Source: Acidobacteriota bacterium (GTDB lineage: Bacteria; Acidobacteriota; Thermoanaerobaculia; Multivoradales; JAGPDF01). Taken from it: 64,000 bases of DNA. Both the position numbers and the translations under genes were made by a program. This document shows, piece after piece, positions 1-64,000 of this stretch (the first letter of the stretch is position 1; every line of letters begins with the position of its first letter). The DNA lies in the NCBI GenBank assembly GCA_014584695.1, contig JACTMI010000036.1:62001-126000 (forward strand), in the 5' to 3' direction. The notes beneath the pieces are model-generated. The model was not told the DNA's origin. It was given only the letters and a program-made list of their open reading frames with translations, and did no database searches.

Positions 1-1
1 G

Positions 2-1681
2 GAGACACAGTACAACGTCAAGAAGAGCAAGATCAGGATCATGAACGGCGCCCGGCAGGAGCTCAGCCTGCTGACCGGATTCATCGAGGCGATCAAGGCC
101 AGCAACATCGTCCTGCGGCGCGTCGCCGAGGGGTTGAACTACAACTTCAAGGATGCCGCGAAGTGCATCCCGGAGAACGTCATCGTCGGCGTCGCGGCCG
201 GTGGCGACGTGAACTCGCCACTCGCCTGCACCATCGACATCGCCGGCAGCACGGCGTCGTTCGTGCTGGACACGATCGCCGATGGGCTCGAGATCGCGCA
301 GAACGCGATGGAGGCGGCGAAGGAGGACGTCGAGAAGCAGGCCGAGATCGAGATCGAGATCGACGACGCCAACTTCGAGATCCTCCAGGCCTCGAAGGAG
401 CTCGAGAAGCTGATTCGCGAGGAGCCGCTCAAGAGGCTGGAAGCCTACGTGCGCAAGGAGGCGGTCGAGGCGGCGCGCGGCGACTACCTGATCAAGCTGG
501 CCGAGGGGCAGCGCACGCTCTCCGAGCTGGCGCAGTTCCGGCGCAACAGCGCGGCGGACATCCAGACCTACCGCTACCGCGACATGGCGTTCCGGATCTT
601 CCGCAACGACGCGCTGCAGAAGTACCGGGCGCAGTTCGACCTCGCGGCGCGCTATGCCTTCCTGGCGGCGACGGCCTACGACTACGAGACCAACCTGCTC
701 GGCACGCACAACGCGGCCGGCCGGAACTTCCTGACCAAGATCGTCAAGGAGCGCGCGCTCGGCCAGATCATCGGCGGCCAGCCGGTCCCGGGATCGCGGG
801 GGTTGGCGGGGCCGCTCGGCCAGATGCGACAGAACTTCGACGTGCTGAAGACCCAGCTCGGCTTCAACAACCCGCAGGTCGAGACCAACAAGTTCTCGCT
901 GCGGCGGGAGGCCTTCCGTCTGCTCGAGGGCTCGGACGAGGAGTGGCGGGCGAGGCTCGAGAACGAGTTCCGGGTGGCCGACCTCTGGCAGGTGCCGGAG
1001 TTCCGCCGCTACGCCCGGCCGTTCGCGCCGCAGAGCGCCGGTCCGCAGCCCGGCCTGGTGATTCCGTTCGAGACCACTGTGACGTTCGGTCTCAACTACT
1101 TCGGCTGGCCGCTCGGACCGGGCGACAGCTTCTACGACTCGTCGCACTTCGCGACGCGGGTCAATTCGGTCGGCACCTGGTTCGTCAACTACAGCGGCCT
1201 GCCGCTGACCAACACGCCGCGGGTCTACCTGCTGCCGGTCGGCGCGGACATCCTGCGCTCGCCGTCCGACGATTCGTTCACCACCCGCGAGTGGCAGATC
1301 GTCGATCAGGCTTTGCCCGTACCGTTCCCGCTCGCGGAGTCGGACTTCGACGACCCGAACTGGATCCCGATGAACGATACGCTCTCCGACAGCTTCACGC
1401 AGATCCGCCGGATCGGCTCCTACCGCGCGTACCACTCCGACGGCAGCGGCTTGATCAACCTGGCCGAGACGACCTTCGACAGCCGTCTGGTCGGGCGCTC
1501 GGTGTGGAACCGGAAGTGGCTGTTGATCATCCCGGGCGGCACTCTGCTCGCCAACCCCGACACCGGCCTCGACACCTTCATCCACGGGCGTCTGATCCCC
1601 GGTGGTGGCGGCGAGCGCGACGGCGACGGGGTCAGCGACATCCAGCTCTTCTTCTCGACCTACGCCTATACGGGGAACTGA
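2..1681 (+). CDS. Unknown large coiled-coil protein, 5'-truncated by the window
   Basis: The frame is open from base 2 to the stop at 1679-1681, so the true start lies outside the window and the ATG at 41 is probably internal; 559 residues are visible. Counting from that ATG, residues ~90-165 are very rich in Glu, Lys, Asp and Ala (for example EKQAEIEIEIDDANFEIL) and should form a long coiled coil. The second half is rich in Tyr, Phe, Gly and Pro and looks like a beta-rich globular region. I recognise no catalytic motif and no named family. Only seven bases separate the stop from the next ATG, which has a GAGGA ribosome site, so the two genes are probably co-transcribed. A secreted or surface role is only a guess from the neighbour. 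Confidence 0.7.
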   Translation, partial: ETQYNVKKSKIRIMNGARQELSLLTGFIEAIKASNIVLRRVAEGLNYNFKDAAKCIPENVIVGVAAGGDVNSPLACTIDIAGSTASFVLDTIADGLEIAQNAMEAAKEDVEKQAEIEIEIDDANFEILQASKELEKLIREEPLKRLEAYVRKEAVEAARGDYLIKLAEGQRTLSELAQFRRNSAADIQTYRYRDMAFRIFRNDALQKYRAQFDLAARYAFLAATAYDYETNLLGTHNAAGRNFLTKIVKERALGQIIGGQPVPGSRGLAGPLGQMRQNFDVLKTQLGFNNPQVETNKFSLRREAFRLLEGSDEEWRARLENEFRVADLWQVPEFRRYARPFAPQSAGPQPGLVIPFETTVTFGLNYFGWPLGPGDSFYDSSHFATRVNSVGTWFVNYSGLPLTNTPRVYLLPVGADILRSPSDDSFTTREWQIVDQALPVPFPLAESDFDDPNWIPMNDTLSDSFTQIRRIGSYRAYHSDGSGLINLAETTFDSRLVGRSVWNRKWLLIIPGGTLLANPDTGLDTFIHGRLIPGGGGERDGDGVSDIQLFFSTYAYTGN

Positions 1682-1688
1682 GGACGCC

Positions 1689-2630
1689 ATGCGAATCGCA
1701 AACAGCCGCCGCGCCCATCGGACGACCGGACTCCTGGCCGCCGTTCTGGCTCTCGCCGTCCCCGCGGCGGGGGTCCTGCCGGAGCCCGATCACATCTTCT
1801 ACGGCACGCCCACTCGCGACGGCGAACCGGTGCTCACCGGCGTCGTGTCGGCGCGGCTGGCGGGCGCCACCGAGGCGATCGCCAGCTACGCGCTCGGCTC
1901 TCGCCCCGAGGTGGGCAACCGCTACGTGCTGCGGATTCCGATCGATTCGGTGGACCCGCGGCAACCCGGCCACGCGCGCACCGGCGACGCCGTCCAGTTC
2001 TTCCTCGACGGCGTGCCCTCCGGCAATGGCACCGTCGGCGAGCGCGGGACGGTACAACTGCTGAACGTCGATCCGGCCCAGGGCGGGCTGCCGACGGTCG
2101 CGATCGCCGATGTCTCGCTCTACGAGGGGAACTCCGGTCAGACGCCCTTCGTTTTCACCGTGACGCTCTCGGAAGCGATCGCCGAGGACGTGACCTTCAC
2201 CTGGAGCACCTCCCCGGGAACCGCCCAGGGCGGCATCGACTTCGTCGAGGTACCGCCCGGGACGCCGGCCGTAGTCGCCGCGGGCAATACGTCGACCACG
2301 ATCACGGTGCTCGTCAATGGCGACACGTTCCAGGAGGACAACGAGACCTTCTTCGTCAACCTGGCCAATGTCAGCTCGAACGCCGTGCTGTTCGACCCGC
2401 AGGCGGTCGGCACGATTCTCGACGACGACCGGCCGCCGGCGATCTCGATCGCCGACCTGGCGGTGATCGAGGGCGACTCCGGCAGCAGCGTCGCGACGCT
2501 CTCGCTCTCGCTGACCCGCCCGATCGCGCAGGCGATCACGGTCGGCTGGGCGACGTCGAACGGTACCGCCACCGCCGGTTCGGACTATCAGGCCGGCAGC
2601 GGCGTGGCGGAACTCCATCTCGACGACGAT
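1689..2630 (+). CDS. Secreted Calx-beta protein, N-terminal part of a frameshifted gene
   Basis: This is the 5' part of a gene that continues in another frame from ~2610 to 5541. The ATG at 1689 follows a GAGGA site eight bases after the previous stop. Residues 1-30 form a signal peptide (MRIANSRR followed by the hydrophobic LLAAVLALAVPAAG). Residues ~136-247 are a complete Calx-beta domain: the opening VAIADVSLYEGNSG, the central DNETFFVNL and the closing ILDDD are typical of these calcium-binding beta-sandwich repeats. A second Calx-beta domain starts at ~251 (ISIADLAVIEGDSG) and runs to SDYQAGSGVA at ~306, where sense is lost. Read without correction, this frame runs on in Arg-rich nonsense to a stop at 3111-3113. 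Product: an extracellular adhesion or matrix protein. Confidence 0.75.
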
Positions 2631-2634
2631 TCCG
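2599..2634 (+). other. Frameshift inside the second Calx-beta domain
   Basis: Upstream of here the Calx-beta repeat is read in frame 3 (SDYQAGSGVA). Downstream the same repeat resumes in frame 1 (NSISTTIPVTIFGD, then DDETFFVTLSGP). Skipping one base near 2607-2611 (GGCGG followed by AACTCC) joins the two halves into a normal Calx-beta repeat of near-usual length. A short deletion of 3n+2 bases would do the same. It may be a sequencing or assembly error, or a real disabling mutation. Confidence 0.8.
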
Positions 2635-5541
2635 GTGACGATCTTCGGCGACCTCGACGACGAGGACGACGAGACCTTCTTCGTCACCCTCTCCGGACCG
2701 AGCTCGCCGGCCGTGATCGCCGACGGACAGGCGGTGGTGACGATCCTCGACGACGACGGCTTCCTCTCCTTCGTCGAGGCGGAAGACCTGTCGGTGCTCG
2801 AGAGCCTCTTCGGCGCCACCGGCGTGGTGGTCAGCCCGGACGGGCTGCACGTCTACGCGGTCGGCCAGTTCGACGATTCGATCGCCGGCTTCTCCCGGAA
2901 CTCGGTGAGCGGCGAGCTGACCTATCTCTTCCACCTCCGCGACGGCGACGCCCAGGGTCCGGTCAACATCGACGGCCTGGACGGCGCCGAATCCGTGGCG
3001 ATCAGCCCCGACGGCGCCCACGTCTACGTCGCCGCCTTCAACGACGCCTCGGTGGCGCTGTTCGAGCGCGACGCCGTGACCGGCGGGCTGACCTACGTCG
3101 CCCTCTGGCGTGACTCCTCGCTCGGCGGCACCGCCGACGGGCTGCTCGGCTCGATTTCCGTGATCCTCAGCCCGGACGGCTCGCACGTCTACGTCGCCGG
3201 CTCGAGCGAGGACGCGATCGCGATGTTCGACCGCGACGACGACGGCTCCAGCCCGACCTACGGCCGGCTGACCTACCTCGGCAAGGTGGTCGACGGCGCC
3301 GGGGCGATCGACGGCCTGGACGGCGTGCAGTCGTTGCGGTTGGCGCCGAGCGGCGCCCATCTCTATGCCGCGAGCGCCGTCGACAAGGCGGTGGCGGTGT
3401 TCGCGCGCGACGCCGGCACGGGGCTGCTGACCTTCGTACAGGTGCGCAAGGACGGTTTCGACGGCGTCAACGGTCTCGACGGCGCCAGCTCGGTGGCGGT
3501 CTCCCCCGACGGGCTGTCGGTCTACGTCACCGGACCCAACGAGGACGCGGTGGCGGTCTTCTCGCGCAACGACGTCACCGGCGCGCTCACTTTCCTCGAG
3601 ATGGAGGTCGACGGCAACGCCGGCGTCGACGGTCTGGACGGCGCGATCTTCGTCACCGTGAGCCACGACGGCCGCTACGTCTACGTCGCCGGCTTCTTCG
3701 ACGATGCCGTGGCGGTCTTCCAGCGCGACACGGCGACGGGGCTGCTCTCCTACCTCGAGATCCAGCGCAACAACTTCGGGGCGGTGACGGGTCTGGCGCG
3801 GCCGATCGAGATCGGCCTGTCGGGAGACGATCAGCACCTGTACGTGCCGGCGCAGAACAGCGACAAGCTGGTGGTCTTCATGCGCGACGCCATCGCGCCG
3901 TCGGTGCCGACGGTGCTGGTGTCCACCAGCCACACGCCGCTGGTGTTCTCGAACGACCCGACCGTCGACATCCAGTGGTCGGGCGCGCAGGACAACCCGG
4001 GCGGCAGCGGCCTCGACGGCTACTCGTTCCTGTTCGACGCCAGCCCGCTCACCGCGCCGGACTTCGTCGTCGACCTGCCGCACACCAGCGACCCGCACTC
4101 GATCACCAGCCCGCCGCTGCCTGATGGCACCAGCTTCTACTTCCACTTCCGCGTCTGCGACCGGGTCGGCAACTGCTCGGCGCCGCAGCACCTGGGACCC
4201 TTCTACATCGACACCACGCCGCCGGTGAACCCCGCGGTGCTGATCTCGACCACCCACCCGGTGCCCGGCGGCGACGTGATCGGCATGAGCTGGACGCCGG
4301 CGACCGACGCGCTCTCGGGCGTCGACGGCTACTCGGTCTTCTTCGACAACCTCCCGACCTCGGCCTGCGACCAGACCAAGGATCTCGAGGAGGACGCGGT
4401 CAGCGCTGCGAGCCCGGTGCTGGGTGATGGCACCTGGTACTTCCACCTCTGCACTCTCGACAACGCCGGCAACTGGAGCACCACGAAGCACGCCGGTCCC
4501 TACATCGTCGAGGTCCAGCCGCCGCGGGTGGTGGGCCTCACCACGGTGGCCGATACCGGCGACGGCGTGCTGCTGCCGGACGAGTCGACCGACTATCCGA
4601 TCACGCAGTTCGTGGTCGCCTTCAACGAGCCGGTGTCGGATCCCGTGGGCCACACCGGAGTCACCGACGCGAGCAACCCCGCCAACTACCCGCTCCTGAA
4701 GCCGGGTCCGGACGGCATCTTCCAGACCACGATTTGCGGCCCGCCGCAGGGGGACGATCAGATCCAGCTGGCGGCGAGCGCGACCTACGACGCGGCGTCG
4801 TTCACCACCGTGCTGCGGCTCGGCACGCCGTTGGCGCTGCCGATGGGCAGCTATCGCCTGCTGGTCTGTGGCTCCACGGTACCGGGCGAGAATTCGATCG
4901 TCGATCTCGTGGGCAAGGCGCTCGACGGCGACGGCAACGGCATCGGCGGCGATCCGCTGGTGCTGCCGTTCGAGATCGCGAGCTCGGACCTGCTGCGCAA
5001 TCCGAACTTCGACGCCGATCTCTCTTCCTGGATCCGGGTGCCGCCGACGCCGGGCGTGGTCCGGCACGACGGCGAGGACGTCGACGACGCGCCCACTTCG
5101 GGCTCGATGCTGGCCGAGTTCGTCGCCGGCACGCCGTTCTACGCGGTCTCGCAGTGCGTGGCCGTCGACGAGGGGGCGAGCTACGAGCTCGGCGGCGTGG
5201 CGCGGATCGACAACGCCGGCGCCTCGGCGCCGCTCGCCTACGGGCAGGTGCAATTCTTCGCCTCGACCAATTGCAGCGTGACACCGATCGGCGTGGAGCA
5301 GTTCTCCGACGTGGTCGACGGCGACACGGGCGGGGCGTGGGAGACCTTCGGTTCGACGCCGCTCGTGGCGCCGGTCGGAGCGCGCTCGGCCTACGTCTCG
5401 TTCGTCTTCGAGACCGCCGGGGCATCGGACTTCGACGGTTACTTCGACCGCTTGCAGTTCCAGGCGCCCCTGGTCATCTTCGGATCGGGCTTCGAGAGTG
5501 GCGACTTCAGCGGCTGGGACGTCGTGGTCGGAGGGATCTGA
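2635..5541 (+). CDS. Secreted propeller / carbohydrate-binding protein, C-terminal part of a frameshifted gene
   Basis: This is the continuation of the Calx-beta gene that starts at 1689; GTG 2635 is only the first formal start in this frame. Residues 1-40 finish the second Calx-beta domain. Residues ~50-420 hold seven blades, each with a core like VSPDGLHVYAV followed by FxRDxxTGxLTYL, as in lactonase/YVTN-type seven-bladed propellers. Two Fn3/Ig-like repeats follow (VLVSTSHTP and VLISTTHPV, each with an S-G-(L/V)-DGYS turn), then an Ig-like segment and, from ~782, a jelly-roll resembling carbohydrate-binding modules (LRNPNFDADLSSW). The C terminus is IFGSGFESGDFSGWD. The order suggests an exported glycan-binding or adhesion protein rather than an enzyme. 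It overlaps the next glycosyltransferase start by 44 bases. Confidence 0.8.
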   Translation: MTIFGDLDDEDDETFFVTLSGPSSPAVIADGQAVVTILDDDGFLSFVEAEDLSVLESLFGATGVVVSPDGLHVYAVGQFDDSIAGFSRNSVSGELTYLFHLRDGDAQGPVNIDGLDGAESVAISPDGAHVYVAAFNDASVALFERDAVTGGLTYVALWRDSSLGGTADGLLGSISVILSPDGSHVYVAGSSEDAIAMFDRDDDGSSPTYGRLTYLGKVVDGAGAIDGLDGVQSLRLAPSGAHLYAASAVDKAVAVFARDAGTGLLTFVQVRKDGFDGVNGLDGASSVAVSPDGLSVYVTGPNEDAVAVFSRNDVTGALTFLEMEVDGNAGVDGLDGAIFVTVSHDGRYVYVAGFFDDAVAVFQRDTATGLLSYLEIQRNNFGAVTGLARPIEIGLSGDDQHLYVPAQNSDKLVVFMRDAIAPSVPTVLVSTSHTPLVFSNDPTVDIQWSGAQDNPGGSGLDGYSFLFDASPLTAPDFVVDLPHTSDPHSITSPPLPDGTSFYFHFRVCDRVGNCSAPQHLGPFYIDTTPPVNPAVLISTTHPVPGGDVIGMSWTPATDALSGVDGYSVFFDNLPTSACDQTKDLEEDAVSAASPVLGDGTWYFHLCTLDNAGNWSTTKHAGPYIVEVQPPRVVGLTTVADTGDGVLLPDESTDYPITQFVVAFNEPVSDPVGHTGVTDASNPANYPLLKPGPDGIFQTTICGPPQGDDQIQLAASATYDAASFTTVLRLGTPLALPMGSYRLLVCGSTVPGENSIVDLVGKALDGDGNGIGGDPLVLPFEIASSDLLRNPNFDADLSSWIRVPPTPGVVRHDGEDVDDAPTSGSMLAEFVAGTPFYAVSQCVAVDEGASYELGGVARIDNAGASAPLAYGQVQFFASTNCSVTPIGVEQFSDVVDGDTGGAWETFGSTPLVAPVGARSAYVSFVFETAGASDFDGYFDRLQFQAPLVIFGSGFESGDFSGWDVVVGGI

Positions 5542-6679
5542 GGGGGAGCGCACGGCGGCCGCGACGAGGGCGCCCGCTCCAGTCGCCTTCGGTTTTCTCG
5601 ACTGCCACGAAGGGGGAGCGCAGCGGCTGACCGTCGCGGCCTGCGAGCGGTTGGATCGCCGCCGCTTCGCGCCGTTCCTCCTCTGCGCGCGCGGCGGCGG
5701 CCGGCTCGCCGCCGACGCGCGGCGGCGCGGGCTCGAAGTGGTCGAGCTCGGACGGCTGCGCCGGCCCTACGATGTGGCGGCCGTCGGGCTCCTGGCGCAC
5801 GAGCTCGAACGCCGCGGCACCCGCATCCTCCATCTGCCGCTCTACAGCCGGGCCAGCCCCTACCTGCGACTGGCGGCGCGGCGGGCAGGGGTCCCCCTGG
5901 TGGTCGCGCACGAGTGGTCGCGGCCGGGCCCGCCGTCCTGGGGCCGGCGCGCGGCGGATTGGTGGCTGCGTCCGGGGACGTGCTTCGTCGCCGCGTCGAC
6001 GGCGCTGCGCCGGGAGCTGGTCGCGTCGGGAGTGCGCCCCGCTGCGGTCGAGGTCGTCCACGCCGGCGTCGACGCACGGCGGTTTGATCCATGGACGCGC
6101 AGCGCGGCACGGCTCGAGCTCGAGCTCGACCCCGCTCGCCCGGTCATTCTGGTTCCCGCCCGGCTCCACCCGGTCAAGGGACACGACGATCTGCTCGCCG
6201 CCCTCCCGGCGATGCTCGCGCGCCGCTGCGATCTGCTCGTGCTCTGCGCCGGCGAGGGGCCGCGGCGCTCGGATCTCGAGGCGCGGGCCGCGCGGCTCGG
6301 CGCCGGCGACGCCGTCCGTTTCCTGGGCCACCGCGAGGACATTCCCCGATTGCTGGCCGCGGCGGACCTGGTCTTGCTGCCGTCGCACGTCGAAGGCCTG
6401 CCGGCGGCCCTGCTCGAGGCGATGGCGGCGCGGCGCGCGGTGGTGGCGACCGCGGTGGGTGGCGTGCCGGAGGCGGTCACGAACGGCGTCGAGGGAACGC
6501 TGGTGCCGCCCGCGCGGCCGGACCGGCTCGCCGCCGCGGTCGACGAGCTGCTGCGGCGACCCGACCTCGCGGCGGCGATGGGCGAGCGGGGTCGCGCGCG
6601 GGTGGAGCGGGAGTTCGGTCTCGACGCCTCGACGCGCCGGCTCGAGGATCTCTATACCCGCTGGCTCGCGGCGCGGTGA
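5498..6679 (+). CDS. GT4 family glycosyltransferase (first of five)
   Basis: A 393-residue GT-B retaining glycosyltransferase that should transfer a sugar from a nucleotide-sugar donor to a lipid-linked acceptor at the cytoplasmic membrane face. The N-terminal Rossmann half opens at ~27 (VAFGFLDCHEGGAQRL). The donor-binding half holds VPARLHPVKGHDDLL, LCAGEGPR and the E-x7-E motif EGLPAALLEAMA near 298. The GTG at 5498 is the only start in this frame that leaves the domain intact; it lies inside the end of the preceding gene, so coupling is possible, but the first ~25 residues are unlike the family and the start is uncertain. Its stop overlaps the next GTG (GTGA), which begins a run of overlapping genes. 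The sugar cannot be told from sequence. Confidence 0.9.
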   Translation: MATSAAGTSWSEGSEGERTAAATRAPAPVAFGFLDCHEGGAQRLTVAACERLDRRRFAPFLLCARGGGRLAADARRRGLEVVELGRLRRPYDVAAVGLLAHELERRGTRILHLPLYSRASPYLRLAARRAGVPLVVAHEWSRPGPPSWGRRAADWWLRPGTCFVAASTALRRELVASGVRPAAVEVVHAGVDARRFDPWTRSAARLELELDPARPVILVPARLHPVKGHDDLLAALPAMLARRCDLLVLCAGEGPRRSDLEARAARLGAGDAVRFLGHREDIPRLLAAADLVLLPSHVEGLPAALLEAMAARRAVVATAVGGVPEAVTNGVEGTLVPPARPDRLAAAVDELLRRPDLAAAMGERGRARVEREFGLDASTRRLEDLYTRWLAAR

Positions 6680-7806
6680 AGCCCGTCCTCCACCTGCGCG
6701 CGAGCGCTGCGCTCGCCGGGCCCGAGCGCTGCCTGCTCGAGCTGGCCCGACCGCTCGCCGCGGAGGGCTACGAGCTGGAGCTGGGCCTGATCGAGCGCCC
6801 GCGCTCAGCGAGCGCGGCCCTGCTGGCGGAAGCGCCGGAGCGGGGCCTGAGCGTCACCGTGCTCCCCGACACCGGTCGGCGCTCTCCGGCGGCCGGGCGG
6901 GGCGCGCGTCGGCTCGCCGCGCGCTCGTCCGTGGAGATCGTCCACGGGCACGATCCGAAGTCGAACCGCTTGGCGCTGGCGCTCGCCCGCGAGCGCCGGA
7001 TCCCGGCGGTCGCGACGGTCCACCTGCACACCCGAGAGACCCTTGTCCTGCGCTGCCACCGCTGGTTCGATCTGCTGCAGCTGCGTCGCTGCGCGGCGGT
7101 GATCGCGGTCTCGCGCGCGGTGGCGGCGGAGCTCGCGCCCTGGCTCGGGCGACGAAGGGTGCGGGTGGTGCCGAACGGGCTCGACGTCGCGCGCTTTTCG
7201 GCGCGCGCCGACTCGGAGCGAGACGCCGCGGCCGGCGAGCTCGCGGGGCGAGGCCAAGGGCCCTGGATCGTCGCGGCTGGTCGCCTGACGCGCCAGAAGG
7301 GCTTCGACCTGTTGCTCGAAGCGCTGGCGGGCGGCGGTGGGCCGCTGGCTCGCGCCCGCCTGGCGGTGATCGGTGAGGGACCGCAGCGCACGGCGCTCGA
7401 GCGTCGGGCGGCGGCGGGCCTGGCCGGCCGGGTCTGGCTCGCCGGCGCGCGCCGAGACGTGGCGGGCTTCCTCGCGGCGGCCGAGGTCGTCGCCCTGCCG
7501 TCGCGGCGGGAGGGTCTGCCCTACGTGGCGCTCGAGGCGCTGGCGCTCGGGCGGCCGGTGGTGGCGAGTCGGGCCGGAGGCCTGCCGGAGCTGATCGACG
7601 ACGGAACGGAAGGGTGGCTGGTTCCAGTCGGTTGCGCGGCGCCCTTGGGACGAGCGCTCTCGGAGGCGCTCGCTTCGCCCGCAGAAGCCGCCGCCCGCGG
7701 TGCCCGCGGACGCCAGCGGGTGCTCGCCGCCCACGGCGCGGAGGGGATGGCCCGCGGGGTCGCGGAAGTCTACGAGGCCGTGCTCGCCGGGAGAGCGCGG
7801 GCATGA
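6676..7806 (+). CDS. GT4 family glycosyltransferase (second)
   Basis: A 376-residue GT-B glycosyltransferase. The start GTG at 6676 shares bases with the upstream TGA (GTGA), and its own TGA overlaps the next ATG, so it is translationally coupled on both sides. The N-terminal half (LHLRASAALAGPERCLLEL) has the Gly-Pro-Glu loop common in GT4 acceptor domains, and HGHDPKSN at ~95 is the usual post-strand loop. The donor half has VPNGLDVARF, AAGRLTRQKGFDLLLEAL, VIGEGPQR and the E-x7-E motif EGLPYVALEALA near 278. It probably adds one residue of the glycan built by this operon. Donor and linkage are unknown. Confidence 0.92.
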   Translation: MKPVLHLRASAALAGPERCLLELARPLAAEGYELELGLIERPRSASAALLAEAPERGLSVTVLPDTGRRSPAAGRGARRLAARSSVEIVHGHDPKSNRLALALARERRIPAVATVHLHTRETLVLRCHRWFDLLQLRRCAAVIAVSRAVAAELAPWLGRRRVRVVPNGLDVARFSARADSERDAAAGELAGRGQGPWIVAAGRLTRQKGFDLLLEALAGGGGPLARARLAVIGEGPQRTALERRAAAGLAGRVWLAGARRDVAGFLAAAEVVALPSRREGLPYVALEALALGRPVVASRAGGLPELIDDGTEGWLVPVGCAAPLGRALSEALASPAEAAARGARGRQRVLAAHGAEGMARGVAEVYEAVLAGRARA

Positions 7807-8981
7807 AGGTCGCGCTCTTGGACCCGGGGGGGTTCACGCCCGACTACGACGCCGCGCTGGCGTCGGCGCTGGCGTCGGCCGGCGGCGACGTGGACCTCAT
7901 CGCGGCGCCTTCGCCCTGGTTCGGCTGGCCGCGGCCCGAGGGGTATCGGCTCGAGCTCGCCTTCGCCCGCGCGCTCGCCGGCGCGCCGGCGGCGCTCGCT
8001 CGCTGGCGGCCGCTGCGCCGGATGCTGCGCGCCCTCTCTTTTCCCGGGGATTGGCGCCGGCTCGACCGGCGCTTCCAGCGGCGACCGCCGGATGTCGTCC
8101 ACCTTCAATGGTCGCTTGCGCCACGGTTCGAGCGGGCCTGGCTCGCGCGCTGGCGGCGGCGGGGCTCCGCGATCGTGGTGACGGTGCACAACCCGCGGCG
8201 GCGCGGCGGTGATCGCGGCCCGACCGCGGCCTCGGTGTCGCTCGCCGCGAGCTCCGACGGTGCCCTCTTCCTCTCGCGTTGGGCCGCCGCCGAGGCGGCG
8301 CGCACGGGGGACCCGCCGCGCCGGCATGCCGTGATTCCGCACGGACTCGGCCCGCCGCCGGGATACTCGAGAGCTGAGGCGAGAGCTCGCCTGGGCCTGC
8401 CGGAGGAGATCCCGATCGTCTTGCTGGCCGGTCTGCTGCGACCCTACAAGGGCATCGACCTGCTGGCCGAGGCGTTCCGCGAGGTGGCGCGCACGCTGCC
8501 CGCGGCTCGGCTCTGGCTCGCGGGCCGACCCTGTCCGCCGTGGCGGCCGACGGCGCGGCGGCTCGCCGCGCCGGAGCTGGCGGAGCGGCTCCTGCTCGAG
8601 ACCCGCACCCTCACGAGCGAGGAGCTCGAGCTCCGGCTGGTGGCGAGCGATGTCGTCGTGCTGCCCTACCGGGAGGCGTCGCAGAGTGGCGTAGGATCGT
8701 TGGCCCTCGCCTGCGAGCGGGCCGTCGTGGTCGCCCGCAGCGGAGGACTTCCGGAGCTCGTGGGGGAGGAGGATGCCACTCTGGCCGTGACCGCCGGAGA
8801 CGCGCCGGAGCTCGCCGGGGCGTTGATTCGCCTGCTCGGCGATCGCGAGGGCGCCGATCGGATCGGTCGCCGCCTGCGGTCGCGGGCGCTCGAGCGCGGT
8901 GCCGGGTGGCGCGAGGTCGCCGCCGCCCACGTGGACTTCTACGGCGGCTGTCTCGCCGCGCTCCGAGGCGAGTCGGCGTGA
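7803..8981 (+). CDS. GT4-like glycosyltransferase with a degenerate E-x7-E motif (third)
   Basis: A 392-residue GT-B protein starting at ATG 7803, overlapping the previous stop (ATGA), and ending in a GTGA overlap with the GT2 gene. The N-terminal half begins MKVALLDPGGFTPDYDAALA and the inter-domain region has VHLQWSLAPRFE and VTVHNPRRR. The donor half shows IPHGLGPP, LLAGLLRPYKGIDLLAEAF and LPYREASQSGVGSLALA. At that last site the second Glu of E-x7-E is replaced (E-ASQSGVG-S), as in some GT4 subfamilies that recognise unusual donors. It is probably still an active transferase of the same glycan pathway, but the motif makes its donor less predictable than for its neighbours. Confidence 0.85.
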   Translation: MKVALLDPGGFTPDYDAALASALASAGGDVDLIAAPSPWFGWPRPEGYRLELAFARALAGAPAALARWRPLRRMLRALSFPGDWRRLDRRFQRRPPDVVHLQWSLAPRFERAWLARWRRRGSAIVVTVHNPRRRGGDRGPTAASVSLAASSDGALFLSRWAAAEAARTGDPPRRHAVIPHGLGPPPGYSRAEARARLGLPEEIPIVLLAGLLRPYKGIDLLAEAFREVARTLPAARLWLAGRPCPPWRPTARRLAAPELAERLLLETRTLTSEELELRLVASDVVVLPYREASQSGVGSLALACERAVVVARSGGLPELVGEEDATLAVTAGDAPELAGALIRLLGDREGADRIGRRLRSRALERGAGWREVAAAHVDFYGGCLAALRGESA

Positions 8982-10012
8982 GCACCCCGTCCGAGATCAC
9001 GCCGATCGTCACCGTCGTCGTTCCGGCGCGCGACGAAGGGACCCACCTGGGAGACTGCCTCGAGGCGATCGCGCGCCAGGACTATGCCGCCGAGCGGCTG
9101 GAGGTGCTCGTGGTGGTCGCCGCGGGCGACGCCGCGACGCGGTCGATCGCGGAGCGGTTCGCGGCGGCCGACGCGCGCTTCCGGGTGCTCGACAATCCGC
9201 ACGGCGGCACGGCGGCGGCGCTCAATGTCGGCGTGGCGGCGGCGCGGGGGGACTACCTCCTGCGGATCGACGCGCACTCGCTCCCCGCTCCGGATTACGC
9301 GAGCGTCTGCGTCGCCACGCTGCGCGCGACCGGAGCCGCCAACGTCGGCGGCCCGATGACGCCGGTCGGCGACACGACGGTCGGCCGGGCGGTCGCCTGC
9401 GCGATGAGCTCGCGCTTCGGCGTCGGCACCGCGCGCTTTCGCTTCGCCCGCCGGATCGAGGAGGTCGACACCGTCTACCTCGGCGCCTTTCCGCGCGCCT
9501 GGCTGGAGCGGGTCGGCCCCTTCGCGGAGGCGCTCGACCGCAACCAGGACTACGAGATGAACTTCCGGATTCGCCGCGCCGGCGGCCGGATCGTCGTCGA
9601 TCCTGCGGTTCGCGTCGTCTACAGGACGCGCCGCACGCTGGCCGAAGTGGCCTCGCAGTACGCGGGATACGGCTACTGGAAAGCGCAGATGCTGCGGCGA
9701 CACCCGCGCTCGCTGCGGCCGCGCCAGCTGGCGGCGCCGGCCCTGGTGGCGGGGCTGGCGCTGGCGCTGGTCGCGAGCGGGCTCGCGCTCGTCGCGCCAC
9801 GGCTGCCGCGCGAGCTGGCGTGGGGCTTTCCGCTGCTCGCCGGCCTCTACCTGGCGGCGAACCTCGCCGTCTCGACCGCCTTCGCGGCGCGGCGCGGCTG
9901 GCGCCTGTTGCCGGCGCTGCTCGCGGTCTTCCCGACGCTCCACTTCGCCTGGGGGGCCGGCTTTCTGGCCGGCTGGGTGGCGCCGCCGCGCTCCCGTGAG
10001 GCGACGTCGTGA
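8978..10012 (+). CDS. GT2 family glycosyltransferase, ExoA-like, membrane-anchored
   Basis: A 344-residue GT-A inverting glycosyltransferase, starting at GTG 8978 in a GTGA overlap. Residues ~10-230 form the catalytic domain: VVPARDEGTHLGDCLEAI, the nucleotide-binding loop before DNPHGGTAAALNVG, RIDAHS near 96 (the DAH form of the DxD motif seen in ExoA-type succinoglycan enzymes) and the acceptor motif NQDYEMNFRIR near 190. The C-terminal ~100 residues hold three or four hydrophobic segments (LAAPALVAGLALALVASGLA and two more) that would anchor it in the inner membrane. It sits in the middle of the glycan operon and probably extends the lipid-linked chain. Confidence 0.92.
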   Translation: MSTPSEITPIVTVVVPARDEGTHLGDCLEAIARQDYAAERLEVLVVVAAGDAATRSIAERFAAADARFRVLDNPHGGTAAALNVGVAAARGDYLLRIDAHSLPAPDYASVCVATLRATGAANVGGPMTPVGDTTVGRAVACAMSSRFGVGTARFRFARRIEEVDTVYLGAFPRAWLERVGPFAEALDRNQDYEMNFRIRRAGGRIVVDPAVRVVYRTRRTLAEVASQYAGYGYWKAQMLRRHPRSLRPRQLAAPALVAGLALALVASGLALVAPRLPRELAWGFPLLAGLYLAANLAVSTAFAARRGWRLLPALLAVFPTLHFAWGAGFLAGWVAPPRSREATS

Positions 10013-12726
10013 GAGAGCGGGCCGCCGCGCTCGCCGAGGCGGCGTGGTCGGTGGCGGCGCTGGTCGCTCTCCTGGTCGCGCCGCCGTTCGGCGCGCTCGG
10101 CCTCGAAAGCTCGCGCTGGCTGCTCTTGCGGCCGCTGGCCGCGATCGCCGTGGCGGCGGCGCTCGTCGCCCGGTGGGCGGCGAGGGAGCGCGCGGCGCGG
10201 GGCCGGCCTTCCGGTGTCGAGATCGCGGCCGGCTGCGTGGCCCTCGCGTTCGGTGTCGCGACGATTTTCTCGATCGATCCCGCGCGCAGTCTCCACGGCG
10301 CGCCGCCGCGGCTGGCGGGGCTCTTGTCGCTGCTCGCTCCGTTGGCGATTTTGGTAGTGGCGGCGCCGGCGCTGGCGCGGCCGGAGCGGCGAGAGCGGTT
10401 GGTGACGGTCCTGCTCGCGGGGGGTGGCGCGCTGGCCGCGTGGGCGCTCGCCGACGCGATCGGGCTGGAGCCGATGCCGTGGAGCGAGGACGGCGGCGAG
10501 CGGGTGCGCGGCGCACAGGGCAATCCGATCTTCCTGGGCGCGGCGCTCGCCATGGTCGCGCCGCTCGCCATCGCCCGCGCGGCGCGGCTCTGGAACGCCG
10601 GGGAGCGACGAGCGGTGCTGGCGCCGGGCGCGCTCGCGCTGCTGCTCGGCGCCGCGGCCCTGACCACGGGCGCGCGCGGGCCGCTGATCGGCCTCGCGGG
10701 CGGTTTGACGCTGGCGGCGGCGGCGACCGCCGTGCTCGCGGGCCGCCGCCGCTGGCTCTACGGGATCGCGCTCACCGCGCTCGTCGCCGGGGTCGCGGTG
10801 GCGCTCGCGGCGCCGGGTGACGGCGCCGCCGCGAAGCTCCGCCGCGTGCTCGACCCGGAAGCCGGCACGACCGCGCAGCGCCTGCGCCTCTGGCGGGGCA
10901 CGATCGCTCTGGTCGCGGCCGAGCCGGTCCGGTGGTGGACCGGCCAGGGGCCGGAGACGCTGGCCATCGCGCTGCCGGCGCACCTGCCGCTGGATCTGCC
11001 CGGGCTCTTCTTCCAGCCGGATCTCTTCCACGACCGCGCTCACAACGTCGTGCTCGACGATCTCGCCTCGGCCGGATTGCCGGGGGCCGCGACAGCCTGG
11101 GTTCTCGCGACGCTCGCGCTCGGCGCGACGCTCGCGGCCGCGGGTCTGGGGGAGAAGCGCCGCGAGGCGATCCGCCGCCACTTCCTGACCGCCGTGGGGA
11201 CCGCTCTGTCCTGCGCGCTGCTGGTGACGCTCTTCGATCGAATGGAGTGGCTGGGCGTCGCCTTCGGCGTCGCGCCCGTCGTCGCGGCCGCGATCCGCAT
11301 CGGTGCCGAATCGCGAGCGCGCGCGGCCGGGGCGTCGTGGCCGCTCGCGTCCTGGCTGCCGCTGGGGTTCCTGGCCAGCCTGGCCGCCAGCCAGATCGAG
11401 GGGCAAGTGGGGCTGCGGACGGCGGCGACGGCGACCCTCGGCGCGCTGCTGGCGGCGGCATTCGCGCGCGGCGTCGAGGTCGCGGCGCCGGCAGCGGGCA
11501 AGTCGAGAGAGCGGCGTGTCCGCACCGAGTCGCCACCGCCGGTGGGAGAGCCGGCGGCGGTCTGGGTGGCGCTGGTGGCGGCGACGGCGGCGCTTTCGAC
11601 CTGGACTCCCGCCGGTGCGCACGGCGCGCCGCGCGCGCTCGCGCTGGTCGCCGCCATCGCCGCCGCGGCGGCGCTGCCGGCGCCGCGGCCGCTCGCCGCT
11701 CTCCTCCGCGGACTGCTCGCCGCGGCGCCCTACCTGTTCGTGCACGGTCTGCTGGTCGCGTCGGGAGCCGGACCGCTGCCGCGGCTCGCGCTGTTCGGCG
11801 CCGGGCTGGTCGCCGCGCTGGCCTGGGCGGCGGTCGCGCTGACCCCGCCAGCGCGCGCGGCCGCGGCCACCGCCGCGCGCCGGCCTCTGGTGCTCGCGGT
11901 CGCGAGCCTCGCCGTGGCCCTGGTCGGCTGGAGCTCGGCCGAGCGCCTGGTGGCGGGCGTGGAGCTGGGCCGCGGCCGGGAGGAGCTGGCGGCCGGCCGG
12001 GCGGAGGCGGCGCGGCAGAGCTTCGCGGCCGCCTCCCGCCGGGCGCCGGAGCTCCAGGAGCCGGTGCTCTGGGGCGCCCGAGCGCTGGCGCGGATCGCCG
12101 CCGGCCAGAGTGCCGCCGACGAGCGGGACGCCACCTTCAGGCGGGCACTGGAGGAGCTCGACCGTCTGGCCAGCCGGCATCCCCGCGCCGCGGGGCCGCT
12201 CTTCGAAGCGGCGCTCGCCGCGGCCCAGTGGAGCGCGAGCTCGATCGATCCGGCCGCCGCCTCCGAGCGGCTCGGCTGGGCCCTCGAGCGCTTCGAGCGC
12301 GCCGGCGCGCGCGAGCCGACCAGCGCCCCGATCCTGCGCGCCTGGGGCGCGGCGCTCGCCGACGCCGGCCGGCTCGATCAGGCGATCTCCCGCCTGCGGC
12401 GCGCGACCGAGCTCGCCCCCCGCGCGCTCGAGGGGCACCTCCTGCTCGCCCGCGCCCTGCTCGCCGGCGGCGAGGTCGCCGCCGCAGGCGAGGCGGCGGC
12501 CGCGGCGCTCGCACTCGACCGGACGCGAGCGCTGCAGATCGTCGGCGGGTTGGCGCGCGCCCGTCCCGACGACGTCGATGCCCAGCTCGATGCCGCGCTC
12601 CTGCTCGCGACCGCCGGCGAGTCCGAGGCGGCGCTCGCGGCGGTGGCCGCGGCCCGCGCGATCGCCGGTCCTGGCGATCGCCCGCAGGTCGAGCGGGTCG
12701 CCGCGGCGCTCGCGGCGAACCGCTGA
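10009..12726 (+). CDS. O-antigen ligase/polymerase-type membrane protein with C-terminal TPRs
   Basis: A 905-residue Wzy_C-family protein (O-antigen ligase WaaL / polymerase Wzy superfamily). Such enzymes move a polyprenyl-linked glycan onto lipid A core or onto another repeat, at the periplasmic face. GTG 10009 overlaps the previous TGA. About twelve hydrophobic segments cover residues ~10-650. The large periplasmic loop has RLRLWRGTIALVAAEP, TGQGPETLAIA and DRAHNVVLDDLASAGLPG near 345, matching the conserved loop with its essential Arg and His. Residues ~650-905 are soluble and Ala-rich, with TPR-like helix pairs (LRAWGAALADAGRLDQAISRLRRATELAP), a common add-on in this family. With the ABC exporter downstream, ligation after export is the likelier role, but polymerisation is possible. 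Confidence 0.88.
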   Translation: MRERAAALAEAAWSVAALVALLVAPPFGALGLESSRWLLLRPLAAIAVAAALVARWAARERAARGRPSGVEIAAGCVALAFGVATIFSIDPARSLHGAPPRLAGLLSLLAPLAILVVAAPALARPERRERLVTVLLAGGGALAAWALADAIGLEPMPWSEDGGERVRGAQGNPIFLGAALAMVAPLAIARAARLWNAGERRAVLAPGALALLLGAAALTTGARGPLIGLAGGLTLAAAATAVLAGRRRWLYGIALTALVAGVAVALAAPGDGAAAKLRRVLDPEAGTTAQRLRLWRGTIALVAAEPVRWWTGQGPETLAIALPAHLPLDLPGLFFQPDLFHDRAHNVVLDDLASAGLPGAATAWVLATLALGATLAAAGLGEKRREAIRRHFLTAVGTALSCALLVTLFDRMEWLGVAFGVAPVVAAAIRIGAESRARAAGASWPLASWLPLGFLASLAASQIEGQVGLRTAATATLGALLAAAFARGVEVAAPAAGKSRERRVRTESPPPVGEPAAVWVALVAATAALSTWTPAGAHGAPRALALVAAIAAAAALPAPRPLAALLRGLLAAAPYLFVHGLLVASGAGPLPRLALFGAGLVAALAWAAVALTPPARAAAATAARRPLVLAVASLAVALVGWSSAERLVAGVELGRGREELAAGRAEAARQSFAAASRRAPELQEPVLWGARALARIAAGQSAADERDATFRRALEELDRLASRHPRAAGPLFEAALAAAQWSASSIDPAAASERLGWALERFERAGAREPTSAPILRAWGAALADAGRLDQAISRLRRATELAPRALEGHLLLARALLAGGEVAAAGEAAAAALALDRTRALQIVGGLARARPDDVDAQLDAALLLATAGESEAALAAVAAARAIAGPGDRPQVERVAAALAANR

Positions 12727-12733
12727 GGAGCCG

Positions 12734-13957
12734 ATGCGAATCGCCCTGCTCTCCTACGAGTATCCGCGGGAGACCGGTTTCGGCGGGATCGGCACCTACA
12801 CCTGGACCCAGGCCCGCGCGCTGGCGCGGCTTGGTCACGAGGTGCACGTCCTGGCGGGCTCGCGGGAAGGCCCGGCGCTGCGGCGGACGGAGGAGGGCGA
12901 GGTCACCGTCTGGCGGCGCGGTGTCGAGGGTCTCGCCGCGCGCGCGGGCCGCGGGCTCGGTCACGCCGGACTGCACTGGAGCCGCAACCGACTCGAGAAC
13001 GCCGCCGCGATGCGCGCAGGGTTGGCGGAGCTCGCGCGGCGGGTCGATTTCGACGTCGTCGAGATGCCCGAGTGCGGCGCCGAGGGACTGCTGCTGGGTG
13101 GGCCCGAGCGCCGCCGCCGCATCGTCCGACTGCACTCCCCGGCGGCCCTGATCCAAGGCTTCTACGACGTCCCGCGGCTCGACCGCTGGTTGTGCGCGCG
13201 GCTCGAGCGGCGGGCGGCGCGGCGGGCGGGCGGGTACTCCTCCTGCTCGGCCTTCCTGGCCGAGCAGGGAGCGCGGGTGCTGGGCATCGAGTCGCCGGTA
13301 CCGGTGTGGCCCAACGGCATCGATCTCGAGTCCGCCGACGCCGTCGAGCGTTTCGATCTCCGCCGCGAGCTCGGGCTGCGCTCGACCCGCCGGATCGTGC
13401 TCTTCGCCGGCCGGCTCGAACGGCGCAAGGGGGCCCATCTGCTGCCGGCGATCGCGCGCCGCGTGCTCGCACGCGACGACGTGGCGCTGGTCCTCGTCGG
13501 CGACGACCTGTTCGGAGCCCTCGGCCGCGAGCTCCTGCCGCGGTTCGAGGCCGACGGTGTCGCCGGCGCGGTGCACGCCCTGGGCCGACAGCCGGTCGAA
13601 CGGGTGCGCGGCGCGCTGCACCAGGCCGACGTCGCCCTGGTGCCCAGCCTGTGGGAGAGCTGCCCCTACGCCGTGCTCGAGGCGATGGCGGCGGCGGCGC
13701 CGATCGTGGCGGCGGCGGCTGGGGGGGTGCCGGAGCTGATCGGCGACGGTCGCGAGGGCCTGCTGGCGCCGGTGGGCGACGTCGAGGCGCTGTCCGGTGC
13801 GGTCCTGCGGCTCCTCGAAGACCGCTCCCTGGCCGAGCGGTTGGCGGCGGCGGCGCGCGCGCGCGCCGAGACGGAGCTCGACTCGACACGCGTCGCCGAG
13901 CGCGCGGCGCGCTTCTACGCCGGCGTCGCGGCCGGCGGGAGCGTCGGCCCGGAATGA
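12734..13957 (+). CDS. GT4 family glycosyltransferase (fourth)
   Basis: A 407-residue GT-B glycosyltransferase. ATG 12734 is eight bases after the ligase stop and has a GAGGAG site, one of the few operon junctions without overlap. The N terminus is a textbook GT4 acceptor loop: MRIALLSYEYPRETGFGGIGTY. The donor half shows VWPNGIDLES, LFAGRLERRKGAHLLPAI, VLVGDDLFG and the E-x7-E motif WESCPYAVLEAMA near 307. Its TGA overlaps the ATG of the next gene. The GFGGIGTY loop resembles enzymes of capsule and exopolysaccharide assembly, which fits the cluster; the sugar is unknown. Confidence 0.92.
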   Translation: MRIALLSYEYPRETGFGGIGTYTWTQARALARLGHEVHVLAGSREGPALRRTEEGEVTVWRRGVEGLAARAGRGLGHAGLHWSRNRLENAAAMRAGLAELARRVDFDVVEMPECGAEGLLLGGPERRRRIVRLHSPAALIQGFYDVPRLDRWLCARLERRAARRAGGYSSCSAFLAEQGARVLGIESPVPVWPNGIDLESADAVERFDLRRELGLRSTRRIVLFAGRLERRKGAHLLPAIARRVLARDDVALVLVGDDLFGALGRELLPRFEADGVAGAVHALGRQPVERVRGALHQADVALVPSLWESCPYAVLEAMAAAAPIVAAAAGGVPELIGDGREGLLAPVGDVEALSGAVLRLLEDRSLAERLAAAARARAETELDSTRVAERAARFYAGVAAGGSVGPE

Positions 13958-15402
13958 GCGCGTCGGCGCCGGCGCTGGGGCGCGTCCTGCGCCGCTGGGG
14001 GCGGCTGCTCGCTCGGCCGCTGCGCGCCGCTCGCGCCCTGCCCGCGAGGACACTGCGCCGGGCCCGGGCGGCCCGCGCGGCGGTGGCGCACGCGCGGGCG
14101 CAGCGGCGGCTCGAACGGAGCGCGGCGGGCACCGCGCCGCGAGCGCTCGGCATCGGCGACTGGACCTTCCCGCGCTACTCGCAGGCCTTCGTGTACCGCG
14201 AAGCCCTGGCGCTGGTCGACGGCGGGTTCGATTTGCGGTGGATCCACTCTCGCGCTGGCCGGCCGGACGAGCTCGCGCCGAGCCTGGCGCGGCTCGCGGC
14301 GCGCGGGGTCCTGCTCGAGCCGGATCCGGCGCTCGGGCGGCGCGAGCTCGAGCGCTATCGGCGGCTCTTCCCGGAGCGGGTGGCGAGCATCCTGGCGCGC
14401 CTCGTCGAGGCCTCCGGCCTGCCGGAAGATCTGCTCGTCGAGCGTGCGGACGTGGGGCGAGCCTTCGCCTTCGCCAGCCTCGCCGAGGCCTACCGCGCCG
14501 ACTACCTGCACAGCTGGTTCTTCTACGAAGGGGCGCTCGCGGCCTGGGTCGCGGCCGAGCTGCTCGACCTGCCACGGGGCCTGACCGCTTACGCCGATCA
14601 CCGGCTCGCCGACTATCCCCTGAAGGCCGTGGCGCTGCACCTGGCGAGCGCGGATCCGGTGGTGGCGACCTCGCGCCGGATCGGGATGGAGCTCACCGCG
14701 CTGGCGCCGTCGCTGGGCGGCCGCCTGCTGGTCAAGCCCAACACGGTCGACTGCGCGCTGTTCGCGGCGCCGCCACGACGAGCTCCCGCGGACGGTGAGC
14801 CGTTGCGGCTCGCCGCGGTGTCGCGGGTGGACCCCAAGAAGGGCCTGCCGGTGGCGGTCGAGGCGGTGGCGCGGCTGCGGGCTGGTGGCGTTTCGGTTCG
14901 CCTGGAGCACCTGGGCGGCGCTGACGAGGGGAGCCGGTCCGGTCGCGAGGAGCAGGAGCGGCTGTCGAGCCGGATTTCCGCGCTGGGGCTCGATGAGGCG
15001 ATCGTCCTGCGCGGCCGCGGCAGCGAGGACGAAGTGCGGCGGCTGCTGGCGGAGAGTCACCTGTTCCTGGCGCCGGCGGTCGAGACCGCGGAGGGCGACG
15101 TGGACGGCATCCCGACCTCTCTGCTGGAGGCGATGGCGAGCGGCCTGCCGATCGTCGCGACGACCGCCGGCTCGATTCCGGAAGCGATCGACGACGCCGT
15201 CGAAGGGCTCCTGGTAGCGCCGGGGGATGCCGCCGCGCTGGCCGGCGCGATCTCCCGGCTGGCCGCGGAGCCCGCGCTGGCCACCCGCCTGGGCGCGTCG
15301 GCGGCAGCGCGAGCCCGGCGCGAGTTCGACGCCGCGCGCCGAGAACCCGAGCTTACCGCGCGCGCACTCGAGCGGGTCCGGGCCGCGCGCGGCCTCTGCT
15401 AG
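13954..15402 (+). CDS. GT4 family glycosyltransferase (fifth, last gene of the glycan operon)
   Basis: A 482-residue GT-B glycosyltransferase, longer than its neighbours because of an Arg/Ala-rich N-terminal extension (~60 residues). The fold begins near 65 with IGDWTFPRYSQAFVYREALAL, the form seen in colanic-acid and exopolysaccharide transferases. The donor half contains LVKPNTVDCALF, SRVDPKKGLPVAVEAVARL and EGDVDGIPTSLLEAMA near 383, the D-G-(I/L)-P variant of the donor motif typical of that subgroup. ATG 13954 overlaps the previous TGA. The stop TAG at 15400-15402 overlaps a TAGCCT hexamer that may belong to the promoter of the P450 gene. Confidence 0.92.
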   Translation: MSASAPALGRVLRRWGRLLARPLRAARALPARTLRRARAARAAVAHARAQRRLERSAAGTAPRALGIGDWTFPRYSQAFVYREALALVDGGFDLRWIHSRAGRPDELAPSLARLAARGVLLEPDPALGRRELERYRRLFPERVASILARLVEASGLPEDLLVERADVGRAFAFASLAEAYRADYLHSWFFYEGALAAWVAAELLDLPRGLTAYADHRLADYPLKAVALHLASADPVVATSRRIGMELTALAPSLGGRLLVKPNTVDCALFAAPPRRAPADGEPLRLAAVSRVDPKKGLPVAVEAVARLRAGGVSVRLEHLGGADEGSRSGREEQERLSSRISALGLDEAIVLRGRGSEDEVRRLLAESHLFLAPAVETAEGDVDGIPTSLLEAMASGLPIVATTAGSIPEAIDDAVEGLLVAPGDAAALAGAISRLAAEPALATRLGASAAARARREFDAARREPELTARALERVRAARGLC

Positions 15403-15425
15403 CCTCGCGGGGAGAGTCGCCGCCG

Positions 15426-16721
15426 ATGGAGATCCCCGCCCCGCCGTCGCCGCCGCTCGGCCGCCTGCTGCAGCCGGTGCCGGAGGCGCGGCGGAGCCAC
15501 CCCTACGCCTACTACGCCGAGCTGCGGCGGGAAGACCCGGTCCACTGGAACGCCGACGGCTTCTGGGTGCTGACCCGCTACGCCGACGTGCGATCGGCGC
15601 TGCGCGATCCTCGGCTGCGCCGGTCGCTCGACGACTTGCCGGGGGCCCGGGCGCCGTTCCGCCCCGAGGGGCCGGATTGGCTCGAGCGGCTCGAGGAGCG
15701 CGCCGCGTCACCGGCAGGGCGTGGCGAGATGGTGGCGCTGTCGAAGCTCTGGATGGTGAATCTCGATCCGCCGCGTCACCCGCCGCTGCGCCGCGCGGTG
15801 GCGCCCGGGCTCGCGACGGCTGCGGTCGAGCGGCTGCGGCCGCGCCTGCGAGCCCTCGCCGTGGAGCTCGTCGCCGCCGTCGCGGCGCGCGCGAGCTTCG
15901 ACCTGGTGGCCGAGATCGCGCAGCCGCTGCCGGCGCGGGTGATCTGCGAGTTGCTCGGCATCGACGAGTCCGAGCGCGAGCGCACGCTCGCCGCCGCGCG
16001 CGCTCTGGGGCCGGCGCTCGCCGGGGATGGGCGGCCGGCGGCGGTCGATCGCGCCGCGGCGGCGACGCTCGAGCTGGCGCGCTATTTTCAGGCGCTCTTT
16101 CGCCGGCCCGGCGGGCCGCCGCCAGCGACGCTCTCGGCGCGCCTCGCCGCCGACCTGCCCGAATCCCACGCCGTGGCCCAGGCGATCCTGATGCTGTTCG
16201 CCGGGCAGGAGACGACCGCGGGCCTGATCGCCAACGCCTTCCTGGCGCTGGCGGCCGACGAGCCCGCGCGCCGGCGGCTCGCCGCCCCGTCCACCTCGGC
16301 GTCGCCGGCGGTGGAGGAGCTGCTGCGATTCGACGGTCCGGTGCAGTTCACGTTGCGCGTGGCGGCCGAGGATCTCGAGATCGATGGACGGCGGATCGCC
16401 CGCGGGGACTATTTGGCGCTCGGGCTGGCGGCGGCGAACCGCGATCCGGCCGCCTTCGCCGCGCCCGACCACCTGGAGCTCGAGCGGCAACCGAACCCGC
16501 ACCTGGGCTTCGGCCACGGAGCACACGCCTGCCTCGGCGCCGCGCTGGCGCGGGCGGAGGCCGAGGAGCTGCTGCCGCGATTGCTGGCCGCGCGACCCGA
16601 CTTGCGCCCGCGCTGGCAGGAGGTGATCTGGCGGCCGGGTTCGATCCTGCGCGGGCCGGCGTCGTTGCCCGTGGGTGGCGAGTCGCCTCAGTCCGCGCGG
16701 CGCGCGACGGCGATCACGTAA
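15426..16721 (+). CDS. Cytochrome P450
   Basis: A 431-residue soluble bacterial P450. The heme-thiolate motif FGHGAHACLGAALAR lies near 362 with Cys ~367 as ligand. The I-helix oxygen-activation motif is AGQETT near 259, the K-helix ExxR is EELLR near 299, and NLDPPRHPPLRRAV near 115 is the usual C-helix region that contacts the heme. It would hydroxylate or otherwise oxidise a small molecule with electrons from ferredoxin; no ferredoxin gene is nearby. GGGGAG at 15409-15414 can serve as ribosome site for ATG 15426. It ends in a 34-base tail-to-tail overlap with the methyltransferase. Its position between glycan genes and methyltransferase/radical SAM genes suggests tailoring of the same product, but this is inference. 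Confidence 0.93.
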   Translation: MEIPAPPSPPLGRLLQPVPEARRSHPYAYYAELRREDPVHWNADGFWVLTRYADVRSALRDPRLRRSLDDLPGARAPFRPEGPDWLERLEERAASPAGRGEMVALSKLWMVNLDPPRHPPLRRAVAPGLATAAVERLRPRLRALAVELVAAVAARASFDLVAEIAQPLPARVICELLGIDESERERTLAAARALGPALAGDGRPAAVDRAAAATLELARYFQALFRRPGGPPPATLSARLAADLPESHAVAQAILMLFAGQETTAGLIANAFLALAADEPARRRLAAPSTSASPAVEELLRFDGPVQFTLRVAAEDLEIDGRRIARGDYLALGLAAANRDPAAFAAPDHLELERQPNPHLGFGHGAHACLGAALARAEAEELLPRLLAARPDLRPRWQEVIWRPGSILRGPASLPVGGESPQSARRATAIT

Positions 16722-17392
16722 GCGGCGACCGCCGCCTCGATTCGATCCACCTCCGCCGCCGCCGAGCGACGGCGCAGCGCGGCGCAGAACCCCCGCCAGC
16801 AGGCGTCGGTGGCGTCCTCGATCTCGATCGCGGCGAAGCCGGCGCCGGCGAGGAGACGCCGATAGCCGTCGATGTCGACGTCGCGGTTGGCCGCCGGCAC
16901 CAGCCAGCCGCCGAGGGACTCGGCGTCCCGCACCAGGAAGTCGGAGAGCGCGAGCGTGCCGCCGGGCGCCAGCAGGCGCGCCGCTTCGGCGAAGAACCCG
17001 GCGCGCGAGTCGAAGTGGAACGCCGCCTCGATCGACAGGAGCTGATCGAAGGCCGCCCGGCGGAACGGCAGCCGGATCGCGTCGGCGACGACGGCGCGGC
17101 CAGGCGCGGCGTGGGCCGCGCGCCGCAGTCGCGCCAGCGACAGGTCGCACAGGACGCCGAGCTCCCGGTCGGCGCCGGCGTCGGCCGCGCGCGCGCCGCA
17201 GGCGACTTCGAGGCGGCGGCCCCGGGGCGGCAACCGGCTCGCGACCCTCGCCGTCAACCGTTCCGCGGCCTCGGCCACCGTCGCGGCGCCGTCGCGCCAC
17301 CAGCCGACGTTGAAACGGCCGGAGCCTTCATACAGCGGCGCCAGCGAGGGCGACTGGACCAGCGCGTCGTAGCGCTCGGCGAAACGGCTCAC
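16688..17392 (-). CDS. SAM-dependent methyltransferase (class I)
   Basis: A 234-residue class I methyltransferase. Motif I is degenerate (RRLEVACGARAADAGA, near 75), followed by the acidic strand-2 end LGVLCDLSLARLRRA and VVADAIRLPFRRAAFDQLLSIEAAFHF, close to the ubiE/sterol and natural-product methyltransferases of the Methyltransf_11 type. LLAPGGTLALSDFL is the usual post-motif-III loop. The GTG start at 17392 has no ribosome site but a TAGCCT box six bases upstream, suggesting a leaderless transcript divergent from the radical SAM gene. The tail overlaps the P450 gene by 34 bases. The substrate is unknown; small-molecule or lipid O/C-methylation fits best. Confidence 0.82.
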   Translation of the reverse strand: MSRFAERYDALVQSPSLAPLYEGSGRFNVGWWRDGAATVAEAAERLTARVASRLPPRGRRLEVACGARAADAGADRELGVLCDLSLARLRRAAHAAPGRAVVADAIRLPFRRAAFDQLLSIEAAFHFDSRAGFFAEAARLLAPGGTLALSDFLVRDAESLGGWLVPAANRDVDIDGYRRLLAGAGFAAIEIEDATDACWRGFCAALRRRSAAAEVDRIEAAVAAYVIAVARRAD

Positions 17393-17398
17393 CGCGCG

Positions 17399-17404
17399 AG
17401 GCTA
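17399..17404 (-). promoter_or_regulatory. -10-like TAGCCT, six bases before the methyltransferase GTG
   Basis: The minus strand reads TAGCCT, six bases, then the GTG at 17392. No Shine-Dalgarno fits between. It implies transcription starting at or next to the start codon. No good -35 is visible. Confidence 0.5.
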
Positions 17405-17425
17405 CCGCAGCCTGGACCCGGCGTC

Positions 17426-17454
17426 TTGCCGCTTCGGAGGTGCTGCCGTAGTCT
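17426..17454 (+). promoter_or_regulatory. Promoter TTGCCG-N17-TAGTCT for the radical SAM gene
   Basis: TTGCCG (17426-17431) and TAGTCT (17449-17454) are separated by exactly 17 bases. The predicted start leaves a ~30-base leader with AAAGGAG at 17475-17481, nine bases before the TTG start. Confidence 0.5.
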
Positions 17455-17490
17455 CCACCGGCACGCGCGCATCGAAAGGAGAACCCCGGT

Positions 17491-18873
17491 TTGAACCGTC
17501 GCGAGATTCGCAAGGTGGTGCTGGTGGCGGCGAGCCCGGCGCTCGCGAAGCCGGAGAACCGCGACCTCGACTGGAGCTTCCCCAGCTTCGGCGTGCGGCG
17601 CATCCAGGCTTCGATCGCCTCCGATCCGGCGCTCGCCGACGTCGAGCTCGAGACCTGGGAGCTGCCGGGCATCGCCGCCGAGGAGCTCGCGAGCCGGTTG
17701 CTCGACGCGCGCGCGGATCTGGTCGGCTTCTCGACCTACGTCTGGTCCTTCGCCGGCTTCCTCGAGACCGCGCGGCGGCTGCGTCGCGCCGACCCCCGGA
17801 TCAGCCTGATCTTCGGTGGCCCCGCGGCCGGGCCGAGGATGTGCGCACTCGAGCCTTACGCGGACGCGCACGAGGTGCTCGACGCGCTGGTCATCGGCGA
17901 GGGCGAGCGGACGATCCGCGAGGTGCTCGCCGCCGGCTTCTCGGATGGCGACCGGCTGCGCGCCGTGGCCGGGCTGGCGCTGCCCACGAGCAGCGGCTTC
18001 GAGTCGACGGCGCCCAGGCCCCTGGACACGCGGCTCGACGAGCTGGCGTCGCCCTCCCAGCTGGGCCTGATACCGCGGGGTTGGGTGGCCTATCTCGAGA
18101 CCTTCCGGGGCTGCCCGATGAGCTGCTCGTTCTGCGAGTGGGGAGTGATGGAGGCGGGCGCCCACTTCAGCGCCGAGTACCTCGAGCGCGAGCTCGCGGC
18201 GATCGCCCGCGCGCGGCCGGTCTCGATCTACCAGGTCGACGCCGCGCTCAACCTCAACAAGCACGCATTCCGGGGGCTCGAGGCGGCGGCGCGTTCGACC
18301 GGAGCGCTGCGCGATCAGACCCTGATCACGCTGCTCTATCCGGCGCTGCTCGACGAGGGCCATCTCCGGTTTCTCGAGCGCGTCGGCAGCCTGTTCCTGA
18401 CCGTGGGCCTGCAGTCCTTCGACGAGGAGGTCAACACGGCGGTCGAGCGCCGGACCCGTCGGGATCGATTCGAGCGGGTCGTCGCCGACCTCGACGCGCT
18501 GCCCAACCTGCGCGGCTTGGCGATCGAGCTCATCCTCGGACTTCCCACCGACGGCCCCGAGCGGTTTCGCGCCTCGCTGGAACGAGCTCTCGCCTATGGG
18601 CTCGGCGTCCGTGTCTACCGCTGTCTGGTGCTCCCCAACGGGCTGATGAGCCGCGCGCCGGCCGCCCATCAGATTCGATTCGACCCCGCCTCGCTGGCCC
18701 TGACCTCGTCGATCGGCTGGAGTCGCGAGGCCTTGGCGGTCGAGCAGCAGCGGCTGACCGAGCTCACGAGCGGCCTGGCCGGCGGCTATTCGGGCGAGTA
18801 CTGGTGGTACTTCCCGCCGACGCGCGCGCGCGGGGCGAGGGCGGCTCCGAGCGCGCTGCTCAACGCGTCGTGA
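17491..18873 (+). CDS. B12-binding-type radical SAM protein
   Basis: A 460-residue radical SAM enzyme. Residues ~1-150 resemble a cobalamin-binding Rossmann domain (VLVAASPALAKPENRDLDW, LVGFSTYVWSFAGFLETAR, LIFGGPAAGPRM, IGEGERTI). The radical SAM core follows, with the cluster motif CPMSCSFC near 207, then QVDAALNLNKHAFRGLEA and GLQSFDEEVNTAVER, where family members show a second-shell SAM-binding site. Such class B-like enzymes methylate unactivated carbon or phosphorus, or rearrange lipids and glycans. The start is TTG 17491, supported by AAAGGAG nine bases upstream; no ATG or GTG fits better. The 3' end overlaps the DMT permease by 14 bases, tail to tail. The substrate is unknown; the glycan/lipid cluster is the best hint. 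Confidence 0.87.
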   Translation: MNRREIRKVVLVAASPALAKPENRDLDWSFPSFGVRRIQASIASDPALADVELETWELPGIAAEELASRLLDARADLVGFSTYVWSFAGFLETARRLRRADPRISLIFGGPAAGPRMCALEPYADAHEVLDALVIGEGERTIREVLAAGFSDGDRLRAVAGLALPTSSGFESTAPRPLDTRLDELASPSQLGLIPRGWVAYLETFRGCPMSCSFCEWGVMEAGAHFSAEYLERELAAIARARPVSIYQVDAALNLNKHAFRGLEAAARSTGALRDQTLITLLYPALLDEGHLRFLERVGSLFLTVGLQSFDEEVNTAVERRTRRDRFERVVADLDALPNLRGLAIELILGLPTDGPERFRASLERALAYGLGVRVYRCLVLPNGLMSRAPAAHQIRFDPASLALTSSIGWSREALAVEQQRLTELTSGLAGGYSGEYWWYFPPTRARGARAAPSALLNAS

Positions 18874-19285
18874 GGACCATGATGCCGGCGACCGTGAGCG
18901 TCATGCCGATCGCCGTCCGCCACGACAGCGGCTCGCCGCCGAGCAGGATCGCCGTCAACGCCCCGAACAGCGGCGACGTGAAGGCGATCGGCAGCACCAG
19001 CGAGAGCGGCGCCGCCTTGAGCGCGGCGTAGAAGCAGAGGATGCCGAGCGCGCCCGCAGCGACGCCGCCGCCGAGCACGATCGAGAGCGCCGCGCCGGGG
19101 GGCGCCACCAGGATCTGACGCAGCTGCGGCCCGCTGGCGATGGCCAGCACCACCAGCGCCACGGCGGTGCGCAGCGTCGCGCCCACCGAGGGCGCGAAGC
19201 CGCCGGCGTGCAGTCCCTTCTTCTCGAAATAGCCGCCGATCCCCCAGGCGGCGGCGGTGACGATCGCCAGCAGCTCCGGCCTCAT
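18860..19285 (-). CDS. Small EamA/DMT-type membrane transporter
   Basis: A 141-residue hydrophobic protein with four or five membrane segments (LLAIVTAAAWGIGGYFEKKG at the start, MTLTVAGIMVLTTR at the end). The end motif FTSPLFGALTAILLGGEPLSWRTAIG, split over loop and helix, matches one half of an EamA drug/metabolite transporter. Full-length members have two such halves; single-half proteins usually act as dimers, like the ArnE/ArnF flippases that move modified polyprenyl-phosphates. That makes a lipid-carrier flippase role attractive here but unproven. ATG at 19285 overlaps the stop of the Wzt-like ATPase gene (ATGA), so it belongs to the exporter operon. Confidence 0.82.
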   Translation of the reverse strand: MRPELLAIVTAAAWGIGGYFEKKGLHAGGFAPSVGATLRTAVALVVLAIASGPQLRQILVAPPGAALSIVLGGGVAAGALGILCFYAALKAAPLSLVLPIAFTSPLFGALTAILLGGEPLSWRTAIGMTLTVAGIMVLTTR

Positions 19286-20583
19286 GTCGCTCCTCCGGGG
19301 CGCGCGGCCCCGACGTCGATGGCGGCGGCCGCGACGGGCCGACGCTCGGTTTCGATCTCGACCAGCGCGCGCGACAGGCGGATCAGTCGGGCCACTTCGT
19401 CGGCGGGCGAGCGCACCTCGACGAAGCGCGGCGTCTCCTGGTAGCCGTGGAGCGCGAGCACGGTGCGGCGGTAGGGATCGACGATGGCGCCGCGCAGGCC
19501 GTAGGTGCCGGCGAGCAGAGGCAGCTTCGGCACCCGCGCGCGCAGCTCCCCGCGGCCGGCCTCCAGCCGCGCGCCATCGCTCTCGAGCGCGCCGATGCCG
19601 GCGCCGATCTCGATCATCAGGTCGGCGCTGACCAGCTGGAAGAACCAGGGGACCTCCTCGATCGCGTCGCGAGCGTGATAGCGCAGCACCACCTCCGCCG
19701 GCTCGCCGCTGACCGGAGCGCGCCCATCGGCGCCGACCAGATCGATCGCCTCGATCACCACCGGCCGCTCCGCGCTCGGCTCCACGGTTCGCGCGGCGGT
19801 GGGATCGCTCCGCTCCCCCTCGCCCCGCTGGGCCTCGAGGTAGGCGGCGATCGCGTCGGAGGTCGCGCCCGCGAAGACCAGCCGCCCGCGGTCGAGATAG
19901 AGCGCGCGCGGGCAGAGAACCTGGAGCGAATAGAGGTCGTGCGAGACGATCGCCAGCGAGCGTCCGGATTCCGCGAGGCGGGCCATGTGGCGGAGGCACT
20001 TGCGGCGGAAGGCGGTGTCGCCGACGGCGAGGGCCTCGTCGATCAGCAGCACCTCCGGCTCGAGGTGGGCCGCCACCGCGAAGCCCAGCCGGGCGCGCAT
20101 GCCGGTGCTGTAGGTCGAGTAGGGTGCGTCGGCGAGCTCGCCCAGCCCCGAGAACTCGACGATCGAATCGAGCAGAGAGCGGTCGGCGGCGGCGCCGAGG
20201 TCCAGCAGCTGCGCGGCGTGACGTGCGTTGGCGCGGCCCGTCAGGCGCGGGTCGAAGCCCAGACCGAGGTCCGAGATGGCAGCCAGGCGGCCGCGCACCG
20301 TGACCCGGCCGGTGTCGGGGCGCATACGGCCGTGGATCAGCCGCAGCAAGGTGCTCTTGCCGGCGCCGTTGGGACCGAGGATCGCCAGGCACTCGCCCGC
20401 GGCGAGCTCGAAGGAGATCGAATCGAGCGCCCAGAACTCGGCCGGCCGGAGCGCCGCCGGGCGGGGCTGCCCGGCGAGCTCGCGCGCCAGGTCGGCGGCG
20501 GCGTAGAGCAGCGAGCGCCGGGGGTCACGGCAGAGCTTCTTGCCCAGCCCCTCGGCCTGGACCCGCGGCGCCTCCGCGCTCAC
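19282..20583 (-). CDS. Wzt-like ATP-binding protein of a polysaccharide ABC exporter
   Basis: A 433-residue ABC-2-type exporter ATPase of the Wzt/TagH/RfbE group. Walker A is GPNGAGKST near 70, the signature is YSTGMRARL (the Wzt form of the ABC signature) near 160, Walker B is VLLIDEALAVGD near 180 and the switch His is in VSHDLYS. Residues ~275-430 form an extra C-terminal domain (VLRYHARDAIEEVPWFFQL, LPLLAGTYGLRGAIVDP) like the Wzt carbohydrate-binding domain that checks the finished chain before export. GTG 20583 overlaps the SnoaL-like gene stop. Its membrane partner is the Wzm-like permease at 24485-25372, about 4 kb away on the same strand. Confidence 0.93.
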   Translation of the reverse strand: MSAEAPRVQAEGLGKKLCRDPRRSLLYAAADLARELAGQPRPAALRPAEFWALDSISFELAAGECLAILGPNGAGKSTLLRLIHGRMRPDTGRVTVRGRLAAISDLGLGFDPRLTGRANARHAAQLLDLGAAADRSLLDSIVEFSGLGELADAPYSTYSTGMRARLGFAVAAHLEPEVLLIDEALAVGDTAFRRKCLRHMARLAESGRSLAIVSHDLYSLQVLCPRALYLDRGRLVFAGATSDAIAAYLEAQRGEGERSDPTAARTVEPSAERPVVIEAIDLVGADGRAPVSGEPAEVVLRYHARDAIEEVPWFFQLVSADLMIEIGAGIGALESDGARLEAGRGELRARVPKLPLLAGTYGLRGAIVDPYRRTVLALHGYQETPRFVEVRSPADEVARLIRLSRALVEIETERRPVAAAAIDVGAARPGGAT

Positions 20584-21029
20584 GCCCGCCCCTCGAGCCA
20601 GCGCGCGCCGTGGACGGCGAGGCGCGAGATCCGCCAGGCGCCGTCGACCCTCTGGTAGTGCTCGCGGTACTCGGCGAGCAGCCGGCGTTCAGCGGGCGGC
20701 TCGGCGCGCGTGTCCTCGGCCAGCAGGAGCATCCACCAGCGGCCGGTGGCGCGATCGCCTTCGACTTCGAGGCGCGGGTTGGCGAGCAGGTGGGCGCCGC
20801 GCGCGAAGCGGCCGTCGAGCCGCGCGTAGAACGCGGCGATCTCGGCGTGGCCGCGAGCGCGGCCGCCGTCGGGCAGGAGCGCGAGCTCGGCGTCCTCGGT
20901 GAAGAGCGCGGCGATCTCGCTCCCCGCGGCGCCCCGATCGCACAGCTCACAGTAGTCGGCCTTCAACCGGCGCAGCGCCTCGAGGTCCTCCAGGCGGCGC
21001 AGGCGCGCGGCGAGCGCGGAGAGCTCCAT
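20580..21029 (-). CDS. SnoaL-like (NTF2-fold) protein
   Basis: A 149-residue protein of the SnoaL_4/NTF2-like fold. The pattern RRLEDLEALRRLKADYCELCD, a helix followed by ALFTEDAEL, GHAEIAAFY and a C-terminal DGAWRISRL strand, is typical. Members are cyclases, dehydratases, isomerases or simple binding proteins in secondary metabolism. The fold alone does not give a reaction. ATG 21029 lacks a Shine-Dalgarno but has TAGACT ten bases upstream. The stop overlaps the GTG of the Wzt gene, so exporter ATPase and SnoaL protein are made from one message, which ties it to the glycan or its lipid. Confidence 0.82.
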   Translation of the reverse strand: MELSALAARLRRLEDLEALRRLKADYCELCDRGAAGSEIAALFTEDAELALLPDGGRARGHAEIAAFYARLDGRFARGAHLLANPRLEVEGDRATGRWWMLLLAEDTRAEPPAERRLLAEYREHYQRVDGAWRISRLAVHGARWLEGRA

Positions 21030-21039
21030 GGGAGGAGGC

Positions 21040-21045
21040 AGTCTA
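21040..21045 (-). promoter_or_regulatory. -10-like TAGACT, ten bases before the SnoaL ATG
   Basis: The minus strand reads TAGACT, ten pyrimidine-rich bases, then ATG 21029. No Shine-Dalgarno. It heads the SnoaL-Wzt-DMT operon and faces a divergent TAGGCT box. Confidence 0.45.
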
Positions 21046-21074
21046 GCAAGCGGGTGAGAGGGGTGAAGGGGGTG

Positions 21075-21080
21075 TAGGCT
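21075..21080 (+). promoter_or_regulatory. -10-like TAGGCT, ten bases before the toroid gene ATG
   Basis: TAGGCT is followed by ten bases and ATG 21091. It is compatible with a leaderless or nearly leaderless transcript. No clear -35. Confidence 0.45.
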
Positions 21081-21090
21081 GCGGCGCGCG

Positions 21091-22122
21091 ATGGCGACGG
21101 GGCGTCGAGCGAGCCGTGGGCTGGACGAAGCGCTCGCGGCCGCGAGCGGGGCGCTGGCCGCCGAGCAACGAGCGGACGGTGAGATCCCGGTGACGATGCG
21201 ACGCCGGGGCGAGCCCGCCGAGGGGCGCCCCGACCGGACGCTCTTCGCGACCGCGCTCGCCGTGCCCTTTCTCGACTTCTTGGCGCCGCCGTCGGAGACG
21301 AGAATCGCGGCGGCGGCGCGCGGCTTCTTGAGGCGCGAGCGGGGGCGGCGCGACCTCGCCCGCTTCTGGCCGCGGACGCACCCGCGCGGCGCCTCGCTGC
21401 CGGCCGACCTGGATGACACCGCGGCGATGGCCCTGGCGCTCGGCGCGCTCCGGCCGGTCCGTCTGAGGCGACTGCTGCTCGCCCAGCGGGACGCGTGGGG
21501 GCGATTTCACACCTGGTTGCTGCCGCGTTCCCCGGGCGTGCTGGCGCGCCACCCGGAGCTCTCCGCGGCGGTGCCGCTGCTGGCGCGGCGCCACCCCTTC
21601 TGGACGCGCACCGAGGCGGCGCGCGACGATGTCGATGCCGGCGCCAACGCGCACGCGCTCGCCTGGCTCGGCGACTGCCCGGAGACGGCGTCGGCGGCGA
21701 GTTGGCTGGCCGAGCTCGCGGTCGCGGGCACGGAAGAGGAGGCCGATCGTTGGCATCGCCTCTGGGGGGTGCGCTGGCTGGTGGCGCGGGCGGCGGCGAC
21801 GGTCGCGTCGCTCGCGCCAGCGGCGGCGGCGCTCACCGATCGGATCGCGGTCGAAGCCGACGGCCTGGCGCGGGCGGGCGAGGCCGCGGACGTGGCGCTG
21901 GCCCTCGCCGCCGGCGTCGTCCTCGGCGTGCCCGCCGGCGCGCGCGCGCCGCTCGCCGAGCGCTTGCTGGCCGAGCAGAACGGCGAAGGTCGCTGGCCGC
22001 GGGCCGCGCTCTGGTACGGCGGCGCCCGTCGGACGGTCGAATGGGGCTCGGCGGCCCTGACCACGGCCCTCGCCGCCGGCGCTCTCGCCGCCGAGCGGCA
22101 GCGGCGGGCGCTGAGCGACTAG
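21091..22122 (+). CDS. Short alpha/alpha-toroid protein with DLDDTA motif (terpenoid-cyclase-like fold)
   Basis: A 343-residue, helix-rich protein resembling prenyltransferase/squalene-cyclase repeat proteins. SLPADLDDTAAMALAL near 105-120 contains D-L-D-D-T-A, the same pattern as the catalytic DxDDTA of class II diterpene cyclases. A second QNGEGRWPRAALWYGG near 295 looks like a QW-type repeat end. At 343 residues it is much shorter than class II cyclases (about 500 or more), and no clear second beta-domain is visible, so cyclase activity is not established. The UbiA gene lies 1.3 kb away. Its stop shares the tetranucleotide CTAG with the stop of the convergent GT-A gene. Confidence 0.65.
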   Translation: MATGRRASRGLDEALAAASGALAAEQRADGEIPVTMRRRGEPAEGRPDRTLFATALAVPFLDFLAPPSETRIAAAARGFLRRERGRRDLARFWPRTHPRGASLPADLDDTAAMALALGALRPVRLRRLLLAQRDAWGRFHTWLLPRSPGVLARHPELSAAVPLLARRHPFWTRTEAARDDVDAGANAHALAWLGDCPETASAASWLAELAVAGTEEEADRWHRLWGVRWLVARAAATVASLAPAAAALTDRIAVEADGLARAGEAADVALALAAGVVLGVPAGARAPLAERLLAEQNGEGRWPRAALWYGGARRTVEWGSAALTTALAAGALAAERQRRALSD

Positions 22123-23432
22123 CGTGCGAGGTCGCGGCCGAGCGGCCAGGAGAGATCGCCGAGGCCGCCGCCGATCAGGTGGAGGAGCTGCGCCCCCTCG
22201 GCCTCGAGATCCCGCAGCCGGACGCTCGCCCCGGCGCGCGAGCGGCGATCGACGATGCGGTTGAAGGCCGCGGGCAGCCGCGGGTGGCGGTCGAGGCCGT
22301 GCGCCCAGGCGGTGGCGACGAGCGCGGCCTGGTCGCGCACGGCGAATCCGGGCGTCGCGAACAGCTCTTCGCAGCGCCGCCGCCAGTCGGCGAGCAGCGG
22401 TCGCGCGCCGGGGCCGAAGAGGAAGACGCCGCCGTTCCAGGGGACCCAGGTGCGATCGGCGATCGAGATGGCGAAGCGGCGCTCGAGCGCCTCGGCCAGG
22501 TGATCGCAGACCCCGAGCTCGTCCCCTGCGCCGTCGACCCAGGCGCCGCCCGCGTCGCGCTCCGAATCGTTCCGCCAGCGGCGCCGCGGCCGGTCGTCGC
22601 GATACCACCAGAGCACCCCGTCGCCGGAGTCCGCGATGCGCCGCAGAGAGTCGCCGTCGGCGTCGCGCCAGAAGCCCCCGCCGACGCAGCTCCGGTCTTC
22701 GATCCACGCCAACGCAGGGCCCTCGCCGTCTTCGAAGCGCGCGCCGCCCTCCTCCTCGATCCGCAGGAAGCGGCCGTTGCGGAAATGGTGGACGAGACGC
22801 ACCGGCTGGCCGGCGCGGAAGGTCTGTTCGAAGCGGACCGAGCCGTCGGCCGCGGCGCCCGTGGCGGTGCCGTTCCACCAGGCGCCGCGGCGCCGCTCGC
22901 CTTCGAAGCGGGGGTTGCGGTAGAGCTCCGGATCGCCGAGCGCGGCGAGCTCGCGGTGCTCGCGGTGCAGAGCCGTCAGCCGCTCGAGCCGCCGGCAGAA
23001 GCGCTCGAGGCGTGAGCGTTCCCGCGCGCACTCACAGGCGAAGCCGTGGCCACCGAAGGTGCGCAGGGTCGCTTCCGGAACCGGCAGATCGGAGGCGAAG
23101 GTGAGCGGCGGTTGGAAGTGCTCGAAGATCCGGTCCACCTCGCCGCCGATGGCGACCACGTCGCTGTCGAGGTAGCAGTGGACGGCGTCGCCGGGAAGGT
23201 GCTCCGCGAGCGCGGACTTGAGCAGGATCGCGGCCTGGGCGTCGCTCCAGCGCGGATCGGTCGGGATGGCGAGGACCTCGACACCATCGAGGGTGGCCCG
23301 ATTGCGCGCCGGGTCGGTGGCGACCAGGATCGGCCGCGCGGTGAAGCGCCGCAGCCGGGCGGCCGCCTCGCCGGCGCGTGCCAGGTGCTCGCGCCCGCCG
23401 CAGACGGCGAAGACGAAGCTGCCGGGCTTCAT
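22119..23432 (-). CDS. GT-A-fold glycosyltransferase with an inserted domain
   Basis: A 437-residue protein that reads as a nucleotide-sugar transferase of GT-A type interrupted by an insert. The N-terminal part has VFAVCGGREHLARAGEAA and CYLDSDVVAIGG near 88 (DxD motif). The C-terminal part has VPWNGGVFLFG, RDQAALVATAWAHGL and RLPAAFN, as in GT8-like enzymes. Between them, residues ~175-300 form a Trp/Gly/Arg-rich insert with MORN-like strands (RLVHHFRNGRFLRIEEEGG, VLWWYRDDRPRR). ATG 23432 overlaps the UbiA stop (ATGA), so it is coupled to UbiA and the Wzm permease. It probably adds a sugar to the polyprenyl or glycan product; the insert is unexplained. Confidence 0.7.
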   Translation of the reverse strand: MKPGSFVFAVCGGREHLARAGEAAARLRRFTARPILVATDPARNRATLDGVEVLAIPTDPRWSDAQAAILLKSALAEHLPGDAVHCYLDSDVVAIGGEVDRIFEHFQPPLTFASDLPVPEATLRTFGGHGFACECARERSRLERFCRRLERLTALHREHRELAALGDPELYRNPRFEGERRRGAWWNGTATGAAADGSVRFEQTFRAGQPVRLVHHFRNGRFLRIEEEGGARFEDGEGPALAWIEDRSCVGGGFWRDADGDSLRRIADSGDGVLWWYRDDRPRRRWRNDSERDAGGAWVDGAGDELGVCDHLAEALERRFAISIADRTWVPWNGGVFLFGPGARPLLADWRRRCEELFATPGFAVRDQAALVATAWAHGLDRHPRLPAAFNRIVDRRSRAGASVRLRDLEAEGAQLLHLIGGGLGDLSWPLGRDLAR

Positions 23433-24481
23433 TCGAACCGCCTCGCACGCGCCGCGACGAGATCGGACAGCGCGGTGCGGAAGAGCGCCAGGTGGAGCAG
23501 CGCGATGACGAAGTAGCGCCAGTCCGCGACCGCCAGCGCCGCGAGCGCGCCGAGCGGCAGCCAGCGCTCGTGGAAGTCGTTGAGCAGCGCGTAGCCCGGG
23601 TAGCCGCGGCGGTAGAAACCCCGGCCGCGCCGCCACCGCACGTGGATCTTCCAGAGGGTCAGGGCCAGGAACAGGGCCCAGGCCGGCAGCAGCCAGGGCG
23701 CGCGCGGTCCGAGCGCCGCGCCGGCGGCGGCGAAGGCGGCGAGCTGCAGGGGGAAGAGGAGGCGGAGCAGCAGCCGCCGCGAGGCGAGCGGCCCCCAGGC
23801 CAGGACGAAGGTGCGCGTGCCGGAGCGGCGGTCCGCGCGGCGGTCGGCGAGCTGGCTCGCGAGCGCGCCGCAGAGACCTTGGAGCAGCTTCCAGACGAGC
23901 AGCGCGGCGAGCGTCGCGAGCTCGATCGTCTCGCGGCCGCCGGCGGCGGCGAAGATCGCGGCGGCGACGCCGACGGGCAGCGCGTGGCCGTAGAGCGCGT
24001 CGGCCACGACCCCCGCGACGCCGCGCTCCTTGAGGCGGAGCGGCGGCATCGAGTAGGCGAGGAAGAGCAGCAGCTCGGCGCCGTAGAGCGCGAGCGCGAT
24101 CGGCTCGCGCGGCAGGCCGAGCCAGGGCAGCAAGGACAGGGCGAGCGCGGCGGCGACCACCCCGGCGCGGCCGGAGTTGGAGAGTCGCGCCAGGGCGCTG
24201 GGCCGGCCGGCGCGAGCGTCGGACTCGAGGTCGCTCCAATCGTTGACCAGGTGGCCGAAGGCGGCGGTGCCGAGCGCGGTGGCGAGGAACAGCAGCAGCG
24301 TGACGCCGCCCGCGAGCGGCGCCGCCGGCTCCGGCGCGGCGAGCAGCAGGTAGCCGATCGCGAGCAGCGGCGGCAGCTTGTAGTCCCACCAGTCCGGCGC
24401 CCGGACCAGCGTGCCCAGAGCCCGCCCGGGCGCGTCCCCGGCGGCCGCGGCTTCGCTCGCTCCTGGCGGCGCGGCCGGCAT
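23429..24481 (-). CDS. UbiA-family prenyltransferase
   Basis: A 350-residue integral membrane prenyltransferase with about nine hydrophobic segments. The first Asp-rich motif NDWSDLESD near 87 fits NDxxDxxxD. The second is in QLADRRADRRSGTRT near 210, where Mg-diphosphate is held. UbiA enzymes attach a polyprenyl group to aromatics, to heme (CyoE), to chlorins or, in DPPR synthase, to phosphoribose. Beside a GT, a Wzm permease and, further off, Wzt, the DPPR-synthase context in actinobacteria is the closest parallel, but the partner epimerase and phosphatase genes are not here. ATG 24481 follows the Wzm stop by three bases. Confidence 0.87.
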   Translation of the reverse strand: MPAAPPGASEAAAAGDAPGRALGTLVRAPDWWDYKLPPLLAIGYLLLAAPEPAAPLAGGVTLLLFLATALGTAAFGHLVNDWSDLESDARAGRPSALARLSNSGRAGVVAAALALSLLPWLGLPREPIALALYGAELLLFLAYSMPPLRLKERGVAGVVADALYGHALPVGVAAAIFAAAGGRETIELATLAALLVWKLLQGLCGALASQLADRRADRRSGTRTFVLAWGPLASRRLLLRLLFPLQLAAFAAAGAALGPRAPWLLPAWALFLALTLWKIHVRWRRGRGFYRRGYPGYALLNDFHERWLPLGALAALAVADWRYFVIALLHLALFRTALSDLVAARARRFE

Positions 24482-24484
24482 CGG

Positions 24485-25372
24485 CTAGACCCCGGTGCGT
24501 TCGAGAACGTAGGGGAGCGCCAGCCGGTAGAAGAGCCAGCCGGTGGGCAGCAGAACGAGGACCAGCCCGACGGAGGCGCTGGCGCCGACCGGGTGCGAGA
24601 CCAGGCCCGCGACCGAGAGATCGCGCGCGAAGCCGAGCAGCGGGGTCACCGGGTTGGTCAGCACCAGCAGCCGGAAGGCCCCTTCGACGGGGACCGGGAA
24701 GATCACCGGGGTCAGGAAGAAGCCGGCGGTGGTGACCGCCGGAAGTGTCCGCGCCAGATCCGGCCAGAGCGAGGCCAGGGGCGCCAGCCAGAGGCCGCAG
24801 GCGGTGCCGAGCAGGACCAGGGGCAGCGCGAGCAGCGGTAGCCAGGCGACGGTCGGCGGCAGGTCGACCCGGAACAGCAGCGCCAGCGCGACGCCGAGCG
24901 CCACCTTGAGCAGCAGCTGGAAGAGCGTCTCGGCCAGACGGGTGAGCTGGATCGACTCCGGTGGCAGGTCGAGCTTGGCGAGCAGGTGGCGGTCCGCCGC
25001 GAGGCCATCGACCTGGTGATGGAGCGCCTCGGCGAAGGCCTGCCAGAGGGTCACCGAGAGGAAGACCCAGGCCGGGTAGGGGAGCGCCAAGTCACCGACG
25101 GTGAGCACGCGCGCGCGGTGGGCCAGGGTCGCCCAGAGCGTGACGACCAGCGCCGGCACGAAGGCCGAGGGGAGGCCGAACAACGAGGAGAGGTAGCGGG
25201 AGCGGAAGTCCCGGACGAAGCGGCCGCGAGCGAGCGAAATCGCGCGGCGCAAGTCGCGGCCGCCGCCGGCCAGCTCGCGCAGGTGGTCGCGCAGCCGCCG
25301 CTCCGAGGCGCGGACGACCGGCCGCGCCGGCTCGCCGACTCGTCGCCCGCTCGCCATGCCCGGCCCGCTCAC
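24485..25372 (-). CDS. Wzm-like ABC-2 permease of the polysaccharide exporter
   Basis: A 295-residue ABC-2 membrane protein. After a ~45-residue basic cytoplasmic start comes LARGRFVRDFRSRYLSSLFG, the amphipathic coupling helix typical of Wzm/TagG permeases, then six membrane segments, with FFLTPVIFPVP and LTNPVTPLLGFARD near 215-245 matching the conserved family region. It should form the channel with the Wzt-like ATPase encoded at 19282-20583. Start GTG 25372 is six bases from the isomerase stop; an ATG at 25357 is an alternative. Gene order isomerase-Wzm-UbiA-GT suggests one operon for export and lipid-carrier steps. Confidence 0.9.
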   Translation of the reverse strand: MSGPGMASGRRVGEPARPVVRASERRLRDHLRELAGGGRDLRRAISLARGRFVRDFRSRYLSSLFGLPSAFVPALVVTLWATLAHRARVLTVGDLALPYPAWVFLSVTLWQAFAEALHHQVDGLAADRHLLAKLDLPPESIQLTRLAETLFQLLLKVALGVALALLFRVDLPPTVAWLPLLALPLVLLGTACGLWLAPLASLWPDLARTLPAVTTAGFFLTPVIFPVPVEGAFRLLVLTNPVTPLLGFARDLSVAGLVSHPVGASASVGLVLVLLPTGWLFYRLALPYVLERTGV

Positions 25373-25378
25373 CGCGGC

Positions 25379-26386
25379 TCAGCCGCCGGGCAGCGGCGGC
25401 GGCGCGAGCGCCGGCCGCTCCGTCGGCGCGAGCGGCGCGATGGCGCCGAGACGGGCTTCGTCGACCGCCACCGGATGGCTGGCGAGCACCCGTTCGTAGA
25501 AACGCGCGCGGGCCTCTTCGTTGCGCTGTTTCATCAGGCGCGCGCGGATGCCGCTGCGGACTCGCTCGAGGGGCGTCGGGCGAGCCTCCTCGCGTTCGAC
25601 CAGCTTGAGGAAGTAGAAGCCCGCCTCGCCGCGCGTCAGCGGAGAGATCGCGCCGGGGGCCGGCAGCTCGAAGGCCTGTCGCACCAGCTCGGGGCCCCAG
25701 CGGTAGCGGTCGGCCTGTGCCTCGTAGAGCCAGCCGAGCTCGCCGCCGGTGTAGCGGGTGGCGGCGTCGTCCGAGTACTGCTGCGCCACCGGACCGAGCG
25801 CGCGTTCGCCGGTGGGCAATTTCTCCGCCGCCGCGCGCGCTTCGGCGGCGCGGTCGGCCAGGCGCGCGACCTCCTCTTCGCTCGCTTTCGGGCTGACCGC
25901 CACCAGCACCCAGGCGGCGCGGAGGCGGGCCGGCTGCAGGAACTCCTCCTGGCGGCTCCGGTAGAAGCTCTCGACCTCGGCGTCGGTCACCGGCGCGGCC
26001 TCGAGCCGGTCCTCGAGCTGGTCGCGCAGGAAGCGGCGCGCCAGCATCTTCTCGACCGTGGCGACGAATTCGGGGTCGCGGTCGTAGCCGGCGGCGCGGG
26101 CCGCCAGCGAGAGCGCCCGCTCCCGCACCATCTCGTCGAGCAGCGCGCGCCGCTGCTCGGGCGTCGCGTAGCTGCCGGGCACCGAGCCTCCCCGGTTGGC
26201 CATCTCGCGGCGGAACTCCTCGACCGTGATGCGGGTCTCGCCGACCGTGGCGAGGACCTCCTCCCCGCCCGGCGAGCCCGCGGTCTCCTGCGGACTCGGC
26301 GCCGCGGCGGCGGGCTGCAGGCTCAGGATCAACAGCGCCGCGACGGCGGTCAGCCCGGCGGCGCTCGGTGGTGGCATGCGAATCAC
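25379..26386 (-). CDS. Exported parvulin-type peptidyl-prolyl isomerase (SurA/PrsA-like)
   Basis: A 335-residue periplasmic folding factor. A signal peptide covers residues ~1-28 (LTAVAALLILSLQPAAA). Residues ~42-170 form the SurA_N-like chaperone region (ATVGETRITVEEFRREM; DEMVRERALSLAARAAGYDRDPEF). A parvulin domain follows at ~150-265, with the weak but recognisable core GGELGWLYEAQADRY and YFLKLVEREEARPTPLERV. The start is taken as GTG 26386 with GGGAGGAG upstream; ATG 26377 is possible. It lies first in the operon with the Wzm permease and may help fold the outer-membrane part of the export system or act generally. Confidence 0.85.
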   Translation of the reverse strand: MIRMPPPSAAGLTAVAALLILSLQPAAAAPSPQETAGSPGGEEVLATVGETRITVEEFRREMANRGGSVPGSYATPEQRRALLDEMVRERALSLAARAAGYDRDPEFVATVEKMLARRFLRDQLEDRLEAAPVTDAEVESFYRSRQEEFLQPARLRAAWVLVAVSPKASEEEVARLADRAAEARAAAEKLPTGERALGPVAQQYSDDAATRYTGGELGWLYEAQADRYRWGPELVRQAFELPAPGAISPLTRGEAGFYFLKLVEREEARPTPLERVRSGIRARLMKQRNEEARARFYERVLASHPVAVDEARLGAIAPLAPTERPALAPPPLPGG

Positions 26387-26460
26387 GGCTCCTCCCTCGA
26401 AGACGGCACGGTCGAACGCCGGTCACCGTATCGGGGCGGGGCCCGGGCGTCAAGCGGCGC

Positions 26461-27519
26461 TCAGGGGCCGCCCAGAACCTCCTCGAGCGCCGCCAGGGCG
26501 CGGGGATCCTCCGACTGCCCGAGCCAGAACAGCGCTTGGCGGCGGACCTCGGGCTCGCGCCCCTCGCGCAGCAGGCGCAACAGCTCGGGTACGCCGTTCT
26601 CGAGCTGGCTGAGCGCGAAGACCCCCTGTTCGCGCACCTCGGCGGAGGGGTCCGTCGCGATCCGTTCGAGCACGAACGAGGCCGCCCCGGGGGCATCACT
26701 CTCGGCGAGCCAGAAGAGCGCCTGGGAGCGCACCTCGGGCTCGCGATCGTCGACCGCGGCGCGGCGGACGCGAGCGAAGGCTTCGGGGGACCCGTTCTGG
26801 GTCAGCGCGAAGAGCATGTGCTCCCGCAGATCGCCGGAGCGCTCGGCGTCGAAGCGCCGGTCGAGCAGCTCGAATCCGGCACGTCCGCGCGCCTCGCCTG
26901 CCCAGAAGTAGAGGGTCTCGCGGCGTTTGCGCTCGAGACCGGAGTGGTCGGCCAGGGCGCCGAAGAGTCGGTCGGCGCCCGCTCCCTGGTGGTGGGCGAT
27001 CGCCGCCAGCGCGCCGTCGGCGACCACGTCCGGGGTTGCCCGGACCCAGCTTCCGAGCAGAGCGAGGCTCGCCTCGGGCGTGACTCCGTGAAGCCACATC
27101 AGCGTCCGGCCGCGGCCCTCGATGGGGCAGTCGGCGCCGAGGCTCCGCACGCGCAGCGGCAGGCCCCGGTCGACCTCGACCAGGACGTGCAGCTCGGCGG
27201 CGGCGGTCGGTTCGAGCGCGCCCTCGGCGCGCGAGCTGCCCCAGCCCCCCTCTCGACCCTCGAGCGTGCATCGCCGGTTGCGCCAGTCGCGGTCGAAGCA
27301 GCAGAGCTCGATCGAGCGGGGGGTGCCAGGAACCGTCCAGGCGAGCCACTCCGCACCGTCGCGCCCGGCGGCCGCGACCAGCGGCGCGGGGTCCGTCGCC
27401 GACCGCTGGATCCAAGTGGCATCGCGCACCGCCGGCGGGGCCGCGCCGAGGGGCGGCGCCGCGACGAGCGGCGCGACGACGAGCGTCGGGACGAGAAGGC
27501 GGAAGGCGCGAGCGATCAC
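26461..27519 (-). CDS. Exported HEAT-repeat protein
   Basis: A 352-residue protein with an N-terminal signal peptide (LLVPTLVVAPLVAAPPLGAA). Residues ~30-140 are a beta-rich domain with three Cys in ELCCFDRDWRNRRC, of unknown fold. Residues ~145-350 are HEAT repeats: VRSQALFWLAES, VREQGVFALSQL and VRRQALFWLGQS recur every ~31-33 residues. HEAT repeats form an elongated protein-binding surface. GTG 27519 overlaps the stop of the upstream HEAT gene (GTGA). As the last gene of a sigma/anti-sigma operon it may be a periplasmic sensor or scaffold; no enzyme motif is present. Confidence 0.8.
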   Translation of the reverse strand: MIARAFRLLVPTLVVAPLVAAPPLGAAPPAVRDATWIQRSATDPAPLVAAAGRDGAEWLAWTVPGTPRSIELCCFDRDWRNRRCTLEGREGGWGSSRAEGALEPTAAAELHVLVEVDRGLPLRVRSLGADCPIEGRGRTLMWLHGVTPEASLALLGSWVRATPDVVADGALAAIAHHQGAGADRLFGALADHSGLERKRRETLYFWAGEARGRAGFELLDRRFDAERSGDLREHMLFALTQNGSPEAFARVRRAAVDDREPEVRSQALFWLAESDAPGAASFVLERIATDPSAEVREQGVFALSQLENGVPELLRLLREGREPEVRRQALFWLGQSEDPRALAALEEVLGGP

Positions 27520-28874
27520 GGCTGCGCCTCCAGCAGACCGAGGATCAGTTCCGTCGCCTCCGGGTCGTCGAGCAGCGAGAGCTGTCTGACGATCGCGCGC
27601 TTGAGCTCGGGGTCCTTTTCCTCGCGGAAGAGCGAGAGCAACGCGTGCGCTTCGTCCTGGATCATCAGCGCCTCGAGTACCTTGCGCTTGTCCCGTGGCG
27701 TCGGCGCGGTGCGGTAGAGGGCGACCAGCTCGCGCGTCGCCTCGGGCGTGCCGGCGATGCCGAGGCCCTCGATCGCCTTGGCGCGCAAGCTCGGATCCTG
27801 CTCGGAACGCGCGATCCGCGCCAACGTCTCGACGTCCCCGGCGATGCCGAAGGCCTCGAGCAGCTTGGCGCGCAGGCGCGGCTCGCGCTCGGAAGCCAGC
27901 AGCTCGCGCAGCTGCGCCCCGCCATCCGCGACGCCCAGGAGCTCGATCGCCTTGGCGCGCACGGTCGGATCGGGATCGGTTTTCGCGGCGTCGAGCAGCT
28001 GCGGCTTGGCGTTTGCGATCATGAGGGCCTGGAGGACGGCCAGGCGCACCTCGCGCGGCGCATCGGCGACGAACAGCGAAGAGAGCAGCGCCAAGTCCTC
28101 CGGTTCGCCCGCGATGCCGAGGGTCTCGATGGCCTTCAGGCGCAACGCGGGCGGCTCGCCGCTGCGCGCGACGCGCGCCAGGATCTCGCGCGCCCGCGGT
28201 GTTTCGCTCTGCGACAAGACGAAGAGCGCGCGCTCCTTGAGGCGGATGGAGTGGGCTTCGGCGAGGAAGCGCTCGAGGACCGGCACGGCGCGCTCCGGGT
28301 CGGCCTGGAGCAGGGCGTCGAGCGCGTAGAGCTTGAGCTGCTCGTCCTCGTCGACCGCCTCGCGGCGAGCGGTCTCGCGGCCAGCGCGAGCGGCTTGGCG
28401 CGAGGCCCGTTCGGCGTCGTCCGCAGCCCGCTCGGCGTCCCGTACGCCGCGCTCGGCGGCCCGGGCGAGACGCTCGGCGTCCTGCTCGGCTCGCCGGCTA
28501 CCGCGCAGCGTGAGTTGGAGCGCCGCCGCGTCGTCGGCCCAGGCACTGGCGGGAAACTCCGCCAGCAGGCGGCGGAGGCCCGCTTGCGCTTCGGCTTTCC
28601 GCCCCGCCTTAGCGGCCGCGTAGGCCTGCCAGTAGATCGCGGCGTCGGTCTCGCTGCCCGGCTGGCGGGCGAGCTCGCCGAACAGCTCCATGGCGTCGGC
28701 GTAGCGCTGCTCGGCGAGGGCGCGCTGCCCCTCGCGGTAGAGGTCACTGCGGCCGGTAGCGACATCGGAGGCGGCAAACGCCGCGGCAACGGCGCCAGCC
28801 GGCGGCGCGAGGGTCGCGGCGATCCCGGCGGCGATCAGCGCCACGACGGCGAGGAAATTCGACGGAGAGGTCAT
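27516..28874 (-). CDS. Exported TPR/HEAT-repeat protein
   Basis: A 452-residue protein. ATG 28874 is preceded by GGAG at a proper distance; a longer frame upstream is noise over the neighbouring gene. A signal peptide (residues 1-28) leads to a TPR-like part (YREGQRALAEQRYADAMELF, then AAAKAGRKAEAQAGLRRLL), a short Arg/Ala/Glu-rich coiled coil (~135-180), then about eight HEAT repeats built on LRLKAIETLGIAG, VRAKAIELLGVAD and LRAKAIEGLGIAG. Both HEAT proteins in this operon have the same signal-repeat design, which suggests they act together in the periplasm. Confidence 0.85.
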   Translation of the reverse strand: MTSPSNFLAVVALIAAGIAATLAPPAGAVAAAFAASDVATGRSDLYREGQRALAEQRYADAMELFGELARQPGSETDAAIYWQAYAAAKAGRKAEAQAGLRRLLAEFPASAWADDAAALQLTLRGSRRAEQDAERLARAAERGVRDAERAADDAERASRQAARAGRETARREAVDEDEQLKLYALDALLQADPERAVPVLERFLAEAHSIRLKERALFVLSQSETPRAREILARVARSGEPPALRLKAIETLGIAGEPEDLALLSSLFVADAPREVRLAVLQALMIANAKPQLLDAAKTDPDPTVRAKAIELLGVADGGAQLRELLASEREPRLRAKLLEAFGIAGDVETLARIARSEQDPSLRAKAIEGLGIAGTPEATRELVALYRTAPTPRDKRKVLEALMIQDEAHALLSLFREEKDPELKRAIVRQLSLLDDPEATELILGLLEAQP

Positions 28875-28888
28875 GGGTTGATCTCCGG

Positions 28889-29665
28889 TCAGAGTTGCGT
28901 GGTTGGAAGCAGCGACATCGGACCGGGAGCACGAGGATCGATCCGGCCGCCGACGATACGGACTTTGAACAGCAGGTCTTCGGCTTCGACCAGGCGCCGC
29001 GCGCCATCGGCCTCGGTGGAGTCGGCGGGGCGCTCGGCGAGCTCGAGCAGGACTGGCTCGAGCTGGTCGAGCAAGGCGACGATGCGCCGCTGCCCGGCTC
29101 GCGCGGCGGCGCGGCGGTAGAGGCGATGCGAGGCCGCGAGCGCCGCCGCGAGCTCGCGCTCCGCTTCGAGCGTTTCGGCCTCGCCCCGGTTCACCAGCTC
29201 GGTCAGCAGCCGCTCCGAGGCGTCGAGGTGACCCGCCAGCGAAGCCAGCAGGACGCGCTCGCGGGCGTCGGCGCCGAATCCGGCCGCCGCGGGCGGTCTC
29301 CCCGCGAGCTCGTCGGGAGCGAGGTGCGGGCCACTCCAGCGGCCGAGCGCGAACGCGACCACGAGGAGGCACAGGCCCGTGGCGCCGAGCGCGGCGAGGC
29401 GCCAGGGGGGAGTGGCGGCGGGTGCCCACCACGGCCGCGGTCGTCCAACCTCCAGCCGGGGCCGCACGCGCCGCCAGATCCGCTCCTCGAGCCCGGGTGG
29501 CGGCGCCGGCTCGGGCCACTTCTCGGTAGCGTCGAGCAGCCGCTCGAGCTCGGCGTAGCGTCGCGCGAGCTCGCTGTCGTCGGCGAGCGCCGCGCGGATC
29601 GCCTCGGCGTCGCGGCTCTCCCCGTACCGGAACAAGATCAGGTCGTCGTCACGGTAGCGCGGCAT
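28889..29665 (-). CDS. Anti-sigma-like membrane protein
   Basis: A 258-residue protein with a cytoplasmic N-terminal part of ~85 residues, one membrane helix (LAALGATGLCLLVVAFALG, near 90-108) and a helical periplasmic part. The opening (DLILFRYGESRDAEAIRAAL) reads like the start of anti-sigma proteins, but the zinc motif HxxxCxxC of ZAS-type factors is absent. It overlaps the end of the ECF sigma gene by 17 bases, the usual sigma/anti-sigma arrangement. Its role as a regulator of that sigma factor is therefore inferred from position and topology. Confidence 0.7.
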   Translation of the reverse strand: MPRYRDDDLILFRYGESRDAEAIRAALADDSELARRYAELERLLDATEKWPEPAPPPGLEERIWRRVRPRLEVGRPRPWWAPAATPPWRLAALGATGLCLLVVAFALGRWSGPHLAPDELAGRPPAAAGFGADARERVLLASLAGHLDASERLLTELVNRGEAETLEAERELAAALAASHRLYRRAAARAGQRRIVALLDQLEPVLLELAERPADSTEADGARRLVEAEDLLFKVRIVGGRIDPRAPGPMSLLPTTQL

Positions 29666-30233
29666 GGGGGCTCTCCAAGAGTGGGGCGAGCGCCGCGCGC
29701 AGCTTGCGCACGGCGCGGAAGATCGACTGCTTCGTGGCGTTCTCGCGCTTGCCGAGGGCCGCCGAGATCTCGGCGATCGAGCGCCCCTCGTAATGGCGCA
29801 GGACGAAGGCGGTCCGCTCGACCGGCGTCAGGCCGGCGAGGGCCGCTGCCGTCGCCCGGCCGACCTCGCTCGAGAAGGCGCGGCGGTCGGGGGAGGGCTC
29901 CCCGCTGGGCAGGCTCTCCTCGACGGCGACTGCAGCGCTCGCGTGCGAGGTCGACCAGAGGTGGCGCCGGCGCTTGCGCAGCTCGTCGATCGCGGCGTTG
30001 ACGGCTATGCGGTGGAGCCAGGTCGACAGCTCGGCCCGGTCGTCGAAGCGGCCGAGGAAGCGAAAGGCGCGCAGGAAGGTCTCCTGGACCGCGTCCTCGG
30101 CCGCCGCGGGCTCACCGAGGATCCGGTGGCAGATCCGGTAGACGGAGCGGGAGTGGGTGGCGACCAGCGCCTCGAAGGCTTCGAGGTCGCCGGCGCGGAC
30201 CCGGCGGACAGCGGCGAGGTCGTCGGAGCTCAT
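29649..30233 (-). CDS. ECF-type RNA polymerase sigma factor
   Basis: A 194-residue group IV sigma-70 factor. Region 2 spans ~5-85 (LVATHSRSVYRICHRILG; AEDAVQETFLRAFRFLGRF; LSTWLHRIAVNAAIDELRKR), which binds the -10 element and core polymerase. Region 4 spans ~125-180 (LTPVERTAFVLRHYEGRSIAEISAALGK and the helix with AVRKLRAAL), which reads the -35. In region 4 RENATKQSIFRAVRKLR stands where most factors have GTVKSRL. It heads the operon with the anti-sigma-like and the two HEAT proteins and may regulate its own operon. Confidence 0.93.
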   Translation of the reverse strand: MSSDDLAAVRRVRAGDLEAFEALVATHSRSVYRICHRILGEPAAAEDAVQETFLRAFRFLGRFDDRAELSTWLHRIAVNAAIDELRKRRRHLWSTSHASAAVAVEESLPSGEPSPDRRAFSSEVGRATAAALAGLTPVERTAFVLRHYEGRSIAEISAALGKRENATKQSIFRAVRKLRAALAPLLESPHAALP

Positions 30234-30284
30234 CCTCGTCCGCTTAGACGGCGGGTTCTCCTCGCGGTTAGCCCGGACGGACCT

Positions 30285-32219
<1,935 letters not shown>

Positions 32220-32230
32220 GGCGACCGCGA

Positions 32231-32236
32231 AGCTTA
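32231..32236 (-). promoter_or_regulatory. -10-like TAAGCT, eleven bases before the ABC-F ATG
   Basis: The minus strand reads TAAGCT, eleven bases without a purine-rich ribosome site, then ATG 32219. One of the leaderless-type starts. Confidence 0.45.
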
Positions 32237-32292
32237 GCGCGAACGGAACGCGGGCCGGAGGGCGCCGGTGGCGGCCGCGTCTCGGAGCGCGG

Positions 32293-33150
32293 TCAGCCCG
32301 GCCCGCCGAGCGCCAGCGCCGCCTCCACCTGGCGCAGCTTGCCCTGCACCCGCCGCGCGTTGTCCGGGCCCAGACGGAGCAGGTGCTTCTCGGCGGCGGG
32401 GAGCGCTTCCAGCCGGGGCTCCGCGTAGGCGTAGACGGTAGCGGCGGGCACCAGCTCGAGCGAGCGCGCGGGGATCTCGACCGCGAGCAGCCGGTCGATC
32501 GCTTGGGCGAGCGTCTGGTCGAAGGTGCGGCCGGGATAGCCCAGCTCGCGATAGGCCTCCTCGAGCAGCGGGTGCATGCGCCGGTAGAGACGCGCCCCCG
32601 CCTCGACGTCGAGCGAGACGAAGACCTCCGTCAGCCGGTCGTACCGGCGGTGGCTCGCCGGGTCGGCGACGGTCCGCCCGGCGAACGGCCGCGCGCTGAA
32701 GCGCTCGCGCGGGCGGAGGTGTTCGAGATGCGGCGACGGGCTCACCCCTTCGGCGACGTTGTCGACCGCGGCGACGAAGCGCCGGATCAGGTGCTCCGGG
32801 ACCAGCCAGGCTGCCAGCTCGGGCTGGGCGGAGAGCGCCGAGACCAGGCCGCGTAGCCACTCGTCGCTCTGGTCGAGTGCCGGCAGGGCGGTGTCTATCG
32901 CGGGCGCCGGCGTGGCCGGAACCGGCGCCGAGGCCGGGGCCGTCTCCGCGCCGACCGCCGGGGGCCCGGCCGGGCCCGCCGCGGGGCCGGAGCGGCCGCG
33001 CCAGAGCCAGAGCGCCGCCAGCAGGAGCACGATCGCCACGGCACCGCCGGCGAGCCAAGGTCCGAGCGGCGGCTTCGGATCCTCGCGCAGAATCGGCAGG
33101 GTCGGCTCTCCGCCCCGAAGCGTCGGCTCGTCCAGATCTCGATGGGTCAC
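32293..33150 (-). CDS. DUF3014-type membrane-anchored protein
   Basis: A 285-residue protein with one N-terminal membrane helix (WLAGGAVAIVLLLAALWLW, near 30-48), a Pro/Ala-rich linker to ~85, then a periplasmic domain with ALDQSDEWLRGLVSALSAQPELAAWL, FVAAVDNVAEG, FVSLDVEAGARLYRRMHPLLEEAYRELG and KHLLRLGPDNARRVQGKLR. This series matches the DUF3014 family, whose function is not known. The start is taken as GTG 33150, with a GAGAGAGGGGG stretch upstream and the domain complete; a longer frame continues upstream but crosses the divergent promoter region. It is transcribed away from the SGNH gene. Confidence 0.83.
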   Translation of the reverse strand: MTHRDLDEPTLRGGEPTLPILREDPKPPLGPWLAGGAVAIVLLLAALWLWRGRSGPAAGPAGPPAVGAETAPASAPVPATPAPAIDTALPALDQSDEWLRGLVSALSAQPELAAWLVPEHLIRRFVAAVDNVAEGVSPSPHLEHLRPRERFSARPFAGRTVADPASHRRYDRLTEVFVSLDVEAGARLYRRMHPLLEEAYRELGYPGRTFDQTLAQAIDRLLAVEIPARSLELVPAATVYAYAEPRLEALPAAEKHLLRLGPDNARRVQGKLRQVEAALALGGPG

Positions 33151-33242
33151 CCGTTGCCCCCTCTCTCGCCGCCGTCGCTGGCGGTCGGCGGGGAATGTAG
33201 CAAGGGCCGCGCCGGGTCGATATCGCCGCCGCCGCTCTGCCG

Positions 33243-33248
33243 TAGGAT
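33243..33248 (+). promoter_or_regulatory. -10-like TAGGAT, seven bases before the SGNH gene ATG
   Basis: TAGGAT, then CGGCGCC, then ATG 33256. There is no ribosome site. It implies a leaderless transcript. Confidence 0.5.
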
Positions 33249-33255
33249 CGGCGCC

Positions 33256-34089
33256 ATGGTGTCGGCCCCCGCGACCGCGGCGCGACCGTTCGAGCGCTAC
33301 GTCGCGATCGGCGACAGCTCGACCGAGGGTCTCGACGACCCGGACGGTCGCGGCGGCTATCGCGGCTGGGCCAATCGCCTGGCCGAGCGGGTGGCGGTGG
33401 CGCAGGGCGGGCTGCTCTACGCCAACCTCGCCGTGCGCGGCCGCCGGACGAGCCAGATCCTCGACCAGCAGCTCGGGCGCGCGCTCGAGCTGCGCCCACG
33501 CCTCGCGACGCTGTTCGCCGGCACCAACGACGTCGTCGCGCGCCGATTCGACGCCGCCGAAGTGGCCGCCGACATCGAGCGGATCGAACGCGAGCTCGTC
33601 CGCGCTGGTGCCACCGTGCTCACCTTCACGCTGCCCGACATGACGCCGGTGATGCCTCTGGCGCGCCGTCTGGCCCCGCGCATCGAGGCGCTGAACCGCG
33701 CCCTGCGTGGCGCCGCGGCGCGCAGCGGCGCCCGTCTGGTGGACTTCGCCGCCCACCCGGTGGCTTCGGATCCGCGGCTCTGGAGCGAGGACCGGCTGCA
33801 TGCCAACGCCGTCGGCCACGCGCGCATCGCCGCGGCGCTCGCGCAGGCTCTGGGGCTGCCCGGCGCGGGTCCGGAGTGGCGGCAGCCCCTGCCGCCGGCG
33901 CCCGCGCGCGGACGGCACCAGCGCCTGCGCGGCGAATGGCGCTGGTTCCGGCGCCACCTCCTGCCCTGGCTCTGGCGCCACTCGCGCGGCCGCTCGTCGG
34001 GCGACGGCCGGCAGTGCAAACGGCCGGAGCTCGCGCCGGTGGAGTGGACGCCCCGCGGCGCGGACGGCCGCGCCGGAATCGCGGGCTGA
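33256..34089 (+). CDS. SGNH/GDSL-family hydrolase
   Basis: A 277-residue serine esterase of the GDSL/SGNH type. Block I is IGDSSTEG near 18-25 with the nucleophilic Ser, the Gly of block II is in LYANLAVRGRRT, the Asn of block III is FAGTNDV near 92, and the Asp-His pair of block V is EDRLHANAVGH near 177-187. No signal peptide is visible, so it is probably cytoplasmic. The C-terminal ~60 residues are basic and Trp/Arg-rich (WRWFRRHLLPWLWRHSRG), beyond the usual domain end. Family members deacylate lipids, glycans or small esters; the substrate here is unknown. Confidence 0.92.
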   Translation: MVSAPATAARPFERYVAIGDSSTEGLDDPDGRGGYRGWANRLAERVAVAQGGLLYANLAVRGRRTSQILDQQLGRALELRPRLATLFAGTNDVVARRFDAAEVAADIERIERELVRAGATVLTFTLPDMTPVMPLARRLAPRIEALNRALRGAAARSGARLVDFAAHPVASDPRLWSEDRLHANAVGHARIAAALAQALGLPGAGPEWRQPLPPAPARGRHQRLRGEWRWFRRHLLPWLWRHSRGRSSGDGRQCKRPELAPVEWTPRGADGRAGIAG

Positions 34090-34154
34090 CTTTCGTCGGT
34101 GCCCCGGTCGCGACCTTGGTGACTCGAAACGCGGTCGCGGCCCGGCGATCCTGA

Positions 34155-34174
34155 GGGGGTGCCGGAGCACCCTC
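34155..34174 (+). terminator. Hairpin after the SGNH gene
   Basis: GGGTGC (34157-34162), loop CGGA and GCACCC (34167-34172) form a perfect six-pair stem extendable by a G-T and a G-C pair. It lies 66 bases after the SGNH stop and 31 bases before the next ATG. There is no T-tract, so it is a weak terminator candidate or a leader hairpin of the next gene. Confidence 0.4.
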
Positions 34175-34204
34175 GCTCCCGCACGGCCCCCGCAGGGAGC
34201 TGCC

Positions 34205-35386
34205 ATGCCCGCGAATGCCTCGAATCGCCGCCGCGCCGGCTCGGCGCTGTGGTCTTGCCTCCTCGTGCTGTCGGCTCTTGCCTGTTCCGCCGACCGCCCA
34301 GCAGCCAAACGGACGGCCAAACAGACGATGGCGCTGCCGACCGGAGTGACGCTCGCCTATCTGGATCTGGGCGCTGCCGACGGCACGCCGGTCTTCCTGC
34401 TCCACGGCTACACCGACACCAGCCGCTCCTTCCTGCCCACGATCGAGCGCCTCGCCGAGCTGCGGCCGGATCTCCGGTTGATCGCGCCCGACCTGCGCGG
34501 GCACGGTGGCTCGTCGCTGCCCGATGCTGCGGGCTGCGCGGCGGTGCCGGAGCGCTGTTTCGGGGTTCCCGATTTCGCCGCCGACGTGCTGGCGCTCGCC
34601 GACGGGTTGGGGATCTCGCGGGCGCATTGGGTGGGGCACTCGCTCGGCACCTTGATCGCCCAGGAGATCGCGCTCGCGCACCCGGAGCGGGTCGAGCGGC
34701 AGGTCTGGATCGCATCCTCGGGTGCGACGCTCGACAATCCGGTGCTGCGCGACTTCCTGCTCCCGGAGCTCATCGAGGGGTCGTGGCGTGGGGCGATCGA
34801 GGCCCAGGGCGCGACCTGGCCGGACGACGCCTACGGCATGACGCCCGTCGATCTCGATCCAGCCGCCGAGAGCTGGATGGCGGAGAACTGGGTGACCGAG
34901 CCGCTGGGCGACTCCGCGCTGATGGCCAAGATCGCCCCCGAGACGGCGCGGGTGCCGGTCGGTGCCTGGTTGGGGACCGTCCGCACGCTCCTCGAGCTCG
35001 ACCACCGGGAGCGTCTGGCCGAAGTCGGCGCGCCGACCCTCGTGCTCTGGGCGACTCAGGATCCGATGTTCCTCGCGGCGTCGGACCAGCGCGAGCTCCG
35101 GTCGGCGCTCGAAAAGGCCGCGTCGCACTGCGGCGGCCCGTTCTATTGGAAGCAGTACGGGCGGCGACCGCTGCCGGAATCTGGACTGCCGGACGGCGAC
35201 CTGGCGCACAACTTCCATTGGGCGGTCCCGGACCAGGTCGCGGCGGAGCTGGCGGCGTTCCTTCGCGTCGGTGGGTTGCCGACCGTCGATCGCCCCTTCG
35301 CCGATCCGGAGCGGCCCGGCCGCCTCGCCGCCGAGCCGGCGGCCGGCGAGCTCTGGAGCGCCCTGCCCGCCGACTGCTCGTCCTGA
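34205..35386 (+). CDS. Alpha/beta-hydrolase lipoprotein
   Basis: A 393-residue alpha/beta hydrolase with a lipoprotein signal: LWSCLLVLSALAC is a lipobox with the acylated Cys at ~27. The catalytic fold has the oxyanion loop FLLHGYTDTSRSF near 60, LIAPDLRGHGGSS, the nucleophile elbow GHSLG near 143-147, the acid in LVLWATQDPMF and the His in GDLAHNFHW near 340. A ~30-residue Pro/Gly-rich tail follows. It should be an esterase or related hydrolase anchored to a periplasm-facing membrane. GGGAG lies eight bases before ATG 34205. Its 3' end faces the BNR gene across a GC-rich hairpin. Confidence 0.9.
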   Translation: MPANASNRRRAGSALWSCLLVLSALACSADRPAAKRTAKQTMALPTGVTLAYLDLGAADGTPVFLLHGYTDTSRSFLPTIERLAELRPDLRLIAPDLRGHGGSSLPDAAGCAAVPERCFGVPDFAADVLALADGLGISRAHWVGHSLGTLIAQEIALAHPERVERQVWIASSGATLDNPVLRDFLLPELIEGSWRGAIEAQGATWPDDAYGMTPVDLDPAAESWMAENWVTEPLGDSALMAKIAPETARVPVGAWLGTVRTLLELDHRERLAEVGAPTLVLWATQDPMFLAASDQRELRSALEKAASHCGGPFYWKQYGRRPLPESGLPDGDLAHNFHWAVPDQVAAELAAFLRVGGLPTVDRPFADPERPGRLAAEPAAGELWSALPADCSS

Positions 35387-35390
35387 AGCC

Positions 35391-35412
35391 GCCCGCCCGC
35401 GGCGAGGCGGGC
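35391..35412. terminator. GC-rich hairpin between convergent genes
   Basis: GCCCGCC (35391-35397), an eight-base loop, and GGCGGGC (35406-35412) form a perfect seven-pair stem. It sits between the hydrolase stop at 35386 and the BNR gene stop at 35419 and could end transcription from both sides, though neither strand has a T-run. Confidence 0.5.
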
Positions 35413-35418
35413 GCCCGG

Positions 35419-38400
35419 TCAGGGCAGCGCGCGCCCCGGCGTCCAGGGCGCGCCGGCGGCGGCGAGACGACGCTCGAGCGCCGGCAGGTCGCGCTCGAGC
35501 GCGCCGCGCAGGCGGCTCGCGACCGCCTCGAGCTCCTGCTCGGCGATCTCGAGGCTCCGCCGGTGCGTCGGCGTCGGGCCGTAGGTCGAGAACGCGGTGC
35601 CCATGCCGGCCACTTGCAGGCGGCGCGTGACGGTGGGCACGTCCGGCACCGCGAGCGAGTTGGCCGAGCGGTTGCCGGCCAGCTCGCCGTCGATCGCCAG
35701 CAGCTCTTGGCGCAACGCCTCGAGCTCGCGGTCGAGCTCGCCGCCGGCTGCCGAACGCGACAGCGCCCGGCCCAGCTTGTCGACCCGCTCGAGCGCGGCG
35801 GCCAACGCTTCGCGGGCGGCGCCCGCGGCGCGCCGCGCGGCGTCCAGGCGCCGACCGAATGCGGCCACCTCGTCCGGCGCGGCGCCCGGCAGTGCCCCCG
35901 CGCGCAGCCGCCGGACCTGGAACGTCACCGGCTCGCCGAGCGGCGTCAGCTCGCCGCCGACCTTGCGCGCCAGCGTGACCGTGTACTCGCCGGGCGCCGC
36001 GAGCGCGCCGGAGGGCTCGTCGCCGCCGGCTGGAGGCTCGGAGGTCAGCGGCTCGGGCGACGGCAGCCGCAGGTCCCAGGCGACGCGTTGGAAGCCCTTG
36101 CCGGTCGGCCCCGAGAGGCGGCGGACGATCTCCCCCTTGGCGTCGCGCACCGTCAGCAGGATCTCCGGCTCGGCCTCGCGGCGCTCGCGCTCGAGCTCGT
36201 CGATAGCGGGCATCGGCGTGTCCTTGCCGGCCTCGGCGAGCGGCTTCTCGCGTTGCTGGCGGGCCTTGCGCGCGCCCTCCAGCCCCTCGGCGAGGAAGTA
36301 GGTGAAGACCGCGCCGAAGGGGGGATTCGGGGCCATGTAGTAGGCGTCGCCCTGTTCGGCCCTCCCGCGCGAGCCGAGCGGCCGCCGCTCGACGTACCAG
36401 AGCGCATCGCGCACCGGGAAGAGACGCGCTCCGGCGGCGAAGCCCGCCGCCGCGACCTCGCGCAGCGGCGTGTAGTCGTCGAGCACGAAGATGCCGCGGC
36501 CGAAGGTGCCGGCGACGAGGTCGTTCTCGCGGCGCTGGATCGCCAGGTCGCGGAACGCGATGGTCGGCAGGCCGCCGGTGAGCTCGAGCCAGCGCCGGCC
36601 GCCGTCGACGGTGAAGAAGAGACCGAGCTCGGTGCCGGCGAAGAGCAGGTCCGGCGCCACGTGATCCTGGACGACGCGCCAGACCAGGTGCCGGGGCGGC
36701 AGGTCGCCGGCGATCGAGCGCCATGTGCGGCCGCGGTCTGAGCTCGCGAGCAGGTAGGGCGAGAAGTCCCCCGCCTTGTGGTGGTCGAGTGCCACGTAGA
36801 CGGTGTCGGGGCGGTGCAGATCCGCTTTGACGTCGTTGACGAATGCGCGCGCCGGGACCCCCGGCAGCGTGCCGACCTCGATCGTGCGCCAGGTGGCGCC
36901 GCCGTCGTCGGTGACCGCCAGCCGGCCGTCGTCGGTGCCGGCGTAGAGCAGCCCCTCGACCAGCGGCGACTCGGCGAGCGAGGTGATGGTGCCGTAGTCC
37001 GACATCGCGAACAGGTCCCAGACCGCCTCGTAGCTCCAGCGCCGACCGAGCAGCGGCAGGCGCAGACGCTCCTCGCCGCGGGTCAGGTCGCCGGAGATCG
37101 CGCGCCAGGTGTCGCCGCGGTCGTCCGAGCGCCAGACGCGCTGCGACGCGTGGTAGATCCGGCTCGGCGCGTGCGGGCTGACCAGGATCGGCGCGTCCCA
37201 GTTGAAGCGCTCGGCGGGCTCGCCCGGCTCGGGCTGCGGCTGGATGTAGACGATCTCGCCGGTGGTCCGGTCGACGCGCACCAGGTTCCCCTGCTGCCAC
37301 TGCGAGTAGAGGATGTCCGGATTGCCGGGCTCGGTGGCCGGCTGGTGCCCGTCGGCGAAGACGGTGATCCACCAGTCGCGGTTGCGGATGCCGCTCGCCG
37401 TGTCGGTGCGGATGGGGCCGCCCTGGGTGCTGTTGTCCTGGGTGCCGCCGTAGACGTTGTAGAACGGCAGGTCGTCGTCGACCGCGATCTTGTAGAACTG
37501 GGTCACCGGCAGGTTGGCGACGAAGCGCCAGGTGGCGCCGAGGTCGAAGCTCTCGTAGAGGCCGCCGTCGGTGCCGACGAGCAGGTAGTCGGGGTCGTCG
37601 TCGCGGAAGGCGACGGCGTGGTGGTCGACGTGCTTGTGCTCCCCCGGCACCCGCCGGAAGGTCTTGCCGCCGTCGTCGGAGACCCGCAGGTGGACGTCGA
37701 CCAGGTAGATCCGGTCGAACGCGTGCGGGCTTGCCACCAGCTCCTGGTAGTAGTGGGGGCCGGTGCCGCCGGCCACGGCGTCGGAGCGCTTCTCCCACGA
37801 CGCCCCGCGATCGGCCGAGCGCCAGACGCCGCCGGTGCGGCGGTCGAGCTCGATCGCGGCGTAGAGGACGTCGGGGTTGTGCGGCGAGATGGCGAGGCCG
37901 ATCTTGCCCCGGTTGCCCTCGGGCAGCCCGCGCGACAGCTTCTGCCAGGTTTCGCCGCCGTCGGTCGAGCGATGGAGCCCCGACTCGGGTCCGCCGCCGA
38001 GGTAGGCGGCCACCGAGCGCTGGCGCTGCCAGGTGGCGGCGTAGAGGAGGTCCGGATCGCGCGGATCGGCGACGACGTCGGTCACCCCCGTCCACTCGCC
38101 GCCACCGAGGACGCGCTTCCAGCTCCTGCCGCCGTCGGTGGTCTTGTAGAGGCCGCGCTCGCCGCCCGCCGACCAGAGCGGACCCTGCGCGGCGGCCCAG
38201 AGGACGTTCGGATCGCCGGGGTGGACGAGGATCTTGGCCAGGTGCTCGGACTGCTCGAGCCCGCGGCGCTCCCAGCTCTGGCCGCCGTCCTCGCTACGGT
38301 AGACGCCGTCGCCGAAGCCGACGTGCCGGCCGCCGACGTTCTCGCCGGTGCCCACCCAGACGACCCGCGGGTTGGTCGGATCGACGGCGACGCAGCCGAT

Positions 38401-38703
38401 CGAGTACGAGGGCTGCTGATCGAAGATCGGCGTCCAGGTGGTGCCGGCGTTCGTCGTCTTCCAAACGCCGCCGGAGCCGACGGCGACGTACCAGACGTTG
38501 CGGTTGCTCGGATCGAAGGCGACGTCGGCGATGCGCCCCGACATCAGCGCCGGTCCGAGCGGGCGCAGCTTCAAGTTGGAGAAGGTGGCGGCGCTCGGGC
38601 CGGCGGCGGCCGCCGGTGGCGTCGAGGACGTCGCGCCGGCCGCGGGCGGGGCGCAGAGCAACCCGCAGAGCGGGGCGAAGAGGACGAGGCGAAGCTGGCG
38701 CAT
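35419..38703 (-). CDS. Exported VPS10/sortilin-like BNR-repeat protein ('glycosyl hydrolase')
   Basis: A 1094-residue exported protein with a signal peptide (LVLFAPLCGLLCAPPAAG). From ~45 to ~780 it consists of BNR/Asp-box blades: VYRSEDGGQSWERR, LYKTTDGGRSWKRV, LHRSTDGGETWQKL, VWRSADRGASWEKR, VWRSDDRGDTWRAI and LLASSDRGRTWRSI show the S-x-D-x-G-x-T-W box. This double-propeller is the one found in sortilin/VPS10 proteins and in bacterial proteins labelled glycosyl hydrolase, for which activity is usually unproven. The last ~300 residues hold a beta-domain (GEYTVTLARKVGG) and a helical tail (~980-1080). ATG 38703 has GGAGGG upstream. No glycosidase catalytic pair can be assigned. Confidence 0.9.
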   Translation of the reverse strand: MRQLRLVLFAPLCGLLCAPPAAGATSSTPPAAAAGPSAATFSNLKLRPLGPALMSGRIADVAFDPSNRNVWYVAVGSGGVWKTTNAGTTWTPIFDQQPSYSIGCVAVDPTNPRVVWVGTGENVGGRHVGFGDGVYRSEDGGQSWERRGLEQSEHLAKILVHPGDPNVLWAAAQGPLWSAGGERGLYKTTDGGRSWKRVLGGGEWTGVTDVVADPRDPDLLYAATWQRQRSVAAYLGGGPESGLHRSTDGGETWQKLSRGLPEGNRGKIGLAISPHNPDVLYAAIELDRRTGGVWRSADRGASWEKRSDAVAGGTGPHYYQELVASPHAFDRIYLVDVHLRVSDDGGKTFRRVPGEHKHVDHHAVAFRDDDPDYLLVGTDGGLYESFDLGATWRFVANLPVTQFYKIAVDDDLPFYNVYGGTQDNSTQGGPIRTDTASGIRNRDWWITVFADGHQPATEPGNPDILYSQWQQGNLVRVDRTTGEIVYIQPQPEPGEPAERFNWDAPILVSPHAPSRIYHASQRVWRSDDRGDTWRAISGDLTRGEERLRLPLLGRRWSYEAVWDLFAMSDYGTITSLAESPLVEGLLYAGTDDGRLAVTDDGGATWRTIEVGTLPGVPARAFVNDVKADLHRPDTVYVALDHHKAGDFSPYLLASSDRGRTWRSIAGDLPPRHLVWRVVQDHVAPDLLFAGTELGLFFTVDGGRRWLELTGGLPTIAFRDLAIQRRENDLVAGTFGRGIFVLDDYTPLREVAAAGFAAGARLFPVRDALWYVERRPLGSRGRAEQGDAYYMAPNPPFGAVFTYFLAEGLEGARKARQQREKPLAEAGKDTPMPAIDELERERREAEPEILLTVRDAKGEIVRRLSGPTGKGFQRVAWDLRLPSPEPLTSEPPAGGDEPSGALAAPGEYTVTLARKVGGELTPLGEPVTFQVRRLRAGALPGAAPDEVAAFGRRLDAARRAAGAAREALAAALERVDKLGRALSRSAAGGELDRELEALRQELLAIDGELAGNRSANSLAVPDVPTVTRRLQVAGMGTAFSTYGPTPTHRRSLEIAEQELEAVASRLRGALERDLPALERRLAAAGAPWTPGRALP

Positions 38704-38827
38704 GGTGGCGATCCCTCCGATGGCGAGCACTTCGTCCCAGACTACCAAGGGGAGCCGCGCGGAGGCGCCGTGGTGCCGCGGTTGACCCGGGGCCGCGCTC
38801 GCTTCAGCATAGGAGGTCGGACCGATC

Positions 38828-40459
38828 GTGCCTGCCTTCGAGATCACGTCGTATTCGCTGCTGAGCGCCCTGGCGGCCTGGTCGTCGGCGCTCGTGTCGT
38901 GGACCGCCTGGCGGCGCCGGACGGTGCCCGGCGCGCGGGCGCTCGCCTGGCTGATGGCGTCGATCACGGTGTGGACCTTCGGCGCCGCGGTCGAGCTGGC
39001 GGTGGTGCGGCTCGCCGACAAGATCCTCTGGTCGAAGGTCGAGTACCTGGGGACCACGACCGTGCCGGTCCTGTTCCTGCTGTTCGCGATCGAGTACACC
39101 CAGCACGGCCACTGGCTGACGCGGCCGCGGGTCGCGCTCGCCTTCGCGGTGCCGGCGGTCACGCTGGCGCTCGCCTGGACCAACGAGCAGCACGGCCTGA
39201 TCTGGGCCGGCTACGCCGAGAGCCCGGCGGGTCAGAACCTGCTGGTCTACGAGCGGGGGCCCTGGTTCTGGATCGGCGGCGTCGCCTACTCCTACCTGTG
39301 CGTCGTCGCGGGCATGCTGCTGCTCGCCGAGGCCATCCGGCGCCGGCCGCCGGGCCTGCGCGCGCAGGGGATCCTGGTGCTTTCGGCGGCGGCGATTCCG
39401 AGCACCGCCAACCTCTTCTACGTGTCTCATCTCTTTCCGTTGCCCGGTCTCGAGCCGACGCCGATCTCCTTCGCGCTCATGGGCGCGGTGTTCGCCATCG
39501 CCATCTTCCGCTACCGCCTGCTCGATCTCGTGCCGGTGGCGCGCGACCTGCTGCTCGAGAAGATGCGCGACGGCGTCCTGGTGCTCGATCGCGACGACCG
39601 GGTGCTCGAATCGAATCCCTCGGCTCGCCGCCTGCTCGGCGCCGTCGCCGACCGGGGGGTGGGACGCCCGGCGGCCGAGGTCCTGGCCGCCTGGCCGGGT
39701 CTGCTCGAGCGGCTGGGCGCGGAAAGTCAGGGGCGCGCCGAGATCGTCGTCGCCGGCGCGCCGGAGCGGATCCTGGACGTCAGCGTCTCGCCCTTGCGGG
39801 GGCGGGGCGGAGAGCGCTCCGGCCGCCTGCTGCTGCTGCGCGACGTCAGCGACCGACACCGTTCGGAGCGCGCGCTGCAGGCGGCCAACCAGCAGCTGCG
39901 CGAGCAGCTGGCGGAGATCGAAGCGCTGCAATCGACCTTGCGCGAGCAGGTGCTGCGGGATCCGCTGACCGGACTGTTCAATCGCCGATACCTCGAGGAG
40001 ACGCTGGCACGCGAGCTCGACCGGGCGCGCCGCGAAGGCGACGTCCTGTCGCTCGCGATCCTCGATCTGGATCACTTCAAGCGGCTCAACGACACCCTCG
40101 GGCACGCCGCCGGCGACGAGGTCCTGCGCCGGCTGGGGGATCTCCTGCGCGTGCTGACCCGGCGCAGCGACATCGCCTGCCGCTTCGGCGGCGAGGAGTT
40201 CGTGATCCTGATGCCCGGCGCGCCGCTCGAGGCCGCCCGCGAGCGGGCCGAGGAGTGGCGGGCGGCCTTCGCGGCGGCCGCCGCGGCGGCGCTCGGCGTG
40301 CCCCATCAGCCGACGCTTTCGGCGGGCTTGGCCGCCTTCCCGCAGCACGGGGAGAGCGTGGAGGCGCTGATGGGGGCGGCCGACGCGGCGCTCTACGCCG
40401 CCAAGGCGGGGGGGCGGAACCGGATCGAGGTGGCGGCGGTGGCGGAACCGGTGTCCTAG
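38828..40459 (+). CDS. 7TM-type sensor with PAS-like and GGDEF domains (diguanylate cyclase)
   Basis: A 543-residue protein. Residues ~5-230 have seven hydrophobic segments and match the N-terminal 7TM sensor found in histidine kinases and cyclases (ARALAWLMASITVWTFG; VEYLGTTTVPVLFLLFAIEYT). A PAS-like domain spans ~245-360 (RDGVLVLDRDDRVLESNPSA), followed by a coiled linker. The GGDEF domain spans ~380-535, with DPLTGLFNRRYLEETL, LDLDHFKRLNDTLGHAAGDEVL and the active-site signature RFGGEEF near 453, so it should make cyclic di-GMP. No RxxD inhibitory site is evident five residues before GGEEF. Start GTG 38828 has AGGAGGT ten bases upstream. Confidence 0.93.
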   Translation: MPAFEITSYSLLSALAAWSSALVSWTAWRRRTVPGARALAWLMASITVWTFGAAVELAVVRLADKILWSKVEYLGTTTVPVLFLLFAIEYTQHGHWLTRPRVALAFAVPAVTLALAWTNEQHGLIWAGYAESPAGQNLLVYERGPWFWIGGVAYSYLCVVAGMLLLAEAIRRRPPGLRAQGILVLSAAAIPSTANLFYVSHLFPLPGLEPTPISFALMGAVFAIAIFRYRLLDLVPVARDLLLEKMRDGVLVLDRDDRVLESNPSARRLLGAVADRGVGRPAAEVLAAWPGLLERLGAESQGRAEIVVAGAPERILDVSVSPLRGRGGERSGRLLLLRDVSDRHRSERALQAANQQLREQLAEIEALQSTLREQVLRDPLTGLFNRRYLEETLARELDRARREGDVLSLAILDLDHFKRLNDTLGHAAGDEVLRRLGDLLRVLTRRSDIACRFGGEEFVILMPGAPLEAARERAEEWRAAFAAAAAAALGVPHQPTLSAGLAAFPQHGESVEALMGAADAALYAAKAGGRNRIEVAAVAEPVS

Positions 40460-40527
40460 GTCCGAGGGAAGCCGGCGGGCCGGTTGCGAACGGTGGGATG
40501 GGCCGCGCGGCCCGAAAGGAGCGGTCC

Positions 40528-40917
40528 ATGAGGCAGCGGTTGCTGGACGTGCTGGTGGGGCTGGCGGTCGGGGTGTTGGTGGGGGGCGGCTTCGTCTCGT
40601 CGCGCTGGCAGCGGACCTTCGCCAGCACCTACCTCGTCCAGACCGCCGACCAGGCGCACGTGGCAGGCGAGATCGCCGCCGGGCGCGCCGCCGAGTTGGC
40701 GGCCAAGATCCGCGGCGCGCTGCCGGCCTACGTCGTGGCGCTCGATCGCGAGTTCGCCGACGCCGAGGGGCGGTGCTGGGCCCTCTGGGCGGTGCGGGAC
40801 GCTTTCGCGGCGGCGGGGGAGGAGCCTCCCGCGGCGATCGCTCCGACGCTCGCCGGCTTGCCCGATCGCGGCTCGTGCCCGCCGCCGGGAGGCGCGCCCG
40901 CGGGCGCGCCGGGCTGA
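40528..40917 (+). CDS. Small membrane-anchored protein of unknown function
   Basis: A 129-residue protein. ATG 40528 has AAAGGAG about seven bases upstream. Residues ~6-24 form one membrane helix (LLDVLVGLAVGVLVGGGFV), followed by a helical Ala/Glu-rich part and a Cys in GRCWALWAV, ending in a Pro/Gly-rich tail (PPPGGAPAGAPG). I recognise no family. It follows the GGDEF gene by 68 bases in the same direction, so co-transcription is likely. The tail is encoded by a perfect 20-bp palindrome, described separately. Confidence 0.7.
   Translation: MRQRLLDVLVGLAVGVLVGGGFVSSRWQRTFASTYLVQTADQAHVAGEIAAGRAAELAAKIRGALPAYVVALDREFADAEGRCWALWAVRDAFAAAGEEPPAAIAPTLAGLPDRGSCPPPGGAPAGAPG
40891..40910. terminator. 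Perfect 20-bp palindrome at a convergent gene end
   Basis: GGCGCGCCCGCGGGCGCGCC equals its own reverse complement. It encodes the Gly/Ala/Pro tail of the small protein and ends eight bases before that protein's stop, 12 bases before the end of mscS on the other strand. RNA from either strand would fold into an eight-pair, all-GC hairpin. It may terminate both transcripts, though no T-run follows. Confidence 0.55.
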
Positions 40918-40922
40918 GCGAC

Positions 40923-41996
40923 TCAGCTCTCCGCGGCGGGTGGTGTGGCGGCGCCGGCGGGGAAGTGGACGACCCGCTGCGGGAACGGGATCTCGATGCC
41001 CTCGGCGTCGAAGCGCCGCTTCAGCCGTTTGTACAGCTCGCTGGTCAGGGCCACGCGGTCGGTGAAGGCGGCGGCGCGCAGGATGACGTTGAAGTTCACC
41101 GCGCTGTCGCCGAAGCCGGTGAAGCGGACGACCGGCTCGAACGTCGCCACGCCGCCCGGCACCTCCCGCTCGACCCGCCGCGCCTCTTCGAGCACCACCC
41201 GCTCGACCTGTTCGAGGTCGGCGCCGTAACCGACCCCGACCGGCACCACGACCGCCTGTTCGAGCTCGGGCTGGCTGTAGTTGACGATCCGCATCTCGGC
41301 GAGCTTCGAGTTCGGAACGATGACGTCGTTGTTGGCCAGCTGGCGAATGCGCGTGGCGCGCCAGGAGATGTCGGCGACGTGGCCTTGGCTGCCGTCCTCG
41401 AGCTGGATGAAGTCGCCGACGCGGATCGGTTTCGCCATCGAGAGATGGATGCCGGCGAAGAGGTTGGCGAGGGTCGGCTGCAAGCCGAGCGCGATGGCGA
41501 GCGAGCCCAGGCCGAGCGCGGTCAGCAGCGCGCTGATCTCGATGCCGAGGTTGTCGAGCACCAGGAGCGCGCCCGCGATCAGCACCGCGCCGCGCGCCAG
41601 CTTGCGCACCAGGCTCGGCTGCGCGACGGCGCCGGAGGCGTCGCCGCCGGCGCCGTCGAGCCAGCGGCCGAGGAAGGTCGAAAGGGCCCAGGTCAGGGTC
41701 AGCAGCACCGCGGCGACCGCGAAGCGCTCGATCAGCACCCGCGGCTCGGCGCCGAGCGGCGCGAGCCGGACCGCCGGCACGATGGCGGCGAGGACGATCG
41801 CCTGGATCCAGATCGAGGCGAGCGACTCGTAGGCCAGGTTGTCGAGCCGGGTCGAGGTCTTCTCCGCCAGCCGGAGCAGCCGGCCGACGATCAGCCAGCG
41901 GGTCACCAGCGCGAACACCACGGCGAGGCCGAGGATGCCGAGCGTCGCGGCCCAGGACTCGAGGGCGAGGAGGAGATCGTCGAAGGGGCTCAACAT
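40923..41996 (-). CDS. MscS-type mechanosensitive channel
   Basis: A 357-residue small-conductance mechanosensitive channel. After three or four membrane helices, the pore helix and beta-domain start at ~165: LLTALGLGSLAIALGLQPTLANLFAGIHL is the Gly/Ala-rich TM3 motif, followed by MAKPIRVGDFIQLEDGSQGHVADISWRATRIR and NNDVIVPNSKLAEMRIVNYS, which line the lower vestibule. The C-terminal alpha/beta part ends with RFDAEGIEIPFPQRVVHF, the usual MscS end. It would open on membrane stretch after osmotic downshift. It is convergent with the small-protein gene (five bases apart) and divergent from gluQ. GGAG lies four bases before ATG 41996. Confidence 0.95.
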   Translation of the reverse strand: MLSPFDDLLLALESWAATLGILGLAVVFALVTRWLIVGRLLRLAEKTSTRLDNLAYESLASIWIQAIVLAAIVPAVRLAPLGAEPRVLIERFAVAAVLLTLTWALSTFLGRWLDGAGGDASGAVAQPSLVRKLARGAVLIAGALLVLDNLGIEISALLTALGLGSLAIALGLQPTLANLFAGIHLSMAKPIRVGDFIQLEDGSQGHVADISWRATRIRQLANNDVIVPNSKLAEMRIVNYSQPELEQAVVVPVGVGYGADLEQVERVVLEEARRVEREVPGGVATFEPVVRFTGFGDSAVNFNVILRAAAFTDRVALTSELYKRLKRRFDAEGIEIPFPQRVVHFPAGAATPPAAES

Positions 41997-42106
41997 GGCT
42001 CCGTGGCGGTGCCGGAGAGCTCTCGAGGGCGGTGCTCCCCGGCGCCGCGGCGTCCAAGTGTACCGAATCGGCCGCGCCGCCGAGGCCGCGCCGCGCGGGC
42101 GGCGTC

Positions 42107-42112
42107 TATCAT
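42107..42112 (+). promoter_or_regulatory. -10-like TATCAT, nine bases before the gluQ ATG
   Basis: TATCAT followed by TCCCGCTCG and ATG 42122. There is no ribosome site in between, which fits a leaderless message. Confidence 0.5.
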
Positions 42113-42121
42113 TCCCGCTCG

Positions 42122-43033
42122 ATGCGCTTCGCGAGCGATCGATGGCCGGCCGCCCCCTGGCGTACCCGTTTCGCGCCGGCACCGACCGGCCATCTCCACC
42201 TCGGGCACGTCGTCAACGCCCTCTACGTCTGGGGGCTGGCGAGCGCTTTCGGCGGCGAAGTCCTGCTGCGCATCGAGGACCACGACCGCTCCCGTTCGCG
42301 CGCCGAGTTCGAGCGGAGGCTGCTCGAGGATCTCGAGTGGCTCGGCTTCGCGCCCGCTGCCGACCCCGCGAGCGGACGGCTCTACGTGCGCCAGAGCGAG
42401 CGCGAAGAGCTCTACCGCGCGGCGCTCGCGCGGCTGGCCGCGGCCGGCGAGGTCTACCCCTGCGTCTGCACGCGGCGGCGGATCGCGGCGGCGGCGCCGG
42501 TGGCGGCGGGGGAGGAACCCCGCTATCCCGGCACCTGCCGCGAACGCCGGCTCGGGCCGGAGACGGGCCCGATGCGGCGGGTTCGTCTGCCGCGCGAGGA
42601 GGTGACGTTCGAGGATCTGCGCCTCGGCGCCCAGCGCCAGGTGCCCGCCGACCAGTGCGGCGACCTGCTGGCGGTCGACCGCGACCGCCAGTGGACCTAC
42701 CAGTTCGCGGTCGCGGTCGACGATTTCGAGCAGGGGATCGACCTGGTGATCCGGGGCGAGGACCTGCTCGCCTCGACCGGTCGCCAGATCCAGCTCGCGC
42801 GTCGGCTGGGGCGGGCCGAGGCGGCGCGCTTCCTGCACCACCCCCTGCTGATGCGCCCGGACGGCACCAAGCTGTCGAAGTCGAACCGCGACACCGGCGT
42901 GCGCGAGCTGCGCGCCGCCGGCTGGAGCGCCGGACGCGTGCTCGGCGAGGCCGCGCTGCGCGCCGGGCTCGTCGCCTCGGCGCGGACGCTCGCGGCGGCC
43001 GACGCCGCCGGGCTCTTCCCGGACCGCGGATAG
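42122..43033 (+). CDS. gluQ: Glutamyl-Q tRNA(Asp) synthetase
   Basis: A 303-residue paralogue of the glutamyl-tRNA synthetase catalytic domain that lacks the anticodon-binding part and puts Glu on queuosine of tRNA-Asp. The class I HIGH motif is in FAPAPTGHLHLGHVVNAL near 18-32, the KMSKS loop is KLSKS near 249, and the zinc ligands are in YPCVCTRRR and YPGTCRERR near 112-140. ATG 42122 keeps the HIGH motif at the usual distance. The stop TAG (43031-43033) is also the start of a TAGGAT hexamer for the next gene. Confidence 0.93.
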   Translation: MRFASDRWPAAPWRTRFAPAPTGHLHLGHVVNALYVWGLASAFGGEVLLRIEDHDRSRSRAEFERRLLEDLEWLGFAPAADPASGRLYVRQSEREELYRAALARLAAAGEVYPCVCTRRRIAAAAPVAAGEEPRYPGTCRERRLGPETGPMRRVRLPREEVTFEDLRLGAQRQVPADQCGDLLAVDRDRQWTYQFAVAVDDFEQGIDLVIRGEDLLASTGRQIQLARRLGRAEAARFLHHPLLMRPDGTKLSKSNRDTGVRELRAAGWSAGRVLGEAALRAGLVASARTLAAADAAGLFPDRG

Positions 43034-43036
43034 GAT
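43031..43036 (+). promoter_or_regulatory. -10-like TAGGAT overlapping the gluQ stop, six bases before the PBP1 ATG
   Basis: TAGGAT begins with the gluQ stop codon TAG. Six bases (CGCTGG) separate it from ATG 43043. It suggests that PBP1 also has its own leaderless promoter. Confidence 0.45.
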
Positions 43037-43042
43037 CGCTGG

Positions 43043-45475
43043 ATGGCCGCTCGCCGGCGCGCCCAGCGCTCGCTCTCGAACACTCTCCGGCTCCGCCTGC
43101 GCGACCGGCGGATCGCCCTCGGCGCCCTGCTGGTCGGCGCCGTTCTGGCCGTGGCCGCGGTGGTCTCGATCTGGCCCTACTGGCAGCTCGCCGGCCGCTT
43201 CGAGACACTGCCCCGAGTCGAGCCTTCGCGCCTCTACGGCCGGCCGCTGCGGCTGCTGGCCGGTGTCGCGATGCGGCCCGAGCAGCTGGTCGAGCGGCTC
43301 GAGGCGCTCTCCTACCACCCGGCGGGCGAGCGCGGCCTGCTGCCGGGCACTTACCATCGCGGCGGTGAGCGGGTGACGATCCTGCGCCGTCGCTTCCGCG
43401 CGCCGGCGGGCGACGGTGGCGGCGGTCTGCTGGTCTGCGATTTTCGCGGCGCGCGGCTAACCGCGCTCGAGCTCGACGGTCGGGCGATCGCCGAGGCCCT
43501 GCTCGATCCGCCGCTGCTCGCCACCTGGTACGGGCCGGAGCTGATGGAGCGGCGGCCGACGCCGCTCGGGGAGATCCCCGGCGACGTCGCGCGGGCGGTG
43601 CTCGCCGCCGAAGACGCGGGCTTCTTCGAGCACCCCGGCATCTCGGCGAGCGGGATCCTGCGCGCGCTGTGGGCCAACTGGACCGGCGGCGAGATCCGCC
43701 AGGGCGGCTCGACGGTGACCCAGCAGCTGGTCAAGAACCTCTATCTCACCTCGGAGCGGACGGTGACGCGCAAGCTGCGCGAGGCGATGCTCGCCGGCAT
43801 CCTCGAGTGGCGCTACTCGAAGGAGCAGATCCTCGAGGCCTATCTCAACCAGATCTTCTGGGGGCGCAGCGGCTCGGCCAATCTGATCGGCATCGGCGCC
43901 GCCGCCTGGGCGCACCTGGGCAAGCGACCGGAGGAGCTCGATCTGGCGGAGGGGGCGCTGCTCGCGGCGATGATCAAGTCGCCGGTCGATTTCTCGCCGA
44001 TCCGGCGGCCCGCGGCGGCGCGCGCGCGCCGCGACTTCGTGCTCGGCCGGCTGGCCGAGCTCGGCTGGATCTCGCGCGAGGAGGCCGCGGCGGCGGCCGA
44101 GCGCCCGCTGCCGACGCGGGAGATCCAGCTCTCGCGCCGGCGCGCGCCCTACTTCGTGGACGCCGTCGCCACCGAAGTCGAACGCCGCTTCGCCGTCACG
44201 ACGCTCGCCGACGGCGGCCTGTCGGTCTTCTCGACGCTCGATCTGCCGGACCAGGAGGCCGCCGAGCGGGCGGTTACCCAAGGGCTCGCGGGGCTCGAGG
44301 AGAAGAGCGCCAAGGCGCGTCAGAAGAGCGACCAGTTCCAGGCCGCGCTGGTGTCGCTCGAGCCGGCGACCGGCGCCGTGCGCGCCTGGGTCGGCGGGCG
44401 CGACTGGCGAGAGAGCCAATTCGACCGCGTGGCGCTCGCCCGCCGCCAGGCCGGCAGCGCCTTCAAGCCGCTGGTCTACGCCGCCGCCTTCGAATCGGGA
44501 GTCGCGACGCCGGGGACGCTGCTCGAGGACGCGCCGCTGGCGGTCGAGTCGGGGGGCCGGATGTGGACGCCGGCCAACGACGACGACCAGTTCCGCGGCT
44601 GGGTCACCGCGCGCGTGGCGCTCGAGCAGAGCCTCAACGTGCCGACGGCGCGGCTGGCGATCTCGACCGGCCTGCCGCGCATCGTCGACCTGGCGCGCGC
44701 CTGCGGCATCTCGACCCGCCTCCGGCCGGTGCCGGCGATGGCGTTGGGCGCCTTCGAAGTCGTTCCGGTCGAGCTCGCCACCGCGTACGCGACGCTGGCC
44801 GCGCGCGGCGTCCGGCCCCCCGTCCACCGCGTCAGCGCGGTGTTCGATCGCGCCGGGCAACCGCTCCCGGGCGAGCCGCTGCCGGCGCCGCAGCGGGTGC
44901 TCTCGGCGCAGACCGCCTACCTGGTGACGACGCTGCTCCAGGGAGTCGTCGACTACGGCACCGGCCGCGCCACCCGCGGCCTCGGTCTCGCCGATCCGAT
45001 CGCCGGCAAGACCGGCACCACGAACCGGGGGCGCGACAACTGGTTCGCCGGTTACACGCCGGAGCGGGTGACACTGGTCTGGGTCGGCTTCGACGACGAT
45101 TCGCCCACCCCGTTCTCGGGCTCGCGCGCCGCGCTGCCGATCTGGACCCGCTTCACCCTCGCGGTGCGGCCGCCCAACGGCTTCGCCCCCTTCACCGCGC
45201 CGGCCGGCATCCGGGTGGTCTTGATCGACCCGGCGACCGGCGAGCTCGCCACCGATCGCTGCCCCGAAGTGCTCTCGGAGGCCTTCCCGGAGGACCGGAT
45301 CCCGCGCGCCGTCTGCTACCTGCACGGCGGCCGCTTCGCCCGGCCCCTCGACGAGAGCGTCGCCGCCGAACGCGAAGCCGAGCGCGAAGGCGAAGGCGGC
45401 ATCCGCTCCTGGCTCCGCCGCGTCTTCGGCCGCGACCGCCCCCCGACCACCCCGCCGACCTCCCCGCCGCCCTGA
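43043..45475 (+). CDS. Class A penicillin-binding protein (PBP1b-like)
   Basis: An 810-residue bifunctional peptidoglycan synthase. One membrane helix (residues ~27-47) is followed by a UB2H-like region (~65-130, LRLLAGVAMRPEQLVERLEAL) as in PBP1b. The GT51 glycosyltransferase domain has the catalytic EDAGFFEHPG near 189 and QGGSTVTQQLVKNLYL near 225. The transpeptidase domain has the active-site SAFK near 472, SLN near 530 and KTGTT near 655. The C-terminal tail is charged and Pro-rich. It polymerises and cross-links glycan strands in the periplasm. All catalytic motifs are intact. Confidence 0.96.
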   Translation: MAARRRAQRSLSNTLRLRLRDRRIALGALLVGAVLAVAAVVSIWPYWQLAGRFETLPRVEPSRLYGRPLRLLAGVAMRPEQLVERLEALSYHPAGERGLLPGTYHRGGERVTILRRRFRAPAGDGGGGLLVCDFRGARLTALELDGRAIAEALLDPPLLATWYGPELMERRPTPLGEIPGDVARAVLAAEDAGFFEHPGISASGILRALWANWTGGEIRQGGSTVTQQLVKNLYLTSERTVTRKLREAMLAGILEWRYSKEQILEAYLNQIFWGRSGSANLIGIGAAAWAHLGKRPEELDLAEGALLAAMIKSPVDFSPIRRPAAARARRDFVLGRLAELGWISREEAAAAAERPLPTREIQLSRRRAPYFVDAVATEVERRFAVTTLADGGLSVFSTLDLPDQEAAERAVTQGLAGLEEKSAKARQKSDQFQAALVSLEPATGAVRAWVGGRDWRESQFDRVALARRQAGSAFKPLVYAAAFESGVATPGTLLEDAPLAVESGGRMWTPANDDDQFRGWVTARVALEQSLNVPTARLAISTGLPRIVDLARACGISTRLRPVPAMALGAFEVVPVELATAYATLAARGVRPPVHRVSAVFDRAGQPLPGEPLPAPQRVLSAQTAYLVTTLLQGVVDYGTGRATRGLGLADPIAGKTGTTNRGRDNWFAGYTPERVTLVWVGFDDDSPTPFSGSRAALPIWTRFTLAVRPPNGFAPFTAPAGIRVVLIDPATGELATDRCPEVLSEAFPEDRIPRAVCYLHGGRFARPLDESVAAEREAEREGEGGIRSWLRRVFGRDRPPTTPPTSPPP

Positions 45476-45496
45476 GGCGAGGAACGGGCCGAAACC

Positions 45497-46441
45497 TCAG
45501 CCCGCGGTCGCAGCGCCTCGAGGCGGCCGCGCGAGCGCGGCGGCGAGGGCGAGGATGGTGGCGATCCAGACCAGGTCGGCGAGCAGGAGGTGGGCGAGCT
45601 GGAGGGGGATGGGGGCGAGCAGGCCGAGGTTGATCGCGCCGAGGACGAGCTGGCCGAGGGCGAGGGCGCCGGCCCAGCGGGCGCGGCGCGCGGTGGTGGC
45701 GTCGGCGCCCGCGAGCGTCTGGTGGCGGCCGGTGAGGTGCCAGCCGAGCGCCAGCACGGCGAGCGTCGCGGCGATCGCGATCGGCACGTGGAGCACGCGC
45801 AGGCGCAGCAGGAAGTGCGAGGCGGGCGAGAGGTCCTGCGCCAGGCCGTGGGCGAGCGAGGTCGCCGGGAAGAGCGTGTCGCCGAGCGCGGCGATGGCGC
45901 CCGTGGCGCCGGTCGCGAGCAGCAGCGCCAGCGCCAGCGCGCCGAGCCGGGCGGCCCGCGGATCGCGCGCCCGGCCGAGCGGCCGGCCGTCCTCGGCGTG
46001 GTGGAGCGTCAGCGCGAGCGCGCCGAAGAGCCCCAGCGTGTTGACCAGGTGGAGCGCCATCACCACCGCGCGCGTCGCCGACGCGTCGTCGCCCACCAGC
46101 TCGAAGAGCACCAGCCCGGCGCCCAGCGCGGCCTCGGCGAGCAGGAAGAGGAGCGCGACGGCGGCGGCGCGGCGGGCCGGGTGGCCGCGCGGGCGCCAGC
46201 GCCGGGCGGCGAGCGCGAGCAGGACCCCGGCCAGCAGCGCGAGACCGCTGGTCGCCCGGTGGGTGAACTCGATCGCGCGCTCGGCCGAAGGGGCGCGCGG
46301 GATCACTTCGCCGTCGCACAGCGGCCAGTGCGCTCCGCACCCGGCGCCGCTGCCGGAGGCGCGCACGAAGGCGCCCCACGCCACCACCGCCAGATTCCAG
46401 ACCAGGACCGCGACCGTGATGCGATGGAGGCGCCGGCGCAC
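45497..46441 (-). CDS. ctaA: Heme A synthase (COX15/CtaA family)
   Basis: A 314-residue membrane protein with about eight helices. RASGSGAGCGAHWPLCDGEVIP near 24-45 is the conserved first loop with the two cysteines, and IEFTHRATSGLALLAG near 57 gives the His that binds heme. MALHLVNTLGLFGAL, HFLLRLRVLHVPIAI and LQLAHLLLADLVW hold the other conserved His residues. It oxidises heme O to heme A for cytochrome oxidase. GTG 46441 is chosen because a TAGGAT box lies seven bases upstream and the first helix starts directly after; longer frames run into the divergent promoter. Confidence 0.92.
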   Translation of the reverse strand: MRRRLHRITVAVLVWNLAVVAWGAFVRASGSGAGCGAHWPLCDGEVIPRAPSAERAIEFTHRATSGLALLAGVLLALAARRWRPRGHPARRAAAVALLFLLAEAALGAGLVLFELVGDDASATRAVVMALHLVNTLGLFGALALTLHHAEDGRPLGRARDPRAARLGALALALLLATGATGAIAALGDTLFPATSLAHGLAQDLSPASHFLLRLRVLHVPIAIAATLAVLALGWHLTGRHQTLAGADATTARRARWAGALALGQLVLGAINLGLLAPIPLQLAHLLLADLVWIATILALAAALARPPRGAATAG

Positions 46442-46448
46442 GGGTGAA

Positions 46449-46454
46449 ATCCTA
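46449..46454 (-). promoter_or_regulatory. -10-like TAGGAT, seven bases before the ctaA GTG
   Basis: The minus strand reads TAGGAT, TTCACCC, then GTG 46441. No ribosome site. It is a mirror image of the uvrA promoter 40 bases away. Confidence 0.5.
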
Positions 46455-46493
46455 CCGTTCGCGGCCCCATCCCCGCGCCGGCTCCGGCCGGGG

Positions 46494-46499
46494 TAGGAT
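46494..46499 (+). promoter_or_regulatory. -10-like TAGGAT, eleven bases before the uvrA GTG
   Basis: TAGGAT followed by CGCCGGTCACC and GTG 46511. No Shine-Dalgarno. It is divergent from the ctaA box. Confidence 0.45.
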
Positions 46500-46510
46500 C
46501 GCCGGTCACC

Positions 46511-49432
46511 GTGAGCGCGACGGAGCCGATGGTCCAGTCGGAAGCCCTCCGGTCCGCGGCGGGGGAGCGGGCGATCGAGGTCGAGGACGCCCGCACCCAC
46601 AACCTCAAGGGAATTTCCTGCCGGATTCCGCACGGCCGGGTGACCGTGGTCACCGGGCCGTCGGGTGCCGGCAAGTCCTCGCTCGCCTTCGACACCGTCT
46701 TCGCCGAGGGGCAGCGGCGCTTCGTCGAGTCGATGTCGACCTACGCCCGCCAGTTCCTCGACCAGATGGAGCGGCCGCCGGTGGGCGACGTCCGCAACCT
46801 GCCGCCGGCGGTGGCGCTCGAGGCCCGCAACTCGGTCAAGAACGCCCGCTCGACGGTGGCGACGATCACCGAGATCCACGACGTCCTGCGCCTGCTCTAC
46901 GCCCACCTGGGCGAGGTCGCCTGCCCGCGCGGCCACGGCGCCGCCCGCCGGTCGACCGCGGGCGAAGCCGCCGCGGAGCTCGCCGGCGGCGAGGTCGGGG
47001 AGCGCTTCCTGCTGGTCGCCCGCCTGCCGCGGCCACGGCGGGGCGCCGACGCGCGGCTGGCCGAGCTGGTCCGCCAGGGCTTCGCGCGCCGCTTCGACGG
47101 CGGCGAGATCCGGCCGCTCGCCCCCGACGAGCCCTGGCCGGCGGCGCTCGATCCGCTGCCGCTGGCGCTCGGGCGCTTCCGCGCCGACGCCGCGGTGGCC
47201 GCCCGCCTGGCCGCCACGGTCGAGGACGCCTGGAAGCTCGGCGCGCGCGCGGTCGAGGCGCGCGGCGACGGCCTGCTCCGCTTCTACTCGACCGAGCTCG
47301 CGTGCCCGATCTGCGGCGAGGCGGTGCGGCCGCCGTCGCCGGCGCTCTTCTCCTTCAACTCGCCCCTGGGCGCCTGTCCGACCTGCGAGGGCTTCGGCCG
47401 GGTGATCGGCGTCGACGCCGAGCGGGTGATCCCCGATCCCGGCAAGAGTCTCGCCGAGCGGCCGATCGCGCCCTGGAACACGCCCGCCTACGAGGAGCTC
47501 TACGACGAGCTGCTCGCCGCCGCGCGCCGCCGCAAGGTGCCGCTCGACGTGCCGGTCGCGGCGCTCTCGCCCGCCGACCGCGAGTGGCTCTGGCGCGGCA
47601 AGGGCTCCTTCGTCAACCTGGAGTCGTTTTTCCGCTGGCTCGAGGGGCGCTCCTACAAGGTCCACGTGCGGGTGCTGCTGGCGCGCTACCGCGCCTACAA
47701 CCTCTGCCCCGACTGCGGCGGCGGGCGGCTCAATCGCGAGGCGCTGGCGGTCCGCTTCCTGGGCCGCACGCTGCCCGAGCTCACCGCGCTCTCGGTCGAG
47801 GAGCTGCGCGCCTGGCTCGCTTCGCGCGAGCTCTCACCCCGCCAGCGCGAGGTCGGCGTCCACCTGTTCGAGGAGCTCGCGGAGCGGCTCGAGGTGCTGC
47901 ACCGGGTCGGTCTCGACTACCTGACGCTCGACCGCCAGGCGCGCACGCTCTCGGGCGGGGAGACCCAGCGGATCCACCTCGCCGCGGCGCTCGGCTCCGG
48001 GCTCACCAGCACGCTCTACGTGCTCGACGAGCCGACCATCGGGCTCCACCCGCGCGACGGCGAGCGGCTGCTCGCGCTGCTGCGCGACCTCGCCGCGCGC
48101 GGCAACACCGTGCTGGTGGTCGAGCACGACCCGACGCTCGTGCGCGGCGCCGACTGGCTGATCGACCTCGGCCCGTCGAGCGGCGAAGGCGGTGGCGAGG
48201 TGATCGCCGAGGGCCCCGTCGAGCGGGTGCTCGCCCATCCCGAGTCGTTGACCGCGCGCTTCCTGCGCGCGCGCGCGGCGACCCCGGCGCGGCGGCACCT
48301 GGCCCGCTTCCGCCGCGAGCGCGGCCGGCGCAGCGTCGAGGAGGAGCTCGAGCAGCGGCCCCAGGTGCTGATCCGCGGCGCCCGCGAGCACAACCTGCGC
48401 GGCATCGACGTCGCCTTCCCGCTCGACGCCCTGGTGGCGGTGACCGGGGTTTCGGGCTCGGGCAAGTCGACGCTGGTCGAGAACGTCCTCTACGGCGGCC
48501 ACCGGCGGGCCAAGGGCCTGGTCGACGCCGAGCCCGGGCGCTGCGACGAGCTCGCCGGGCTCGACGGGCTGGCCGACGTGACGCTGGTCGACCAGAGGGC
48601 GATCGGCCGCTCGTCGCGCTCCAACCCGGTCACTTACGTCAAGGCCTACGACGACCTGCGGCGGATCTTCGCCGGCACGGAGGAGGCCCGCCGCCGCGGC
48701 ATCACCCCGGCGCACTTCTCGTTCAACCTCGAGACCGGCCGCTGCCCGGATTGCGAGGGGACGGGGGTGATCGAGGTCGACATGCAGTTCATGGCGCCGG
48801 TGGTGGTGACCTGCGACCGCTGCCAGGGACGTCGCTTCCGGCCCGAGGTGCTGGCGGTCCGTCACCTCGGGCGCGACATCGCCGAGACACTGGCGCTGAC
48901 GGTCGAGGCGGCGCTCGCGCTCTACGAACGGGAGCGGACGTTCTGCCGCAAACTGACGCCGCTCGCCGAGGTCGGCCTCGGCTATCTGCGGCTCGGCCAG
49001 GCGACCTCGACCCTGTCCGGCGGCGAAGCGCAGCGGCTCAAGCTGGCGAGCTTCCTCGGCCGCCCGGCCAGGGAGGGTCGCCGGCTCTTCCTCTTCGACG
49101 AGCCGACCACCGGCCTCCATCTGGCCGACATCGACCTGCTCTACCGGACGCTGCGGAAGCTGGTGCAGCGCGGCGACGGCGTGGTCGTGGTCGAGCACAA
49201 CCTCGACCTGCTGGCCCACGTCGACTGGGTGGTCGACCTCGGCCCGGGGGGCGGCCAGCACGGTGGCCGGCTGCTCTTCTGCGGCCCCCTGGCGACCTTC
49301 CTGGACGAGGGGGAGAGCCCGACCGCGGAGCTCCTGCGCGACCATCTGCGCTGGCAGCGCAAGCGGGCGGGATCGAGTACAATCCCGGCCAACCGTTCCA
49401 CGGCTGCGAAGCCGAACAAGAGGGCGATCTAG
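46511..49432 (+). CDS. UvrA-family excinuclease ATPase, divergent subtype
   Basis: A 973-residue tandem ABC ATPase of the UvrA family, which finds DNA lesions for nucleotide excision repair. The first half has Walker A GPSGAGKSS near 48 and signature LSGGETQRI near 480. The second has GVSGSGKST near 646 and LSGGEAQRL near 834, with VVVEHNLDLL after it. Zinc modules: CPICG...CPTCE near 265 and CPDCEGTG...CDRCQG near 743. It differs from canonical UvrA at the first Q-loop: PPAVALEARN stands where canonical proteins read SPAISIDQKT, so the Gln is missing; the second half keeps VDQRAIGRSSRSNP. It may be a UvrA paralogue rather than the main UvrA. The start is GTG 46511. Confidence 0.9.
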   Translation: MSATEPMVQSEALRSAAGERAIEVEDARTHNLKGISCRIPHGRVTVVTGPSGAGKSSLAFDTVFAEGQRRFVESMSTYARQFLDQMERPPVGDVRNLPPAVALEARNSVKNARSTVATITEIHDVLRLLYAHLGEVACPRGHGAARRSTAGEAAAELAGGEVGERFLLVARLPRPRRGADARLAELVRQGFARRFDGGEIRPLAPDEPWPAALDPLPLALGRFRADAAVAARLAATVEDAWKLGARAVEARGDGLLRFYSTELACPICGEAVRPPSPALFSFNSPLGACPTCEGFGRVIGVDAERVIPDPGKSLAERPIAPWNTPAYEELYDELLAAARRRKVPLDVPVAALSPADREWLWRGKGSFVNLESFFRWLEGRSYKVHVRVLLARYRAYNLCPDCGGGRLNREALAVRFLGRTLPELTALSVEELRAWLASRELSPRQREVGVHLFEELAERLEVLHRVGLDYLTLDRQARTLSGGETQRIHLAAALGSGLTSTLYVLDEPTIGLHPRDGERLLALLRDLAARGNTVLVVEHDPTLVRGADWLIDLGPSSGEGGGEVIAEGPVERVLAHPESLTARFLRARAATPARRHLARFRRERGRRSVEEELEQRPQVLIRGAREHNLRGIDVAFPLDALVAVTGVSGSGKSTLVENVLYGGHRRAKGLVDAEPGRCDELAGLDGLADVTLVDQRAIGRSSRSNPVTYVKAYDDLRRIFAGTEEARRRGITPAHFSFNLETGRCPDCEGTGVIEVDMQFMAPVVVTCDRCQGRRFRPEVLAVRHLGRDIAETLALTVEAALALYERERTFCRKLTPLAEVGLGYLRLGQATSTLSGGEAQRLKLASFLGRPAREGRRLFLFDEPTTGLHLADIDLLYRTLRKLVQRGDGVVVVEHNLDLLAHVDWVVDLGPGGGQHGGRLLFCGPLATFLDEGESPTAELLRDHLRWQRKRAGSSTIPANRSTAAKPNKRAI
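49378..49383 (+). promoter_or_regulatory. -10-like TACAAT inside the uvrA 3' end
   Basis: TACAAT lies 52 bases before the FHA-RDD ATG at 49436. In this very GC-rich window so good a -10 hexamer is unusual and may drive the FHA gene separately. No convincing -35. Confidence 0.4.
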
Positions 49433-49435
49433 ACC

Positions 49436-50650
49436 ATGCAAGCGTGGCAGGTTTTCGTCGAGATCCCCGGCAAGCCGCCGGTGGAGCTGTCGGTGGGCGA
49501 GGCGCTGGTGGGACGCAGCCGCAACTGCGCGCTGCACGTGCCGGAGTCGACGGTGTCGCGCCAGCACGCGAAGATCCTGGTCGCGCCCGGCGGCCAGGTG
49601 ACGGTGCAGGACCTCGGCTCCTCGAACGGCACGTTCGTCAACGGCGAGAAGGTCGAGGGGCAGCGCGCGGTCGCCAACGGCGACCGGGTGATCGTCGGCG
49701 AAGCGGAGATGACGGTTCGCATCCTGCCGCCGATCGAAGCGGCGGAGGCGACGATGAAGGTGTCGATCCCGCCCATGGACGCCCCGGCGCCCGGCGCGAC
49801 GCAGCGCTTCGAAGGGGGCATGCCACCGCCGCTGCCGCCGCCGGCGCCAGCTGCCGCCGCAGCGGTGAACCCCGGCGCCACCGTGGTCCACGGCGCGACG
49901 CCCCCGCCGCCGCTGCCGCCGCCGCCGCCGCCGATGACGGCCGCCCCGCCGCCACCGCCGGTGACCGTCGCTCCGGTGCCGCCGCCCGTCGCCGCGCCGC
50001 CGAAGCCGCCCACGCCACCGCCGATGCCGGCTTTCGATCCGCCGCTGCAGCGGACGGCGCCTGCCGCGCCGCCGGCGCCGAAGCCACCGGTCGCCGCGGT
50101 CGCCGCGGCGCCCGCGGCCGGAGACCTCCTGCCGTCGATCCAGGAGATCGAGAAGATGCCGATCCCGCCGCCCGCGGCCAAGAAGGGGGGCGTCGCGGCG
50201 CCGGCCGGCGCGGTGGTGCAGGTCGACCCCGCCGGCTTCTGGATCCGAGTCGCGGCGAACCTGATCGACTCGATGATCTTCGGCCTGGGCTTCGGCATCC
50301 TGTTCGCGGTCGCCTTCGGCCTGATGTTCGTGCTGCCGGCGGAGCTCGCGATGGCGGTCTACGGCCTGCTCGTCTTCGCCGCTTCGATCGGCCTGGTCTT
50401 CCTGCTCTACTTCTATTTCCCGGCGATCAAGGGTCAGACGCCGGGCAAGAAGCTCCTCGGCCTCTGGATCTACAGCGACGAGACGCCGCCGGGGCGGGGC
50501 CTCGGCTACGGCAAGGCCTTCCTCCGTTTCGTCGGCCACCTGGTCTGCCAGTTCACCTTCTCGATCGGCTACCTGATGGTCGCCTTCACCAGCAAGAAAC
50601 AGGGCCTCCACGACCTGATCGCCAAGACCTACGTCGGCCGCAAGCGCTAG
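49436..50650 (+). CDS. FHA domain - proline-rich linker - RDD membrane protein
   Basis: A 404-residue protein. Residues ~1-95 form an FHA domain that binds phosphothreonine: VELSVGEALVGRSRNCALHV, STVSRQHAKI and LGSSNGTFVNGEKV carry the conserved Gly-Arg, Ser-x-x-His and Asn residues. Residues ~115-225 are a low-complexity linker of Pro and Ala with runs of up to eight Pro. Residues ~258-404 are an RDD domain (FWIRVAANLIDSMIFGLGFG, PAIKGQTPGKKLLGLWIYS, KKQGLHDLIAKT) with three or four membrane helices. The design suggests a membrane protein whose cytoplasmic FHA part docks onto a Ser/Thr-phosphorylated partner; no kinase gene is in the window. Confidence 0.9.
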   Translation: MQAWQVFVEIPGKPPVELSVGEALVGRSRNCALHVPESTVSRQHAKILVAPGGQVTVQDLGSSNGTFVNGEKVEGQRAVANGDRVIVGEAEMTVRILPPIEAAEATMKVSIPPMDAPAPGATQRFEGGMPPPLPPPAPAAAAAVNPGATVVHGATPPPPLPPPPPPMTAAPPPPPVTVAPVPPPVAAPPKPPTPPPMPAFDPPLQRTAPAAPPAPKPPVAAVAAAPAAGDLLPSIQEIEKMPIPPPAAKKGGVAAPAGAVVQVDPAGFWIRVAANLIDSMIFGLGFGILFAVAFGLMFVLPAELAMAVYGLLVFAASIGLVFLLYFYFPAIKGQTPGKKLLGLWIYSDETPPGRGLGYGKAFLRFVGHLVCQFTFSIGYLMVAFTSKKQGLHDLIAKTYVGRKR

Positions 50651-50668
50651 CGCGGACCGGCGCTCGCG

Positions 50669-52327
50669 TCAGGGCATTTCGACCGCGCCGGGGGTGCACT
50701 GCGCGCCGCGGGGGTTGCCGCGCTGGTCGGTGGCCGGGCAGCCGGCGGTGGCGGCGCCGTCGAGGGCCGGGTGGGTGGGCTCGAGGGTCGGCGTCGGGCC
50801 GCCGCTCCAGGCGAGCGGGCCGATGCCGCCGTCGAGGAAGGTGGTCGAGGTCGAGCAGGGGAGCTCGCTCTGGCCGCCGGCGTTCTGCTGGGGCCACTGG
50901 TAGGAAGCACCGCCCCCCGCGGTGACGCCGTGGGTCACGTTGCAGCTGGTGTTCTCCCAGATGAAGACCTTGCTGTTGTCGGCGATCAGGGCGTTGGCGA
51001 GGGTGAGGCCGTTGCCGCCGGAGAGCGCGCTGGCGAAGGAGGTCGCGCCCTCGTTGTGGTTGCGCGCCAGGGTGACGTGCCGCAGCCAGCCGGTGACGCC
51101 GGTCGCGACCGCCATCCCCGCGCCGAGCGCGGTGCGCGCGTGGTTCTCGGCGACGGTGGAGTTGAGCATCGAGAGGGTCTGGGCGCCGGGGGGGTTGGTC
51201 CAGACGAACATGCCGCCGGCGCTGCTCGCCACGTTGTTCGCCACGGTCGAGGCGGTGATCGTCAGCTGAAGGCCCTGGAGATAGAGACCGCCGGCCTGTG
51301 AGTGGTCCCCCGGGGGGCTCTCGTTGCCGATCACCGTGGTGCGGTCGATCGTCATCGGGCCGACGCCGTTGTTCGAGACCCGGAACATGCCGGCGCCGCG
51401 CGCGTTGGCGTCGTTGGCGGAGATCATGGTGCCGCACAGGGTGACGCTCTGGTTGGCGCCGTCCATGTAGATCGCGCCGCCGTTGCCGCCGTTGCCCGGG
51501 TTGCCGCCGGTGCCGGTAGCGGCGTTGCGGTCGACCAGGCTGTTGTAGACGAGAAGCTGGTGGTCGCTGCTGATGCCGAGCGCGCCGAGCGCGCCGCCCG
51601 AGGAGCAGCGGTTGCCGGTGAACCGGCTGCGGACGATCGTGGTCGCTCCTTCGCCGAAGGAGTAGATCGCCCCACCGGCCACGTCCTGCCCGGTCACTGG
51701 CCCGACGTTGTTCTCGAAGACGGAGTCGAGCACGCGCAGGTGACCGAAGCGATCCTTGTAGATCGCCGCGCCGCCGCTGGTGGTCTCGTTGCCGGGCAGG
51801 TGGGCCGTGGAACCGTCGCGCAGGGTGAGGTTCTGCAGCGTCAGGGTCGGCATCGGCGAGGCGTTGAACGGCGGGCGAAAGCCGAGGATGCGGGTCGCGC
51901 CGCCGCCCGAGAGGGTCACCAGGCCGCCGCCGTCGATCACGAGGTCTTCGGCCACGGTGACTTCGGCGGCGACCGGAATCGTCACCGGCGCGCCCGCGCA
52001 CGCGAAGGCGACCTTGCCGTGCCCGGCGGCGAGGGCGGCGGCGATGCCGGAGCGCAGGCCGGCCTCGTTGCAGGCGGTGCCGGCGTCCTGGCCGACGACG
52101 AAGGCACCGGTCATGTCGACCGGCCCGATCGGCGCCGCGCAGATCGCCCGCGGATCGACCCCCCCCGGCAGCGCTGCCCAGTGCCACGGCGTCCCCGACT
52201 CGAACCCGTCCGCGAACACCAGCTGCGCCCCGGCCCCCGCCGGCGCGACCAGCGCGCCGAGCAGCCCCGCGGCGAAAGCCACACCGGGACGAAGAGCGAG
52301 TGCAGAAGCGTGCGAGCGGCCGCGCAT
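50669..52327 (-). CDS. Exported right-handed beta-helix protein with GFESG motif
   Basis: A 552-residue exported protein. A signal peptide (~1-34) is followed directly by LVFADGFESGTPWHW, the same GFESG signature that ends the propeller protein at 5541. Residues ~110-500 are a parallel beta-helix of polymorphic outer-membrane / choice-of-anchor Q type: LTLQNLTLRDG, LRVLDSVFENN, TTIVRSRFTGNRCSSGGAL, MTIDRTTVIGNESPP, LTITASTVANNVASSAGGM and LSMLNSTVAENH repeat roughly every 25-30 residues. The C-terminal part (PCSTSTTFLDGG, GCPATDQRGNPRGAQC) is typical of the choice-of-anchor Q family. It is a surface or secreted protein, possibly glycan-binding. No catalytic residues can be assigned. Confidence 0.88.
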   Translation of the reverse strand: MRGRSHASALALRPGVAFAAGLLGALVAPAGAGAQLVFADGFESGTPWHWAALPGGVDPRAICAAPIGPVDMTGAFVVGQDAGTACNEAGLRSGIAAALAAGHGKVAFACAGAPVTIPVAAEVTVAEDLVIDGGGLVTLSGGGATRILGFRPPFNASPMPTLTLQNLTLRDGSTAHLPGNETTSGGAAIYKDRFGHLRVLDSVFENNVGPVTGQDVAGGAIYSFGEGATTIVRSRFTGNRCSSGGALGALGISSDHQLLVYNSLVDRNAATGTGGNPGNGGNGGAIYMDGANQSVTLCGTMISANDANARGAGMFRVSNNGVGPMTIDRTTVIGNESPPGDHSQAGGLYLQGLQLTITASTVANNVASSAGGMFVWTNPPGAQTLSMLNSTVAENHARTALGAGMAVATGVTGWLRHVTLARNHNEGATSFASALSGGNGLTLANALIADNSKVFIWENTSCNVTHGVTAGGGASYQWPQQNAGGQSELPCSTSTTFLDGGIGPLAWSGGPTPTLEPTHPALDGAATAGCPATDQRGNPRGAQCTPGAVEMP

Positions 52328-52458
52328 GACGGAGAACCCGCCCCGAGCCTAACCTCGCCAGCCGCCCGTCGGCTGTGAAGCGCTGAACGCCCACGCCCCC
52401 GCAGCCCACCGCCCCGCGACAACCGACCGGCCATCGACTCGAGTCCCTCGACACCGCG

Positions 52459-52776
52459 GTGGCGGCCGCGCGGGGCGGCTCCCTCAGCGTGGAATCGCCA
52501 CAGTACGTGGCCCTGGCGAGCCCGAGGATCCCTTGCTACGACAACGTTCCCTGCCTGGCATTTCGAGGCGGCGACCGGGTGTTCCTCTATCGTTCGGGGA
52601 GCCTGTACGAGCTGCGCCATCGGGAGACCAGGATCGCCACCAGTCGATTCGTACACGAAGGGGCCGAGCGCCAAGAGGCCATCCAGTCCATCCGGCCTGG
52701 CGAGCAATTCGTGACCCTCGGAGGCGACCTCATGACGATTGCGGTCCCGCTCGAGCCGCGCGCGCGCCACCCCTAG
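52459..52776 (+). CDS. Small unknown protein, possibly the 3' remnant of a longer gene
   Basis: A 105-residue frame from GTG 52459. The protein (YVALASPRIPCYDNVPCLAF; FLYRSGSLYELRHRETRIATS) has two Cys, no signal peptide and no recognised domain. Sensible-looking coding continues upstream in frame to a stop at 52384 (HRLESLDTAVAAARGG spans the GTG) but offers no ATG, GTG or TTG, and there is no ribosome site. It could be a 5'-truncated gene left by a rearrangement, or a false frame. Confidence 0.4.
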   Translation: MAAARGGSLSVESPQYVALASPRIPCYDNVPCLAFRGGDRVFLYRSGSLYELRHRETRIATSRFVHEGAERQEAIQSIRPGEQFVTLGGDLMTIAVPLEPRARHP

Positions 52777-52783
52777 CCCGGCC

Positions 52784-52789
52784 TATGCT
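52784..52789 (+). promoter_or_regulatory. -10-like TATGCT before the first coiled-coil gene
   Basis: TATGCT is followed by a ~21-base leader containing GGGAGGAGG and ATG 52811. Unlike the leaderless starts elsewhere, this one has a strong ribosome site. ATG 52803 (three codons, then TGA) is a possible micro-frame in the leader. Confidence 0.35.
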
Positions 52790-52810
52790 ACTGGGAGGAG
52801 GAATGATCCG

Positions 52811-53323
52811 ATGAAGAGTCTGTTCTCAGCGCTAGCGATACTCGCCTGGGCAAGCGGAGCAGCGGCCCAGGTCTCGGCGCCAGAAGCTACCCTGGTCGAG
52901 GAGATGGCCAGAGCGAGGGTTGCGCTGGAGAACATCGTCACTCTGCTCAAGCAACAGGCTGGAGCACAGGATCTCGATCTGCTGCTCAAGAGGGTGCAGA
53001 TCGCCGCCACTCGCGTGACCTCGGCGGAGAGCGCGCTGCGCGCCGCGCAGACCGACTGGCACGGCCTGGAAGCCGAGAAGAGCGGCGTGGAGCTGCGGCT
53101 CGGAATGCTGAAGCTCCAGGCTGAAGCCGGGGAAGGGGAGGTCCGGCCTCAGTTCGAGGTGATGGCGGAGAACACGGAGACCGAGCGGAAGCGGGTCCTC
53201 CAGCGAATGAGCCAACTCGCGCAGGAGATCACCGTTCGCCAGGCGGAGCTCGACCAACGACACGAAGAGCTCGAGGACTGGCAGCGAGTTCTCGACCGGC
53301 GGCTGGCGAACCTAGCGCCGTGA
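52811..53323 (+). CDS. Exported coiled-coil protein (tandem copy 1)
   Basis: A 170-residue protein with a signal peptide (LFSALAILAWASGAAAQ) and then an almost fully helical, charged region from ~28 to the end: VEEMARARVALENIVTLLKQ, LLLKRVQIAATRVTSAESAL, TETERKRVLQRMSQLAQEI and RQAELDQRHEELEDWQRVLD show heptad spacing. It should form a long periplasmic coiled coil. GGGAGGAGG lies ten bases upstream of ATG 52811. The next gene is a close duplicate. I recognise no named family. Confidence 0.8.
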   Translation: MKSLFSALAILAWASGAAAQVSAPEATLVEEMARARVALENIVTLLKQQAGAQDLDLLLKRVQIAATRVTSAESALRAAQTDWHGLEAEKSGVELRLGMLKLQAEAGEGEVRPQFEVMAENTETERKRVLQRMSQLAQEITVRQAELDQRHEELEDWQRVLDRRLANLAP

Positions 53324-53479
53324 CCGACCTGCTCGTGGTCGAGCCAGTGAGAGACGCTGTTCTGACCCAGGTCCAGGACCACGCCAGCATTTCGTGTGCT
53401 CCGATTCGATGCGAAGGTCCGCTCGGGAGATCGACAGTCGGTTCGTCTTCGCTCTGGCTCACGGACGCCGTTCTCCGAG

Positions 53480-54016
53480 ATGCAGAGGAGTAAGAGTGGT
53501 CTCTTGAGGAGGCTAAGGTCAGCGCTAGCGATCCTCGTCTGGGCGAGCGGAGCGGCGGCCCAGGCCTCGGCGCCTGGAGTCACCCTCGCTGAGGAAATGG
53601 CCAAGGCGCGGGTTGCGCTGGAGAACATCGTCACTGTGCTGGAGCAACGGGCTGGGGCACAGGATCTCGATGTCTTGATGAAGAGAGTGCAGATCGCCGC
53701 CACCCGCCTGACCTCGGTGGAGAGCGCTCTGCGGGCCGCGCAAGCAGACTGGAACGCCCTCGAGACCGAACGGAGTGGTGTAGAGCTGCGGCTCGGGCAG
53801 CTCAGGCTGCGGGCCGAGTCCGGTGGCGAGGGGGTCCGGCCCATGTTCGAGCTGATGGCGGAGAGCACGGAGACCGAGCGCAAGCGGGTCCTCCAGAGGA
53901 TGATCCAGCTCACGCAAGAGATCGCCGCGCGCCGAGCGGAGCTCGACCGACGGCGCGATGAGCTCGCGGATTGGCAGAGAGTCCTCGACCGTCGCCTGGC
54001 AAGTCTCGCGCCATGA
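53480..54016 (+). CDS. Exported coiled-coil protein (tandem copy 2)
   Basis: A 178-residue duplicate of the preceding gene. From SALAILVWASGAAAQ on, the two proteins align without gaps to the common end DRRLA(N/S)LAP, and the DNA keeps long identical runs (GTTGCGCTGGAGAACATCGT in both). The start region differs: copy 1 begins ATGAAGAGTCTG, while here the equivalent bases read GTAAGAGTGGTC, so the reading frame now begins further upstream at ATG 53480 or at TTG 53504, giving a longer basic N terminus before the signal helix. Copy 2 may therefore be expressed or exported less well. A terminator is not evident after it. Confidence 0.75.
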   Translation: MQRSKSGLLRRLRSALAILVWASGAAAQASAPGVTLAEEMAKARVALENIVTVLEQRAGAQDLDVLMKRVQIAATRLTSVESALRAAQADWNALETERSGVELRLGQLRLRAESGGEGVRPMFELMAESTETERKRVLQRMIQLTQEIAARRAELDRRRDELADWQRVLDRRLASLAP

Positions 54017-54435
54017 GTCGCGTCGCGCTCGCACCGCCGCCGATGCAATGGCGGAGCGAGAGCGTGCGCGACAGTGCGGGCGAAGGAGACGCAAGCGAGG
54101 CATAGAAGGCACTGCCGAGTTGGGTCGTCGTGCGACTCGAGATCTGGTCTGCGCAGGTGGCGAATGGGGCGGTCGGTAAGGGGCCGACGCCTCACGATCG
54201 TGACTTGTGTTCCGAAGCGAGAAGGCTTCTCGATCGGAAGGCGCAGTGCAGCTTCGGTCTTGCCTCTGTTCTGGACCGGAAGGCTGTCGCGCGGGCGGCA
54301 CCGAAGCCCACCGGCCGAGGAGGACCGAGCGGCCATCGACGCGACCGCTCAGGCCGTGCGATCGACCCCTGCGCCGGGGAGGGGGGGCCACAGCCCAGCT
54401 ACGCGCAGCCTGGTGCTAGCGTGCCTGCTCTTCGC
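54017..54435. other. 419-base stretch without a supported gene
   Basis: It lies between coiled-coil copy 2 (+) and the end of the sigma-like gene (-). Short overlapping frames exist on both strands but lack ribosome sites, biased codons or recognisable proteins. It is less GC-rich than the core regions. I see no RNA gene or clear terminator inside it. Confidence 0.6.
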
Positions 54436-55311
54436 TCAGGGCCTGCACTGGTTGGTGCGAGTCGACAGGAAGAACTGCCCAGAGAGGGGAGTGAGCGGAC
54501 CTGGCAGGTGCGTTGAACCAGTCGCGACTGTGAGCTCCAGACCCCGCCTGTGGGGCTTTTCCCTTATCTGGTCTCTTCTCTCGAGACCCCAGCGTTCGAC
54601 GGCGCTACCCACTCCGACCCGTGAAGCATTCGCTGTTTGCTCTGCTCTTTGCTCTTTGCTCTTTGCTCTTCGCTCTTCGCTCTTCGCTCTCGACTGCGCG
54701 CCGTTCGCGATCCGCCGAAGGCAGCGGCGGTGAACGGCATCCGGCTGGGAATTGGCGGTCGCAGCGAGAGCTGGGATCATCGCCTCGGCGTCGTAGTCGG
54801 CGAGGGCGGCCCGCAGGGCCCCGCGGGCGCGATGGAGGAGGACCTTGGCATTGCCGAGTCCGAGACCAAGGGCGCGTGAGAGGTGGGTCAGGTCGAGGCC
54901 GAGCCAGTAGTAGCCGAGGAGTAGGTCCCGCTGTCTCCGAGGCAGGCCGTCGAGGGCATGGGCCAGGTCGATCCGGGCGGGAACGGACTCGGCCGCGCAG
55001 TCTGCAGGGCCCACGGCGGCGACCGAATCGAGCGGAGCCTCCCGCTTCCCGCGCCGGAACGCCGCTCCGGCCTTGCGTCGAGTCACGACCCGCACCCAGG
55101 CCCCTGGCGTGACGAGCGGCTCACCACTCCTTTGCAACAGGTCGACCATCGCCTCCTGCGCCAGGTCCTCCGCATCCGCATGCGAGAACCCGAAGCGACG
55201 GGCCACCTGGTAGGCGAGCTGACGAAGCTGCCGGATCGAATCGTCGACGAGCGCGGCGCTCGAGCAACCCGGCCGAGAGGGTGGGGAGCGGCGTATCAGG
55301 TTCGCATCCAC
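54436..55311 (-). CDS. Sigma-70-family (ECF-like) RNA polymerase factor with aberrant C-terminal tail
   Basis: Region 2 lies near residues 20-90 (IRQLRQLAYQVARRFGFSHA; AEDLAQEAMVDLLQR; GAWVRVVTRRKAGAAFRRG) and region 4 near 115-170 (LDGLPRRQRDLLLGYYWLG; LSRALGLGLGNAKVLLHRAR). The start is set at GTG 55311 because GGAGG lies eight bases upstream; an in-frame ATG at 55365 would add 18 residues but has no ribosome site. Conserved sequence ends at ~190. The last ~100 residues (SEERRAKSKEQRAE, then Arg-rich noise) are encoded across a 7-bp tandem repeat and look like read-through beyond the original end. It points away from the propeller/Cys-rich cluster and shares its upstream region. Confidence 0.8.
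   Translation of the reverse strand: MDANLIRRSPPSRPGCSSAALVDDSIRQLRQLAYQVARRFGFSHADAEDLAQEAMVDLLQRSGEPLVTPGAWVRVVTRRKAGAAFRRGKREAPLDSVAAVGPADCAAESVPARIDLAHALDGLPRRQRDLLLGYYWLGLDLTHLSRALGLGLGNAKVLLHRARGALRAALADYDAEAMIPALAATANSQPDAVHRRCLRRIANGAQSRAKSEERRAKSKEQRAEQTANASRVGVGSAVERWGLERRDQIREKPHRRGLELTVATGSTHLPGPLTPLSGQFFLSTRTNQCRP
54542..54560 (+). terminator. Small hairpin with T-tract
   Basis: CCCCG, loop CCTG, TGGGG followed by CTTTT forms a five-pair stem with a T-run on the plus strand. It would stop plus-strand transcription from the coiled-coil genes. It lies antisense to the doubtful tail of the sigma-like gene. Confidence 0.4.
54639..54691. repeat. 7-bp tandem repeat (GCTCTTY)6 plus partial units
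   Basis: Six consecutive heptamers run from 54644 to 54685: three GCTCTTT and three GCTCTTC, flanked by GCTCT on both sides. The unit is not a multiple of three, so gain or loss of one copy shifts the frame of the sigma-like gene on the minus strand (read there as RAAGAGC). Confidence 0.9.
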
Positions 55312-55516
55312 AGCGAAGACCTCCAGTCGATCCAGCTGTAACCCAGCGCCCACTTCAGGACACATACCCTAGCAGGAGACTTGCGCGAACAACTCTGGAC
55401 TTCCCGGGCGAGGCGATGAGAATGGGGAGGGGCCGGGGGGGGGGCGAGAGGTTCGCTCGCGCTTTCACCCGCCGGTTCACCGGTTGGCGAGGCGCAGGCA
55501 GCCGGGGAGGTCCACG

Positions 55517-56668
55517 ATGTCGAGCAAGACGGTGGGTTCGATCGGGGCCCTGGTGGCTTGTGCGTTGCTCTGGGCCGGGGCAGCGCCTTCGCTTGCCAGG
55601 GACCGGCTCGAGCTCGTGAAGCGCTTCGACCTCCCGGCGGAGGTTCTGTCTCCGCTCGACGTGCGCTTCAGCGAGCGCGGAACGCTCTTCATCTCGACTC
55701 TCGACGGCAGGGTGCTGGAGCTCGATTTGCGCCCCGGGTTGCCCATCCGCGAGACCTGGCTGCGCTCGGAGCGAGAGGCGGCCGAGCGCGGTGGGAAACG
55801 CAATACCCCGATGCACCTCGCCACCTCCGGATCCTGGCTTCTCTATTCCAACTCCGGTTCGGTTCGGAGCTGGTGGCGATTGGGCTCCGCCGCCTCGGGT
55901 ACCCCCGTGCGAACCGCTCGCAGCGGGCTCGGCCTGACCCACGACATCGACCTGCGAGGCGAAGCCGTGGCTCTCTTGGGCATTCCCGATGGCGAGCTCT
56001 GGGAGCGCGAGGGAAAGCCGTTCCTCTGGCTCTCCGACCTCGGATCGGCGATCGCCGAGTGGGACCCGACCGACTTGCGCGAGGCGGGCACGAACCCGAG
56101 CGGCGCCCGGGTATTCCGGCATCACGGCGAGGCCGCGACGGGATCGGTCCGGTTCCTGGCGAAAGGTGACCTGGTGGTCGCGTTGCCAGCGCTAGGCGTC
56201 TTTCGCGTCTCGGGATCCGGCAAAGTGCTCGAGCATCATGAGCTGAAGGAGCTCGTTCGGGCAGCCCGCGGCTCGGAGCCCGCACCACCAGACGGAGGCG
56301 GCGGCAGCGAGGCGGTTCAGGATGACGCCTCGTTCGACTTGCCCGAAGAGGGCGGCGCTGAACCGCGGGCGGAGGCGCTGTCGGGGCTGACCCTCGTCGA
56401 CGAAGTGCTCCCGCTCGGCAGGTCGGGCGCGCTCGTCTTGCGAGAGCGCACTCGAGGAGGATTCGGCTGGTCGATTCTGACCCTCACGGACCCCCCACGA
56501 CGCCTCGAGGTTCCCGCCCGGGGAGGTAGCAGCGGCGTGAGAGTCCGAGGCGATGTCGATTCGAAAGGGCGCATCGCCTTGCTCCTGGCGGCTCGGCCAC
56601 GAGGCGACTGGCTTGCGCCCGAAGAGCGGGGCGGAGAAGTCCTTCTGCTGACCCTGTCCGAAGAGTGA
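55517..56668 (+). CDS. Exported beta-propeller-like protein (module A)
   Basis: A 383-residue protein with a signal peptide (IGALVACALLWAGAAPSLA). The rest is beta-rich with propeller-like strands: PLDVRFSERGTLFISTLDGRVLEL, GLTHDIDLRGEAVALLGIPDG, VRFLAKGDLVVALPALGVF and LVDEVLPLGRSGALVLRER. A Gly/Glu-rich loop lies near 265-295. It resembles the six-bladed propeller protein at 59475 in size and layout. The start is ATG 55517, with GGGGAGG six bases upstream. It is followed after 71 bases by the Cys-rich peptide gene and then by a large carboxypeptidase-regulatory-like protein, all in one direction. The ligand is unknown. Confidence 0.78.
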   Translation: MSSKTVGSIGALVACALLWAGAAPSLARDRLELVKRFDLPAEVLSPLDVRFSERGTLFISTLDGRVLELDLRPGLPIRETWLRSEREAAERGGKRNTPMHLATSGSWLLYSNSGSVRSWWRLGSAASGTPVRTARSGLGLTHDIDLRGEAVALLGIPDGELWEREGKPFLWLSDLGSAIAEWDPTDLREAGTNPSGARVFRHHGEAATGSVRFLAKGDLVVALPALGVFRVSGSGKVLEHHELKELVRAARGSEPAPPDGGGGSEAVQDDASFDLPEEGGAEPRAEALSGLTLVDEVLPLGRSGALVLRERTRGGFGWSILTLTDPPRRLEVPARGGSSGVRVRGDVDSKGRIALLLAARPRGDWLAPEERGGEVLLLTLSEE

Positions 56669-56739
56669 CACGCGCTCGACGAGTCGACGCGATCCGACGA
56701 ACAGGTGCATTCACCGATTGTCATGGGAGGTACAGCGAA

Positions 56740-57084
56740 ATGAAGCGATCGAGAGCGGTGGAGGCGCTACGATGGGTTGCGGCCGCGCTGGTGCTGGCCC
56801 TGGGCGTTGCGGGTCCGGTTGGAGCAGGTGCCGACTGGCAGTGTCAAGGGCAGGCGTGCGCAGGAACGCCGTGCGGCAACACCAGTTGCTGGATGGTCTC
56901 CAACGCGACTGCCTCTTGGTCGACCGATGACTGTGTCTACCAGTACGGCTCCAGCTGCTATCGGTGCCTCTACAACTGCGGAGGGACACTGTGGAACTGC
57001 GGTGAGACCCAAGTTGGAGACAGAAAGACCTGCGGCGGCTACGGCAGCTTCTACGATTATCTCCTCCAGCACCCCAACCCGTAG
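56740..57084 (+). CDS. Small secreted cysteine-rich protein
   Basis: A 114-residue protein with a clear signal peptide (WVAAALVLALGVAGPVGAGA). The mature part of ~84 residues has ten Cys in the order C-x4-C-x4-C-x4-C-x14-C-x7-C-x2-C-x3-C-x6-C-x10-C and many Gly, Tyr, Trp and Ser residues, enough for five disulfides in the periplasm or outside. GGGAGG lies nine bases before ATG 56740. I recognise no family. Small Cys-rich peptides beside six-bladed propeller genes are known from Bacteroidetes (NVEALA-type), which is a possible functional parallel but not homology. It is not an obvious RiPP precursor, because no maturation enzyme is adjacent. Confidence 0.82.
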   Translation: MKRSRAVEALRWVAAALVLALGVAGPVGAGADWQCQGQACAGTPCGNTSCWMVSNATASWSTDDCVYQYGSSCYRCLYNCGGTLWNCGETQVGDRKTCGGYGSFYDYLLQHPNP

Positions 57085-57125
57085 CCTCGCGGCATCGGGG
57101 CCGGTCGGCCAGTTCGGCGTGCCCG

Positions 57126-59159
57126 ATGCCGGATGAGGCCGGCGAGCCAGGCCCGCGGCTGCTGGTGCCCGAGCTGCGATCCTGCGTGCTCTGCATCTTG
57201 GCGCTCTGCGCACCGACTATTGCGGCCAATGCCGAGACGCAGCAAGTTCGCGTCGAGGTCGCTGGCGGAGGGGCGCCGGAGTCGGTGCGCATCGAATCGA
57301 GGGCGGGTGAGGCTCGGCAGGCGATCGAGGTGCCGTTGGTGGCGGGCGCTGGAGTCGGCGAGCTGGAGCTCGGCGGAGGCGGGCCCTGGGTCCTGTCGGC
57401 CGACGCGGCCGGGTACTGGGCGGAGGAGATCGAGCTCCGCGCGGGTCAGGGACCGGAGCTCCCGGTGTTGCGCCTCTGGCCGGCGAGCATGGCGCGGGGA
57501 GTCGTCAGCTGGCCGAGGAACGTCGTCGGCCCCGAGCGGGTGCGGCTGACGGTCGATCCGATGCCGGAGCCCGGCGAGCGGAGAGGACAACCCCGCCGTG
57601 CCAGCGTCGAGTGCCCAGTAGCGCAAGGAGGAGCCTTGCGCTGCGCGCTCCCCTCCGGGCAGTGGCACTTGAGGATCGACGCGGCCGGCTTCGCGCCGGT
57701 GTTTCGATGGGGCCTGGGGTTTCGAGCCGGTGAAGGGATCGATCTGGGAAATGTCCTTCTCAGGCCTGGCGCGTCGCTCCTCGGGCGTGTCGTCGACGAG
57801 GGCGGTCTCGCGCTGGGCGGCGCCCGGGTCGTCCTGAGCCCGTTGGTCGCCGGCCGGCCGGAACGCGCCGGCCCACCACCGGCCGAAGCGCTGCGCAACG
57901 TGGCCGTTGATTCCAATCCCTGGGGGTACTTCCATTTCGACGGCCTCGCTCCGGGCTCGTACTCGCTCCGGGCCTCGAGCGAAGGCCTGCTGCCGGCCGG
58001 GAGCTCCCAGATCGATTTGGGCGAATCGCAGGCGGTGGAGCTCGCGCAACCGCTGGTGCTCGCGCGCCCGCTCCGCCTCGGGGTCGAGATCGCCCTCACC
58101 GGAGCGACTTCGGCCATGCGGCTCGTCGTCCAGATCGTCGCGGAGACGGAGCAGGGGCGCCTCGAGCCCGTGGCACGGTCGGAAGCCGTCGACGGCAGCT
58201 GGCTCTCGCCACCCCTCGCGCCTGGGCTCTACTCCGTTCAGGTCTTGGATCCTCGAGGAGCCTCGCTCGCCTGGGAGGAGATCGACCTGCGCGCCGACCA
58301 AGTCCTCGAGCTCGAGCTCGCGCTCGTGCTGGTCACGGGCGAAGTTCGGCTCGGCGAGGAGCCGATCTCGGCGACCCTCTTCTTCGGCGGCATCGGCGGC
58401 GGCACCCGAGTCCCGGTCGAGGCCGACGAGGGCCGGTTCTCCACGGTCCTGCCGCGCGGCGGAGAGTGGACCGTGGACGTCCTCGCGGTGGATCCTCCGA
58501 TCCATGCGCGGGACGTCGCCGTGGAGGTCGCCCCCGATCGCCGCACGCACGAGGCCGAGGTCGAGATCGTGCTGCCCGACACCCTGGTCAGCGGCGTGGT
58601 GGTCGACGCGGAAGAGCGCCCCGTGGCGGGGGCGGACATCCGGTTGACGACCCCCTCGGGCAGAGGATTCAGCCGCACCAAGAGCCGCCCGGACGGCGGG
58701 TTCGAGTTGCGCGGCCAGGCCCCGGGAACCTACGCGCTGCAGGCTGAACTCGAGGGCGAGACCTCCGAAGTGGTCCACCTGGTGCTCGCCGAGGAGCATC
58801 CGCGGCGCGACCTGCGGCTGGTGCTGGGCCGCTCGGTCGTGCTGCGCGGCAGGGTCAGTGGGCCGCTGGGCGGCATCGGGTCGGCCTTTCTCCTCGCGCT
58901 GCCCTTCGACGCCGCCGGCAGCATGGCCGGCGCGACATTCCTGGACGCGACGGCGAACCTGGAGGGTGAGTTCGAGATCCGCTTCCCGCCGGCAACGGCG
59001 CGGGCCGATCTCTACGTCCTGGCTCCAGGCCACCTGTTCCAGGTCGAGCGCGTCGCGGTGGGCGAGGCGGAGCCGGTCGTTCTCTCCCTCGCGCAGTCGG
59101 CGGGCGGCAGTCTCCGCCTCCCGTCGAGCGCTCCGGCCGGCAAGCAGAGGATCATCTAG
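57126..59159 (+). CDS. Exported carboxypeptidase-regulatory-like repeat protein, cut by an in-frame amber codon (module A)
   Basis: A 677-residue protein with an N-terminal hydrophobic signal (LRSCVLCILALCAPTIAANA). It is a chain of beta-sandwich repeats of the carboxypeptidase-regulatory / CnaB type: LLGRVVDEGGLALGGARVVL, WGYFHFDGLAPGSYSLRAS, VSGVVVDAEERPVAGADIRL, GGFELRGQAPGTYALQAEL and VLRGRVSGPLGG. Such chains form stalks on secreted proteins. It ends abruptly at TAG 59157-59159 after KQRII, and the same frame continues at once from 59160 to 59414 with the missing C-terminal repeat. The joined length, ~762 residues, matches the paralogue at 60632 (745). So this is a nonsense-mutated gene, a read-through case or a sequence error. 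Confidence 0.82.
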   Translation: MPDEAGEPGPRLLVPELRSCVLCILALCAPTIAANAETQQVRVEVAGGGAPESVRIESRAGEARQAIEVPLVAGAGVGELELGGGGPWVLSADAAGYWAEEIELRAGQGPELPVLRLWPASMARGVVSWPRNVVGPERVRLTVDPMPEPGERRGQPRRASVECPVAQGGALRCALPSGQWHLRIDAAGFAPVFRWGLGFRAGEGIDLGNVLLRPGASLLGRVVDEGGLALGGARVVLSPLVAGRPERAGPPPAEALRNVAVDSNPWGYFHFDGLAPGSYSLRASSEGLLPAGSSQIDLGESQAVELAQPLVLARPLRLGVEIALTGATSAMRLVVQIVAETEQGRLEPVARSEAVDGSWLSPPLAPGLYSVQVLDPRGASLAWEEIDLRADQVLELELALVLVTGEVRLGEEPISATLFFGGIGGGTRVPVEADEGRFSTVLPRGGEWTVDVLAVDPPIHARDVAVEVAPDRRTHEAEVEIVLPDTLVSGVVVDAEERPVAGADIRLTTPSGRGFSRTKSRPDGGFELRGQAPGTYALQAELEGETSEVVHLVLAEEHPRRDLRLVLGRSVVLRGRVSGPLGGIGSAFLLALPFDAAGSMAGATFLDATANLEGEFEIRFPPATARADLYVLAPGHLFQVERVAVGEAEPVVLSLAQSAGGSLRLPSSAPAGKQRII

Positions 59160-59414
59160 ATGGACGGCCGCCTCGTTCCGGTGCCATTTCTCGAGATCTG
59201 GGTGCGCCTCGCGAGCGCCACGGCAGCCAACGATAGCGACTTGGTGGTCCCCTTCTTGCGCGCCGGTCGCTACGCCTACTGCGAGATCGACGATGCCGAG
59301 GTTCAACTCGTGCTCGAGAACCGGGCGGTACCTTCCGGTCGCGCGTGCAGCCATGGCACACTGGCGGAAGGAGGCGAGCTCAGGCTCGAGCTCGAGGAAC
59401 GCGGGTCGCGCTAG
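59160..59414 (+). CDS. C-terminal remainder of the amber-interrupted repeat protein
   Basis: An 84-residue frame beginning with ATG directly after the TAG of the preceding gene, in the same frame. Its sequence (PVPFLEIWVRLASA; LVVPFLRAGRYAYCEI; GGELRLELEERG) corresponds to the last repeat of the paralogue at 60632-62869 (VPVLAIRVSTLE; LTAGRYELELE; AGDELTLRFP). It has no ribosome site of its own and no signal peptide, so it is best seen as part of the upstream gene and not as an independent protein. It could be made by reinitiation, since stop and start codons are adjacent. Confidence 0.7.
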   Translation: MDGRLVPVPFLEIWVRLASATAANDSDLVVPFLRAGRYAYCEIDDAEVQLVLENRAVPSGRACSHGTLAEGGELRLELEERGSR

Positions 59415-59474
59415 CGGAGGACCTCGCGAGAGCAGGCTCCGCTGCGGCATCCATCCCTCCGCGGAGGTCAGAAC

Positions 59475-60644
59475 GTGTCAAGAACGACCGGGATGTGCCG
59501 GCCGATCGGTGGGAGCGCGAGGCTCGCGCTCCTGGCGTTGCTCTGGACCGGAGCTCTCTCGGCGTGCGGCTCCACGGGCCCGCCGCCGGCGGCGCCCGAG
59601 GCGATTTGCCGGCGGGTCCAGCTCGGTCGCGAGGTGACTTCGCCCAACGGGTTGCAGGTCCTGCGCTCGGGCGACTTCCTCGTGGCGAGCCCGCTGGAGG
59701 GGACGCTGACGCGGTTCGATGCCGAAGGCAGGGAACTGTGGACGCGACACGGCGAGGTCGAGCCACCCGGGAACTTCGAGAGTCCCGCCGGCATCACGAT
59801 GGACTCCGCGACCGGGGACCTATTGATTCTGGAGCGGCTCCACAATTTCTATCTGGCGGATCCGGAAGGGCGTGTCGTTCAGAGGGTGTCCTTCGAGGAG
59901 TCGTCGGCGGAAGGTGGCCACTTCGGCTTCGTGTCAGCCGTCTTCGCCAAGGAGAAGAGCGAGATGCGGGCGCTGGCGCTCCTCCATTCCGAAGGGGCGG
60001 GCGAGCTGGTGGCGGGATTGGCCCGTGTGCGCGTCGATGGCTCGGGCTGGAGTGAAACCGCGGCGACGTTTCCGCTGTCCAAACCGCAGCTCGACTCGCT
60101 CTCACTCGATCTGCGCATGGTCGCGCCGTACCAGAATGGCCTCGCGGTGCTGCTGATCGGGACGGGCGGTTCGGAGCACGAGGTCCGACTGATCACCGAC
60201 GCGGCCAGCCGCTCAGTGCCGCTCGTGATCGAAGAGCTCGCTCCGTACCCCTCGGAACTGCGCCTGGGCCAGAGCACGATGGGTGCGGCTCATCGGCAAC
60301 TGCGGCGGCTTCGGCTGCCGGTCGGTATCTACGGGGATCGGACCACGCTCTTCGTGCTCGTCGCGAGTCCTGGGGCGGCGGCCACCGGCCGGGTGTGGGA
60401 GCTGCTCCCGATCGACCTCGAAACCGGCGCGGCCAAAGCGAGGTATCGCTTGCCGACGGGCGCGGACGAGGTCGGAATCTCCGCGGGTGAGAGCCACTGG
60501 ATCGTGCTCGAGAAGCGGGTGCTCGGAGTCGAGGGTCTCGTGCGGTCGACGCGCGCGCTGGTGGTACCGGCGGACTGGTTCCACCGACCGGACTCGCCCC
60601 TGGTCGTCTCGCCCGGCGGGAGCCCGGCAACTTGCGTGCCTTGA
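59475..60644 (+). CDS. Six-bladed beta-propeller-like lipoprotein (module B)
   Basis: A 389-residue lipoprotein: the signal LALLALLWTGALSAC has a lipobox with the acylated Cys near 31. The mature protein reads as an NHL/six-bladed propeller: SPNGLQVLRSGDFLVASPLEG, FDAEGRELWTRHGEVEPPGNF, SPAGITMDSATGDLLILER and NFYLADPEGRVVQRVSF, each strand set ending in a hydrophobic beta strand. GTG 59475 has GGAGG seven bases upstream. Its stop overlaps the start of the next repeat protein by 13 bases. It is the module B counterpart of the 55517 protein and may be the cell-attached receptor or scaffold of the pair. Confidence 0.83.
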   Translation: MSRTTGMCRPIGGSARLALLALLWTGALSACGSTGPPPAAPEAICRRVQLGREVTSPNGLQVLRSGDFLVASPLEGTLTRFDAEGRELWTRHGEVEPPGNFESPAGITMDSATGDLLILERLHNFYLADPEGRVVQRVSFEESSAEGGHFGFVSAVFAKEKSEMRALALLHSEGAGELVAGLARVRVDGSGWSETAATFPLSKPQLDSLSLDLRMVAPYQNGLAVLLIGTGGSEHEVRLITDAASRSVPLVIEELAPYPSELRLGQSTMGAAHRQLRRLRLPVGIYGDRTTLFVLVASPGAAATGRVWELLPIDLETGAAKARYRLPTGADEVGISAGESHWIVLEKRVLGVEGLVRSTRALVVPADWFHRPDSPLVVSPGGSPATCVP

Positions 60645-62869
60645 CGCTGCCGCTACTCGCGCTCGCGATCCTGCTGGGCTCGGTCGAGGCGCACCCCGCG
60701 ACCGCGGAAATGGTGGACGCGAGCACTCCGTCACCGGACTGCCCCGCCCTTTCCGGCCGGGTCGTCGATTCGAGCGATCGGCCGATCGCCGACGCCGAAG
60801 TGACGGTCGGCTCGTTCGCTGGACGGACGGATCCCGACGGGCGTTTCGAGATCGGCGCGGAAGCGCCGGGACCCGAGCTGCGGGTCGACGCGACCGGCTT
60901 CGGGCCTTGGCGGCGTTGGGTCACCTGTGCCGAGCGAGACGAAGATCTGCGGATCGTCCTGGAGCCGCGCGAGCTGCTGCGGGGCCGGCTGCTCGGCGCG
61001 GACGACACGCCGGTCGAAAAGGCGACGCTGCTTCTGGAGTCGAGCCCGCAGCCGGGTCAGCTCCGGCGGACGCCGATCCAGCTCGAGCTGCGCGAGGGCG
61101 GGTTTCGGGCGGTGCTGCCCGCGCCGGGGGCTTACGACGTCTCCTTCCTGGTGCCGGGGTGGCGCCGGCTGCTGGCCGGCAACCACTTCGTCTCCCCGGC
61201 AACCGAGATCGACCTCGGCTCGCTGGTGCTCGACCCGGGGGCGGTGATCGAAGCGTCCTTCTTCGATCGGGAGACGGCCGCGCCGGTCGCCGGCGTGCGG
61301 GCGGAGGTCCTCGCGGCGGGGCACGGCCGGTTCTGGTTCCTGGCCCGGGGCGAGAGCTTCCGGGGCGCTAGCGGCGCGACCGGTGAGCTGCGCTTGGGCG
61401 GGCTGCCGGCCGGCCGCTACGCGCTGCGCTACGCCGCGCCGGGCGGGCAGCAGGGCCAGCGGATGGTCAGCCTCGCCGAAGGGGAGCGAGTCGACTTCGG
61501 CGCCACCTGGGTGGGCGCGGGAACGGACCTCGTGGGCCGGCTCTCGTTCCGCGACGGCACGCCCGCGCGCGGGCAGGTGGTCGAGCTCCACGATCCGGCG
61601 GCGGAGATCACGGTCTCCTTCGCCGAGACGGTGAGCGACCAGGAGGGTCGGTTCCGGATTGCCGCGCTCGAGCCCGGCGAGTACCTGCTGCGGGTGGGCA
61701 AGAAGGCGCTGCTCCACTCGGCGCTGGTCGAAGTCGCGCCGCGCGCCGGCGAGCTCGAGATCGAGCTCGCGTCGGTGCGCGTGCGAGGACGGGCCACTCG
61801 CGACGGGGCTCCGCTCGCCGACGCGCTGCTGATCCTCGAGCACACGCAGGATCGGTCCGCTTCCCGGCAGAAGCTGGTGGTCGTCGAAGGGGAGGGAAAC
61901 CGGAGCCGGCGGAGCGTCTTCGGCGCGGGTTCGACCCGCTGCGAAGTGACGACCGGAGCCGCGGGAGAGCTGACCTGCGGCGCGATCCTGCCGGGAGAGG
62001 TCGAGGTCACCTGGGTCGCGAACCTCTCCGAGGTCGTGCGCCGGATCGCCGTGCCGGACGCCGAGGCGGCGCAGTTCGAGATCGACTTCGGTGGCGCGGA
62101 GCTCGAGGGGGTCGTGCTCGCGCCGCCGGGGAGCTCGACGGACGGCGCCACGGCGACGGCTCTCGACCTCGATGGGCGCAGCGTCGCGCGCTCGCTCGTC
62201 GAGGAGGGCGGACGGTTCACGCTGCGGCAGCTGCCGGAGCAGCCGCTACGCCTTCAGGTCCAGGTTCCGGGTGGGGCCCGTGGCGAGACCGGACCGGTGA
62301 GGCCGAGCGAGGTCGCGGGGCCGCAGTTCGTCGAGCTGGTGGAGGCGGCCCGGCGCGACGTCGAAGTGACGTTGCGCGGCTCGGAGGAGTACGGAACGCC
62401 GGAGCCCGAGCTGGTCGCCCTTCTGCCCTCGGGGCTCCTGGTGACGGGTGCGGCGCTGCTCGGAGGCAGCGGCGTGCTGCGCGACCTCGCGCCGGGGAGC
62501 TACTGGCTGGCGTGGAGCGATCCGCTCTACGGCGCCGGCACGCGCAGCCTCGAAGTGACGGCGGGGAGCTCGCCGCTCCGAATGACCGTGCCGCTCGAGG
62601 GGGCCGGCTCGCTCGCCGTCGCTTGCGACGCGATACGCCACGCCGGGGTTCCCGTTCTGGCGATTCGCGTCTCGACGCTCGAGCGGGGCGATGTTTCGGC
62701 GTTCCTGCCCGGCGTCGTCCCCGGCCTGCGCTTCTCCGAGTCCTGCCGCCTCGAGCTCGGCCGCTTGACCGCCGGCCGCTACGAGCTCGAGCTCGAAGTC
62801 CCGGGCGAACGCTCGCGCCGCTCCTTCTCGATCCGCGCCGGCGACGAGCTGACGCTACGGTTCCCGTAG
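60632..62869 (+). CDS. Exported carboxypeptidase-regulatory-like repeat protein (module B)
   Basis: A 745-residue protein with a signal peptide (LTLPLLALAILLGSVEA). About eight beta-sandwich repeats follow: LSGRVVDSSDRPIADAEVTV, TDPDGRFEIGAEAPG, LRGRLLGADDTPVEKATLLL, GELRLGGLPAGRYALRYA, LVGRLSFRDGTPARGQVVEL and GRFRIAALEPGEYLLRVG, the carboxypeptidase-regulatory / CnaB pattern. It is the intact paralogue of the amber-cut protein at 57126. The start is TTG 60632, with GGGAG about nine bases upstream, and it overlaps the lipoprotein gene by 13 bases, so translation is coupled. No protease or other enzyme domain is attached, which suggests a structural stalk or adhesive role. Confidence 0.83.
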   Translation: MRALTLPLLALAILLGSVEAHPATAEMVDASTPSPDCPALSGRVVDSSDRPIADAEVTVGSFAGRTDPDGRFEIGAEAPGPELRVDATGFGPWRRWVTCAERDEDLRIVLEPRELLRGRLLGADDTPVEKATLLLESSPQPGQLRRTPIQLELREGGFRAVLPAPGAYDVSFLVPGWRRLLAGNHFVSPATEIDLGSLVLDPGAVIEASFFDRETAAPVAGVRAEVLAAGHGRFWFLARGESFRGASGATGELRLGGLPAGRYALRYAAPGGQQGQRMVSLAEGERVDFGATWVGAGTDLVGRLSFRDGTPARGQVVELHDPAAEITVSFAETVSDQEGRFRIAALEPGEYLLRVGKKALLHSALVEVAPRAGELEIELASVRVRGRATRDGAPLADALLILEHTQDRSASRQKLVVVEGEGNRSRRSVFGAGSTRCEVTTGAAGELTCGAILPGEVEVTWVANLSEVVRRIAVPDAEAAQFEIDFGGAELEGVVLAPPGSSTDGATATALDLDGRSVARSLVEEGGRFTLRQLPEQPLRLQVQVPGGARGETGPVRPSEVAGPQFVELVEAARRDVEVTLRGSEEYGTPEPELVALLPSGLLVTGAALLGGSGVLRDLAPGSYWLAWSDPLYGAGTRSLEVTAGSSPLRMTVPLEGAGSLAVACDAIRHAGVPVLAIRVSTLERGDVSAFLPGVVPGLRFSESCRLELGRLTAGRYELELEVPGERSRRSFSIRAGDELTLRFP

Positions 62870-62901
62870 CGGTCGGGGCTCGACGCGCGATACTGACGTG
62901 C

Positions 62902-63480
62902 TCAGCGAACAGCGCCGAGCTGCTTCTCGAGGAGAGGAAGCAGATCGCTCTGCGCGAGCGCCGCCTCGAGGGTGGCCAGGGTGGCTCGAATCTGTTCGAT
63001 TTGCAGCTCGCGTCCTCGGGTCGCGATGATCCCCCGGACATCCTCGAGGTCCTTGGGTCGGCCGGCGAGAATCTTCGTCACGACCAAGTCCTCCGGCGAG
63101 ATCACTGGAATCTCGCGATGACCGATCTTCACCCGCAGGCTGCGGTCCAGGAACTCCTCCTCCAGGCCGGGGCCGGCGAGGACGACGTCGACCGGGAACT
63201 GGGTCGGTGCGTGGGTGAAGGGGAGGACCCGTGTCCGCGCGACGAAGGCCTCGACACCGTCGCGGATTCGCAGCTGGAAGCCGGCCCGAGCGAGCTCGTC
63301 GACGAGCTCGGGGACTCGCGCGGGGTCGAGATCGACGGTCACGTCGATGTCAGCGCTCGTTCTGGGCCGCCCCCAGATGACCACGGCCTGCGCTCCGAAG
63401 AGGTACCAGGCGAGCCCGAGGCGCGCGAACTCGCCCGCGAGCGAGTCGAGAACCTCAGCGATGGGTGGCGGCGGCGACAC
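62902..63480 (-). CDS. Nucleotidyltransferase-fold protein (AbiEii/MNT-like), possible toxin
   Basis: A 192-residue protein with the nucleotidyltransferase core LGLAWYLFGAQAVVIWG followed by RTSADIDVTVDLDP near 35-50: G-A-Q stands in place of G-S, and D-I-D-V is the metal-binding pair. VDVVLAGPG near 90 supplies the third acid, and ISPEDLVVTKILAGRPKDLEDV near 130 is the C-terminal segment typical of AbiEii-like and DUF6036-type NTases. Start GTG 63480 is inside the preceding small gene (26-base overlap), as is common for toxin-antitoxin pairs; longer frames upstream are noise. It may be the toxin of a type IV-like pair or a lone tRNA/protein nucleotidyltransferase. Confidence 0.8.
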   Translation of the reverse strand: MSPPPPIAEVLDSLAGEFARLGLAWYLFGAQAVVIWGRPRTSADIDVTVDLDPARVPELVDELARAGFQLRIRDGVEAFVARTRVLPFTHAPTQFPVDVVLAGPGLEEEFLDRSLRVKIGHREIPVISPEDLVVTKILAGRPKDLEDVRGIIATRGRELQIEQIRATLATLEAALAQSDLLPLLEKQLGAVR

Positions 63481-63712
63481 GGCGGAGAAGCTCCGAGAGC
63501 GCGGTGTGGGCTTCGAGGTCCTCGCGCCGGTCGCGCTCCGAGGGCCAGTCGGGCCGGAGCTCTCGAACGCCCCGCCGGAGGCTGTCGGCGACGGCCAGCG
63601 CCTGCTCGGCGCTCGTCGACCGTCGACGCGCTGCCCAGTGCTCGAGCTTGGACCTCTCCACCGCGCCCCAGTCCCGGTCCAGGTACGCACGAATCGCCGC
63701 CCGATCGATCAC
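63455..63712 (-). CDS. Small helical protein paired with the nucleotidyltransferase, possible antitoxin
   Basis: An 85-residue, highly charged, helical protein (MIDRAAIRAYLDRDWGAVER; ALAVADSLRRGVRELRPDWP; DREDLEAH-like ERDRREDLEAHTALSELL). The end overlaps the NTase start by 26 bases, so the two are translationally coupled, with the small gene first as in classic toxin-antitoxin operons. GTG 63712 has a TAGACT box six bases upstream and no ribosome site. I do not recognise the family; the antitoxin idea rests on size and gene order. Confidence 0.72.
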   Translation of the reverse strand: MIDRAAIRAYLDRDWGAVERSKLEHWAARRRSTSAEQALAVADSLRRGVRELRPDWPSERDRREDLEAHTALSELLRRVAAATHR

Positions 63713-63718
63713 GCGATG

Positions 63719-63724
63719 AGTCTA
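63719..63724 (-). promoter_or_regulatory. -10-like TAGACT, six bases before the GTG of the NTase operon
   Basis: The minus strand reads TAGACT, CATCGC, then GTG 63712. No ribosome site. Another leaderless-type start. Confidence 0.45.
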
Positions 63725-63948
63725 GCCCAACCTTCAGTTCGCCCCGCGTGGCAGCGGAGATGCGATCCCCGACATCTCGCGGGACCAGCTCAGCGATCGG
63801 ACCCGCGGCGCAGCGGCAGCACGGTCGGGTGACTGGGCAGCTCTCCCGGCCGCGGCGAGTCGGGACGCGCGTCGTGGCGCCCGCGCGAGATAGGAGTAAG
63901 ATCGGTGGCAATACTCGCAGTCGCCAGACCCTTCGCAGGAGGTGCGGA

Positions 63949-64000
63949 ATGCGCATCCCGCCTTGGCTCGCCGTCGGAGCATTGACGCCGGTCCTCTTCG
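63949..64000 (+). CDS. Start of a probable exported protein, cut by the window
   Basis: ATG 63949 has AGGAGGT five bases upstream. The 17 visible residues (MRIPPWLAVGALTPVLF) look like the start of a signal peptide. Nothing more can be said. The 236 bases between this start and the small-protein gene on the other strand hold no other gene that I can support. Confidence 0.55.
   Translation, partial: MRIPPWLAVGALTPVLF

What the first reader, a model, noticed from the sequence alone, without database searches (positions are those of the whole stretch)
20580..25372. DLDDTA toroid protein beside UbiA, a GT and a split Wzm/Wzt exporter
A 343-residue alpha/alpha-toroid protein has SLPADLDDTA, the pattern of the class II terpene cyclase DxDDTA acid motif. 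It sits between the SnoaL-Wzt-DMT operon and the GT-UbiA-Wzm-isomerase operon. P450, methyltransferase and B12-type radical SAM genes are within 6 kb. Together they could make and export an unusual prenyl-linked or cyclised-lipid glycan carrier. DPPR synthase (a UbiA enzyme) lies near Wzm/Wzt genes in mycobacteria, so a prenyl-phosphate-sugar role is a grounded alternative.
Basis: partly seen in the sequence, partly recalled or inferred. Interest (0 to 1): 0.65.

Follow-up and report, generated by a model that had tools for sequence, protein, structure and literature searches.

The report
Stand-alone terpene cyclase in glycan-export locus
A soil-type bacterium carries an unannotated enzyme that almost certainly curls up terpene chains, placed inside a gene set for making and exporting a sugar polymer next to an enzyme that attaches such chains; relatives of the pair recur in many bacteria, which points to an uncharacterised class of terpene-modified glycolipids or meroterpenoids.

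Summary
The toroid protein g16 (21091-22122 +, 343 aa) is real. It matches no family model in Pfam or NCBIfam, but it is a class II (proton-initiated) terpene cyclase domain. A 24-member family profile hits drimenol synthase AsDMS (E 2.6e-28), AstC, squalene-hopene cyclase and MstE. The AlphaFold model (pLDDT 91.9) superposes best on AsDMS with bound FPP (Z 31.8, 2.4 A over 291 residues), well above toroid glycosidases and epimerases (Z about 18). Both catalytic Asp (D106, D108) are invariant in 35 homologues. Unlike drimenol synthases it has no HAD phosphatase domain and lacks the diphosphate-binding residues.

Cyclase and UbiA genes are adjacent in 17 loci, in several separate cyclase clades, with glycosyltransferases fused to one or the other. 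The UbiA g18 is not DPPR synthase: the host has a true one elsewhere.

Five relatives of the same order carry the UbiA-GT-Wzm(-Wzt) glycan locus without the cyclase. In the same-genus one, Wzt follows the GT directly and the cyclase, SnoaL, EamA, B12 radical SAM, methyltransferase and P450 are all missing. The cyclase is therefore an accessory graft.

Class II cyclase: about 0.9. Acting on the UbiA product: about 0.6. Cyclised-prenyl glycan anchor or cap: about 0.3. New variant of a known kind.

The parts
21091..22122 (+). g16, stand-alone class II terpene cyclase domain (TC-beta type); DxDDT at residues 106-110
23429..24481 (-). g18, UbiA-superfamily prenyltransferase with both Asp motifs (NDWSDLESD; DRRADRRSG); not DPPR, heme O or MqnP type
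22119..23432 (-). g17, probable glycosyltransferase (invariant YLDSDV); no library match
24485..25372 (-). g19, Wzm-type ABC-2 permease (start 25357 or 25372)
19282..20583 (-). g14, Wzt-type ATPase; weak Wzt_C carbohydrate-binding match below cut-off
20580..21029 (-). g15, SnoaL-like protein; absent from the same-genus locus L112
18860..19285 (-). g13, half-length EamA/DMT protein, 4 predicted TM; absent from L112
17491..18873 (+). g12, B12-binding radical SAM protein; absent from L112
16688..17392 (-). g11, SAM methyltransferase; 41% identical to one beside the cyclase in L046; absent from L112
15426..16721 (+). g10, cytochrome P450; absent from L112
5651..15402 (+). g03-g09, glycosyltransferases and a Wzy_C/O-antigen-ligase-type protein (g07); core glycan genes
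25379..26386 (-). g20, PpiC/SurA-like peptidyl-prolyl isomerase; conserved flank of the core locus

Best explanation
g16 is a single-domain class II terpene cyclase. D108 protonates the terminal double bond of a prenyl chain and D106 acts as its partner, as D333/D331 do in AsDMS and D273/D271 in AstC. It has lost, or never had, the HAD phosphatase domain and the diphosphate-binding residues of those enzymes. The likely substrate is therefore a prenyl chain joined to something else, most plausibly the product of the neighbouring UbiA prenyltransferase g18, as MstE cyclises a prenylated aromatic acid. P450, methyltransferase, B12 radical SAM and SnoaL proteins would tailor the ring system, glycosyltransferases would glycosylate it, and the Wzm/Wzt pair would export it. 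Shown here: the fold, family, conserved catalytic Asp, the conserved cyclase-UbiA pairing, and that the cyclase cassette was added to a pre-existing UbiA/GT/Wzm glycan locus. Inferred: the order of steps, the prenyl acceptor, and export of the product by Wzm/Wzt.
For: Family profile hits AsDMS 2.6e-28, AstC 1.4e-16, SHC 2.8e-12 and MstE 4.9e-6, with the DxD motifs aligned. Model pLDDT 91.9, pTM 0.92; best match AsDMS+FPP Z 31.8, then MstE 27.6 and SHC 26.6, against GH76 and epimerases near 18. D106 and D108 are invariant in 35 of 35; pocket aromatics F281, F318 and F518 map to F52, F92 and W318. Y373 is W/F in 24 of 24 and R378 is not conserved; Y373A and R378A abolish or nearly abolish AsDMS activity (PMC12365925). 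Cyclase and UbiA are adjacent in 17 loci, gaps -114 to 1609 bp, including 7 of 7 membrane-protein-fused cyclases with long flanks. GT4-UbiA fusion in L044 and GT4-cyclase fusion in its relative L065. In Patescibacteria-type genomes the cyclase sits among mevalonate-pathway genes with polyprenyl synthetase and geranylgeranyl reductase. L046 repeats Wzm, Wzt, P450, methyltransferase, UbiA and cyclase. The same-genus locus L112 lacks all six accessory genes.
Against: No activity data. In g16 the residues matching the acid-positioning Tyr427 and Asn388 of AsDMS are H222 and H188. His at 188 is common in the fused clade, but His at 222 is rare (2 of 35), so activity or specificity may differ. Many homologues have no UbiA nearby (RiPP-type loci, Cupriavidus, Corallococcus), so UbiA is not an obligate partner. 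UbiA g18 exists without the cyclase in five relatives. g16 is on the opposite strand to UbiA and in its own transcription unit.
Confidence: 0.7

Rival explanations
1. g16 is a class II terpene cyclase that works on a free prenyl diphosphate or prenol and makes a small terpenoid (drimane- or labdane-like). The neighbouring UbiA and glycan exporter belong to a separate pathway and the adjacency in this window is incidental.
For: Relatives carry the UbiA/GT/Wzm locus without the cyclase. The P450, methyltransferase and radical SAM genes absent with it would suit a small terpenoid. AsDMS and AstC use FPP. In mevalonate-type operons the cyclase lies next to polyprenyl synthetase.
Against: Cyclase-UbiA adjacency recurs in 17 loci and needs at least three changes on the cyclase tree. 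GT4-UbiA and GT4-cyclase fusions exist. Key diphosphate-binding residues are not conserved.
Confidence: 0.2
2. UbiA g18 is a polyprenyl-phosphate sugar (DPPR-like) synthase of a three-component glycan-decorating system, and the toroid is a carbohydrate-active or structural accessory.
For: Three-component systems with a DPPR-type UbiA enzyme, a flippase and a GT-C enzyme decorate ABC-exported glycans (PMC11127046). A small EamA protein (g13) could be a flippase. Some cyclase homologues are fused to multi-TM proteins beside UbiA.
Against: g18 has no DPPR model match at E<=1, and the host's own DPPR synthase scores 289 bits elsewhere. The toroid's sequence and fold matches are to terpene cyclases, far above carbohydrate enzymes.
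Confidence: 0.05
3. g16 is a decaying or repurposed cyclase (Tyr427 and Asn388 positions both His) that no longer catalyses class II cyclisation, for instance a binding protein.
For: H222 is rare in the family and the branch is long. No close relative was found in the same genus or family.
Against: Intact ORF with coding-type codon usage, both catalytic Asp kept, His at 188 also present in seven other members, confident active-cyclase-like model.
Confidence: 0.08

Closest known systems
Drimenol synthase AsDMS and fungal AstC (HAD-TC-beta terpene cyclases; PMC12365925, PMC13244436)
   Same: Same toroid domain, closest in profile and fold; DxD catalytic pair and pocket aromatics conserved.
   Different: No HAD phosphatase domain; diphosphate-binding Tyr373/Arg378 absent; acid-positioning Tyr/Asn are His/His in g16; genomic partners are UbiA and glycan genes.
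MstE, merosterolic acid synthase (monodomain class II cyclase; described in PMC9401909)
   Same: Single-domain class II cyclase of about 350 aa; cyclises a prenyl chain already joined to an acceptor (GG-DHB), as proposed for the g18 product.
   Different: About 16% identity in structural alignment; that pathway makes an aromatic meroterpenoid, with no reported glycan export link that I found.
Squalene-hopene cyclase
   Same: DxDDTA acid motif and toroid fold; a His near the acid in SHC (from memory) resembles g16's His residues.
   Different: SHC has two toroid domains and about 630 aa; g16 is one domain and scores lower against it than against AsDMS.
Wzm/Wzt ABC-dependent glycan export loci
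   Same: ABC-2 permease, Wzt-type ATPase, many glycosyltransferases and a Wzy_C protein.
   Different: A non-housekeeping UbiA is a standing member in six genomes of the order, and the window adds a terpene-tailoring cassette between GT and Wzt.

Membership tests
[quoted passage not shown]
   AsDMS Z 31.8 over 291 residues, MstE 27.6
[quoted passage not shown]
   D106/D108 align to D331/D333, 35 of 35
Class II terpene cyclase, AsDMS/AstC subtype | Tyr427/Asn388-type residues positioning the acid | tested here: not met
   H222 and H188 in g16; Tyr in 18/24 and Asn in 22/24 of the family
[quoted passage not shown]
   needs enzyme assay
HAD-TC drimenol synthase | N-terminal HAD phosphatase domain | tested here: not met
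   whole 343-aa protein is the cyclase domain, no HAD match
HAD-TC drimenol synthase | diphosphate-binding Tyr373 and Arg378 | tested here: not met
   W142 and S147; not conserved in the family
UbiA prenyltransferase superfamily | Pfam PF01040 over cut-off and both Asp-rich motifs | tested here: met
   61.9 bits against 34.2; invariant NDxxDxxxD and DRxxDR
DPPR synthase | match to decaprenyl-phosphate phosphoribosyltransferase models | tested here: not met
   none for g18 at E<=1; positive control L069 289 bits (cut-off 234)
Menaquinone / heme O UbiA enzymes | match over the curated cut-offs | tested here: not met
   g18 no match over cut-off; host heme O enzyme (L067, over cut-off) and MqnP/4-hydroxybenzoate-like enzyme (L066, over the ubiA_other cut-off) are separate genes
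Wzt with carbohydrate-binding domain | Wzt_C domain over cut-off | tested here: inconclusive
   14.4 bits against 30.4
Three-component pentofuranose system | DPPR-type UbiA, flippase and GT-C enzyme together | tested here: not met
   the UbiA is not DPPR type; flippase and GT-C roles in the window were not tested

The most novel reading that the evidence does not exclude
Bacteria modify an ABC-exported glycan or glycolipid with a polycyclic terpene: UbiA joins a prenyl chain to the glycan's lipid or cap, a stand-alone class II cyclase folds it, tailoring enzymes oxidise and methylate it, and Wzm/Wzt export the terpene-bearing glycan to the cell surface.
Probability: 0.3. Interest if true: 0.85.

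Novelty: new variant of a known kind. Interest (0 to 1): 0.66.

Why it matters
A broad family of class II terpene cyclases lies unnamed by Pfam and NCBIfam in Acidobacteriota, Pseudomonadota, Myxococcota, Chloroflexota, Patescibacteria and others. It fits the stand-alone TC-beta enzyme that the AsDMS authors proposed as a forerunner of HAD-fused drimenol synthases. Its repeated pairing with UbiA and glycosyltransferases, with an exporter in some loci, predicts an unexplored class of terpene-bearing glycolipids or meroterpenoids. It also gives culturable hosts, such as Terriglobus albidus, in which to look for them.

Tried and rejected
DPPR synthase role for g18: rejected by family models with a positive control. 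Toroid as glycosidase, epimerase or lyase: fold scores far lower and no sequence match. Single-sequence PDB search gave only a meaningless hit; the family profile was needed. A viral-contig scan found no relative. The first genome-contig query failed because the alignment was too divergent. Structure of g17 without an alignment was useless (pLDDT 38.5), and PDB and Pfam searches gave no GT family. UbiA solved-structure matches were too weak to name a substrate. The multi-TM part of the fused cyclases has no GT family match, so 'GT-C' for it is unproven. Literature searches found no report of this cyclase-UbiA-exporter combination, but most subscription papers are not held. Loci L038 and L039 and parts of L113 and L114 were badly called by my gene finder; L113 and L114 were redone by tblastn.

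Full report
Setting. The window is contig 10 of a 4.35-Mb, 48-contig assembly. A same-order genome (G028) has a contig of the same length (142,873 bases) as a record titled Thermoanaerobaculia bacterium and carries the same cyclase ORF, so the host is most likely in Thermoanaerobaculia, Acidobacteriota.

Observation. The 343-aa ORF at 21091-22122 + with SLPADLDDTA is real, reads as coding by codon position GC, and holds the only PxDxDD[TS]A string in six frames. It ends tail-to-tail with the probable GT g17 (4-base overlap) and starts 61 bases from the divergent SnoaL gene. The isomerase is a PpiC/SurA-type peptidyl-prolyl isomerase.

What g16 is. It has no Pfam or NCBIfam match. Homologues came from whole-genome searches and a scan of 84,980 species genomes (25 loci from Acidobacteriota, Pseudomonadota, Myxococcota, Chloroflexota, Thermomicrobiota, Fermentibacterota, Omnitrophota, Patescibacteria and Clostridia). 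A profile of 24 of the proteins finds the cyclase domain of drimenol synthase AsDMS at 2.6e-28, AstC at 1.4e-16, squalene-hopene cyclase at 2.8e-12 and MstE at 4.9e-6, with PDLDDTA aligned to DDLDTT and GSEELTTA-EAL to GSRELSTA-EAL. AlphaFold gives pLDDT 91.9 and pTM 0.92. The best fold match is AsDMS with bound FPP, Z 31.8, rmsd 2.4 over 291 residues; MstE 27.6, SHC 26.6; toroid carbohydrate enzymes near 18. This is a class II terpene cyclase domain.

Active site. Published AsDMS numbering was recovered exactly (all residues checked agree). D331 and D333 map to D106 and D108, invariant in 24 of 24 and then 35 of 35 sequences. The third Asp varies (V, S, T), which fits AstC and AsDMS, where D-x-D-T suffices (PMC13244436, PMC12365925). 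Pocket aromatics are kept. The diphosphate-binding Y373 is Trp or Phe in all 24 and R378 is not conserved, so a diphosphate head is not obviously recognised. The acid-positioning Tyr427 and Asn388 are His in g16 (H222, H188). His at 188 occurs in seven other sequences, six of them membrane-protein-fused; His at 222 is rare.

Partners. UbiA genes lie next to the cyclase in 17 loci (gaps -114 to 1609 bp): the window, L041 (Terriglobus albidus), L042, L043, L044, L045, L046, L092, L064, L065 and seven loci where the cyclase is fused to a multi-TM protein. L041 and L042 are near copies. The host has 5 UbiA genes in 4.35 Mb, so chance adjacency is under about 1% per locus by my estimate. The label needs at least three changes on the cyclase tree, so the pairing is not one inherited event. 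L044 has a GT4 glycosyltransferase fused to UbiA; its relative in L065 has the same GT fused to a cyclase-type toroid, with separate UbiA, Wzm and Wzt. L046 has Wzm, an acyltransferase-P450 fusion, Wzt, cyclase, methyltransferase, sulfotransferase and UbiA. In three Patescibacteria-type loci the cyclase lies among mevalonate-pathway-type genes (named by eye), next to polyprenyl synthetase and, in two, geranylgeranyl reductase; the synthetase and reductase were confirmed by Pfam in representatives.

The UbiA g18. PF01040 over cut-off, both Asp motifs invariant. It groups with other cyclase-linked UbiAs (83/91, moderate support; long branches) away from the host's MqnP-like, heme O, ChlG-like and DPPR enzymes. 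The DPPR idea fails: no DPPR match at E<=1, with a 289-bit positive control in the same genome.

History of the locus. In a same-genus genome (L112) the order is g24-g20, Wzm, UbiA, GT, Wzt (10 bp after the GT), then g09-g04. P450, methyltransferase, B12 radical SAM, EamA, SnoaL and cyclase are all missing. Four more genomes of the order have UbiA and the GT, three of them with Wzm and one also with Wzt, but no cyclase (the short contig L113 lacks a Wzm match). So the UbiA/GT/Wzm core is most simply the older state, and the terpene cassette was added in this lineage, separating Wzm from Wzt; loss from the others is less simple but not excluded.

Mechanism. Best supported: D108 protonates the end of a prenyl chain, D106 assists, the chain cyclises in the toroid cavity, and tailoring follows. 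That the chain sits on the UbiA product is inferred from the conserved pairing, the fusions, the missing diphosphate site and the MstE precedent (PMC9401909). That the final product is glycosylated and exported is inferred from the locus. The acceptor is unknown.

Known versus new. The fold, motif and single-domain cyclisation are known (AsDMS, AstC, MstE). New here: a large HAD-less family unnamed in Pfam and NCBIfam, its repeated link to UbiA and glycosyltransferases, and its graft onto an ABC-export glycan locus. The AsDMS authors proposed a stand-alone TC-beta ancestor (PMC12365925); this family fits that role, though the tree does not place AsDMS firmly.

Noticed in passing
L032:9457-10764 (-), L095-L097 and L099, L051:2315-2569, L033:301-594: Cyclase homologues occur in RiPP-type loci: fused to an NHLP leader-like domain beside YcaO/SagD and NHLP exporters, or next to stand-alone NHLP leader peptides.
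   Followed up: partly
L053:164-1255, L054:7899-8936, L059:7872-8939: Homologues in Omnitrophota and Fermentibacterota start with signal-like segments, suggesting exported class II cyclase-type proteins.
   Followed up: no
L034, L035, L036, L037, L100, L101, L102: Cyclase domains fused to multi-TM membrane proteins (9-12 predicted TM in the three checked), without a known glycosyltransferase family match in those scanned, each with UbiA immediately adjacent.
   Followed up: partly
L060, L063, L064: Patescibacteria-type genomes carry the cyclase inside a mevalonate-pathway operon; in L064 the polyprenyl synthetase contains an intein.
   Followed up: partly
L046:979-2529, L049:8981-10977, L047:2-7642: A PKS-type acyltransferase domain with a P450, or a whole PKS with a P450-related protein, sits beside the cyclase in an acidobacterium, Cupriavidus and a proteobacterial MAG.
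   Followed up: no
L029:11768-13642 (-): A second, squalene-cyclase-like toroid protein lies near a cyclase homologue.
   Followed up: no
window 5651-15402: The glycosyltransferase/Wzy_C array upstream is part of the conserved core glycan locus of the order.
   Followed up: yes

What the first reader, a model, noticed from the sequence alone, without database searches (positions are those of the whole stretch)
54436..62869. Duplicated secreted module: propeller + (Cys-rich peptide) + carboxypeptidase-regulatory-like stalk, with a divergent sigma factor
Module A is an exported propeller (55517), a ten-cysteine secreted peptide (56740) and a ~762-residue beta-sandwich stalk (57126-59414). Module B is a propeller lipoprotein (59475) and a 745-residue paralogous stalk (60632), with coupled translation. 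A sigma-70-like factor is divergent from module A and shares its upstream region. No enzymes are present. Propellers next to small Cys-rich peptides are known in Bacteroidetes (NVEALA/BF2867 type), but the stalk protein and the sigma factor are a different set. This is my best candidate for an undescribed surface or signalling system.
Basis: partly seen in the sequence, partly recalled or inferred. Interest (0 to 1): 0.75.

Follow-up and report, generated by a model that had tools for sequence, protein, structure and literature searches.

The report
Peptide, propeller and stalk gene cassette
Bacteria of one little-studied class of Acidobacteriota often carry, side by side, genes for a propeller-shaped protein, a long beta-domain stalk and a small cysteine-rich exported peptide; the searches made here found no description of this set, and what it does is unknown.

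Summary
The genes are real, with corrections. Stalk A is cut by an in-frame TAG at 59157, before its last domain. A third stalk with its own Cys-rich peptide lies just past the window's end. The sigma factor is a genuine ECF factor but probably no component: in 61 loci only one other match, 5.7 kb from its module. Six named relatives are Acidobacteriota, four titled Thermoanaerobaculia or Thermoanaerobaculum.

Of 63 propellers in fetched loci, 44 have a stalk downstream. A small exported Cys-rich ORF sits beside 24 of 30 type II (propA-like) and 8 of 33 type I propellers, against 9 of 240 control windows. A peptide profile gave 36 whole-genome matches: 34 within 700 bp of a propeller, one at 723 bp, one beside a stalk; 24 of the 36 were in the profile.

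The window's peptide is a divergent member, supported by position and only weakly by sequence. Best reading: an exported complex in which a stalk presents a propeller and the peptide is its cognate small subunit. The cassette is well supported; the mechanism is inferred.

The parts
55517..56668 (+). Propeller A (type II), 383 aa, signal peptide, predicted NHL-like propeller
   Evidence: ORF; type II profile 378 bits, itself in the profile; model pLDDT 78, pTM 0.82; best VIA matches are NHL propellers, e.g. 1q7f Z 23.2, rmsd 3.2, 257 aligned; no Pfam or NCBIfam family
56740..57084 (+). Small exported Cys-rich peptide, 114 aa, between propeller A and stalk A
   Evidence: ORF read; signal peptide and ten Cys seen directly; core CVYQYGSSCYRC; a profile of three G012 peptides gives 13.0 bits, reached by 0 of 2000 full and 1 of 2000 Cys-fixed shuffles; not recognised by a family profile built without it (-4.2 bits)
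57126..59159 (+). Stalk A, 677 aa up to an in-frame TAG (59157-59159); CarboxypepD_reg repeats
   Evidence: Pfam PF13620 105.8 bits; stalk profile crosses the TAG
59160..59414 (+). Continuation of the stalk A frame after the TAG, 84 aa, equivalent to the last domain of related stalks; would need re-initiation at the adjacent ATG, or is a relic
   Evidence: in frame with stalk A; matches the end of stalk C (E 5.8e-4)
59475..60644 (+). Propeller B (type I), 389 aa, lipoprotein signal (LSAC)
   Evidence: ORF; type I profile 306 bits, itself in the profile; homologous to type II at profile level, E 8.7e-8
60632..62869 (+). Stalk B, 745 aa, CarboxypepD_reg repeats; start overlaps the propB stop
   Evidence: PF13620 139.8 bits, 4 stretches; stalk profile 720 bits, itself in the profile; overlap 13 bases, or 4 at a later TTG
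54436..55365 (-). ECF sigma factor, divergent from module A; a neighbour, probably not a component
   Evidence: one other match in 61 loci, 5.7 kb from its module

Best explanation
Shown: the region belongs to a class-wide family of cassettes: a propeller, a long stalk of CarboxypepD_reg-type beta-sandwich domains downstream, and, with type II propellers above all, a small peptide built on a recurring Cys framework (C-x3-4-G-x2-C-x2-C in most, plus further Cys). The parts, where read, begin with export signals (by eye). Inferred: the three proteins leave the cytoplasm and assemble. The stalk acts as a spacer that holds the propeller away from the cell, the propeller is the recognition head, and the disulfide-rich peptide is its cognate small subunit, either an adaptor between propeller and stalk or a detachable ligand. 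In this genome there are three units: A (propeller, peptide, stalk; stalk cut by a stop), B (propeller and stalk only) and C (peptide and stalk, outside the window). The nearby sigma factor, and the MauE and thioredoxin proteins beside unit C, are optional helpers at most.
For: Pairing: of 63 propellers (score at least 60 bits) in the fetched loci, 21 of 30 type II and 23 of 33 type I have a stalk downstream on the same strand. Part of the loci were chosen for stalk hits. The 20 loci were taken from propeller rows (after I had seen the stalk rows); of their 23 propellers 17 have a stalk and 19 a peptide (counted by hand; L162, at 49 bits, was below the bar). In 24 of 40 adjacent pairs a possible stalk start lies within -20 to +10 bases of the propeller stop, 14 of them at exactly -4 (the script took the start codon nearest to -4, so this leans that way). 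Peptide: beside 24 of 30 type II propellers against 9 of 240 overlapping control windows and 1 of 30 antisense windows (the rule was written after peptides had been seen). Whole-genome profile search: 36 matches in 26 of 118 genomes, 34 within 700 bp of a propeller, one at 723 bp, one beside a stalk. Of the 36, 24 were in the profile; of the other 12, ten lie within 700 bp, and 11 come from one genus. Propeller and peptide distances correlate over 19 chosen modules (Mantel r 0.77, 0 of 5000 permutations as high). The propeller model resembles NHL binding heads, among them the M. tuberculosis PknD sensor (1rwi Z 21.3, rmsd 3.0, 240 aligned). One contig of G029 has four type II propellers in a row with Cys-rich ORFs between or beside them. 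Peptide C overlaps the start of stalk C by 4 bases.
Against: No contact between the three proteins was tested. The distance correlation can arise from shared ancestry of the loci and is raised by near-identical pairs among the 19. The window's own peptide is recognised only weakly by sequence. Nine of 30 type II propellers have no stalk in reach (one of them at a contig edge), among them all three of G012, which do have peptides. The four G029 propellers share three ORFs, one of which lacks the core motif. Unit B has no peptide; 25 of 33 type I propellers lack one, and some of the 8 counted are probably chance ORFs. No peptide was found beside the propellers of G003 and G007 of the window's own family. 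Stalk A is broken here. No surface anchor was identified on the stalks.
Confidence: 0.5

Rival explanations
1. The peptide is a secreted effector, such as a bacteriocin or signalling peptide, and the propeller and stalk are its receptor, carrier or self-protection.
For: Small, exported, Cys-rich, very divergent outside the Cys framework (mean column identity 27 %); found repeated together with propellers in G029.
Against: No transporter, maturation enzyme or immunity gene recurs among the gene calls within 5 kb of modules by the criterion (3 or more genomes, 2 or more outside genus g6); those calls miss some genes. Coupling is to the propeller and stalk, which are far larger than a usual immunity protein.
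Confidence: 0.25
2. An enzyme of the methylamine or quinohaemoprotein amine dehydrogenase style: propeller as heavy chain, Cys-rich peptide as small chain, MauE and thioredoxin as helpers.
For: Propeller plus small disulfide-rich chain; a MauE-family protein (PF07291, 53.4 bits, cut-off 27) and a thioredoxin beside unit C; in five type I loci a short protein with a CxxC or single Cys between propeller and stalk.
Against: No Pfam match of propellers or peptides to these enzymes. Several family peptides hold no Trp, e.g. those of L143 and L148, so a Trp-derived cofactor cannot be general. VIA matches are NHL type. MauE does not recur by the criterion. The short Cys proteins match no Pfam family (4 of the 5 tested), no solved chain and not the thioredoxin profile.
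Confidence: 0.07
3. An envelope or matrix structural unit without recognition role: propeller and stalk as scaffolds, peptide as a cross-linking small protein.
For: Parts exported; stalk matches are common in the class (72 of 118 genomes at E 1e-30), in more genomes than propellers (36 type II and 25 type I).
Against: Tight linkage and correlated divergence of propeller and peptide would not be needed for a generic scaffold.
Confidence: 0.18

Closest known systems
Bacteroidetes six-bladed propeller (DUF5128, PF17170) with NVEALA peptide (PF14055); the pairing is recalled, not checked
   Same: An exported propeller beside a small exported Cys-rich peptide. One of 13 type I propellers touches PF17170 (E 0.0081). 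Both families ring in the control genome Bacteroides ihuae.
   Different: Neither family is found in this genome at E 0.01; none of 22 peptides hits NVEALA at E 0.1; the stalk partner is additional. No paper held mentions NVEALA or DUF5128.
Streptomyces umbrella toxin particles (UmbA, UmbB, UmbC); PMC13274773, passages seen
   Same: Separate exported polypeptides for a recognition head (some UmbA proteins carry beta-propeller lectins, six-bladed families among them), an adaptor (UmbB) and a long carrier (UmbC). A likeness of working principle only.
   Different: No trypsin-like domain on the window's propellers and no toxin domain on its stalks was matched by Pfam, nor on 25 type II propellers; the stalk is made of CarboxypepD_reg domains; other phylum.
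Methylamine dehydrogenase cluster (mauB, mauA, mauD, mauE); gene roles recalled
   Same: Propeller plus small disulfide-rich chain; MauE and thioredoxin close to unit C.
   Different: Peptides without Trp exist; VIA fold matches are NHL type; no family match; MauE not recurrent by the criterion.

Membership tests
NVEALA peptides (PF14055) | Match to the family profile | tested here: not met
   0 matches in the own genome at E 0.01; none of 22 peptides hits it at E 0.1
DUF5128 six-bladed propellers (PF17170) | Match to the family profile | tested here: not met
   Neither window propeller matches at E 1; 1 of 13 type I members at E 0.0081 and 0 of 25 type II at E 0.01; own genome 0
NHL-type propeller fold | Overall fold of propeller A | tested here: met
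   Model pTM 0.82; the top 16 VIA rows are NHL domains and six-bladed designs, Z 21.5-23.2, rmsd 2.7-3.5, 240-259 aligned. Predicted model only; Foldseek's own top rows by E-value are mostly WD40-type proteins with TM about 0.45, an NHL domain third at 0.51. The type I profile also finds TRIM NHL domains, E 5.1e-12
NHL-type propeller fold | Six blades | tested here: inconclusive
   Blades were not counted on the model; suggested by the VIA rows only
CarboxypepD_reg proteins (PF13620) | Domain score above curated cut-off | tested here: met
   Stalk A 105.8, stalk B 139.8 bits, cut-off 32.3; stalk C 87.5
Methylamine dehydrogenase | Conserved Trp pair in the small chain for the quinone cofactor (recalled) | tested here: not met
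   Peptides of L143 and L148 contain no Trp
Methylamine dehydrogenase | Heavy-chain propeller of seven blades (recalled) | tested here: inconclusive
   Blades not counted; absence from the list is not exclusion
Umbrella toxins | Trypsin-like domain on the head protein and a toxin domain on the stalk protein | tested here: not met
   No such Pfam match on propellers A and B or stalks A and B at E 1, nor on 25 type II propellers at E 0.01
Umbrella toxins | Small adaptor joining head and stalk | not testable with these tools
   No complex prediction is offered
ECF sigma factors | Match to the superfamily above cut-off | tested here: met
   TIGR02937 54.9 bits, cut-off 42.9
Peptide family of this cassette | Window peptide recognised by a profile of the other members | tested here: inconclusive
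   -4.2 bits with the wide profile, 46 of 1000 full and 125 of 1000 Cys-fixed shuffles as high; 13.0 bits with the G012 subgroup profile, 0 of 2000 and 1 of 2000 shuffles as high

The most novel reading that the evidence does not exclude
The cassettes encode modular recognition particles of a diderm phylum: each stalk carries an exchangeable propeller head joined through a cognate, fast-evolving disulfide-rich peptide, and tandem propeller-peptide sets (as in G029) diversify the target range, a counterpart in principle to umbrella particles built from unrelated parts.
Probability: 0.2. Interest if true: 0.85.

Novelty: new variant of a known kind. Interest (0 to 1): 0.6.

Why it matters
It would add a three-part exported assembly with an unnamed peptide family to a class of Acidobacteriota about which the papers searched here say little at this level. 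The peptides escape annotation easily because they are short, divergent and odd in composition; my own gene finder missed the window's peptide too. Their link to propellers gives a handle for finding them and a concrete complex to test. Matched propeller-peptide sets, some in tandem, make co-evolution of a head and a small subunit directly testable.

Tried and rejected
Sigma factor as a conserved part: no sigma cluster recurs among gene calls; the protein search found nothing, but its gene calls lack even the window's own sigma gene; repeated as a translated search over 61 loci, it finds itself and one match in L058, 5.7 kb from that module. Rejected as a component. Amine dehydrogenase: kept only as a low rival (peptides without Trp). 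Short Cys proteins of type I modules as thioredoxins: no Pfam (4 of 5 tested), no solved relative, no match to the thioredoxin profile; left open. Peptide fold: model pLDDT 78, pTM 0.57, no Foldseek match at E 0.001 or better. Peptides A and C of this genome align no better than Cys-fixed shuffles (699 of 1000 as high), so their kinship rests on position and type only. Single-sequence search with the window peptide: 1 weak hit besides itself in 118 genomes, misleadingly negative; the family appeared only after looking beside propellers. No peptide was found beside the propellers of G003 and G007. Of the 26 sequences in the peptide profile, those of G093 and of G047 (L067) were not recovered at E 1e-3. 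The methylamine dehydrogenase heavy chain is absent from the 50 rows, which excludes nothing. The profile of all 15 chosen type II propellers was too divergent for the pattern scan.

The statement that nothing was found in print rests on (NVEALA: 0 papers; combinations: 0; DUF5128: 0; 4 papers; passages of two seen; the other two by listing only); open-licence papers only. Also seen: passages of PMC13083261 (a lanthipeptide cluster in this class, different), term search without hits in PMC11245096, PMC11062931 by listing only, the listing for Thermoanaerobaculia (15 of 84 papers).
Full report
What is there. The window is G000:C10:62001-126000 of a 4.35 Mb genome in 48 contigs. Inside the given coordinates are an ECF sigma factor on the minus strand and, on the plus strand, propeller A, a 114-residue exported ORF with ten Cys in its mature part, stalk A, propeller B and stalk B. 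Two corrections matter. Stalk A ends at an in-frame TAG at 59157-59159; the frame runs on for 84 residues that match the end of the related stalk C, and the stalk profile crosses the same TAG. So stalk A is truncated, split by re-initiation, or an assembly error; this cannot be told here. Second, a third stalk lies 0.7 kb past the window's end on the other strand (L003 2712-5051). An exported Cys-rich ORF (L003 5048-5314) runs directly into it, its stop overlapping the stalk start by four bases, and divergent from these lie a MauE-family protein and a thioredoxin. Stalk A is closer to stalk C (2e-37) than to stalk B (2e-7).

Who carries it. Six loci from named genomes, found by one pattern scan of a large genome collection, are all Acidobacteriota; four of the six titles say Thermoanaerobaculia or Thermoanaerobaculum. 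In a draw of 396 genomes of the phylum, 18 have the type II propeller at E 1e-15 and all 18 belong to the window's class (five candidates scored per genome, and the answer does not say how many of the 396 lie outside the class). The window's nearest relatives carry the parts unevenly: of three genomes of the same genus, G001 has a type I propeller, G003 a type II one, G002 neither.

Propeller and stalk. Single-sequence searches showed propeller B and stalk B hits lying side by side in many genomes. Profiles were built for two propeller types, II (propA-like, A2) and I (propB-like, A3), and for the stalk (A4). Among 118 genomes, the own one included, type II occurs in 36, type I in 25 and the stalk at E 1e-30 in 72 (seven stalk candidates scored per genome). 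In the fetched loci, 21 of 30 type II and 23 of 33 type I propellers of at least 60 bits have a stalk downstream on the same strand. The loci were partly chosen for stalk hits, which favours pairs. The 20 loci were taken from propeller rows, though with the stalk rows already in view; 17 of their 23 propellers have a stalk (counted by hand). Among type I hits, 22 of 24 with over 200 bits have a stalk, against 1 of 9 weaker ones (counted). In 24 of 40 adjacent pairs a possible stalk start lies within -20 to +10 bases of the propeller stop, 14 at exactly -4; the script took the start codon nearest to -4, which leans towards this. The two propeller types are homologous.

The peptide. Searching with the window peptide alone found nothing useful. 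Looking beside propellers revealed small exported Cys-rich ORFs next to most type II propellers. With a rule written after that look (signal-like start, at least four Cys after it, a CxxC, under 230 residues), 24 of 30 type II and 8 of 33 type I propellers have one, against 9 of 240 overlapping 2-kb windows elsewhere in the loci and 1 of 30 antisense windows. The L055 peptide was missed by the rule but seen. The four G029 propellers share three ORFs, one without the core motif; two short ORFs counted for type I (in L067 and L165) are probably chance. The common core, C-x3-4-G-x2-C-x2-C, is present in 24 of the 26 aligned cores; the other two come from G012. A profile of the cores, run over 118 whole genomes, gave 36 matches at E 1e-3 in 26 genomes; 34 lie within 700 bp of a propeller on the same strand, one at 723 bp and one beside a stalk. 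Of the 36, 24 were in the profile. Of the other 12, ten lie within 700 bp of a propeller, and 11 of the 12 come from genus g6, close to sequences in the profile, so they are a mild test. The profile sees a peptide beside 33 of the 69 type II rows, so it misses many or they are absent. Many loci belong to genus g6 and are not independent; by genus, type II occurs in 12 of 61 and the peptide in 11 of 61.

Does the window peptide belong? Position says yes: it lies between propeller and stalk, as in G005 of the same family (L147). Sequence says weakly yes. A wide profile built without it scores it at -4.2 bits, a score reached by 46 of 1000 full and 125 of 1000 Cys-fixed shuffles. A profile of the three G012 peptides scores it at 13.0 bits, reached by 0 of 2000 full shuffles and 1 of 2000 that keep the Cys in place. 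Peptides A and C of this genome do not align beyond chance.

Extra parts. In five type I loci (L058, L063, L067, L168, L169) a protein of about 160-190 residues with a CxxC or a single Cys sits between propeller and stalk. Four of the five were scanned and match no Pfam family; the profile matches no solved chain. Calling it thioredoxin-like would be a guess. The thioredoxin near stalk C also has relatives near stalks of genus g6. By the criterion neither recurs widely.

The sigma factor. Its conserved part was searched as translation in 61 loci: it finds itself and one match, in L058, 5.7 kb from that module. L143 has an ECF factor of another family upstream (PF07638). So sigma factors can be near such cassettes, but this one is not a shared component.

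Folds. Propeller A is predicted with pLDDT 78 and pTM 0.82. The best VIA matches are NHL propellers and six-bladed designs (Brat 1q7f Z 23.2, rmsd 3.2, 257 aligned; PknD sensor Z 21.3); Foldseek's own ranking puts mostly WD40-type proteins first, at TM about 0.45, so the blade number is not settled. The L143 peptide is predicted as a small all-beta unit (pLDDT 78, pTM 0.57) with no convincing solved match.

How it may work. Shown: linkage, order, overlap of genes, domain types; export signals by eye. Inferred: co-assembly outside the cytoplasm, with the stalk as spacer, propeller as head and peptide as small subunit. Correlated divergence of propeller and peptide over 19 chosen modules (r 0.77, 0 of 5000 permutations) fits a matched pair, but shared ancestry alone could give it. 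Umbrella particles of Streptomyces show that head, adaptor and stalk can be separate exported polypeptides (passages); this is a likeness, not kinship.

Novelty. No Pfam or NCBIfam model names the window's peptide or propellers, and family members only touch models weakly. The Bacteroidetes propeller and NVEALA families, the nearest known kind by recall, are not met. The paper searches made here found no description of the cassette (open-licence papers only).

Noticed in passing
window 54629-54690: Heptamer array GCTCTTT (about 9 copies) running through the 3' part of the sigma-factor ORF, where the coding character is weak; the sigma gene may really end earlier or be disturbed.
   Followed up: partly
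window 52739-53323 and 53396-54016 (+): Two tandem exported ORFs with very similar, probably coiled-coil sequences just upstream of the region; only chance-level Pfam matches.
   Followed up: no
window 62902-63690 and 63455-63712 (-): A nucleotidyltransferase (DUF6036 / AbiEii type) with a small partner ORF, perhaps a type IV toxin-antitoxin pair, right after stalk B.
   Followed up: no
L003 8786-10069 and 10501-11559 (-), outside the window: A LuxC-type acyl-CoA reductase and a LuxE-type acyl-protein synthetase close together.
   Followed up: no
L151 (G029:C179), 176-6080 (-): Four type II propellers in a row with Cys-rich exported ORFs between or beside them; no stalk seen before the contig's near end.
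   Followed up: partly
L003 5048-5314 (-), outside the window: Second exported Cys-rich peptide of this genome, overlapping the start of stalk C by four bases; not alignable with the window peptide beyond chance.
   Followed up: partly
L058, L063, L067, L168, L169: Family of proteins of about 160-190 residues with a conserved Cys between type I propeller and stalk; no family match where tested.
   Followed up: partly
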